From: Oscillospiraceae bacterium
Lineage (GTDB): Bacteria > Bacillota > Clostridia > Oscillospirales > Oscillospiraceae
Reading direction: 5' to 3'
DNA length: 34,609 nucleotides
NCBI GenBank assembly: GCA_017465625.1
Contig: JAFTVV010000023.1
Coordinates: 1-34,609, forward strand
Position numbers and translations under genes: made by a program. The notes beneath the pieces are model-generated. The model had not been told where the DNA came from, ran no database searches, and worked only from the letters and a program-made list of their open reading frames with translations. Of the stretch, positions 1 through 34,609 are shown piece after piece. Each line of letters opens with the position of its first letter. The first letter of the stretch is position 1.

Positions 1-103
1 AGGGTAAGCGAAGCGCAGTCGCGGTAGTGAATGACAGCCTGGTAGGCTGTCAGAGCCGCGACCGGACGCCCGCAGGCGTTGTCGAAAATCTCTGATTTTC
101 GAC
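1..103. repeat. nested palindromic intergenic element
   Basis: Non-coding DNA downstream of glgP made almost entirely of inverted repeats. GTCGCGG (18-24) pairs with CCGCGAC (56-62) and encloses GACAGCCT (33-40) pairing with AGGCTGTC (44-51). A separate 10-bp stem, GTCGAAAATC (81-90) with GATTTTCGAC (94-103), has a 3-base loop. No T-run follows, so it is not a simple terminator. It may be a dispersed palindromic repeat or a structured RNA; it continues up to the window edge, so its left limit is unknown. Confidence 0.45.
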
Positions 104-136
104 TGGGGGATATCGCTTTTTTCTTCTCTTTCAACT

Positions 137-170
137 AAAAAATCGGGACGGCGAATGCCGTCCCGATTTT
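137..170 (-). terminator. rho-independent terminator of glgP
   Basis: A perfect 14-bp stem (139-152 with 157-170) with a GAAT loop lies 4 bases beyond the glgP stop. Read on the minus strand it runs into six T residues (142-137). The AT-rich arms mean it could also stop transcription arriving from the other side. Confidence 0.85.
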
Positions 171-173
171 GCA

Positions 174-2507
174 TTAATAAGCGATGGGTTGGGTGTGCCA
201 AATCTCTTCCGCATACTGGCGGATGGTGCGGTCGGAGGAGAACTTCGCACCGCTGGCCACGTTCATCAGGCACTTGCGGCCGAATGCCAAACGGTCTGCG
301 TAATCGGCATTCGCCTGCAGCTTGGCGCCGATATAGGAGGCGTAGTCCAGCAGCAGGAAGTAGTGGTCTGCCTGATGCCAGTGGGTACCGTCCAAAAGTG
401 CGTGATACAAATCCCGTTGCTGGTCATCCGTGGGCACGGTGCCGTCCACCAAAGTGTCGATGGCGCGGTGCAGGTGGGGATTGGAATCGTAGATGCCACG
501 GGGATAATAACTGCCCTTGGTGGCGTTGATTTCCGGCACAGTCGCACCGAAAATGTAGTTGTTTTCCATACCTGCTTCCTTGACGATTTCCACATTGGCA
601 CCGTCCAGTGTGCCCAGGGTCACAGCACCGTTGAGCATCAGCTTCATATTGCCGGTGCCGGAGGCCTCTGTGCCTGCAGGGGAGATCTGCTCGGAAATGT
701 CGGCGGCAGGAATAATGTGCTCCGCATAAGAGCAGTTATAGTTCTGCACAAAAATGACCTTCAGCTTATCTGCTACCGCAGGATCGTTGTTGATCATAAA
801 AGCGATGCGGTTGATATAGCGGATAATGGCCTTGGCACGGGCATAGCCGGGTGCGGATTTTGCACCGAACAGGTATACGGTGGGCTGGAAGTTGGGCAGC
901 TCCCCGTTTTTCAGGCGGAAGTAGATGTCCACGATGGACAAAGCGTTCAGCAGCTGACGCTTGTATTCGTGAAGGCGCTTAACCTGCACATCGAACACAA
1001 AGTCGGGATTCAGCTTGATGCCCTCCTGCTTTTCCAAAACCTTGCAAAGCTGCTCCTTCTTGGTGCGCTTGATGGCGTTGAACTGACGCACCATATCGTC
1101 GTCAATCATGCCCTTGAGTTTGCCGATGCGGTCCAGATCGGACAGGAAGTCACCGCCAATGCGGTACTTGATCATCTGGGTCAGCTCCGGGTTGCACAGA
1201 CCCATCCAGCGACGGGGGGTCACACCGTTGGTCTTATTCTGGAAGCGTTCCGGATAGGCGGCATACCAATCCTTAAACACATCGTCCTTCAAAATCTGAG
1301 AGTGGATCTCTGCCACGCCATTGACGTAGCTGCCCACATAGACGCTCAGGTTTGCCATGTGCGCGGTATGATCCTTTACAATGAACAGGTTGGGATGCTC
1401 GCTTCTGAGCTTGCTGTCCAAGCGGAGAATGATGTCCACGATCTCCGGTACCACACTGCCCAGCAAATCCAGATTCCACTTCTCCAGCGCCTCACCCATA
1501 ACGGTGTGGTTGGTGTAGGAGAAGGTCTTTTGTGCCACTTCAAAGGCCTTTTCAAAGGTCATACCCTCTGCCATCAGCAGACGGATCAGCTCCGGAATGG
1601 ACATTGCCGGGTGGGTGTCGTTGAGCTGAATGGCGTAATGGTCGGCAAAGTTGCTCAGGTCGTTGCCGTGGGCCGTCTTATAGGTGCGAATCATATCCTG
1701 CAAGGAGGCAGAGGACAGCACATACTGCTGCTTAATACGCAGGCGCTTGCCCTCCCAAGTGGAGTCGTTGGGGTAGAGGACACGGGTAATGTCTTCTGCC
1801 TTGTTCTTCTGCGTCAGGGCGCGCAGATAGTCCTGATCGTTAAAGGCGTTAAAGTCCAGTTCCTCTTCCGCTTCACACTGCCACAGACGGAGTGTGCCCA
1901 CGTTCTTTGTGCCATAGCCGATCACCGGCACGTCGTAGGGGACAGCATTCACGGTCTGGTCGGGGAATCGGACCTTTACAGTGTGGTTATAGCGGCGGTA
2001 GGACCAGGGGTCACCGTACTTTGCCCAGTCGTCAGCGGCCTCCACCTGAGAGCCGTACTGGTCAAACTTCTGCTTAAACAGGCCGAAGCGGTAACGCAGG
2101 CCGTAGCCGGACAGCGGAATATTGGTGCTGGCGGCAGAATCTAAGAAACAAGCGGCCAATCTGCCCAAGCCGCCGTTGCCCAATGCAGCGTCCTCGATGT
2201 CTTCCAAAATGGAAAGATCTACGCCACGCTCAGCAAACAGCTTCTTCATCTCGTCCAAAATGCCCATATTGAACATATTGGAATACACCAGACGGCCAAT
2301 CAGATACTCCGCGGAAAAATAGTAGGCCTTGCGGTGGTGCATACGGGTATGCTTGCTGTTGTTCCAGTTGTCGCTGATGGCCATCATCACAGCCTCACCC
2401 AGTGCCTCGTGCAATTCCTGGGCGGTAGCATCCTTCAGGGCCACGTCGTAGGTATATTTCAGCCGTGCTTCTGTAAATTTCAGAATACCAAGGCAATCAT
2501 AACTCAT
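174..2507 (-). CDS. glgP: glycogen/maltodextrin phosphorylase
   Basis: Phosphorolyses alpha-1,4-glucan ends to glucose-1-phosphate in the cytoplasm (GT35 family, pyridoxal phosphate dependent). The 777-residue product is close to the usual bacterial length of about 800. The PLP motif EASGTGNMKLMLNGA is present with the Schiff-base lysine near residue 622, followed by GTLDGANVEI. The conserved NGVTPRRW and GNGGLGRLAACFLDS blocks are also there. I start at ATG 2507 (MSYDCLGIL) because GGAGAG lies about 7 bases upstream; an in-frame TTG at 2522 would bury that site in the coding region. It is the last gene of glk-malQ-glgP, 30 bases after malQ, and ends in a strong terminator. The pairing with a 4-alpha-glucanotransferase and a glucokinase points to glycogen or maltodextrin breakdown. 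Confidence 0.97.
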   Translation of the reverse strand: MSYDCLGILKFTEARLKYTYDVALKDATAQELHEALGEAVMMAISDNWNNSKHTRMHHRKAYYFSAEYLIGRLVYSNMFNMGILDEMKKLFAERGVDLSILEDIEDAALGNGGLGRLAACFLDSAASTNIPLSGYGLRYRFGLFKQKFDQYGSQVEAADDWAKYGDPWSYRRYNHTVKVRFPDQTVNAVPYDVPVIGYGTKNVGTLRLWQCEAEEELDFNAFNDQDYLRALTQKNKAEDITRVLYPNDSTWEGKRLRIKQQYVLSSASLQDMIRTYKTAHGNDLSNFADHYAIQLNDTHPAMSIPELIRLLMAEGMTFEKAFEVAQKTFSYTNHTVMGEALEKWNLDLLGSVVPEIVDIILRLDSKLRSEHPNLFIVKDHTAHMANLSVYVGSYVNGVAEIHSQILKDDVFKDWYAAYPERFQNKTNGVTPRRWMGLCNPELTQMIKYRIGGDFLSDLDRIGKLKGMIDDDMVRQFNAIKRTKKEQLCKVLEKQEGIKLNPDFVFDVQVKRLHEYKRQLLNALSIVDIYFRLKNGELPNFQPTVYLFGAKSAPGYARAKAIIRYINRIAFMINNDPAVADKLKVIFVQNYNCSYAEHIIPAADISEQISPAGTEASGTGNMKLMLNGAVTLGTLDGANVEIVKEAGMENNYIFGATVPEINATKGSYYPRGIYDSNPHLHRAIDTLVDGTVPTDDQQRDLYHALLDGTHWHQADHYFLLLDYASYIGAKLQANADYADRLAFGRKCLMNVASGAKFSSDRTIRQYAEEIWHTQPIAY

Positions 2508-2537
2508 TTTTCTTCTCTCCAATTCTATGGTTTTAAG

Positions 2538-4010
2538 TTAAATGCGACCGTAAAGTGCGGTCAGCTTATAGATTTTTTCAGCCAGCTCGTCGGTGCAAAG
2601 ACCGTCCTGCACACGCCACGTCCAGTTGGTGCCGTCGGAAGTGCCGGGGCAGTTCATACGGGCCGCACCGGAAAGGTTCAGATAGTCCTGCAGCTGCACA
2701 ACGCAGATTCGGGAGACGCTGGCACAGGCGGTGCGGATTGTGCCCCAAACGTAACCCTCCTGCTCAGAAAGGGCCATATAGCTTTTGGCGTATTCCACCG
2801 CTTCTGCATCTGCGGTCTCGAACCACTGGCGCATAGTCATATTATCGTGGGTGCCGGTATAACACACAGAATTTTCCGGATATGTGTGGGGCAGGTAATC
2901 GGAGGGCTCTTTGGAATCAAAGGCAAACTCCAAAACCTTCATCCCCGGCCAGCCGGAATCGTCCCGCATTTTCAGAAGCGAAGGGGTCAGATACCCCAAA
3001 TCCTCCGCAATCAGTTCAAGCTTCGGAAGACCGGTCTTGACTGCGTTGATGAAGTCCATATTCGGCCCTTCCACCCAGTGACCGTTCCGGGCAGTGCTGT
3101 CTGTGGCAGGTACGGACCAGTAGGCTTCAAAGCCGCGGAAATGGTCCAGCCGCACAATATCATACAGCTTGCCGGCAGCACCTAAGCGGCGCAGCCACCA
3201 GCCGTAATGCTCTTTTTTGTGGGCTTCCCAGCGGTACAGGGGGTTGCCCCAAAGCTGACCGTCGGCAGTAAAGCCATCAGGCGGCACGCCTGCCACAGCC
3301 TCCGGCTTCAGGTCACCGTCCAACTGAAACAGCTCGGGATTTGCCCAAACATCCACCGAATCCATAGGCACGTAAATGGGCACGTCACCGATGATGCGCA
3401 CATTTTTCTTGTGGGCATAATCACGCAGAGCGTTCCACTGCTTAAAGAACAGGTACTGCACAAAGCTATAGAAACGGATGCTGTCACGCAGATTTTGACG
3501 GGTCTGCCACAGCGCATCGGGGTTGCGCTTTTTCAGCTGATCCGGCCAACTAAACCAGGGAAGACCCTGATATTCGTCCTTCAGTGCCATATATAAGGTA
3601 AAGTCCGGCAGCCAGTCACCGTTTTCACGGCAAAAAGCTTCCAGTGCTTCTGCGTCCGTAAATCGGCTGTAGGCCTTGCGCAAAACCGGCAGACGGTGCT
3701 GATACAGCAGACCGAAATCCACCTTTTCTGCGTTGCCGCCCCAGAAAATACCGCTTAGCTCTTCACTTGTCAGCAATCCGTCCTGCACCAGTGCATCCAA
3801 ATCAATGAGATAGTGGTTGCCTGCGTAGGTGGAGCAGGACTGATAGGGGGAATCACCGTAACCGGTGGGAGAAAGGGGCAAAATCTGCCACAGGGTCTGC
3901 CCTGCTTTTTCCAGAAAATCTATAAACTCCAGTGCACTTTTTCCCATTGTGCCCACGCCATAGGGGGCAGGTAAAGAGGTAATGTGCATTAAAATGCCAC
4001 TATGTCGCAT
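2538..4010 (-). CDS. malQ: 4-alpha-glucanotransferase (amylomaltase, GH77)
   Basis: Transfers maltodextrin segments between alpha-1,4-glucans and releases glucose, supplying longer chains to the phosphorylase. The 490-residue product carries the GH77 catalytic set: nucleophile D289 in RLDHFRG, acid/base E336 in LIAEDLG, and D389 in TGTHDN. The N-terminal SGILMHITSLPAPYGVG block is typical. The start at 4010 (MRHSGIL) is chosen because AAAGGAG lies 6-7 bases upstream; a frame open to 4070 would add 20 hydrophobic residues not typical of the family and would have no ribosome binding site. It lies 96 bases after glk and 30 bases before glgP, so co-transcription is likely, perhaps boosted by a promoter in the gap. 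Confidence 0.97.
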   Translation of the reverse strand: MRHSGILMHITSLPAPYGVGTMGKSALEFIDFLEKAGQTLWQILPLSPTGYGDSPYQSCSTYAGNHYLIDLDALVQDGLLTSEELSGIFWGGNAEKVDFGLLYQHRLPVLRKAYSRFTDAEALEAFCRENGDWLPDFTLYMALKDEYQGLPWFSWPDQLKKRNPDALWQTRQNLRDSIRFYSFVQYLFFKQWNALRDYAHKKNVRIIGDVPIYVPMDSVDVWANPELFQLDGDLKPEAVAGVPPDGFTADGQLWGNPLYRWEAHKKEHYGWWLRRLGAAGKLYDIVRLDHFRGFEAYWSVPATDSTARNGHWVEGPNMDFINAVKTGLPKLELIAEDLGYLTPSLLKMRDDSGWPGMKVLEFAFDSKEPSDYLPHTYPENSVCYTGTHDNMTMRQWFETADAEAVEYAKSYMALSEQEGYVWGTIRTACASVSRICVVQLQDYLNLSGAARMNCPGTSDGTNWTWRVQDGLCTDELAEKIYKLTALYGRI

Positions 4011-4060
4011 AATATTCTCCTTTGCATCAGGGACGTTTTTCGACAAAAATATCACCAATA

Positions 4061-4089
4061 AGACTACCAATAAATACGCGGAAAGTCAA
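4061..4089 (-). promoter_or_regulatory. possible internal promoter for malQ-glgP
   Basis: In the 96-base glk-malQ gap, the minus strand reads TTGACT (4089-4084), a 17-base spacer, then TAGTCT (4066-4061) preceded by TGG, an extended -10 pattern. The -35 is near consensus and the -10 is weak. Confidence 0.4.
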
Positions 4090-4106
4090 GTTTAAAATAC
4101 TGCCAA

Positions 4107-5039
4107 TCAGCCTGCAATCAGCTTAAATGCGCCGTATGCGCCTGCATCATTGCCCAAGGTGGCAATGGAAAAGTCCACATCGCTGTTTGCGTGGAAAACG
4201 TGCTTTTTAAAGTAAGGCAGCAAGCCATCAATCAATACCTGACCTGCCTTGCTGACGCCGCCGCCCAAAACCACACGGCTGGGGTTGGTAACACAGCACA
4301 GACTTGCCAAAAATTCACCCAAATAGGCAAAATACCGTTCACGGGCAAGAAGCGCAAGATGGTCGCCCTCTTCGGCAGCTTTGAAAATCTGATAGCAGGT
4401 CAGCTCCCGTTCACGCAGAACGGAGGGCTCATCGGAATTTTGAAGCACCTGCTTTGCCAGCCGCACCGCACCGGTTGCGGAGCAATACTGCTCGGCACAG
4501 CCGTACTTGCCACAGCCACAGGGCTCGGTCTCGTCCCGATTGAGTACCACGTGGCCGATTTCACCGGCCGCGCCGTGAGCGCCCAGCAGAAGACGTCCGC
4601 CGACCACCAGTCCACCGCCAACACCGGTGCCCAAGGTGACAAACAGCAGATCCTGACTGCCTGCGCCGCTGCCCTTCCAACATTCGCCCAAGGCGGCAAC
4701 GGTGGCATCGTTTCCTGCCTTTACTGCAAGACCGGTGAGCGCACCCAGCTGCTTATGAATATTGAAAACGCCCCAGCCCAAATTGCTGCAGCCGTTGACC
4801 ACCCCATCGTCACTGACCGGACCGGGTACGCCAATGCCGATGCCCAGCAGGCAGTCGGTGGGGATGTTGTGCTCGCTTACATAGTTTTGCAGAGAACGGG
4901 CAATGTCCGGCAAAATATTTTTGCCACAGTCTGTACAGTCGGTGGGAATCTCCCATTTGGAAATGAGTGTGCCGTTTTCGTCGAAATAGGCAATCTTGAC
5001 GGTGGTGCCGCCCAAATCTACACCAAAGCCATACTTCAT
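4107..5039 (-). CDS. glk: ROK-family glucokinase
   Basis: Phosphorylates glucose to glucose-6-phosphate using ATP in the cytoplasm. The 310-residue product has the phosphate-binding motif VDLGGTTVK at residues 7-15, the N110-D111 substrate/catalytic pair, GTGVGGG at 137-143, and the ROK signature with E160 and H163 followed by the zinc cluster CGCGKYGC (C174, C176, C181) and C186. The start at 5039 (MKYGFGVDLGG) is fixed by AGGAGGG about 8 bases upstream; an 18-residue upstream extension lacks a ribosome binding site. It is the first gene of glk-malQ-glgP and is divergent from pgi. The sugar specificity of ROK kinases is not certain from sequence alone, but the glucose-releasing neighbours support glucose. 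Confidence 0.93.
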   Translation of the reverse strand: MKYGFGVDLGGTTVKIAYFDENGTLISKWEIPTDCTDCGKNILPDIARSLQNYVSEHNIPTDCLLGIGIGVPGPVSDDGVVNGCSNLGWGVFNIHKQLGALTGLAVKAGNDATVAALGECWKGSGAGSQDLLFVTLGTGVGGGLVVGGRLLLGAHGAAGEIGHVVLNRDETEPCGCGKYGCAEQYCSATGAVRLAKQVLQNSDEPSVLRERELTCYQIFKAAEEGDHLALLARERYFAYLGEFLASLCCVTNPSRVVLGGGVSKAGQVLIDGLLPYFKKHVFHANSDVDFSIATLGNDAGAYGAFKLIAG

Positions 5040-5122
5040 AATATGTACCCTCCTGATCATTGCCGCAGGTTTGCCCCATACGGGCGGCGGCATATTCGCA
5101 TACTGCGTGATTTTACTGTTTC

Positions 5123-5151
5123 ATTATACCCGTTTTTGCAGTGCATTTCCA
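5123..5151 (-). promoter_or_regulatory. glk operon promoter
   Basis: The minus strand reads TGGAAA (5151-5146), 17 bases, then a perfect TATAAT (5128-5123), about 85 bases before the glk start. It is divergent from the pgi promoter about 50 bases away. Confidence 0.6.
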
Positions 5152-5200
5152 TAGGAAAATGCGATTTTGTCAATTATTACAGAAATTTTTTTTCATCCTC

Positions 5201-5229
5201 TTGCGTTTAGGCTAGAATTGCGGTAAAAT
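5201..5229 (+). promoter_or_regulatory. pgi promoter
   Basis: TTGCGT (5201-5206), a 17-base spacer, then TAAAAT (5224-5229). The expected transcript start leaves a leader of about 27 bases containing the AAAGGA ribosome binding site of pgi. Confidence 0.6.
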
Positions 5230-5262
5230 AAACGAACATCATCTGAAAGGACGACCCATTTT

Positions 5263-6567
5263 ATGATTAAAGTTGATATATCCAACGTTTGGGGAACACT
5301 TTCCCTGCCTGATTTGCTGGCAACCGAAAAGGAAGTCTTCGACGCCCATCAAATGCTGATGGAGGGCAGTGGCGCAGGTAACGACTATCTGGGCTGGCTG
5401 AATCTGCCCGTCAGCGAAGAGACCGACGAAATTCGCCGCATCCGTGCGGCCGCCGCCCGTATCCGCAGCAATTCCGATGTCTTCGTAGTCATCGGCATTG
5501 GCGGCAGCTACTTAGGCCCCCGTGCCGCCATCGAGCTGATGCAGGGCTGTAACCACAACATCGGCAAGGGCAAGGGCAATCCCCAGATTTATTACGCAGG
5601 CAACAGCCTGTCCACCAGAGCCTGGAATGAGCTGCAGAGACTGCTGGAGGGCAAGGATTTCTCCATTGCCATCATCTCCAAGTCCGGCACCACCACCGAG
5701 CCTGCCATCGCAACCCGCGCTCTGCGCTGGATGCTGGAGCGCAAGTACGGCACGGAAGGTGCAAAGGCACGTACCTATGCCATCACCGACCCCTGCAACG
5801 GTGCACTGCGTCAGATGGCAACCGAGGAAGGCTGGGAGAGCTTCATCATCCCCCCCAATGTGGGCGGCCGCTACAGCGTGCTGACCGCTGTGGGTCTTCT
5901 GCCTATGGCTGTGGCCGGCATTGATCCTATGGAGGTGATGGCCGGTGCGGTGCAGGCACAGAAAACCTATGACCTGCGTTCCTTTGAAAACCCCGTTTGG
6001 CTGTACGTGGCGGCACGGAATATGCTGTACCGTCAGGGCAAGTGCATCGAGATTCTGGAATCCTTCGAGCCCGGCTTCAAGATGATGGGCGGCTGGTGGC
6101 AGCAGCTCTTCGGTGAATCCGAGGGCAAGGACGGCAAGGGCATTTTCCCTGTTTCTGCAGAATTCACCGCAGACCTGCACTCTCTGGGTCAGATGATCCA
6201 GCAGGGCGAGCGGAACATTTTTGAAACCATGGTGCGCTTCGATGCTCCGGAAAACAAGCTGACCATCGGCGGCGACTACAAGAATCTGGACGGCCTGAAC
6301 TATTTGGAAGGCAAAACCTTAGACTTTGTAGACGAACAGGCCTTCTTAGGCACACTGGAAGCCCACGTGGACGGCGGCGTGCCGGTCATCACCGTGGATA
6401 TGGGGCAGCTGGACAACGCCAAGCTGGGCGAGCTGTTCTACTTCTTCGAACTGGCCTGCGGTGTATCCGCCTATATGCTGGGTGTGAACCCCTTCAATCA
6501 GCCCGGTGTGGAGTTCTACAAGCGCAATATGTTTAAGCTTTTGGGCAAACCCGGCTACGAAGCATAA
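5263..6567 (+). CDS. pgi: glucose-6-phosphate isomerase
   Basis: Interconverts glucose-6-phosphate and fructose-6-phosphate, linking the sugar phosphates made by the divergent glk cluster to glycolysis. The 434-residue product fits the short bacterial form. Visible motifs are VVIGIGGSYLGPRAA (residues 75-89), the phosphate-binding SKSGTTTEPA (139-148), GGRYSVL (201-207) and the catalytic region QQLFGESEGKDGKG with E285. AAAGGA lies about 11 bases before the ATG. No terminator is visible after the stop, but the next gene has its own promoter 28 bases downstream. Confidence 0.97.
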   Translation: MIKVDISNVWGTLSLPDLLATEKEVFDAHQMLMEGSGAGNDYLGWLNLPVSEETDEIRRIRAAAARIRSNSDVFVVIGIGGSYLGPRAAIELMQGCNHNIGKGKGNPQIYYAGNSLSTRAWNELQRLLEGKDFSIAIISKSGTTTEPAIATRALRWMLERKYGTEGAKARTYAITDPCNGALRQMATEEGWESFIIPPNVGGRYSVLTAVGLLPMAVAGIDPMEVMAGAVQAQKTYDLRSFENPVWLYVAARNMLYRQGKCIEILESFEPGFKMMGGWWQQLFGESEGKDGKGIFPVSAEFTADLHSLGQMIQQGERNIFETMVRFDAPENKLTIGGDYKNLDGLNYLEGKTLDFVDEQAFLGTLEAHVDGGVPVITVDMGQLDNAKLGELFYFFELACGVSAYMLGVNPFNQPGVEFYKRNMFKLLGKPGYEA

Positions 6568-6594
6568 ATTTTTTCATAAATAAACAATTTACTG

Positions 6595-6623
6595 TTGCAA
6601 AATCAAGCCATAACTGGTAATAT
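6595..6623 (+). promoter_or_regulatory. promoter of the small P-loop gene
   Basis: TTGCAA (6595-6600), 17 bases, then TAATAT (6618-6623) with TGG directly before it, an extended -10. This gives a leader of about 40 bases ending in AAAGGAGG before the ATG at 6670. Confidence 0.65.
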
Positions 6624-6669
6624 AGTTATACGGCACAGTCGTGCGTCTAAGCAAAGGAGGATTATTCCT

Positions 6670-7077
6670 ATGATAAATGTAATTATGGGCCTGAAGGGCT
6701 CCGGTAAGACCAAGAAAATGATTGATTCCATCAACGAAGCTGTTGCCAGCGCCAGCGGCGACGTGGTATGCATCGAGTACGGCAAGAAGCTGACTTATGA
6801 TGTAAGCTATCGCGTTCGTCTGGTAGACTCTCAGGAATACGGCATTTCCAATCCCGATATGCTGAAGGGTCTGCTCAGCGGTCTGCACGCAGGCAATTTT
6901 GATATTACCAATGTGTACATCGACAATCTGTATAAGACCATCGGTAAGGATCGTGCTGCCGGCGAAGACTTCATTCTGTGGTGCGCTGCTTTCGCAGAGG
7001 CCAACAATATGAACATCACCGTCACCGTTTCCGACGATCCTGCTCTGGCCGGCGACGAGGTCAAAAAGTACCTGTAA
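6670..7077 (+). CDS. small P-loop protein, unknown function
   Basis: A 135-residue cytoplasmic protein with no signal peptide or membrane segment. Its N-terminus carries a clear Walker A motif, GLKGSGKT (residues 7-14), followed by KKMIDSINEA. A hydrophobic strand ending in aspartate (ITNVYIDNLYK, about residues 79-89) could be a Walker B. It is much too short for a typical AAA or kinase fold, so it would be a minimal nucleotide-binding domain. I recall similar short proteins in gut Clostridia, sometimes labelled as PilT- or ATPase-like, but no function is established that I can name. AAAGGAGG about 9 bases upstream decides the ATG at 6670. It is monocistronic: its own promoter and a strong terminator enclose it. 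Confidence 0.85.
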   Translation: MINVIMGLKGSGKTKKMIDSINEAVASASGDVVCIEYGKKLTYDVSYRVRLVDSQEYGISNPDMLKGLLSGLHAGNFDITNVYIDNLYKTIGKDRAAGEDFILWCAAFAEANNMNITVTVSDDPALAGDEVKKYL

Positions 7078-7090
7078 TACATTATACATA

Positions 7091-7124
7091 ACGGGAGTGC
7101 CGCATTTGCAGCACTCCCGTTTTT
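7091..7124 (+). terminator. rho-independent terminator of the P-loop gene
   Basis: A perfect 10-bp GC-rich stem, ACGGGAGTGC (7091-7100) with GCACTCCCGT (7111-7120), is followed by a T-run. It begins 13 bases after the stop codon. Confidence 0.92.
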
Positions 7125-7132
7125 AATTGACA

Positions 7133-7345
7133 GTTGATAATGGACAATGGACAGTTATGGTGTCGGCAAAGCCGACGGATTATAATATTTGCGGTGCGGA
7201 ACGCTGCATGGCAATCCCTCAGTCACGCTGTTCGCGTGACAGCTCCCTTTACACAAGGGAGCCTTTATCGGGCAGATAATATCTGCCCCTACGAGTTCTA
7301 TCGCACGTTTTGTTCAACACCGTAGGGGCGGATATCATCCGCCCG
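7133..7345. repeat. mosaic palindromic intergenic repeat, copy 1
   Basis: Non-coding stretch between two convergent genes, built of short palindromes: GTCGGCAAAGCCGAC, a TCACGC/GCGTGA stem, CTCCCTTTACACAAGGGAG, and CCCCTACG...CGTAGGGG around a 30-base arm. The same parts, in the same order with different details, recur at 23670-23975 and 29338-29640. The CCCCTACG arm is almost identical to 29585-29632. It looks like a dispersed non-autonomous repeat family rather than a gene. Confidence 0.6.
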
Positions 7346-7365
7346 TCGTTTTTCGATTATAAAAT

Positions 7366-7399
7366 GAAAAAACTCCCTCCGGGAAAAATCGGAAGGAGA
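7366..7399 (-). terminator. rho-independent terminator of rpsT
   Basis: On the minus strand CTCCTTCCG (7398-7390) pairs with CGGAGGGAG (7381-7373, one G-T pair), followed by six T residues (7372-7367). It lies 17 bases beyond the rpsT stop. Confidence 0.85.
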
Positions 7400-7415
7400 T
7401 ATTTTCAGAGAGCCA

Positions 7416-7679
7416 TTAGGCCAGCTTGTTCAGACGCAGGGTCATGCTGCTCTTCTTACGGGCAGCAGTGTTCTTGTGCAGAATACCCTTCTGGACAGCC
7501 TTGTCCACAGAAACAACAGCAGCCTTGTATGCGGTCTCGGCAACAGCCTTGTCGCCGGATTCCAGTGCAGCGTCGAACTTCTTGATGACAGTCTTCATTG
7601 CGGACTTGTCGGCCTTGTTCTTCTCGTAAGCAACTTTGGAACGGATAACATCCTTCTTAGAGGACTTAATGTTGGGCAT
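7416..7679 (-). CDS. rpsT: 30S ribosomal protein S20
   Basis: The 87-residue basic, alanine- and lysine-rich helical protein binds 16S rRNA during small-subunit assembly. The N-terminal MPNIKSSKKDV, the central KNKADKSAMKTVIKK and the C-terminal KGILHKNTAARKKS block are characteristic of S20. ATG 7679 is chosen because AGGAGG is 7 bases upstream; the GTG two codons earlier overlaps that spacing. It is a single-gene unit with its own promoter and terminator. Plus-strand open frames over the same bases are shadows. Confidence 0.96.
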   Translation of the reverse strand: MPNIKSSKKDVIRSKVAYEKNKADKSAMKTVIKKFDAALESGDKAVAETAYKAAVVSVDKAVQKGILHKNTAARKKSSMTLRLNKLA

Positions 7680-7722
7680 GGTCACACCTCCTATTCACTA
7701 AAATATGCTCATGCGTTTATCA

Positions 7723-7751
7723 ATTATAGCAAGGTGTACCCTTAAAATCAA
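7723..7751 (-). promoter_or_regulatory. rpsT promoter
   Basis: The minus strand reads TTGATT (7751-7746), exactly 17 bases, then a perfect TATAAT (7728-7723), about 44 bases before the rpsT start codon. Confidence 0.75.
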
Positions 7752-8041
7752 GTCCTTTTTTAAAAAAAGTGAGAAAATTCAGGAAAATACAGTGTTTTTT
7801 ACAGTGATCTCCTCTTTCCGCTGAAGTTTTTGTCCCAATGCAGGAACGAACCCTTCGGTTTTGCTTGCGCTGCCCTTTCCGCAAAGACAAAAACAGGCTG
7901 TCAAGTATGAATTTTCGACCCCGTTTTTACCCTGTTGTCAAAATGATCAAGGGCAAAAAAATCGGGTTTTCTTATTTTGGAAGCTAAAATTTTATGTAAA
8001 CTTCCCTAAAAAGCACCCAACTTTTTCCCTTTTTTACCCCC

Positions 8042-8108
8042 TGTGGAAAAACCTGTGGAAACTGTTAAAAACTCAGAGTTATCAACATTTTCCACTGCTT
8101 TATCCACA
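8042..8108. promoter_or_regulatory. DnaA-box-like cluster
   Basis: Five 9-mers resembling the DnaA box lie within 67 bases: TGTGGAAAA (8042-8050), TGTGGAAAC (8054-8062), TTATCAACA (8079-8087), TTTTCCACT (8088-8096) and a perfect TTATCCACA (8100-8108). Opposed orientations and T-rich flanks resemble a replication-origin box array, but neither dnaA nor dnaN is in the window. Most genes to the right point toward the cluster, which argues against an active chromosomal origin. A DnaA-titrating or regulatory site is the alternative. Confidence 0.45.
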
Positions 8109-8362
8109 ACCTCTGTTTTACGCATTTCCAACTTTTACCCCTTTTTTCTTTGGAAAATTCCCTTTTATTTTTCTTTTATTCAGGAAAAAATTATGTTCTC
8201 TTTCCATCTAACTTTGGAAAAAAAGTTTCGTTTTTACCCCTTTGCCCCCACCTCTTTCAGGTGGATCTGTGGGTTTTCAATTTTATTTTTGTGAAAGTTT
8301 AACAAACTTTTTAAAGTAATCAACGCGCGGCTGCGCCGCAGCTTTAAAGCTTCCTGTAAACT

Positions 8363-8398
8363 GACGGAGGATCCCATTTCTGAGACCCTCCGTCTTTT
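8363..8398 (+). terminator. terminator-like hairpin facing the plus strand
   Basis: GACGGAGG (8363-8370) pairs with CCTCCGTC (8387-8394), followed by TTTT (8395-8398). The T-run is on the plus strand, yet no plus-strand gene lies upstream. It may end a transcript leaving the DnaA-box region, or it may act bidirectionally and help stop the minus-strand operon. Confidence 0.4.
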
Positions 8399-8527
8399 GT
8401 CAGGCTGTTATTTTGCAGCCCTATAATGTTTAGTTGCCGAAATAATCATCGCCCCACAGCCTTGCAATGACCTTGGGAACTGCGGTATGTGCCTAAGCGA
8501 TAAAGCGCACCGGAATATGCTCTGCTT

Positions 8528-10345
8528 TTATGATTGTATGGGGGTATCGTTTTGGATCAGCTCCATAAAGGTCAGCAAAACCGACGTTTCGCACCAGCAG
8601 GACACATCGAATACGCCACCAATATATTCCGGCCCTTCCCAATCGCTGGTATTGACTCTCTCACAGATACAGCCGGGCAAAAGCTTTTTGGGCGGCTGAT
8701 CCCAGGAACAGATGGGGCGTTCCTCTGTGGAAACACATTGGGGCAGAAAGAAAACAATATCCCTTAAAAGCTCCAGATATGCTTCGTTTCCGGTATATTT
8801 GTACAGCTTATAGATGGCATCACCGGAGGCGGTACACAAGCCGGGGGCAGAATGTTTATTCTGCACGTTGGCAAACACACTGCCTACCGTGTTGATTTTG
8901 AGCCTTGCAAATTCACAGTCTTCCGGGAACTTGTAGGCATAGGGCATCACCCAGCTGGAAAGCAGGTGCAGGCTGTCCTTGCCATAACACAGCCATTTTT
9001 CTTCCTTTGTGGCCTCGTACAGAAGCACCATACTCTCTACCATGGCATAACAGCTTTCGCTGTCGGGAGCGCAAAGTGCCTCCCCCGGACCACCGTAGGT
9101 CAGTCCCTGTGCCACGAAATTGCGATAGTACTTTTCTCCTGCCTGTGCGGCAACGGTGAGATATCGGTCATCACCAAAATAGTGCCACGCCATTACCAGT
9201 GCCCCGATGGCAGACGCACCGGAGGTGGTGCCGCCGAAGATCATTTCACCGTTTTCCACATTGACAAACTGGCCGAAATCCTGATAGCGGTCATACAGCC
9301 TGACAAAGGCATCTGCACAGTTTCTTGCGGCAGAAACCCACCGTTTTTCAGGCTGTGTTACTGCAAAATGCTTAAACAGGAAATACAGTGCATCGCCGTT
9401 TTTTCTGGTCAATGTTGCATTTTGCATATGATTTTTGCCGCTGCAATCACCGTAAATCTGCCCACGGATCACAGTGGGATAGAAAAAGCCCCGGGGTGAG
9501 ACGTGGGAGGTCATATAATCCAAAGTCTTTGCCGCACGCTCCTGAGAAACAGCGTTGCCCAGCTTTAAAAGCGGCAATGAGGACATTCCGCCGCCAACCC
9601 AGCCGCATTGCCACATTTTGGACATTTCCGCATAGTATTCTCCGCTGAAATTATCCCGATTCATGTGCTCTTCCATGGTATCCCAAAGCTTTTGGGTATA
9701 CGGCATTTCAGCAGGCGCATTGGAAAGCAGGCATCTGCGGTTTTGGAAAAAGAGACCGAAAAATGCAGGCAAATCTTCACAGGAAAATTCCTTGATCAAC
9801 ACCTTGGCGGTGACAGTTTCTCCTGCCTTCGCCTGAAAACCGCTGTCGTTTGACGGCTCGTCTGTTCTGCATATTCTGTAGCATTTTTCCCGTATTGCAG
9901 GAAATTGAACAGTCACACTGCCGCTTTCCACTGAAAAACCGATGTTTTTCCCCTTGCAGGCCTGCTCTGTGAACAGGAAAAAAGCGGCTTTTCTGTGCTT
10001 AAAAAACACACCGAAACAGGGCACAGACAAATCTCCCGTCGTGACCTGCATTTTTCCGCTGCCATCGGGATTCAGTGCCGGAACATCTGTAATCACAGGT
10101 TCAGGATTGACGCCACATTCTTCCGGAGTATATTCCGGAGGATAATTGGTTTTTCTCCGTCTAAACTTATTTGCGTTGTAGGCACAGGCAGGCAAAAATA
10201 CATAGGCATCATGTTCCCATTCCGGAAAATCTACCGTCATGGAAAAACGGGTGTCTGCGCAGTCCGCTTTGGAAACCAGCGTCACCGTATCCTCCAAAAA
10301 GGATACCGTACCGTTATTGGATTGAAGTAAAATATTGTAATCCAT
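8528..10345 (-). CDS. (alpha/alpha)-toroid glycosidase-like protein, unknown specificity
   Basis: A 605-residue cytoplasmic protein (no signal peptide) and the last gene of the xyl operon. I cannot assign it to a named glycoside hydrolase family. The first ~200 residues look like a beta-rich domain. Residues ~220-600 show repeated paired-helix units typical of six-hairpin glycosidases, for example DYMTSHVSPRGFF, ASAIGALVMAWHYFGDDRYL, AMVESMVLLYEATKEEKWL and DAIYKLYKYTGNEAYLELL. Acidic and aromatic residues in those loops are candidate substrate contacts. Its ATG is 5 bases after the xylA stop with no clear Shine-Dalgarno sequence, suggesting translational coupling to xylA. The context suggests it acts on an imported pentose-containing oligosaccharide, which is inference. 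Confidence 0.75.
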   Translation of the reverse strand: MDYNILLQSNNGTVSFLEDTVTLVSKADCADTRFSMTVDFPEWEHDAYVFLPACAYNANKFRRRKTNYPPEYTPEECGVNPEPVITDVPALNPDGSGKMQVTTGDLSVPCFGVFFKHRKAAFFLFTEQACKGKNIGFSVESGSVTVQFPAIREKCYRICRTDEPSNDSGFQAKAGETVTAKVLIKEFSCEDLPAFFGLFFQNRRCLLSNAPAEMPYTQKLWDTMEEHMNRDNFSGEYYAEMSKMWQCGWVGGGMSSLPLLKLGNAVSQERAAKTLDYMTSHVSPRGFFYPTVIRGQIYGDCSGKNHMQNATLTRKNGDALYFLFKHFAVTQPEKRWVSAARNCADAFVRLYDRYQDFGQFVNVENGEMIFGGTTSGASAIGALVMAWHYFGDDRYLTVAAQAGEKYYRNFVAQGLTYGGPGEALCAPDSESCYAMVESMVLLYEATKEEKWLCYGKDSLHLLSSWVMPYAYKFPEDCEFARLKINTVGSVFANVQNKHSAPGLCTASGDAIYKLYKYTGNEAYLELLRDIVFFLPQCVSTEERPICSWDQPPKKLLPGCICERVNTSDWEGPEYIGGVFDVSCWCETSVLLTFMELIQNDTPIQS

Positions 10346-10350
10346 ATTTT

Positions 10351-11667
10351 TTATTTGTTGAAGAACAATATATTGTTCACAATTGCCTCTAAATACTCCT
10401 GTTTGCCGGAACCGGGAAGTGCAGGTGCACCCATTTTTTCTGCGTAATCAGCCAATTCCTCTAAGGTAGCCTCTCCGCTGCGGATTTTTGCACCGATGCC
10501 GCTATTGTAGGAGGCATAGCGTTCTTCAATAAATCTGTCGATCCGACCATCTTCGATGATTTGGGCAGCCTTTAAAAGACCCAGTGCAAAGGCATCCATA
10601 CCCAGAATATATCCGTGGAACATATCCTCCGCGGTGTAAGAGGGACGACGGTTCTTAGCGTCAAAGTTGAAGCCGCCGGTGAGGCCGCCTGCCTTCAGAA
10701 CCTCGTACATACACATGGTGGTTTCAAAGATGTTGAAGGGGAACTCGTCGGTGTCCCAGCCCAGCAGATAGTCGCCCTGATTGGCATCAATAGAGCCCAG
10801 CATCCCGTTGATGGCAGAGATTCGCAGATCGTGCTGGAAGGTGTGGCCTGCCAGGGTGGCGTGGTTGGCTTCAATATTCATCTTGAAGTCCTTGTCCAGG
10901 CCATAGTAACGCAAAAAGCCAATGGCTGTTGCGGCATCGAAGTCATACTGGTGCTTCATGGGCTCCTTCGGCTTGGGCTCGATGTAGAAATCCCCCTTGA
11001 AGCCGATAGAACGGCCGTAATTTACCGCCATACGCATCAGATTTGCGATATTTTCCTGCTCAAACTTCACATCGGTATTCAGCAATGTCTCATAGCCTTC
11101 CCGACCACCCCAGAACACATAGCCTTTACCGCCCAATTTTACGGTAATTTCCAGCGCTTTCTTCACCTGTGCCGCCGCAAAGCAGTACACATCTGCAGAA
11201 TTGGTAGAGCCTGCGCCGTTCATAAAACGGGGATTAGAAAACATATTGGCAGTGCCCCACAGACACTTGATGCCGGTTTTACGCATCTTTTCCAGAATGT
11301 AATCCGAGATCTCATCCAGACGGCGGTTGGTCTCCTTAATGTCATCCGCTTCCGGGACGATATCCACATCGTGCCAGCAGAAATATTCAATGCCCAGCTT
11401 CTACATAAATTCAAAGCCTGCGTCTACCTTGGCCTTGGCGTGCTCCATTGTGCCCTTTTCAGTGCCGAAGGACTTATCGGCGGTATCCCGTCCAAACATA
11501 TCCGTGCCGCCGGCGCACAGGTTGTGCCACCAGGCCATCGCAAAGGGCAGATGCTCCTTCATCGGCTTGCCCATCACTATTTGATCGGGGTTATAAAACT
11601 TAAATGCCAAAGGATTTTTAGAATCGGGTCCCTCGTAGGGGATTACGGGAATATTTTCAAAGTACAT
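10351..11667 (-). pseudogene. xylA: xylose isomerase with one in-frame TAG
   Basis: Xylose isomerase converts D-xylose to D-xylulose, the substrate of the upstream xylulokinase. The frame from ATG 11667 (MYFENIPVIPYEG) to TAA 10351 is 439 codons, the normal class II length, with no indel. Codon 89 is TAG (11403-11401), between GFEFM and [13 protein letters not shown], where relatives normally have a glutamate-like residue. All later catalytic features are intact: H99 and D102 in [24 protein letters not shown], and [20 protein letters not shown] with its metal-binding aspartates. TAAGGAGGA about 6 bases before the ATG is ideal and overlaps the xylB stop. It could be a recent nonsense mutation, a strain variant, a base-call error, or a readthrough/suppressed codon. 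TAG ends two neighbouring genes normally, so general recoding is unlikely. Confidence 0.9.
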
Positions 11668-11679
11668 ATCATTTCCTCC

Positions 11680-13158
11680 TTATTGAATTTCAGGGAACAG
11701 TGCCTTTACGGCAGGATAAATCTTCTTAAACTGCTGATAACGGGCTTCGTACCTGGCAGCCAGTTTTGGATCAGGCTCTACCGTGGATGCCACAGATACC
11801 AGCTTTTTACAGCAGGTGTTTACATCTTCATATACGCCGCAGGCCACCATTGCCAGCATCGCACCGCCCATACCGGGGCCTTGCTCGGATACCGGCACTT
11901 CCAGTGTGCAACGGAGCACATTTGCCATTATTTTTTTCCAAAGTGGGGATTTGGCGCCTCCGCCGCAGATTTTAGAGCGACGGATCTCAAGGCCCAGACT
12001 TCTTGCCACCTCTACGGAATCCCGAATGGCAAAAGCCACACCTTCCAGTACCGCCTGCACCAGATCGGCACGGCAGGTATCCATGGTCATACCGATGAAC
12101 GTCCCTCTTGCCCTGGTATCGTTGATGGGACTACGCTCGCCCATCAGATAGGGCAGGAAGAACACGTGGTTTTCGCCTAATCTTTCTTCACGGATTGCGG
12201 CTTGCTCTGCCTGATGATCCGATGTGCCCAGGATCTCCTCCAGCAGCCACTTATTGCAGGACGCGGCACTCAGCATACAGCCCATCAAGTGCCAGCCGCC
12301 ATCGGCGTGGGCAAAGGCGTGCAGGCCGTTGCTGTCGTCTACACCGAAGTGTTCCGAGGAGATAAACACCGTTCCGGAAGTACCCAGAGAGATGTTGCAG
12401 CCCCCTTCTCCAACCACACCGGTGCCAACAGCGGCCGCCGCATTATCCCCTGCGCCTGCCGCAACCTTCACATTACAGCCGATTCCCAGCAGGTTTGCAA
12501 TTTCCGGCTTGACCGTTCCGATGCAGTCAAAGCTTTCAAAAAGCTTCGGCATCTGATCTTCCCGAATTTTGCAAACATCCAGCATTTCCTTGCTCCAGCA
12601 TTTATTTGCCACATCCAGCAAAAGCATACCGGAAGCATCGGAATAGTCGCAGCTATGTACCCCCGTCAAAATATAGTTGATATAGTCCTTGGGGAGCATA
12701 ATTTTGGATATACGGGCAAAGTTTTCAGGCTCATTTTCCTGCATCCACAGCAGCTTTGGTGCGGTAAAGCCGGCAAAAGCGATATTGGCCGTCAATTGGG
12801 ACAAGCGCGCCTTGCCAATCTCATTGTTCAGAAAATCTACCTGCTTTTCCGTTCTGCCGTCGTTCCAAAGAATTGCGGGACGAATCACATGGTCGTTTTC
12901 ATCCAGCACCACCAGTCCGTGCATCTGACCGCCTGCGCCAATGCCTGCAATTTCTTCTGCATCAAAGCCTTTTATAAGCGACGGCAGGCCTGCAAAGAGG
13001 GCTTTTTTCCAGTCCTCCGGATTTTGCTGACTCCAGCCGGCCTTGGGAAATTCCAAAGGATATTCTTCTGTTACCGTATTATGGATCACACCGTTTTCGT
13101 CCATCAGCAGAAGCTTCATTGCGGATGTGCCCAAATCTATACCGATAAAAAGTGCCAT
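11680..13158 (-). CDS. xylB: xylulokinase (FGGY family)
   Basis: Phosphorylates D-xylulose to xylulose-5-phosphate for the pentose phosphate pathway. The 492-residue product has the usual length and both FGGY actin-like domains. The N-terminal phosphate motif FIGIDLGTSAMK (residues 4-15), AGWSQQNPEDW (about 41-51), MHGLVVLDENDHVIRPAILW with its WNDGR continuation, and GAGDNAAAAVGTGVV are typical of XylB rather than glycerol or gluconate kinases. AAAGGAGAG lies upstream of ATG 13158. xylA begins 12 bases after its stop, so the two form a classic xyl pair. A stem-loop separates it from the gene before it, which might give it separate control or stability. Confidence 0.96.
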   Translation of the reverse strand: MALFIGIDLGTSAMKLLLMDENGVIHNTVTEEYPLEFPKAGWSQQNPEDWKKALFAGLPSLIKGFDAEEIAGIGAGGQMHGLVVLDENDHVIRPAILWNDGRTEKQVDFLNNEIGKARLSQLTANIAFAGFTAPKLLWMQENEPENFARISKIMLPKDYINYILTGVHSCDYSDASGMLLLDVANKCWSKEMLDVCKIREDQMPKLFESFDCIGTVKPEIANLLGIGCNVKVAAGAGDNAAAAVGTGVVGEGGCNISLGTSGTVFISSEHFGVDDSNGLHAFAHADGGWHLMGCMLSAASCNKWLLEEILGTSDHQAEQAAIREERLGENHVFFLPYLMGERSPINDTRARGTFIGMTMDTCRADLVQAVLEGVAFAIRDSVEVARSLGLEIRRSKICGGGAKSPLWKKIMANVLRCTLEVPVSEQGPGMGGAMLAMVACGVYEDVNTCCKKLVSVASTVEPDPKLAARYEARYQQFKKIYPAVKALFPEIQ

Positions 13159-13196
13159 AACATTCTCTCCTTTTTACAGTATCCCATAATAGTGAC

Positions 13197-13229
13197 ATTG
13201 GGTAGCATCGTAACAGGATGCTACCCAAT
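13197..13229 (-). other. intercistronic stem-loop before xylB
   Basis: A perfect 13-bp stem, 13197-13209 with 13217-13229, has a 7-base loop and fills most of the 81-base gap. On the minus strand it is followed by GTCACTATTATGG, not a T-run, so it is unlikely to be a full intrinsic terminator. An mRNA processing, stabilising or partial-attenuation role is possible. Confidence 0.55.
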
Positions 13230-13239
13230 ATTGATGCGC

Positions 13240-15138
13240 TTAGAACCACTTGTCGTAGAGGTTGGAAATATCGCTGGATTCGTGATACTTGGTAACACCG
13301 AGCTTGTCTGCCAATTCCTTAAATTCGGCTTTGTAAGCATCAATCAATGTCACGCTGGTATTATAGCTGTAGCACTCTACCAACAAATACAGTGTGGAAA
13401 TTTTTTCCTTCTGGATATGCTCCAGGTAGGACTCATAAAGCGCAGGATTGCTTTCCTTCAAGGGTGCAATTTTCTCCACCGCCAGATCATACTGTACCAT
13501 CCACTGCTGCAGAACATCCTTCGGCCAGAACTTTTCATCTGTCAGGCTCAAATAGATTGTAGCATTGCCACCCATTTCATTATATTCTTTGTTGTACTCC
13601 GTCAAAAGGCGCAGCTGATCGAAAATCACTCTCATTTCAGGTGCTGCAGGACCAAAATATCCCTCAAAGAACTTGTCAATCAGCTCTTCCGGATTGCGAT
13701 CCACGTCCCAGCCCAGCTTGCTGCACACATAGTCCTTCAGCGTAGACCAGCCGGTAACGGTTGTTCTTTCGTCTACCTGCCGCTGATCGAACAGGTAATA
13801 GGCATTACATTCGGCTGCCATACGGTAGTTTTCCGCAAAGGAATCAAAGCAGTCATAGGGTGCGTGATAGTTCCAGAAGTTGGTGCTGTAATACCACAGA
13901 TAAAGATTACCCTGTGCCAAATCACCCCAGGACTTCAGATTCGTGTAATACTCCTGGTTCAACGGATCGGTAATGGGTCTGTAGTAATCCATCCGAATGG
14001 GTGCCAGCATACAGTATACACCGTCATCCATCTTGATGCCGTTATTGGGCTCATATTTTCCGGTGGACGAATTATAAGTTGCCGGAGCTGCTTCAAAGGC
14101 GTTATATGCAAAGAATACGATTCTCAGGTTTCTTGCATAGGGCTTGCCTTCCTCGGTTTCAAACCAGGCACGCACACGGGCATTCAAATCGTTCAAAAAC
14201 AGAATCACTGTGGAGGACAAAGCGCCGTACTGCGCTTTCATCGCGTTACAGGCATCGCAGTCACAGTAATCGGAGTTATCCTCAATGGTAAAGGTAACAG
14301 CGTCTCTGTCGGGTGTTTGGATCAGCGCTTCCTTCAAGGTTTCAAAGCAAGCGTTCTGCATCTTTTCGTACTGCTGGGCGTCTCCGTGGGCCGTGTAGCA
14401 CAATTGGGTCTTGGCTGCGTTGTACCAGGTATCATTCACATCGGGAGAGTCCTTGATAAATTGTATGGAGTTGTGCGCCCAATGGTTTTTCACAAAGATA
14501 AAGTTCTCTGTCAAAGGTCTCTGACGCAGACGGTAAAGAGCCTGATTGCTGGTTTCCACCACGCCGTCAGATGCAACGCGGATGGGGAAATCCGGAACAT
14601 CGGTCACATTCAAATCGTAAAGAGGAAGCTGGGTCAAGCCTTTTGTAAGAACATAACTGTCCTGAGCAAAATAATCCCAATCCACCAGAATTCCCAGCAG
14701 CTCGTAGGAAGCATACATGGAGCCGTAGTCTGCGCCGCCGATCAGATACAGATCATCGCCTTCGGTAATGATTTTGTATCCGTCCCGTCCCAGTTCATCA
14801 AAAGAATAGGTAATCTCTGTATTCTTCAGGAGGGTGGTTTCACCCACAGAGATAAACTTCCCGTCGCCGTTAAATTCGCTGTCCTTCACAACAGGCATAC
14901 TCACACCTGTCGCCTCGAAAAAGAATTTATTAAAATCAGAAACAGCAATCTGGATCAAACTGCTGGCGTTTTCGGGAATAACGATTTTGTATTCCGTTTC
15001 TCCATTGCTTGCAAGATATTGACCATCCACCACAGGGCGTCCTGCATCTGCGGTATTGGAATCACTGTCACAGCCTGCAATGCTGAGCATCATACTGAGA
15101 ATGAATACCAAAATGATAATTCGACGAAATTTGGTCAT
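13240..15138 (-). CDS. DUF4838 lipoprotein, glycosidase-like
   Basis: A 632-residue exported lipoprotein: a hydrophobic signal ending in the lipobox SIAGC, with C23 as the lipidated cysteine. Residues ~45-160 resemble the small alpha/beta domain that precedes the barrel in GH20/GH67-type hexosaminidases and glucuronidases. The rest matches DUF4838, with the cysteine cluster YCDCDACNAM (C292, C294, C297) followed by LFLNDLNARVRAWFE. DUF4838 proteins commonly sit in glycan-use loci but, as far as I know, have no settled activity. AGGTGAG lies about 6 bases before the ATG. It starts 10 bases after the 1000-aa gene in the same operon as a CUT1 importer and GH127 enzyme, so trimming or binding of a uronic-acid- or arabinose-decorated glycan at the cell surface is a reasonable inference. 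Confidence 0.85.
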   Translation of the reverse strand: MTKFRRIIILVFILSMMLSIAGCDSDSNTADAGRPVVDGQYLASNGETEYKIVIPENASSLIQIAVSDFNKFFFEATGVSMPVVKDSEFNGDGKFISVGETTLLKNTEITYSFDELGRDGYKIITEGDDLYLIGGADYGSMYASYELLGILVDWDYFAQDSYVLTKGLTQLPLYDLNVTDVPDFPIRVASDGVVETSNQALYRLRQRPLTENFIFVKNHWAHNSIQFIKDSPDVNDTWYNAAKTQLCYTAHGDAQQYEKMQNACFETLKEALIQTPDRDAVTFTIEDNSDYCDCDACNAMKAQYGALSSTVILFLNDLNARVRAWFETEEGKPYARNLRIVFFAYNAFEAAPATYNSSTGKYEPNNGIKMDDGVYCMLAPIRMDYYRPITDPLNQEYYTNLKSWGDLAQGNLYLWYYSTNFWNYHAPYDCFDSFAENYRMAAECNAYYLFDQRQVDERTTVTGWSTLKDYVCSKLGWDVDRNPEELIDKFFEGYFGPAAPEMRVIFDQLRLLTEYNKEYNEMGGNATIYLSLTDEKFWPKDVLQQWMVQYDLAVEKIAPLKESNPALYESYLEHIQKEKISTLYLLVECYSYNTSVTLIDAYKAEFKELADKLGVTKYHESSDISNLYDKWF

Positions 15139-15148
15139 ATCTTCTCAC

Positions 15149-18100
15149 CTACTTTACATGAATATCGTAGAAAGCAAAGGTACAATTTCCATCTGCATCA
15201 AACGCCATATACCGCACCGAGTATACGCCTGACATAGAAGCCTCAAACTTTCCATCTGTAACTTTTACATTCGCACCCTCAGGATTAAACACATAGACCA
15301 CAACCGTACATTCCTCCGTCAGGTTGTCCTTGACCTCTGCCTTGGCAACGGAAACGGTTTTACCCTTTTTGGCAGAGTCTTTTTGACCGCGCAGAGTAAT
15401 GGTGGGCGCTGTGATATCCTTTGCAGTGATGGAATACACATAACTGTCGGTTTTGTCCTTGCCGTCCTTGATCACATAGCGAATCAAATAATCGCCCAGT
15501 ATATCTGTGGTGAAGGTGTAATCCTTTCCCACATCCTGTGATCCATCCAGCACGACGCCGTTTTCATCGGTTACAAAAGCACCGTTGGGATCTGTGACCT
15601 CCAATGTCAGCACTGTAATCGAATCCAATACATCGTAGGCAAATGCGCCTTTTAACGTGACCTTGTCGCCCTGACCTCTGTCACCGGACATGGTCTCCAC
15701 AAGCAGCTGGGGCGTGAATCGATCGGTCTTGGCATTATTCAGCGTTTGGCCGTTCAGATTCTTCATAATAATCTGGGACGCACCCGAAACCTGATCCACA
15801 GCAACGGTGAATCTGGCCAGATTGTCTGTAAAGCCGGTAAACGCACTTCCGTCAAGGAATTTCTTCACTTCTATGCGAATTCCTGCCTCCGGAGACACGA
15901 TGAACGAGTCGCCCAAAAATTCCAGCGAGAAGTTCTTGTTGATTCCGTCAAAGGAGGCGGAGAGCTTCGTTTCCGCACCGTCATTGACGCTGAATGTTGC
16001 ACCGTCTGCGGTTCGGTTATAGGAAACCTTCACCTGTTTTCCGCTTAAAATATCCGTCAAATAAATATGGACCTGTTTATATGCGTTTTTTTCGCCAATC
16101 TGGAACGAGAAGGAGAAACTCTTAACCTGCACATAGTTTATAAAGTCAAATTCAGTGTTTTTCGCCACTTCATAAGTAATGGATGCGTTATCCGGTTGTG
16201 CCAGTGCATCGGCTGTGGATGCCACAAAATACTTGCTCAGATCCAGATCGCCGGTATAGCCTGCATCCACCACGGTGGCAGAATAGGATTTTTCGCAGGT
16301 GTTTCCATCTACGGTCAAACGGTAGGTTACGGTAACACGACCGGTATTTTCCGGAATATACTTGCTGTTTTCAATTTTGCTCTCCGCACCGCCGTTTTCT
16401 GTAATGAAAACATCCATGGCTGTCAAAATGCCGGAGCCGGAGGAGAAATCATAGGCGTTCAGCATCGGGATCTGATAGGCCGCGCCCAGAATAAAGTATT
16501 CCGGAATCGCCACGTGGTCGTATACCTGAGGCTGCGCGGTATGCAGGGCATTGAGCGTAAAGGACTTCTGAACTGTGGAAATATAGTCCTTTGCAGTTAC
16601 CGTGATCTCCCATTCGCCATCGGTCATCGGGATAAACGACAGTGTTTGGGGATCGATCTCAACTTCCTCACCTGTTGAAAGATTCTTCGCCTTTAAGCTA
16701 TAGGTTACAGCACCGGAAGCATCGGTGTAGTCTACTGCCGAAATCACCCTGGCCATCGTGCCGGTATCGACCTGCGTCAGCATATCCTGCAGTGTAATCT
16801 GCAAGCCTTCGCTTTGCAGCGCATTGACGCGGATACCCGTTGTGCCAACATTTCCGGACAGATCCTCTGCCCTGTACTCTATGGTATACACGCCTTCCTT
16901 TACAGGGGTAAATGCATTGTCAACGACCGCCACTTCAACAGGCGTTTCCGAATAATACTTGTAATAAACAGATGCAGTCACCGGGAGCTTCCCATCATAT
17001 CCGTCAACTGCCGCTGCGTCAAAAATCGGATAGGGTTTTCCAACCAGTGCTGTGGGAAGGTTCTCTTCCGGGTATCCGGTCTTTACCAATACGATCGGTG
17101 CGAATACATCGCCGATGTCGGCAAATTCGCTGATTCCGTTAATTGTATGAATTGTAAAATTACATGTTGCGGCTTGATAATTGGTTGCAAAGACCGTCAT
17201 CTTTACTTCACCGGTGGTGAAGCCATTCCAAATCTCGTCACCGTACAAGGAGGGATCATCCAAATCTGTGATGAGTTGGTTGGCACCGGTATAACTTTCT
17301 CTGTCTGCATAGAAAGCCTTTTCGTTGCTGTCAAAGTACAGTGTCAGATGGGTATCCGAAGGAGACTTCGGCAGACCGCTCATTGCGCAATTGATGGCCG
17401 CACCGTAACCGTACTCGTCATCTATATGCACATTTTTGCCGGTGGCGCTGCCTGCATTCTCCACACCAACCTGGGACTGATGAGCAGCACCGGCAGTCAC
17501 ATAGATATGACCGCTTGCCCAGGCATCTGTATGATGGTTCAGGGAAATGGTAATATAGTTTTCTTCGTTGTACAGATCCGTTAAGCGAATCTTCACTCTG
17601 GTGGCATCTGCTGTACCGACGGTGCTGGGATTAAATTCTATATCCAGCAGCGGCACTTCCTTGGATGCCGCGGACAGATCCACAACTTCATTATAGGTAA
17701 ATACATCCTCAGAGCCCATAGAGACTTGAATTTTGCCGTCTGCAATCTCTGCCGATGAATTATCGTTATGCACCTGTAACAGTGTCTTTTTTACAACAAA
17801 GCTCTTCTTTGCCGCTACAGACGCACCATCGAAGCTTGCCTCAAAAACAACCTCGTATTTACCGGTTTCAGACAAGACGATGGTTTCCGCGGAAACAGCC
17901 TTGCCGGAAGGAAACACCACATATTTGGCATCCGGTACTGCATCGCGACCATTGTAGGATACTTTTCCGTCCGGAATCGAGAATTCATCACCCAGCGCAT
18001 ATTCCGAGGGAATATCGCAATCGATCACTTCTGCGGATGCGGCGGATGCGTGATGCCCAAGATTACCAATGGTACATGTGAAGCAGATACACAAAAGCAG

Positions 18101-18151
18101 TACCCAGAGTAACACTTTTTTCTTGCTCATTCTCATCCCAACTTTCTTCAT
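15149..18151 (-). CDS. large secreted Ig-like protein
   Basis: A 1000-residue secreted protein of unknown function. After a signal segment (KVLLWVLLLCICFTC) it is beta-rich throughout. At least three stretches have the bacterial Ig-like pattern seen in DUF5011-type domains: YTIEYRAEDLSGNVG, YLIRYVIKDGKDK and YSVRYMAFDADGN (about 977-989, at the very C-terminus). It is a full-length paralogue of residues 1-~910 of the product of 24052-29121, but has an extra Ig-like insert of about 80 residues after the signal peptide. No LPXTG, SLH or dockerin is visible. The start is uncertain: ATG 18151 lacks a clear ribosome binding site, and the paralogue suggests ATG 18130 (MSKKKVLLW). Its position between the permeases and the DUF4838 lipoprotein suggests a surface role in glycan capture. 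Confidence 0.8.
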   Translation of the reverse strand: MKKVGMRMSKKKVLLWVLLLCICFTCTIGNLGHHASAASAEVIDCDIPSEYALGDEFSIPDGKVSYNGRDAVPDAKYVVFPSGKAVSAETIVLSETGKYEVVFEASFDGASVAAKKSFVVKKTLLQVHNDNSSAEIADGKIQVSMGSEDVFTYNEVVDLSAASKEVPLLDIEFNPSTVGTADATRVKIRLTDLYNEENYITISLNHHTDAWASGHIYVTAGAAHQSQVGVENAGSATGKNVHIDDEYGYGAAINCAMSGLPKSPSDTHLTLYFDSNEKAFYADRESYTGANQLITDLDDPSLYGDEIWNGFTTGEVKMTVFATNYQAATCNFTIHTINGISEFADIGDVFAPIVLVKTGYPEENLPTALVGKPYPIFDAAAVDGYDGKLPVTASVYYKYYSETPVEVAVVDNAFTPVKEGVYTIEYRAEDLSGNVGTTGIRVNALQSEGLQITLQDMLTQVDTGTMARVISAVDYTDASGAVTYSLKAKNLSTGEEVEIDPQTLSFIPMTDGEWEITVTAKDYISTVQKSFTLNALHTAQPQVYDHVAIPEYFILGAAYQIPMLNAYDFSSGSGILTAMDVFITENGGAESKIENSKYIPENTGRVTVTYRLTVDGNTCEKSYSATVVDAGYTGDLDLSKYFVASTADALAQPDNASITYEVAKNTEFDFINYVQVKSFSFSFQIGEKNAYKQVHIYLTDILSGKQVKVSYNRTADGATFSVNDGAETKLSASFDGINKNFSLEFLGDSFIVSPEAGIRIEVKKFLDGSAFTGFTDNLARFTVAVDQVSGASQIIMKNLNGQTLNNAKTDRFTPQLLVETMSGDRGQGDKVTLKGAFAYDVLDSITVLTLEVTDPNGAFVTDENGVVLDGSQDVGKDYTFTTDILGDYLIRYVIKDGKDKTDSYVYSITAKDITAPTITLRGQKDSAKKGKTVSVAKAEVKDNLTEECTVVVYVFNPEGANVKVTDGKFEASMSGVYSVRYMAFDADGNCTFAFYDIHVK

Positions 18152-18178
18152 AAGATGTTTTAATGTTCTGATGACAGG

Positions 18179-19054
18179 TTATCCCTTGACGCCGCCCATG
18201 GTGATATTGCCCATCAGCTTTTCTTTGAAAGCGACGAACAACGCAAGGATCGGCAGCAGAATAATGATACAGCCTGCCATACGCAGGGGAACCGTGCTGA
18301 TGGTATTGCCGGTGTAATTGGATACATAATACAAGCCGAAGGACAGCGTGGGTCTGCTGGGCAAGTACAGCAGCGGCACCTGATAATCATTCCAGAACTC
18401 CACGAATTTGATCAAAAATATGGTAAAGAAGGTATTTTTGACCAACGGGAGCATAATTCTGGTCATAATGGTAAATTCATTGGCGCCGTCAATTTCGGCC
18501 GCCTCCGAATATTCCTTGGCCATACCTTTAAAGGCTGCATGGAACACCAAAAAATACATACCCAGGAAGTTTGCCTTTTGTATCCAGACGCCCAATAAAG
18601 TGTCGTAAATGCCCAAATTCTTCAGCATTGTAATCTCAGCAGGATAAGAGCCCACAATGGGGATGATCATGGTTACAATGACGGTTGCATAAATGATTCC
18701 ACTCATTTTCTTTTGCGGAAACTTTGCCGTTGCATAGGCAGTAACACAGGGAACAAATGTTGCTACAAATGCGCCGCCAACCACGTACAAGAGCGTATTG
18801 ACCAGCATATCGCCGATGCCCTGCTTCACCTGAATGCCATCGACAATGGCGTTCACTTCAAACTTATCCAAAACCGTGGAGAAATTCTTAAATATGAACT
18901 CCTTGGGCAGACCCAAAGGACTGTACAAAAAGTCATACTGCTCTTTCACCGAGGTCATGATTGCCCAAATCAAGGGCCAGATCAGGGAGATGGTATAGAT
19001 CAGCAAAACAAGGAATAGACTGACATTTAAAAGAGATAAATTTCGTTTTTTCAT
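18179..19054 (-). CDS. CUT1 sugar ABC transporter permease (MalG-type)
   Basis: An inner-membrane permease subunit of 291 residues with six predicted membrane helices, the first at about 13-33 (SLFLVLLIYTISLIWPLIWA). The EAA loop that contacts the ATPase is EYSEAAEIDGANEFTIMTRI followed by MLPLVKNTF. GAGAGGT about 8-10 bases upstream lies inside the end of the preceding permease gene, only 7 bases away, so the pair is translationally linked. It forms the importer with the other permease and the solute-binding lipoprotein. The substrate is inferred to be an oligosaccharide with arabinose and/or xylose. Confidence 0.93.
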   Translation of the reverse strand: MKKRNLSLLNVSLFLVLLIYTISLIWPLIWAIMTSVKEQYDFLYSPLGLPKEFIFKNFSTVLDKFEVNAIVDGIQVKQGIGDMLVNTLLYVVGGAFVATFVPCVTAYATAKFPQKKMSGIIYATVIVTMIIPIVGSYPAEITMLKNLGIYDTLLGVWIQKANFLGMYFLVFHAAFKGMAKEYSEAAEIDGANEFTIMTRIMLPLVKNTFFTIFLIKFVEFWNDYQVPLLYLPSRPTLSFGLYYVSNYTGNTISTVPLRMAGCIIILLPILALFVAFKEKLMGNITMGGVKG

Positions 19055-19061
19055 CTGTCAT

Positions 19062-20003
19062 CTACCTCTCACTGGGGTTTAATCTGTTCATAAAACGTCT
19101 GACGAGCAGGGTGATGGGAATGGTAATCATGGTCATCACAAGTCCAAATGCGGCAAAATACGGATAGTCTGCCAGCGATGCTGTAGTGATGCCCTGGTAC
19201 ATATAGTAGCCAATGGTCCATATATCGTAATTTGCTGCCTCTGCGCCATAAAAGCTGAACAAATTCATCTGATTGACAAAAATGGTTGCAGTACTGGAAA
19301 CCACAAACACCGCAATGGTAGGCATAATCATCGGAATATTGATCAGCAAAAATTCTTTGAGCGGTGTTACACCGTCTATTTTTGCCGCATCAATAATATC
19401 GGGCGAAATATCGCTCATCGCACTGCCGTAAATCAGTGTCTGTATTCCAAAGCCGGTCCAGATGGAGAAGAACAGAACCGTTATAAATTCCGTATCCGGA
19501 TTGGAAAGCAAGCCTTCGATCTCCTTGCCGAACAATTGCAGCACAAACGCAGGAATTGCATTTTCTACAAAGTATTTGTAGATGATGACCAGGATGATAC
19601 TGGAGATAATGAAGGGCAAAAACAGAATTACCTTAAAAAATTTACTCATAAAGTATTTTTTATACAGGTAATAAGAGAACAACAGTGCCAGCGTCAGACC
19701 TACAGCAAGGCCAACCAGATATGCAACAACGGAATTGCTAAATGCCTTCATTAAGTAATCTGCTTCTTGAAATTTCTGAAATACCGCTTTGAAATTGGTA
19801 AGAAGATGATCAAAGCCTACAAATTCCAGACCGTCGCCATACATATTGAATTTCTGAAATGCCAACGCAAAGGAATTCAGGTTGACACCAATATAAAAGA
19901 TGGCAAATTGCAGAAGGGGAAACGCCAGTACGCTCCAGTAAAAGATCGTTTTCCCTCTGTTTTTCTTCGACTTCATCAGGTTTTTCTTTCGTATTTGTGC
20001 CAT
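19062..20003 (-). CDS. CUT1 sugar ABC transporter permease (MalF/LplB-type)
   Basis: The partner permease, about 313 residues, with six membrane helices (for example FYWSVLAFPLLQFAIFYIG and AYLVGLAVGLTLALLFSYYL) and the EAA loop DIIDAAKIDGVTPLKEFLLI. The start is between ATG 20003 (MAQIRKK) and GTG 20009. GGGAGG is 11 bases from the ATG and 5 from the GTG; I list the ATG. It ends with TAG, showing that TAG is an ordinary stop in this locus. It lies 28 bases after the solute-binding protein gene. Confidence 0.92.
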   Translation of the reverse strand: MAQIRKKNLMKSKKNRGKTIFYWSVLAFPLLQFAIFYIGVNLNSFALAFQKFNMYGDGLEFVGFDHLLTNFKAVFQKFQEADYLMKAFSNSVVAYLVGLAVGLTLALLFSYYLYKKYFMSKFFKVILFLPFIISSIILVIIYKYFVENAIPAFVLQLFGKEIEGLLSNPDTEFITVLFFSIWTGFGIQTLIYGSAMSDISPDIIDAAKIDGVTPLKEFLLINIPMIMPTIAVFVVSSTATIFVNQMNLFSFYGAEAANYDIWTIGYYMYQGITTASLADYPYFAAFGLVMTMITIPITLLVRRFMNRLNPSER

Positions 20004-20031
20004 TGTCACAAACACCTCCCTGAAAGGTATT

Positions 20032-21705
20032 TTAGTTCAGATATTCTGCGTAACGGCTGCTCCAGGTTTCTTCATCCATTGCAGAAGCAAGGAAGTAGTC
20101 CTTTGCGGTGATGCCGGACTTGAATGCGGTATAGTAGTTGGTGGTGGTTCTTCCGTTGTAGGAAGCACCCCAGATCGGAGAGCCCTGATTGAACATAAAC
20201 GCATTCTGGTCATTCACATAGATGGGGTTATCGGAGTAGGGGTAAACCACATCAGAGTTCATCTTTGTATCCAGAACATCTCTCTGGAAGTAATTGTCGA
20301 TCAAAGCCAGCTGATCTTCCGGAATGGTATAATTGACGCACTTGGGCAGACCGGTGGTTACAGAGAATTCCACCAGAGATTCATCGGTATAGCAGAACTG
20401 CAGGAACTTCTTTGCCAGATCCAGCATCACAGGATCGTCTTTATACCTTGCATTGATAAAGGCAACGGAGTTCAGGGTTTCCAAAACGGTGTTCTTTCTG
20501 CCGTTTCCTTCTGTTACAGTGCCTTCATACTGAATGGGCAGGGGCATCCAGCCGAATCTTCTGCCTTCTGCCTGCTCCTTATAGGTGTTCACAGAACGCT
20601 TCAGGGCCTCGGTAGCCTCGTTGTACCAATAAGTACCTTCAATCATCATTGCGATGGGCTTTTCGCCGGCCTTCAGGTCGCTCAGGATGAACTTTTCCTG
20701 AGTATCCAGGTGAGAAGTGGACTTATCCAGCTTGGTGTGGTAGCTGTCGTTGGACATAATCTTTTCCATCAGCTCGAAAGCATAGTACCGACCGGCCTGC
20801 TGGGTCATCAGATATCCGTTTTTGTCGGTGATGGTCACCTGCTTTTCCACCGGGGTGTTGCCGTTAAAGGAATCAATGATGGTTGCCTGTGTATTGGTTG
20901 CAGCGCTGTCAAAGGTGACATTCAGCATAAATTCGTCTTTGCCTGTGAAAGACACCTGCAGACCTGCAAACAGGTCGTTTACGTAGTTTTCGGCAGAGCC
21001 CACCCATGTAAAGGGCACGACACCGTCAGCCACCATCTGATCCATCAGTGCATACAGCTCCTCGTAGGAGGAGGGCAGGCCGTCGTCCTTGGTGCCCTTG
21101 ACGCCGTCAGGACCAACCGTCTTTTCGTCTGCAACAGAGGTAAAGCTGCCGTCTGCGCTGAAATAGTAGCCGTACTCGTCAAACAGATCCACATTATAAA
21201 CCAAACCTGTGTAAACCTCGTAATGGGGAATGCAATAGTAGTTGCCGTTTACAGCAGTCAGTGCTTCCTTGTACTCCGGAGCCAGCTTATCCTCAATAGA
21301 GCCGGTCTCTGCGCCGTTGGAGGCATCAGACAGCGAACCGGTGACGATGTCGCTGATGTCCACGATCTGATTGGTGGCAATCAGTTCGTTGAAGTTGACG
21401 CTCTCGGTAAACCAGATTGCGTAGGGGGTCGTGGTCACGCCGTTCTTGCCATCCAGCTTGTCGTTGGTAATGTCAATCACAACGCCCATTTTGCCTTCTT
21501 CAAAGGAAACATTTGCGTACTTTTCTTCAAATCTCTTGGCTGCATTTTTAGCCCAATCGGAACCAATGCCGCCATCGTAACACAAAACAGACAAGTGGGT
21601 CTTGGTGGAGTCCACCTTGCTTCCACTGCCGCCGCCGCAGCCGGCGAACAAGGACACTACAGTAACAATTGTCAGAACCAGTGCTAAAATTGATCTTCTT
21701 TTCAT
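20032..21705 (-). CDS. sugar ABC transporter substrate-binding lipoprotein
   Basis: A 557-residue extracellular family 1 solute-binding protein. The signal peptide ends in the lipobox SLFAGC (C23), followed by a glycine-rich tether, so it is anchored outside the membrane. The mature part shows the two-lobed pattern of this class, including KNAAKRFEEKYANVSFEEGK near the N-terminus and LAKKFLQFCYTDESL near the C-terminus. It is larger than typical maltose-binding proteins (~400), as is common for oligosaccharide binders of gut Clostridia. AAAGGTGAAAG precedes the ATG. It follows the GH127 gene by 24 bases. Confidence 0.93.
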   Translation of the reverse strand: MKRRSILALVLTIVTVVSLFAGCGGGSGSKVDSTKTHLSVLCYDGGIGSDWAKNAAKRFEEKYANVSFEEGKMGVVIDITNDKLDGKNGVTTTPYAIWFTESVNFNELIATNQIVDISDIVTGSLSDASNGAETGSIEDKLAPEYKEALTAVNGNYYCIPHYEVYTGLVYNVDLFDEYGYYFSADGSFTSVADEKTVGPDGVKGTKDDGLPSSYEELYALMDQMVADGVVPFTWVGSAENYVNDLFAGLQVSFTGKDEFMLNVTFDSAATNTQATIIDSFNGNTPVEKQVTITDKNGYLMTQQAGRYYAFELMEKIMSNDSYHTKLDKSTSHLDTQEKFILSDLKAGEKPIAMMIEGTYWYNEATEALKRSVNTYKEQAEGRRFGWMPLPIQYEGTVTEGNGRKNTVLETLNSVAFINARYKDDPVMLDLAKKFLQFCYTDESLVEFSVTTGLPKCVNYTIPEDQLALIDNYFQRDVLDTKMNSDVVYPYSDNPIYVNDQNAFMFNQGSPIWGASYNGRTTTNYYTAFKSGITAKDYFLASAMDEETWSSRYAEYLN

Positions 21706-21729
21706 AATCTTTCACCTTTTCCTGAATTT

Positions 21730-23487
21730 TTACATATTTAGCCAAACGGATATCACATTGTTTTCCTGCGTCCAGTTTTTACCGCAGGACTGATAGTCTG
21801 TCAGCAGCAGAGCGCCATCATCTGTCTGACATTCTATGCGGACAAGCTCGCCCTTTTCCGGCTTCAATACCTTGTAGGCCGGATTTTCGGAAACGTGTAC
21901 AGGCAGTGCAATGTCTTTTTCTGTTTTTGCGCTGTCTGCCGCCAAAACAAGTTCCCCGTAAGTAAAGGCTATTTTACCATTAATCTGCTGCGTTTTTAAG
22001 GTCCGTTTCCATTCAAAGACGATTTTTTCACCGGCCTTGTAATGCCCTGCAGCATCATAATACGGTGCATCGGAAACCGCGCTGCCGTTTACGAGCATCT
22101 CCTTGCACCAACCGGGCTTTCTGATCCGAATGTTCAAATCACACTCTGCCTGAACCGTAATACTGCAGCAGTCCTGCAGAGGAGCCTGATTTTCAAAGTC
22201 CAGCAAAACATCCTTGCCCTGTTGGTCTTTCACGGTAACCGTGCCGCTAAACTGCTGATTCACGTAGATGGAATTTTCATCACACACAACGGCCAGCAGC
22301 GGCATCAGGGATACACCGCAAGCACCGATGGCCACACAGCAGCCGCCGTATTCCCCGTTTTCAAAGGTCAAAAATCCGCCGATGCCCCGTCCGCGGCTGT
22401 TCATATACAGAGGCGAATAGCTATCGAAGGTCTTGGCCGGCAGATACACGCCGGACGTAAGCTCTCTTTGCATACATTGCTCTGTATTCAAACTTCCGTA
22501 CAACGCATTATAGCCTGCCTGCTCGATCCAATCGTAGTACTTTGCGTCTCCGGTAAGCAGATACATTCTGGCCATAATACGAATCCAGGTAACCGTTACG
22601 CAGGTCTCCTGCATAATCTGCTCGGAATACTCTGTCTGCATAACTGCAGAATTGTCGAACAGCTCGTGGGTACAGCCGGCACAGCCGATAATGGTAATAT
22701 CGCTTTGAGCAACCGCGTCCAGGAACCGCCGTGCTGCATCCAGATACTTTTGCTCTTTTGTCACCTCGTAATAGGCGATCAGGCCTTCGTAGAAGGACAT
22801 CATCTCATACGCTTTGGTAACGGGATACTGGTAGGGCATCAGACTGCCGTCCAGTGCCAGCTCAATCAGGTTGCAGTCGCTGCTGCCGCCGGTGGAAATG
22901 ATATACCTGGCAAAATCCAGATACTTTTCACAGCCGGTCATTTTGTAAAGTTCTACAGTGGGCTCTAAAATGGTGCAGGAGTTCACTGCGCCCCACCACA
23001 TGGAGGTGCTTGTGATCTCGATCTTCCCGGTACCGATCTGATCGGCAATGTAGTCCAGATGCTTGCAGCAGGCCGCCACAATCTTTTCCTTGAGACCCTC
23101 ATCCTTGCAGATGCGGTAATAATGCTGCAGACCGGTCAGCACATATTTTCTGCACCACATATCCCAGCCACAGAATTCATTGTCAACGGCGTATGTGGAA
23201 ATACGTCCGTATGCATCCTGGGTCTTGAGGATCTCTTCCGTTGCCCAGGTCAGGATATCGTACAATTCTTCATCCTGCGTATACATATAGGCATAGCAGG
23301 CGCCGCGCATCTGCTTTCCAAAGTATTCGCCTCTCCATCTTTCATCTGCTGAATCCACACGGGATGTAAATACTTCTATATAAAGCTTCCACGTTTTTCG
23401 GTCCTTTAATTGATGATCAACGACGAACCGAACGGCATCATCCATAATTCCTTTCGCCTGGATGGCGTTTTCACAAAAACGCTTCAT
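21730..23487 (-). CDS. GH127-family (DUF1680) beta-L-arabinofuranosidase
   Basis: A 585-residue cytoplasmic enzyme, first gene of the operon. GH127 enzymes remove beta-L-arabinofuranose from plant oligosaccharides using a zinc-bound cysteine nucleophile. The zinc ligand pattern is visible: E294 and C296 in QETCVT, and C383-C384 in YGGCCVAIG, matching the Glu-x-Cys plus Cys-Cys set described for the Bifidobacterium enzyme HypBA1. Flanking family blocks such as LTGDAKYYDWIEQAGYNALY agree. N-terminal (alpha/alpha) helices and a C-terminal beta-sandwich are expected. AAAAGGAG lies about 12 bases before the ATG, rather far. No signal peptide is present, so it would act on imported material. GH146 or another DUF1680 branch is the main alternative. 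Confidence 0.85.
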   Translation of the reverse strand: MKRFCENAIQAKGIMDDAVRFVVDHQLKDRKTWKLYIEVFTSRVDSADERWRGEYFGKQMRGACYAYMYTQDEELYDILTWATEEILKTQDAYGRISTYAVDNEFCGWDMWCRKYVLTGLQHYYRICKDEGLKEKIVAACCKHLDYIADQIGTGKIEITSTSMWWGAVNSCTILEPTVELYKMTGCEKYLDFARYIISTGGSSDCNLIELALDGSLMPYQYPVTKAYEMMSFYEGLIAYYEVTKEQKYLDAARRFLDAVAQSDITIIGCAGCTHELFDNSAVMQTEYSEQIMQETCVTVTWIRIMARMYLLTGDAKYYDWIEQAGYNALYGSLNTEQCMQRELTSGVYLPAKTFDSYSPLYMNSRGRGIGGFLTFENGEYGGCCVAIGACGVSLMPLLAVVCDENSIYVNQQFSGTVTVKDQQGKDVLLDFENQAPLQDCCSITVQAECDLNIRIRKPGWCKEMLVNGSAVSDAPYYDAAGHYKAGEKIVFEWKRTLKTQQINGKIAFTYGELVLAADSAKTEKDIALPVHVSENPAYKVLKPEKGELVRIECQTDDGALLLTDYQSCGKNWTQENNVISVWLNM

Positions 23488-23574
23488 AGCAACACAAAAC
23501 TCCTTTTGCTATAATTACATTTTTCCTCTACTATTCTATCATAAAGCCTTATGTGATGTATTGACTCAAAATCT

Positions 23575-23601
23575 TAATCTCTTGTATAGAAATTTCATTT
23601 T
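23575..23601 (-). promoter_or_regulatory. shared upstream motif, copy A
   Basis: The 27 bases differ at only about five positions from 29247-29273 and sit roughly 90-115 bases before the GH127 start codon. The core on the minus strand is TACAAGA followed by ATTA, preceded by GAAA and TTTC. This could be an operator for a shared regulator such as an AraC-type activator, or just the edge of the duplicated DNA. Confidence 0.3.
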
Positions 23602-23610
23602 GTAAGAGAA

Positions 23611-24523
23611 CGGATTGGCAAATACGAAAAAATAGATAATAGAGAAGAGAGGTGAGAGAAGAGAAAATGTGTCGGCAGAGCCGACAATTTAAATATTTGC
23701 GGTAGGCGATAAAGGCTCCCCTGTAGGGGAGCTGGCATATTGCCGATTTTAGGCAATATGACTGAGGGGTTTACAGAGCTATAAGTCTATGCTTATCGGA
23801 AACTCTGCTTACCCCTCCGATCTCGCTACGCTCGCCCACCTCCCCTACAGGGGAGGCGTTGACAGTTTCCGTCATCTCACCAAATTTTCCACTTTCATCT
23901 TTCAACTACTTCTAATCCGCCCCTACGGTCAATATATCACGTTTTCATATTCAATCGTAGGGGGCGGTGCCCACATCGGCCCGCAAATCAAAATGAGGCT
24001 GCCGTTTCGCGGCAGCCTCATCGTTAGGGGAATGATTGATATTTGCGGATATTAAAAGGTAAACTCATAAGCGTCGTAGCAGTAGCCGCCGGTAACAACC
24101 AGCTTGCCATCCACGATGGATGCCGCACCGCCGCTGTTTGCCCAGGTAAAGCCTGTACCGTCTGTGCCTTTGGCTACAGTCGCATTGTTCAGATCGAAGC
24201 TCTGCTCCTGCACGCCTTCCAGACGCACATTGGAAATCTCAATAAAGTGTCTGTCGGGGGTGCCATCTTCAAGCTGGGTATTCCATTCAGGACCACCGAA
24301 AACTGCAAAGCCAAAGCCGGGCAATTGTCCGTCAACCAGGTAATTGTCTACCTTTACCTTGATCTTCGTGGTTGTGCCTGCGTTCACGGCAATCAAATCG
24401 GTATAGCTGTCAGCGACGCTGCCTTCATAGTTGTAGTTATACAACCGAATATTAACGGGATCCGTGGAGCCGCCCAAAGTGGTAATCAGCATATCCATAC
24501 AGATGTAGGTGTTGGTATCCTCC
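23611..24523. repeat. 0.9-kb direct repeat, copy A
   Basis: Nearly identical to 29284-30189 in the same orientation. It covers an intergenic palindromic repeat, the terminator, the stop codon and the entire last module of the 1689-aa protein. Similarity starts at CGGATTGGCAAATACG and ends at the TATCCTCC segment at 24517-24523. The main divergence is in the CCCCTACG arm (23932-23968) and in the terminator arms. Confidence 0.9.
23993..24021 (-). terminator. terminator of the 1689-aa protein gene
   Basis: A perfect 12-bp stem, 23993-24004 with 24010-24021, with a 5-base loop, about 30 bases after the stop codon. On the minus strand it is followed by TTTTGATTT. The corresponding hairpin at 29658-29687 has different upper-stem bases but keeps full pairing. 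Confidence 0.75.
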
Positions 24524-27500
24524 GGGGGCTCAGAGGGATCTTCCGACTCACCTGCCACGCTCAGGCTCAGCTTATGGCAATCGTAGCAATAGCCGTTTGT
24601 GATCTTCAGCACGTCGCCTGTAAAGGATGCCACACCGGAATTATTGGCTACAGTATAGCCGGTTTCACCCGTACCGCTGATACATACAGATTTGCTCAGA
24701 TCGTATGTTTTGGGCTCTGCGCCCTCCAGCTTCACACCGGAAATGGTAAGGGTGTGTCGGTCGGGGGTGTAGCCGTCGGGCAGCTTTGCATCCCAGGTCG
24801 GGCCACCGAAGATGCCGATGCCAATGCCGGTCAGCTTGCCGTCCACCAGATACTTTTCTGCGTCCAGCTTCACCGTTTGCAGTTCGCCTGCCTTGAAAAT
24901 GACCTGATCGTCATAAACCTCGTGGGGGTTACCCTCAAAGTTATAGGCATAGAAGCGCATTTCAACGTCATTTATCCAGTTGCCGCCCAGAGTGTCGATC
25001 TGCATATCCAGATAGATGTAGGACTTGCTCTTTACATTTGCACTGTTCAGGGCAATCTTATAACCGTCGTAACGGAAGCCGTTTTCGATCACGATCTGTC
25101 CGTCGATGATGGATGCCGCACCGGAGCCGTTGGCATCGGTAAAGCCGGTGCTCTCCTTGCCGGTGGCCACAGAAGCAGTATTCAAATCCAGCTGCTTCTC
25201 GTATGCACCCTTCAACCACGCATTGGAAATGATCAGCGTATGTCTGTCGGGTGTATAGCCGTCAGGCAGCTTGGTGTTCCACTCAGGACCGCCAAAGATC
25301 GCAATGCCCAGACCTTCGGGAATCACGCCGTCCACCATATACTTCTCCGCATTCAGTCTGACCGTGGTCTTTTTGCCTGCTGTTACGGTGACCCGGTCGG
25401 CATAACCCTCATTGATTCTGCCGGCATAGTCGTAGGGGTAGAAGCCAATCTCTACAGGATCGTTGGAATTGCCCAAAGTGGTCACCAGCACATCCAGAGA
25501 GATATACACGCCTTCACCGGTCGGTGCTTCCGGCTGTTTTGCATTGCCGGACGGGATGCTTTGTTCGTATGCTTCAGCCTCTTTATAATAGCTGTAGGCT
25601 GCCGCCATCAAGCCCTTGGTAACCGCATCGTCGGTGCTGTTATAAGTACGGACAAAATACCAGATGGGCGCATACTGCGCAGAGAATGTGGTACTGCCGT
25701 CGGTGACATTTACCGTGATGACATTGCTCATATCCTGGGGATTGATGCCGGGTGTTTCAATGTAATACAGGCCATCCTTTGCCACAGGCTCATATTCTGT
25801 GCCATTGATCGTAAAGGTATAGCCATCTGTTGCACCATCGGCTGCAAAATAGAAGCGCACAGCGGCCTTGGACAGGAAGCGCACAGAAGTGCCGTAGAAG
25901 CGAATACCGCTTACGCCGCCATCAACCGCTACTTCAGGGGACTGGGCAGGAACGGCATTGGCAGGCGTAATGACATACCCCTGATTTGCCAAATTGCTTG
26001 CATCGTAATCAAAGTACTTCTGCGCCCAGGCACCCATATTCAAAAGCTCCAGGCTCAGATCCTTGGTTGCCTGATCGAAATTGCCCTCGATCAACGCCAC
26101 CAGATAGTCACGAATACTGTACTGTCTTCTGATAATCTCACCGATGATATTGTGCTTCAGGGTCAGATCCACGTGCTCCGTCATCTGCGCCACGGCCATT
26201 TCGGTTTGCATGTGGTACAGGCCATTTTCGTTTTTGGTCAGCTCACTGAGCTTGAATTTGTTGGTTGCACCGTCGTACGTCAGCGATCCGGAAATGGAGC
26301 CGGCATAGCCTTCGGGCACATTGCCCCACAGGTGCAGAATCAGGTCAGAGCCCAAGGACATAGACTGACTGAGGTAATGGACTTCTTCCGGCCGGGCCGT
26401 TACTTCATAAGTGGCGAAGGAATAGTTGCCGTCACCGTCAAATGCCATATACCGGACGGTGTAAACACCCTCCATGCTTGCCACAAAAGTACCGTTTGTA
26501 ACATCTATTTTCACGCCCTCAGGGTTATACACATAGGAGGCGACCGTGCAGTTGGATGTCACATTATCCTGCACCTGTGCGGTGGCAACGGTCACTGTTT
26601 CACCGGGTTTCACAGTTTTTGTATGCTGCGACAGGGTGATGGTCGGACCTTCCCCGTCTGTGACGGTCAGGGTATAGATGTGCCGTCCTGTGTTCTTTGC
26701 ACCGTCCGTGGTTGTGTAGAAAATCGTATACGTGCCCAGCTTATCCATGGTAAAGGCCGTATCCTTGGAGGCATCCTGTGTTCCGTTCAGCACGATGCCG
26801 TTTTCATCGGTTACAACTGTGCCGTCCGGATCCGTCACTTTTAAGGTTACTGTAGCAATCGGATTCAATACATCGTATACAAACGCGCCCTTCAGCTGCA
26901 GTCTTTCGCCTTTTTCGACAGAGCCGGACAGGGCATCGGCAATAAACTGAGGTGCAACACTATCCTTTGTGGCATTGCTCAGCTTCTGACCGTTCAGTGT
27001 CTGCATCACAAACTGAGAAGAGCCGGTCACACCGGAAAGCTCCACCGTGAAACGTGCAATCGAGTCTGTGAAGCCTGTAAATTCACTGCCGTCCAGGAAA
27101 TTGTTTACTTTGATTTTCTTGCCGGTCTCCGGCGTTACAATGCCCGTATCACCGGAAAATGCCAAAGTAAATGCACTGTCAAAAGCAGAGGTCAGCGTGA
27201 CCGTGCCTCCGTCATTGACCGAGAACATCACACCGCTATCTGTGTTGGTATAGGACAGCTTTACCTGTTTTCCGCTGATCACGTCTGTCAGATAGACAGA
27301 AATTTTGTTATAGGCCTTTTGGCTTCCCACCTGGAAACCGAAGGTCATTTGCTTCACCTGCACAAAATTTACAAAGTTCAGTTTTGTGTCTTTTTTGAAG
27401 GAATAGGTGATTTTGGAACTGGAAGTAGTGCCGGTAGCCGCACCTGTGGGGTCCACAAAGTACTTGTTCAGTTGCACCGTGTTGATTATACTTTTTACCT

Positions 27501-29121
27501 TTACAACGGTAGCGTTATAGGTCTTCTCACAGCTCTTTCCGTCTACAGTTAAACGGTAAGTCACCTTGACTGCGCCTGCAGTTGAAGGAGTATACTGCCT
27601 GTTTGTAACCGCTTTTTCGCTGCCGCCGCTTTCCGTAACATACACATCCATGGCCTTCAAAACGCCTTTTCCGGAGGAAAAGTCATAGCCATACAGTACA
27701 GGCAGATTGTAGGTCGCGCCCTGTACAAAATAATCTGGCACAGCCACCGTGTCATACACCTGGGGCTGGGAGGTCCGATTGGCTTTTACCGTAAAAGTTT
27801 TCACCACTGTGGAAATATAGTCCTGCACCGTAACGGTAATTTCCCAGTCGCCACCCTCCATCGGAATAAAGGAACAGGTTTGGGGATCAATTTCCAGCAC
27901 GTCACCGTTTGCCGCATTTTTTGCCGTTATACGGTAGGATACATTACCGGAAGCGCCTATGCAGTCCACACCGGAGAACAGCTGAACAAGCGTGCCTGTA
28001 TCCGTTTCGGAAACAACATTCTGCAATGTAACTTGCAGACCGCTGCCGACTACCGCATTGACGCGCAAGGATGCTGTGGAAGCATTGCCGGAAAAGTCTC
28101 GCGCTGTATACTCTATGATATACGCACCTGCTTCGGAGGGTGTGAACTTTCCGTCCACTACAGCAACTTCCTGCTTGCTTCCGGTACTGCTCTCATAATA
28201 CACAGCAGAGGTTTCTTTCGCATTTTTGTCACAGCCATCAAGAACCGTTGCCGGGAAAATGGGGTAGGGCTTTCCCACCAGTGCCGTGGGAAGGGCATCC
28301 TGCGCATAGCCCGTATTCACAGAAATAATGGGCGCGCTTTGATCCCGATCCGAGAGGTTGCTGTTTCCGTTGATGGCGGAAATGGTGAAATTACAGGTTG
28401 CAGCCTGATAATTGGATGCAAAAACAGAGAATTTTGCCTGCCCTGTGGTAAATCCCTCCCACAATTCAGAGCCGAAATAGTCATCCTCATCCAGATCGAC
28501 CACAAGCTGCTTGGCGTGGGTATAGGTTTCACGGTCTGCGTAGATTGCCTTTTCTGCATAGTCGAAATACAGTGTTAAATGGGTATCTTCGCTGCTTTTT
28601 GGCAGGCCGGCCAAGGAATAATCCACTGCTGCACCGTAACCGTAAACATCATTGATATGGGGCTTGCTGTTATTGGGATCTCCTGCATTTTCAATACCAA
28701 TCTGAGGCTGATCAGCCGCACCGGCAGTCACATAGATATGACCGCTTGCCCAGGTATCGCCAAGGCTGGTCAGGGTGATGGTGATATAATTATTTTCGTC
28801 ATAAATATCCGTAAACCGCAGATAGACCTTCGGTGCATCCGCCGTACCGATCATGGACGGATTGAACTGCATATTCAGCAGCGGCACATTCTTGGAAGCC
28901 GCTGAAAGGTTCAGGATCTCATTATAGGTAAACACATCCTCTTGCCCCAGAGAAACCTGAATCGTCCCATCCTTCAGCGATGCAGACGAGCCTGCACTGT
29001 TTACCTGTAAAACGGAATTTGCCGAAGATGCCGCCGACACGCTGATACCAAGACAGCCTGCAACCAACGTAATGCAGATGCAAATCAGCAATACCCGAAA
29101 TAAGACCTTATTTTTATACAT
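24052..29121 (-). CDS. giant secreted multi-module protein (1689 aa)
   Basis: Function unknown; probably extracellular glycan binding. Modules: signal peptide 1-~31; residues ~35-910 paralogous to the 1000-aa operon protein, with Ig-like stretches YIIEYTARDFSGNAS (334-348), YTIFYTTTDGAKN (798-810) and YTVRYMAFDGDGN (887-899); residues ~914-1186 matching the N-terminal domain of the next gene (SIRDYLVALI, LELLNMGAWAQKYF, GIRFYGTSVRFLS, APIWYFVRTY); then three tandem modules at 1206-1368, 1369-1539 and 1540-1689. Each module has a Y/MVDG strand, IFGGPxW, PDRH, a strand ending in LEG, and a YDxxK end. The fusion point at ~910 is where the 1000-aa paralogue stops. ATG 29121 (MYKNKVLF) is preceded by AAAGGG at about 9 bases; a longer frame to 29184 has no ribosome binding site. 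No sorting signal or S-layer domain ends it. Confidence 0.85.
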   Translation of the reverse strand: MYKNKVLFRVLLICICITLVAGCLGISVSAASSANSVLQVNSAGSSASLKDGTIQVSLGQEDVFTYNEILNLSAASKNVPLLNMQFNPSMIGTADAPKVYLRFTDIYDENNYITITLTSLGDTWASGHIYVTAGAADQPQIGIENAGDPNNSKPHINDVYGYGAAVDYSLAGLPKSSEDTHLTLYFDYAEKAIYADRETYTHAKQLVVDLDEDDYFGSELWEGFTTGQAKFSVFASNYQAATCNFTISAINGNSNLSDRDQSAPIISVNTGYAQDALPTALVGKPYPIFPATVLDGCDKNAKETSAVYYESSTGSKQEVAVVDGKFTPSEAGAYIIEYTARDFSGNASTASLRVNAVVGSGLQVTLQNVVSETDTGTLVQLFSGVDCIGASGNVSYRITAKNAANGDVLEIDPQTCSFIPMEGGDWEITVTVQDYISTVVKTFTVKANRTSQPQVYDTVAVPDYFVQGATYNLPVLYGYDFSSGKGVLKAMDVYVTESGGSEKAVTNRQYTPSTAGAVKVTYRLTVDGKSCEKTYNATVVKVKSIINTVQLNKYFVDPTGAATGTTSSSKITYSFKKDTKLNFVNFVQVKQMTFGFQVGSQKAYNKISVYLTDVISGKQVKLSYTNTDSGVMFSVNDGGTVTLTSAFDSAFTLAFSGDTGIVTPETGKKIKVNNFLDGSEFTGFTDSIARFTVELSGVTGSSQFVMQTLNGQKLSNATKDSVAPQFIADALSGSVEKGERLQLKGAFVYDVLNPIATVTLKVTDPDGTVVTDENGIVLNGTQDASKDTAFTMDKLGTYTIFYTTTDGAKNTGRHIYTLTVTDGEGPTITLSQHTKTVKPGETVTVATAQVQDNVTSNCTVASYVYNPEGVKIDVTNGTFVASMEGVYTVRYMAFDGDGNYSFATYEVTARPEEVHYLSQSMSLGSDLILHLWGNVPEGYAGSISGSLTYDGATNKFKLSELTKNENGLYHMQTEMAVAQMTEHVDLTLKHNIIGEIIRRQYSIRDYLVALIEGNFDQATKDLSLELLNMGAWAQKYFDYDASNLANQGYVITPANAVPAQSPEVAVDGGVSGIRFYGTSVRFLSKAAVRFYFAADGATDGYTFTINGTEYEPVAKDGLYYIETPGINPQDMSNVITVNVTDGSTTFSAQYAPIWYFVRTYNSTDDAVTKGLMAAAYSYYKEAEAYEQSIPSGNAKQPEAPTGEGVYISLDVLVTTLGNSNDPVEIGFYPYDYAGRINEGYADRVTVTAGKKTTVRLNAEKYMVDGVIPEGLGIAIFGGPEWNTKLPDGYTPDRHTLIISNAWLKGAYEKQLDLNTASVATGKESTGFTDANGSGAASIIDGQIVIENGFRYDGYKIALNSANVKSKSYIYLDMQIDTLGGNWINDVEMRFYAYNFEGNPHEVYDDQVIFKAGELQTVKLDAEKYLVDGKLTGIGIGIFGGPTWDAKLPDGYTPDRHTLTISGVKLEGAEPKTYDLSKSVCISGTGETGYTVANNSGVASFTGDVLKITNGYCYDCHKLSLSVAGESEDPSEPPEDTNTYICMDMLITTLGGSTDPVNIRLYNYNYEGSVADSYTDLIAVNAGTTTKIKVKVDNYLVDGQLPGFGFAVFGGPEWNTQLEDGTPDRHFIEISNVRLEGVQEQSFDLNNATVAKGTDGTGFTWANSGGAASIVDGKLVVTGGYCYDAYEFTF
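24055..25506 (-). repeat. three tandem CBM-like modules
   Basis: Coding repeats of about 150-170 codons: 25506-25018, 25017-24505 and 24504-24055. The middle one is nearly identical to the last module of the gene at 33743-34609, including its three cysteines. The last is nearly identical to the last module of the 1282-aa protein. The modules are thus more alike between genes than within this gene, a sign of shuffling. Confidence 0.85.
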
Positions 29122-29246
29122 ATACGTGCACCCTTTCCCCTTGAGAAAGCTTGATTTTTGATTCTTTGCAGAGTTAAAAGCCATTTTTCTACTTTTAGTA
29201 ATACCATATTATCATAAAATTGTATATAAGCATTGAATTTAATACC

Positions 29247-29273
29247 TAATATCTTGTATGAAAGTTTCAATTT
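29247..29273 (-). promoter_or_regulatory. shared upstream motif, copy B
   Basis: Counterpart of 23575-23601, here about 125-150 bases before the start codon of the 1689-aa gene. On the minus strand it reads TTGAAACTTTCATACAAGAT followed by ATTA. Conservation continues directly into the 0.9-kb repeat, so regulation cannot be told apart from duplication without more genomes. Confidence 0.3.
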
Positions 29274-29283
29274 ATAGAGAAGA

Positions 29284-30189
29284 CGGATTGGCAAATACGA
29301 AAAAAATAGATAATAGAGAAGAGAGAAGAAAAAATGTGTCGGCAGAGCCGACAATTTAAATATTTGCGGTAGGCGATAAAGGCTCCCCTGTAGGGGAGCT
29401 GGCATATTGCCGATTTTAGGCAATATGACTGAGGGGTTTACAGAGCCATAAGTTTATGCTTATCGGAAACTCTGCTTACCCCTCCGATCTCGCTACGCTC
29501 GCCCACCTCCCCTACAGGGGAGGCGTTGACGGTTTCCGTCATCTTACCAAATTTTCCACTTTCATCTTTCAACTACTTCTAATCTGCCCCTACGAGTTCT
29601 GTCGCACGTTTTGTTCTGCATCGTAGGGGGCGGCGCCTCGACGGCCCGCAAATCAAAATGAGGCTGCTGTTTTCACAGCAGCCTCATCGTTAGGGGAATG
29701 ATTGATATTTGCGGATATTAAAAGGTAAACTCATAAGCGTCGTAGCAGTAGCCGCCGGTAACAACCAGCTTGCCATCCGCGATGGATGCCGTACCGCCGC
29801 TGTTTGCCCAGGTAAAGCCTGTACCGTTTGTGCCATTGGCCACAGTCGCATTGTTCAGATCGAAGCTCTGCTCCTGCACACCTTCCAGACGCACATTGGA
29901 AATCTCAATAAAGTGTCTGTCATATGTGCCATCTTCAAGCTGGGTATTCCATTCAGGACCACCGAAAACTGCAAAGCCAAAGCCGGGCAATTGTCCGTCA
30001 ACCAGATAGTTGTCTACCTTTACCTTGATCTTTGTGGTTGTGCCTGCGTTCACGGCAATCAAATCGGTATAGCCGTCACCGACGCTGCCTTCATAGTTGT
30101 AGTTATACAACCGGATATTAACGGGATCCGTGGAGCCGCCCAGAGTGGTAAACTTCAGATCCATACAGATGTAGGTGTTGGTATCCTCC
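29284..30189. repeat. 0.9-kb direct repeat, copy B
   Basis: Partner of 23611-24523, about 5.67 kb away in direct orientation. It contains the downstream intergenic DNA, terminator and last module of the 1282-aa protein gene. Recombination between the two copies would remove the whole 1689-aa gene except its last module and leave the flanking genes intact. Confidence 0.9.
29658..29687 (-). terminator. terminator of the 1282-aa protein gene
   Basis: A perfect 13-bp stem, 29658-29670 with 29675-29687, with a TTTC loop. On the minus strand it is followed by TTTTGATTT. It differs from the copy at 23993-24021 by compensating changes in the upper stem. Confidence 0.75.
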
Positions 30190-33100
30190 ACCAGAGTGAT
30201 CTTGTGGCCGTCATATTGGAAGCCATTGGTGATCACGATGGACTGGCCAACGGTTGCTGCACCGGAGCCGTTGGCGTTGGTGAAGCCGGTGCCGTTCTGG
30301 CCGCCTGCCCAGGTAGACTGGCTCAGATCGAAGGCCATAGACTGTACGCCTTCCAAGCGGGCATTGGAAATGGTAATGGTGTGTCTGTCGGGAGTGTAGC
30401 CGTCGGGCAGCTTTGCATCCCAGGCAGGACCGCCGAAGATGGCAAAGCCGATGCCGGACACCTTGCCGTCCACCATATACTTTTCTGCATTCAGCTTGAT
30501 GGCAGCAGTAGTGCCTGCAGTAATGGTCAGCTTATCTGTCCAGTTGTTGATGTCGCCTTCAAAATCGCTGGGGAAGAAGCCAATCTCAACAGGACTGGTA
30601 GAGCCGCCCAGTGTGGTGAACAACAGATCCATACACAGGAATGTATCAGGTTTTTTCATCAGAGAAATCTTGTGACCGTCGTAGCGGAAGCCGTCGGAGA
30701 TCACGATGGTCTCGCCAATAGTCGCCTTACCGGAGCCGTTGGCATTGGTGAAGCCGGTACCGCTGTTGCCGCCTGCCCAAGCAGACTGGGTCAGATCGAA
30801 CGTCACAGACTGTGCGCCTTCCAAGCGGGCATTGGAGATGGTAATAGTATGTCTGTCGGGTGTATAGCCGTCTTCCAGCTTGGCATCCCATTCAGGACCG
30901 CCGAAAATGGCAAAGCCGATACCGGACACCTTGCCGTCCACCATATACTTTTCTGCATTCAGCTTGATGGCAGCAGTAGTGCCTGCAGTAATGGTCAGCT
31001 TATCTGTCCAGTTGTTGATGTCGCCTTCAAAATTGCTGGGGAAGAAGCCGATGTCAACAGGAGCTGTAGAGCCTGACAGTGTGGTGAACAACAGATCCAT
31101 TGCAATGTAGGTGTTGGTATCCTCCACCAGGGTGATCTTGTGACCGTCGTACTGGAAGCCGTTGCTAATAACGATGGTGCTGCCAATCTCTGCCACGCCG
31201 CTACCATTAGCCCAGGAATAGCCTGCATTGGCTGCGCTTGCCCAGGTGGACTTGCTCAAATCAAAGGCCTTGGACTGGTCGCCCTCCAGACGGGCATCGG
31301 AAATGGTAACGGTGTGTCTGTCAGGAGTATAGCCGTCTTCCAGCTTGGCATCCCAGGCGGGGCCGCCCATAATAGCAAAGCCAATACCGGTCAGTTCACC
31401 GTCTACCAGATAATTATCCAAATTCAGCTTTACGGTGGTGGCAGTACCAGCGGTGATATTAACCGAATCGGTACCGCTGTCACCGACACTGCCTGTATAG
31501 TTGTAGGGGAAGAAACGAACTTCGATCGGATCGGTGGAATTACCCAATGTGGTAATCAGCATATCCAGGCAGAGGTAGGTGTCGGGTTCTTCAACAGGAG
31601 GCTCGGGCTCGGTGGGTTCGGGCTTGGTGGGCTCGGGCTCGGTGGGCTCGGGCTCGGTGGGCTCGGGCTCGGTGGGCTCTGTTTCATCAGGAATGGTTTC
31701 ATCCACAAAGAGGAGCTTGTAGCCGTCAGTGAAGAAGCCGTTGGAAATGGTCACTACGCCATCGGTTACCACTGCGGTACCGCCAGCGTTTGCATTGGTA
31801 TAACCGGTGCCGTTCTGACCGGCCTTCAAAGAAGCTTTGCTCAGATCAATGCGCTGATCCAGCTCACCCTTCAGGCGGATAGCGGAAATAGTAATGTTGT
31901 GTCTGTCGGGAGTTTGGCCGTCTTCCAGCTTGGCATCCCAGGTCGGGCCGCCCAAAACAGCAAGACCGATACCGGGGAACTCGCCGTCTACCAGATATTT
32001 GCTCAGATCCAGCTTTACAGTATAGGTGTTTCCGGTGGGTACATCAATTCTGTCAACATGATTGTTGATGTCGCCTTCAAAGTCGTAACCATAGAAGCCG
32101 ATACCGATGGTTTCAAAGTTACCGCTCAAGGTGCTCAGCTGCATATCCAGCTCAATGTATGTAGATACCTCGTTGAAGGTGATCTTGTAGCCGTCAGTGA
32201 AGAAGCCGTTGGCAAATGTAATTACACCATCTGTCAAAGTTGCAGTACCACCGGCATTTGCATTGGTATAACCGGTGCCGTCCTGACCGCTTGCGATTGT
32301 AGCATAACTCAAATCAATGGGACGATCCTCCGGGCCTTCCAGGCGCATTTCGGTGATCTTGATGGTGTGTCTGTCGGGAGTAGTGCCATCTTCCAGTTTG
32401 GCATCCCAGGCAGGACCGCCGAGAACCGTAATGCCGATACCCTTGAACTCGCCGTCTACCAGGTACTTGCCCTGATCCAGCTTCACGGTATAGCTCATAC
32501 CTGTGGGCACTTCAATTTTGTCGGTATAGTTATTGATATCGCCTTCGAAATCCAGAGGATAGAAGCCAAGACCGATGGATTCATGGTTGCCGCTCAGGGT
32601 GCTGATCTCCACATCCATGCAGATCTGGGTCTTGTAGGATTCAGCAGTCTTGTAGTAGCTGTAAGCAGCTTCCATCAGACCCTTGCTGTAATCATTGTCA
32701 ATATTGTGATAGGCACGAATAAAGTACCAGATGGGTGCATAACCAACAGACAGTGTGTTGCTGCCGTCGGTAACATTCACGGTCATCACATCGCTCATAT
32801 TCTGAGGATTGATGCCGGGGGTCTCGATGTAGTACAGGCCATCCTTTTCAACAGGATCTACCTTCGCACCGTTCACGGTGAAGGTATAGCCGTTTACGCC
32901 GCTGTCTGCCTTGAAATAGAAGCGCATAGCGGTCTGAGAGAGGAAGCGAACGGAAGTGCCGTAGAAACGGATGCCTTCCACTTGACCCTCGGTGATTGCA
33001 GAGGGGATTTCATCCGGAACAGAATAGCCGGGCTGAATATTGAAGCCTGCGTTGGCCAGATTGCTGATATTGTGATTAAAATACAGCTGTGCCCACGCAC

Positions 33101-33566
33101 CCATATTCAGCAGTTCCAGACACAGATCCTTGGTGGTCTGGCTGTAATCGCCATTGATGATGGCTACCAGGTAATCACGAATGGTGTAGTGCTCGTCAAA
33201 GACCTCCTGCTTGATGCCCAGAACCTTGGCTTCTACCAATGCGTGGATATCATCCGTCATCTCTGCGACGGCCATCTCCACCGGCATATCATACATGCCG
33301 TTTTCGTCGGGGGTCATATCATCCAACGTGTAGGTTGCGGTCTTGCCTGCGTAGGAGATTGTGCCCACTGCGTCCTTGGCATAGTTTGCAGCGCTGTCGG
33401 GGATGCTGGCCCGCAGGTGCAGTACCAGGTCTTCACCCAAGGAAAGCTGCTGGGTAATGTAGTCCTCGCCCTGCAGCAGAGCTGCCTGTGCACCCATCGG
33501 AATGACACTCAGGAGTAAACACAGTGTCACGATCAATGCCATGGCTTTTTTTATAGTGCGATGCAT
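29718..33566 (-). CDS. giant secreted protein with six tandem CBM-like modules
   Basis: A 1282-residue secreted protein, probably a surface or extracellular glycan binder. Signal peptide ~1-28 (ALIVTLCLLLSVIPMGAQA). Residues ~35-312 form a domain I have seen, without a settled name, in secreted proteins of Ruminococcaceae: QLSLGEDLVLHL, TIRDYLVAII, LELLNMGAWAQLYF, IRFYGTSVRFLS. Six modules follow at 315-470, 471-622, 665-820, 821-976, 977-1132 and 1133-1282. An acidic proline-rich linker (623-664) splits them two and four. Each module has strands resembling a carbohydrate-binding jelly roll (VKLxxxKYxVDG, GIGxAIxGGPxWDAKL, PDRHTITIS, RLEG). GAGGGA lies about 6 bases before the ATG. No enzymatic domain or wall anchor is seen. 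Confidence 0.88.
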   Translation of the reverse strand: MHRTIKKAMALIVTLCLLLSVIPMGAQAALLQGEDYITQQLSLGEDLVLHLRASIPDSAANYAKDAVGTISYAGKTATYTLDDMTPDENGMYDMPVEMAVAEMTDDIHALVEAKVLGIKQEVFDEHYTIRDYLVAIINGDYSQTTKDLCLELLNMGAWAQLYFNHNISNLANAGFNIQPGYSVPDEIPSAITEGQVEGIRFYGTSVRFLSQTAMRFYFKADSGVNGYTFTVNGAKVDPVEKDGLYYIETPGINPQNMSDVMTVNVTDGSNTLSVGYAPIWYFIRAYHNIDNDYSKGLMEAAYSYYKTAESYKTQICMDVEISTLSGNHESIGLGFYPLDFEGDINNYTDKIEVPTGMSYTVKLDQGKYLVDGEFKGIGITVLGGPAWDAKLEDGTTPDRHTIKITEMRLEGPEDRPIDLSYATIASGQDGTGYTNANAGGTATLTDGVITFANGFFTDGYKITFNEVSTYIELDMQLSTLSGNFETIGIGFYGYDFEGDINNHVDRIDVPTGNTYTVKLDLSKYLVDGEFPGIGLAVLGGPTWDAKLEDGQTPDRHNITISAIRLKGELDQRIDLSKASLKAGQNGTGYTNANAGGTAVVTDGVVTISNGFFTDGYKLLFVDETIPDETEPTEPEPTEPEPTEPEPTKPEPTEPEPPVEEPDTYLCLDMLITTLGNSTDPIEVRFFPYNYTGSVGDSGTDSVNITAGTATTVKLNLDNYLVDGELTGIGFAIMGGPAWDAKLEDGYTPDRHTVTISDARLEGDQSKAFDLSKSTWASAANAGYSWANGSGVAEIGSTIVISNGFQYDGHKITLVEDTNTYIAMDLLFTTLSGSTAPVDIGFFPSNFEGDINNWTDKLTITAGTTAAIKLNAEKYMVDGKVSGIGFAIFGGPEWDAKLEDGYTPDRHTITISNARLEGAQSVTFDLTQSAWAGGNSGTGFTNANGSGKATIGETIVISDGFRYDGHKISLMKKPDTFLCMDLLFTTLGGSTSPVEIGFFPSDFEGDINNWTDKLTITAGTTAAIKLNAEKYMVDGKVSGIGFAIFGGPAWDAKLPDGYTPDRHTITISNARLEGVQSMAFDLSQSTWAGGQNGTGFTNANGSGAATVGQSIVITNGFQYDGHKITLVEDTNTYICMDLKFTTLGGSTDPVNIRLYNYNYEGSVGDGYTDLIAVNAGTTTKIKVKVDNYLVDGQLPGFGFAVFGGPEWNTQLEDGTYDRHFIEISNVRLEGVQEQSFDLNNATVANGTNGTGFTWANSGGTASIADGKLVVTGGYCYDAYEFTF
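29721..32624 (-). repeat. six tandem ~155-codon modules
   Basis: Module limits: 32624-32157, 32156-31701, 31574-31107, 31106-30639, 30638-30171 and 30170-29721. Modules 4 and 5 are the most alike, with about 100 identical bases in a row (about 30928-31030 against 30460-30562). Module 6 belongs to the 0.9-kb repeat shared with the neighbouring gene. Confidence 0.9.
31575..31700 (-). repeat. Glu-Pro-Thr linker encoded by a 15-base repeat
   Basis: Encodes about five copies of EPTEP, one with Lys, between modules 2 and 3. At the DNA level a 15-base unit (GGTGGGCTCGGGCTC on the plus strand) recurs over about 31602-31680. Such linkers are typical flexible spacers in secreted Gram-positive enzymes and binders, and the tract could change length by slippage. 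Confidence 0.85.
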
Positions 33567-33600
33567 AATTTTCCCTCATTTCTTGTTTGATTATTTTTTG

Positions 33601-33630
33601 GAACAGGCGGCTTTTTCAAGACGCCTGTTC
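33601..33630. other. hairpin in the leader of the 1282-aa gene
   Basis: GAACAGGCG (33601-33609) pairs with CGCCTGTTC (33622-33630) in the 176-base gap between the two large genes. On the minus strand it is followed by CAAAAAATAATC, so there is no T-run. It lies about 35 bases before the start codon and may be a leader structure or a poor terminator for the upstream gene. Confidence 0.4.
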
Positions 33631-33742
33631 AAACGAACAGGATTACGGGTTTCGCGATTTTCTATCTTAGAAAACTTTTTGCTATAATTATGACTCTTTT
33701 GTGTGGGAAATTGCTGAAATATTGCGGTTTGCTGACAGGTGC

Positions 33743-34609
33743 TTATTTTTCACTCAGGGAGATCTTGTGGCAGTCGTAGCAGAAGCCGTTTGTGATCTTC
33801 AGCACACTGCCTACGAAGGATGCCACACCGGAATTATTGGCTACAGTATAGCCGGTTGCACCCGTGCCGCTGATACATACAGATTTGCTCAGATCGTATG
33901 TTTTGGGCTCTGCGCCCTCCAGCTTCACACCGGAAATGGTAAGGGTGTGGCGGTCGGGGGTGTAGCCGTCGGGCAGCTTGGTATTCCACTCAGGGCCGCC
34001 GAAGATGCCGATGCCAATGCCGGTCAGCTTGCCGTCCACCAGATACTTTTCTGCGTCCAGCTTCACCGTTTGCAGTTCGCCTGCCTTGAAAATGACCTTA
34101 TCGTCATAAACTTCGTGGGGATTACCCTCAAAGCTATAGGCATAGAAGCGCATCTCAACATCTCTTGTCCAGTTGCCGCCCAGGGTGTCGATCTGCATAT
34201 CCAATACCACATAGGACTTTTCGTCTGTTTCACCGGACTCCGGCACTTCCGTCAGGGAAATCTTGTGGCAGTCGTAACAGAAGCCGTTTGTGATCTTCAG
34301 TACACCGTCTGCAAAGGATGCCACGCCGGAACCGTTGGCTACCGTATAGCCGGTTGCACCCGTACCGCTGATACATACAGATTTGCTCAGATCGTATGTC
34401 TTGGGCTCTGCGCCCTCCAGCTTCACATTGGAAATGGTAAGGGTGTGGCGGTCGGGGGTGTAGCCGTCGGGCAGCTTTGCATCCCAGGTCGGGCCGCCGA
34501 AGATGCCGATGCCAATGCCGGTCAGCTTGCCGTCCACCAGATACTTTTCTGCGTCCAGCTTCACCGTTTGCAGTTCGCCTGCCTTGAAAATGACCTTATC
34601 GTCATAAAC
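33743..34609 (-). CDS. third multi-module secreted protein, 5' end outside window
   Basis: The reading frame is open to the last base (34609), so only the C-terminal 288 residues are seen: most of one CBM-like module and one complete module of the family found in the two downstream genes, joined by a short acidic spacer (ESGETDEKSY). Both visible modules carry KSVCISGTG and FCYDCHK, giving three cysteines each, a variant shared only with the middle module of the 1689-aa protein. An apparent GTG start at 34564 is just an internal valine codon. The protein presumably has a signal peptide and more modules upstream. No C-terminal anchor is visible (it ends ISLSEK). Confidence 0.85.
   Translation of the reverse strand, partial: VYDDKVIFKAGELQTVKLDAEKYLVDGKLTGIGIGIFGGPTWDAKLPDGYTPDRHTLTISNVKLEGAEPKTYDLSKSVCISGTGATGYTVANGSGVASFADGVLKITNGFCYDCHKISLTEVPESGETDEKSYVVLDMQIDTLGGNWTRDVEMRFYAYSFEGNPHEVYDDKVIFKAGELQTVKLDAEKYLVDGKLTGIGIGIFGGPEWNTKLPDGYTPDRHTLTISGVKLEGAEPKTYDLSKSVCISGTGATGYTVANNSGVASFVGSVLKITNGFCYDCHKISLSEK

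Follow-up and report, generated by a model that had tools for sequence, protein, structure and literature searches.

Tandem arrays of an unnamed, putatively glycan-binding module beside a sugar locus in an Oscillospiraceae bacterium

Introduction

In a 34,609-nucleotide stretch of an Oscillospiraceae genome (contig JAFTVV010000023.1, here C25; the whole stretch is referred to as the window), giant proteins carrying tandem copies of an unnamed module are encoded beside genes for sugar uptake. What do these arrays do there? One model is the Gram-positive polysaccharide-utilisation locus (gpPUL), which the available part of its description characterises by glycosidase genes, an ABC importer and an AraC-type regulator lying together, with xylose isomerase in some (PMC5320581). 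The window probably represents most of a gpPUL with non-catalytic, multivalent glycan-binding array proteins, whose fold, binding and ligand we infer.

Results and Discussion

Module arrays and their copies

Three minus-strand frames, P0001, P0002 and P0003, were confirmed where the initial annotation had placed them (Table 1). The module of ~153 residues is real, and its minus-strand copies number three (24055-25512), six (29721-32633) and two (33755-34609), exactly the six, three and at least two first proposed; one of the two P0003 copies is cut by the contig end. The description "three adjacent giant secreted proteins" holds for P0001 and P0002, but only part of P0003 is present, and it probably extends onto another contig, C39. 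A module profile scored at least 228.5 bits for the 10 whole window copies and 199.6 for the cut copy, against 9.3 bits for the highest-scoring among 4000 shuffled versions of a related domain. Since the scored window copies had also built this profile, a search with one single copy is the fairer yardstick; its weakest other window match had an E of 1.5e-42, and genome-wide it gave 16 matches, 11 on C25 and 5 on C39. The array frames behave as coding, because differences between P0001 and its relative in L034 pile up at codon position 3 (387, 273 and 704 at positions 1, 2 and 3 over 1688 aligned codons).

Table 1. Features of the array proteins and the neighbouring sugar locus in the window
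Feature	Position	Strand	Description or evidence
P0001	24052..29184	-	1710 aa, secreted; first 930 residues P0006-like, then ~277-residue domain and three modules
P0001 m1, module	25048..25512	-	module profile
P0001 m2, module	24562..25026	-	module profile
P0001 m3, module	24055..24513	-	module profile
Unnamed ~277-residue domain of P0001	25564..26388	-	domain profile (copy itself in profile)
P0002	29718..33566	-	1282 aa, secreted: ~277-residue domain and six modules
P0002 m1, module	32175..32633	-	module profile
P0002 m2, module	31707..32165	-	module profile
P0002 m3, module	31128..31583	-	module profile; preceded by Pro/Glu/Thr linker
P0002 m4, module	30660..31115	-	module profile
P0002 m5, module	30192..30647	-	module profile
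P0002 m6, module	29721..30179	-	module profile
Unnamed ~277-residue domain of P0002	32634..33464	-	domain profile (copy itself in profile)
P0003	33743..34609	-	288 aa, C-terminal fragment of array protein; runs off contig end
P0003 m1, cut module copy	34253..34609	-	module profile, 199.6 bits
P0003 m2, module	33755..34219	-	module profile, 251.7 bits
GH127-like enzyme	21730..23487	-	PF07944 E 6e-31
Lipoprotein, putative carbohydrate binding protein of importer	20032..21705	-	TIGR03850 E 6e-14, below its cut-off
Importer permease	19062..20015	-	PF00528
Importer permease	18179..19054	-	PF00528
P0006, no modules	15149..18151	-	55% identical to first 930 residues of P0001
DUF4838 lipoprotein	13240..15138	-	PF16126 E 3e-31
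Xylulokinase (XylB)	11680..13158	-	TIGR01312
Xylose isomerase (XylA), C-terminal part	10351..11367	-	profile match; frame interrupted by stop
Distant GH127-like protein	8528..10345	-	PF07944 E 0.0045, below cut-off

Contig C39 carries four whole copies and one cut copy of the module. Its end and that of C25 overlap by 117 identical bases, from which the join of the two contigs is inferred, and P0003 is probably the end of a lipoprotein encoded on C39. No relation to the module was seen in the domain that precedes the array on C39.

Sequence and identity of the module

A shared motif pattern had been proposed for the module. DRH occurs in all 10 whole window modules, and GGPxW is present in every one of 24 modules compared across four genomes. 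The remaining motifs are looser than described, with exact matches to KYxVDG in 7, IFGGPxW in 5, RLEG in 6 and YDGHK in 3 of the same 10. Across the 24 modules a Trp, an Arg and an Asp are invariant. Crude propensity scoring, run without a control, placed 58 of 155 positions in strands and 12 in helices, and the module is probably beta-rich; the jelly-roll fold that the initial annotation suggested for it is putative.

The initial annotation did not recognise the module as a named family, and Pfam, NCBIfam and PDB sequence searches gave it no name either. The best PDB E-values were 0.81 for a profile in A-B half order (see below), 0.077 for a B-A profile and 0.87 for a single B-A domain. Pfam, NCBIfam and an hhalign comparison with CBM_4_9 (PF02018) linked the module to no named CBM family, and the Pfam searches gave no CBM_4_9 match. 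Against 14 CBM_4_9 sequences, hhalign returned a probability of 0.4% whichever half came first; because the alignments were shallow and the comparison lacked a positive control, a distant relation would be missed. CBM_11 gave nothing over cut-off in 60 genomes. Module relatives were absent from the viral contigs, phages and plasmids searched, and a candidate in Adlercreutzia (L037) was rejected as chance, a 39-residue match within a helicase-like frame. In the portions available to us of the literature on permuted CBMs, Gram-positive CBM arrays, RGIG3076, DUF4838, and cohesin with GH127, we found no description of the module.

Quinohemoprotein amine dehydrogenase alpha domain II (Qn_am_d_aII, PF14930) bears some likeness to the module. 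P0002 reaches 32.1 bits when summed (cut-off 27) and the B-A profile matched PDB 1jju (the E of 0.077 above) around the GGPxW strand, but no single stretch or domain of P0002 passes the cut-off and the 1jju match spans only ~60 residues. This summed score, the CBM_4_9 result and the empty or chance-level Pfam and PDB searches weigh against a glycan-binding reading.

Array architecture

The arrays form the C-terminal ends of P0001 and P0002, with no further domain identified beyond them. Linkers of 3-62 residues separate the modules at 20 of 20 junctions, and Ig-like repeats and Pro/Glu/Thr linkers occur in the same proteins. Long arrays of this composition and position are what one might expect of ligand-free structural spacers, or of cell-wall or S-layer-like blocks, that lift other domains. 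We regard this as unlikely: there is nothing presentable beyond the array in P0001, P0002 or L034, the invariant Trp, Arg and Asp exceed what a spacer needs, and the arrays keep company with a sugar locus in two bacterial orders.

A second unnamed domain, of ~277 residues, lies ahead of the arrays in P0001 and P0002; genome-wide it gave 20 matches. Among the proteins examined it lies mostly near protein ends, and some copies are fused to nucleases, phosphatases or GH43; it may have a role in surface assembly. As had been proposed, the arrays have no recognisable catalytic domain of their own: P0001, P0002, P0003 and the C39 array protein gave no credible match to a catalytic Pfam domain. Their modules are not fused to a recognisable enzyme, and are encoded beside a GH127-like gene.

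The sugar locus

The sugar importer said to adjoin the arrays is indeed there, in a neighbourhood that also encodes xylose isomerase, xylulokinase and a GH127-like enzyme, and the association is kept in two other module-bearing genomes. Degrading enzymes are represented by the predicted GH127 (PF07944 E 6e-31) and by a GH38 gene on C39 (E 2e-50), and transport by two permeases and by a lipoprotein that matched binding-protein models weakly; no ATPase was found among the window frames scanned. An AraC-type gene adjoins the array lipoprotein gene on C39, belonging to the locus through the inferred join, and its product is 74% identical to one in a Tyzzerella locus. The window and C39 thus combine the gene types of a gpPUL, including the xylose isomerase. 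The GH38 gene, along with GH2 genes in the loci of relatives, suggests a target glycan other than a simple pentosan.

Within the locus, the arrays would act as multivalent, non-catalytic surfaces that keep a plant-type glycan close to the cell, where the C39 lipoprotein and, in P0001 and P0002, the ~277-residue domain would anchor them. The locus enzymes would trim the held glycan, and the ABC importer would take up the pieces, part of which may feed the xylose route.

Distribution among genomes

The module is patchy: within the genus 3 of 136 genomes carry it, as does a single Lachnospiraceae genome, which has a related locus, and its carriers are ruminant gut bacteria. RGIG3076 has all ten compared window genes, a set that runs from P0001 down to the distant GH127-like gene at 8528, in conserved order at 69-94% identity. 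A Tyzzerella genome keeps the order of the GH127, binding protein, two permease, P0006-like and DUF4838 genes (58-73%), with an array lipoprotein (47%) and the AraC gene beside them. In RGIG8730 two modules occur in one protein. On inspection by eye, the 16 kb around its gene are not a sugar locus, and this too counts against glycan binding.

In Tyzzerella, a protein with a cohesin domain and a module relative adjoins the array. This would be in keeping with cellulosome-like scaffolds whose modules dock other proteins of the locus, but the cohesin has been seen in just one genome, and a scan of seven window proteins that admitted matches up to E 1 showed neither cohesin nor dockerin; we consider such a role very improbable.

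Duplication and module turnover

The initial annotation called the family expanding, and near-identical DNA duplications bear this out. The segment 29247..30189 (minus strand) is duplicated at 23575..24523 (minus strand) with 93.4% identity over 955 positions. Module pairs reach 95.4% DNA identity (P0002 m6 and P0001 m3), followed by P0001 m2 and P0003 m2 (92.4% over 458 positions) and P0002 m5 and m4 (86.8%). On this evidence the module family has recently expanded and its copies are still being duplicated. Unequal exchange and duplication of segments probably enlarge the arrays and would also spread module types between proteins.

Rapid module turnover is common among adhesins. Because the module occurs in very few genomes, a lineage-specific adhesin role is possible, and the fast turnover and patchy spread among ruminant gut bacteria would suit arrays whose ligand belongs to the host mucosa, a food protein or the surface of a partner cell and is not an imported glycan. 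The linkage of importer, GH127-like and AraC genes to the arrays in two other genomes argues against this, and we give it a low probability, much as for spacers.

Half order

The module consists of two halves, A and B, which follow the order A-B in the arrays. A cohesin-bearing protein (L035) has a single copy in B-A order, located behind the cohesin domain, and another protein (L036) has two module lengths, cut inside half B and inserted within another domain. Together, the A-B arrays, the B-A cohesin protein and the insert cut inside B suggest natural circular permutation. The strong match of L035 to the B-A profile was left out as evidence because the L035 sequence is in that profile. A broader proposal, which we hold tentatively and at somewhat less than even chance, is a new glycan-binding family with three natural registers (A-B, B-A and cut in B), permuted by tandem duplication and displayed via the ~277-residue domain that ~20 giant proteins of this genome share.

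Comparison with described systems

Partial accounts of several systems offer parallels. In the Roseburia group, polysaccharide binding is attributed to CBMs in GH enzymes (PMC5320581), whereas no enzyme domain is recognisable in the proteins that bear the present arrays. BpGH16MLG of Blautia producta, also a secreted Firmicute protein, likewise has a tandem series of homologous modules, but its four modules are assigned to CBM4 and fused to a GH16 enzyme (PMC10318527); here there is no enzyme and no detectable CBM_4_9 relation. CBM112, a family recognised from an unnamed domain, resembles L036 in being inserted inside another domain; its mannan binding was measured (PMC13357471), while that of glycans by the present module is putative. 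The circular permutant CP90 of RoCBM21 indicates that a CBM works with its halves swapped (PMC3511584). CP90 is man-made, whereas both half orders seem natural in the present module.

Conclusion

If the modules bind glycans, they form an unnamed binding family, and Gram-positive gut bacteria would hold polysaccharides on enzyme-free surface proteins, unlike the available gpPUL account, which assigns this task to CBMs on enzymes (PMC5320581). With near-identical copies in a single locus, the gain and exchange of modules and their possible circular permutation can be put to the test, and the recurring ~277-residue domain would provide a handle on how these bacteria display giant proteins.

Module arrays and their expansion

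The initial annotation had described three adjacent giant secreted proteins with six, three and at least two copies of one module. The minus-strand frames P0001, P0002 and P0003 were present as described, and a profile search found three copies of the module, which is about 153 residues long, in P0001, six in P0002 and two in P0003. The window ends where the contig ends, which truncates the first module of P0003. A search with a single copy gave 16 matches in this genome, 11 on the window contig (C25) and five on a second contig, C39. This contig of 9310 bases terminates within a module, and its terminal 117 bases are identical to the first 117 of the C25 reverse complement. Its frame consists of a lipoprotein-like start (judged by eye), Big_2 matches, four whole modules and one cut module. 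P0003 is probably the end of this array lipoprotein, with C39 joined to C25; the join is unproved because the last 100 overlapping bases recur once elsewhere in the window.

The family had also been called expanding, and near-identical DNA duplications among the copies bear this out. A duplicate of 955 positions with 93.4% identity spans the final module of P0002 or P0001 and DNA beyond the gene. The second modules of P0003 and P0001 are 92.4% identical (458 positions), and modules 4 and 5 of P0002 share 86.8% DNA identity, against a median of 62.3% when all 15 copies are compared pairwise. In a tree of 26 modules, P0001 module 1 paired with module 1 of a relative's locus, L034 (100/99), P0001 module 3 paired with P0002 module 6 (100/100) and was joined by L034 module 4 (96/90), and P0001 module 2 clustered with the P0003 modules (100/98). 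Some module positions are therefore old, and others have been overwritten. Behind P0001 and P0002, within the duplicated segment, lie terminator-like hairpins that are nearly identical.

Coordinates of the features discussed
Feature	Sequence	Positions
P0001	window	24052-29184
P0002	window	29718-33566
P0003 (runs off contig end)	window	33743-34609
277-residue domain region, P0001	window	25564-26388
277-residue domain region, P0002	window	32634-33464
Duplicate, P0002 copy	window	30189-29247
Duplicate, P0001 copy	window	24523-23575
Hairpin after P0001	window	24022-23992
Hairpin after P0002	window	29688-29657
P0006	window	15149-18151
DUF4838 lipoprotein	window	13240-15138
Xylose isomerase	window	10351-11700
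Distant GH127-like gene	window	8528-10345
Glycogen or maltodextrin set	window	174-6567
Protein with cohesin match	L035 (Tyzzerella)	9173-10567
Frame with module insert	L036 (RGIG8730)	5853-11198

Identity and distribution of the module

The module had not been recognised as a named family at first, and Pfam assigned it to no credible family, whether in P0001, P0002 and P0003, in the C39 protein or in related proteins; nor did NCBIfam in the window proteins. P0002 passed the Qn_am_d_aII cut-off only when its repeats were summed. PDB profile searches stayed at chance level, and a CBM_4_9 profile comparison, run without a positive control, gave no relation. Gly-Gly-Pro-x-Trp is invariant in all 24 whole modules from four genomes, as are one Arg, one Asn, an Asp-Gly and a late Asp, and crude propensities, run without a control, predict mainly strand. 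We think it somewhat probable that the module binds glycan.

The module was found in three of 136 genomes of the genus, this genome counted, and, in draws that include the centre genome, in 2/60 relatives, 1/400 of the family and 1/391 of the class; a B-A profile of its halves (see below) found, with the centre genome again counted, 1/398 of the phylum and 1/250 of the Tyzzerella genome's family. A GTDB contig scan, which relies on exact short motifs and may therefore miss divergent relatives, returned four loci, namely two Oscillospiraceae MAGs, one Tyzzerella MAG and L037, the last a chance match that was dropped. The three MAGs with modules came from goat and water deer. Contig numbers and coordinates indicate that G029, G1221 and L034 are apparently one genome, as are G1527, G1223 and L036.

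Ahead of the P0001 and P0002 arrays lies an unnamed domain of about 277 residues, found again in L034 and L036. Its profile matched 20 times in this genome, 37 in the congener G029 and 20 in G016, and it occurs in 9/60 relatives and 6/177 of the class (own genome included). A PDB search with it gave no match. Eighteen of the own matches lie outside the window, and 16 of their proteins were examined: in seven longer proteins the domain begins no more than 70 residues after the frame start, in six it ends within 6 residues of the C-terminus and in two it is internal, while L100 (320 residues) is hardly more than the domain. Partners among L094-L107 include Endonuclease I (two proteins), GH43, Exo_endo_phos and DUF4838, together with a metallophosphatase with tyrosine phosphatase and a weak Hint match. 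We propose it as a candidate surface-retention or assembly domain.

A sugar locus accompanies the arrays

On the same strand, the arrays are followed by a GH127-like gene, the gene of a lipoprotein that weakly matches binding proteins, two permease genes and P0006, then by genes for a DUF4838 lipoprotein, xylulokinase and xylose isomerase, and last by a distant GH127-like gene. The first 930 residues of P0001 are 55% identical to P0006. Gaps are 176-564 bases around the array genes and 5-81 bases from GH127 onward, except for 312 ahead of the xylose isomerase frame. Aligned to the solved six-hairpin glycosidase 6ex6, the GH127-like protein retains the Glu-Thr-Cys and Cys-Cys stretches, which we take to be catalytic. 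One in-frame stop breaks the xylose isomerase frame, of which the C-terminal 338-residue frame alone is listed; this is a sequencing error or a decaying copy. A relative of the DUF4838 lipoprotein is present in each of the other two loci, at 60% and 78% identity. A separate glycogen or maltodextrin set in the window comprises a phosphorylase, a 4-alpha-glucanotransferase, a ROK protein and a match to phosphoglucose isomerase.

RGIG3076 has all ten window genes from P0001 to the distant GH127-like gene in identical order (69-94% identity). The Tyzzerella genome keeps the order of the GH127, binding-protein, permease, P0006-like and DUF4838 genes (58-73%), adjoined by an array lipoprotein that shares 47% identity with the one on C39 over 1215 positions and by an AraC gene (74%); XylA (66%), XylB (40%) and a relative of the distant GH127-like gene (44%) lie farther away. 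Tyzzerella is placed in Lachnospirales by NCBI taxonomy, and the linkage of array and sugar locus therefore extends over two orders. Released xylose is suggested by the xylose genes. A GH38 and an AraC-type gene lie on C39; this GH38, together with GH2 genes in the loci of both relatives, speaks for a complex glycan.

Three apparent registers of the module

Each module divides into half A, which opens with YICMD and closes with RLEG, and half B, which reaches from DLS through YDGHK to the last strand. The spacing from B to the next A varies from 3 to 62 residues over 20/20 junctions, some rich in Pro/Glu/Thr, whereas the A-to-B alignment columns are constant (G100 and L108 in 24/24, D107 in 23/24). 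Six array ends are uncut by a contig end, and five (P0001, P0002, P0003, L034 and L035) finish with a whole B; L036 stops within B. The array unit is therefore A-B.

A second register is seen beside the Tyzzerella array, in a 465-residue protein with a cohesin match whose C-terminal end is one module relative with half B ahead of half A. A B-A profile that excludes this protein matched it in a single stretch (profile positions 16-140; 31.6 bits, E 3e-8; top of 4000 shuffles, 9.8 bits), at only 18% identity, while the A-B profile gave 22.0 bits split in two pieces. The third register is in RGIG8730, in a protein of 1782 residues whose aligned residues are 70% identical to those of a module-free 1392-residue protein from the window's own genome. 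The longer protein has a host domain in duplicate and, inside a repeated domain, a 319-residue insert of two repeat lengths; both ends of the insert lie at matching points within B (by eye), and its two A starts are 158 residues apart. The register comparison is drawn from MAG sequences, and this insert may be a chimeric assembly. Tolerance of all three sets of ends would be possible in a closed beta-sandwich whose termini lie side by side. Tentatively, the registers might reflect a binding module that is circularly permuted in nature through tandem duplication.

Proposed role

Module arrays on the lipoprotein and the secreted proteins would gather glycan at the cell, enzymes would then trim it, and the binding protein and permeases would take in the pieces. 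In the cited portion of a study of Gram-positive polysaccharide utilisation loci (gpPULs), glycan binding is assigned to CBMs borne on enzymes (PMC5320581), whereas the locus described here has an unnamed module on arrays. Set against that portion, it would therefore be a gpPUL-like variant with an unnamed module.
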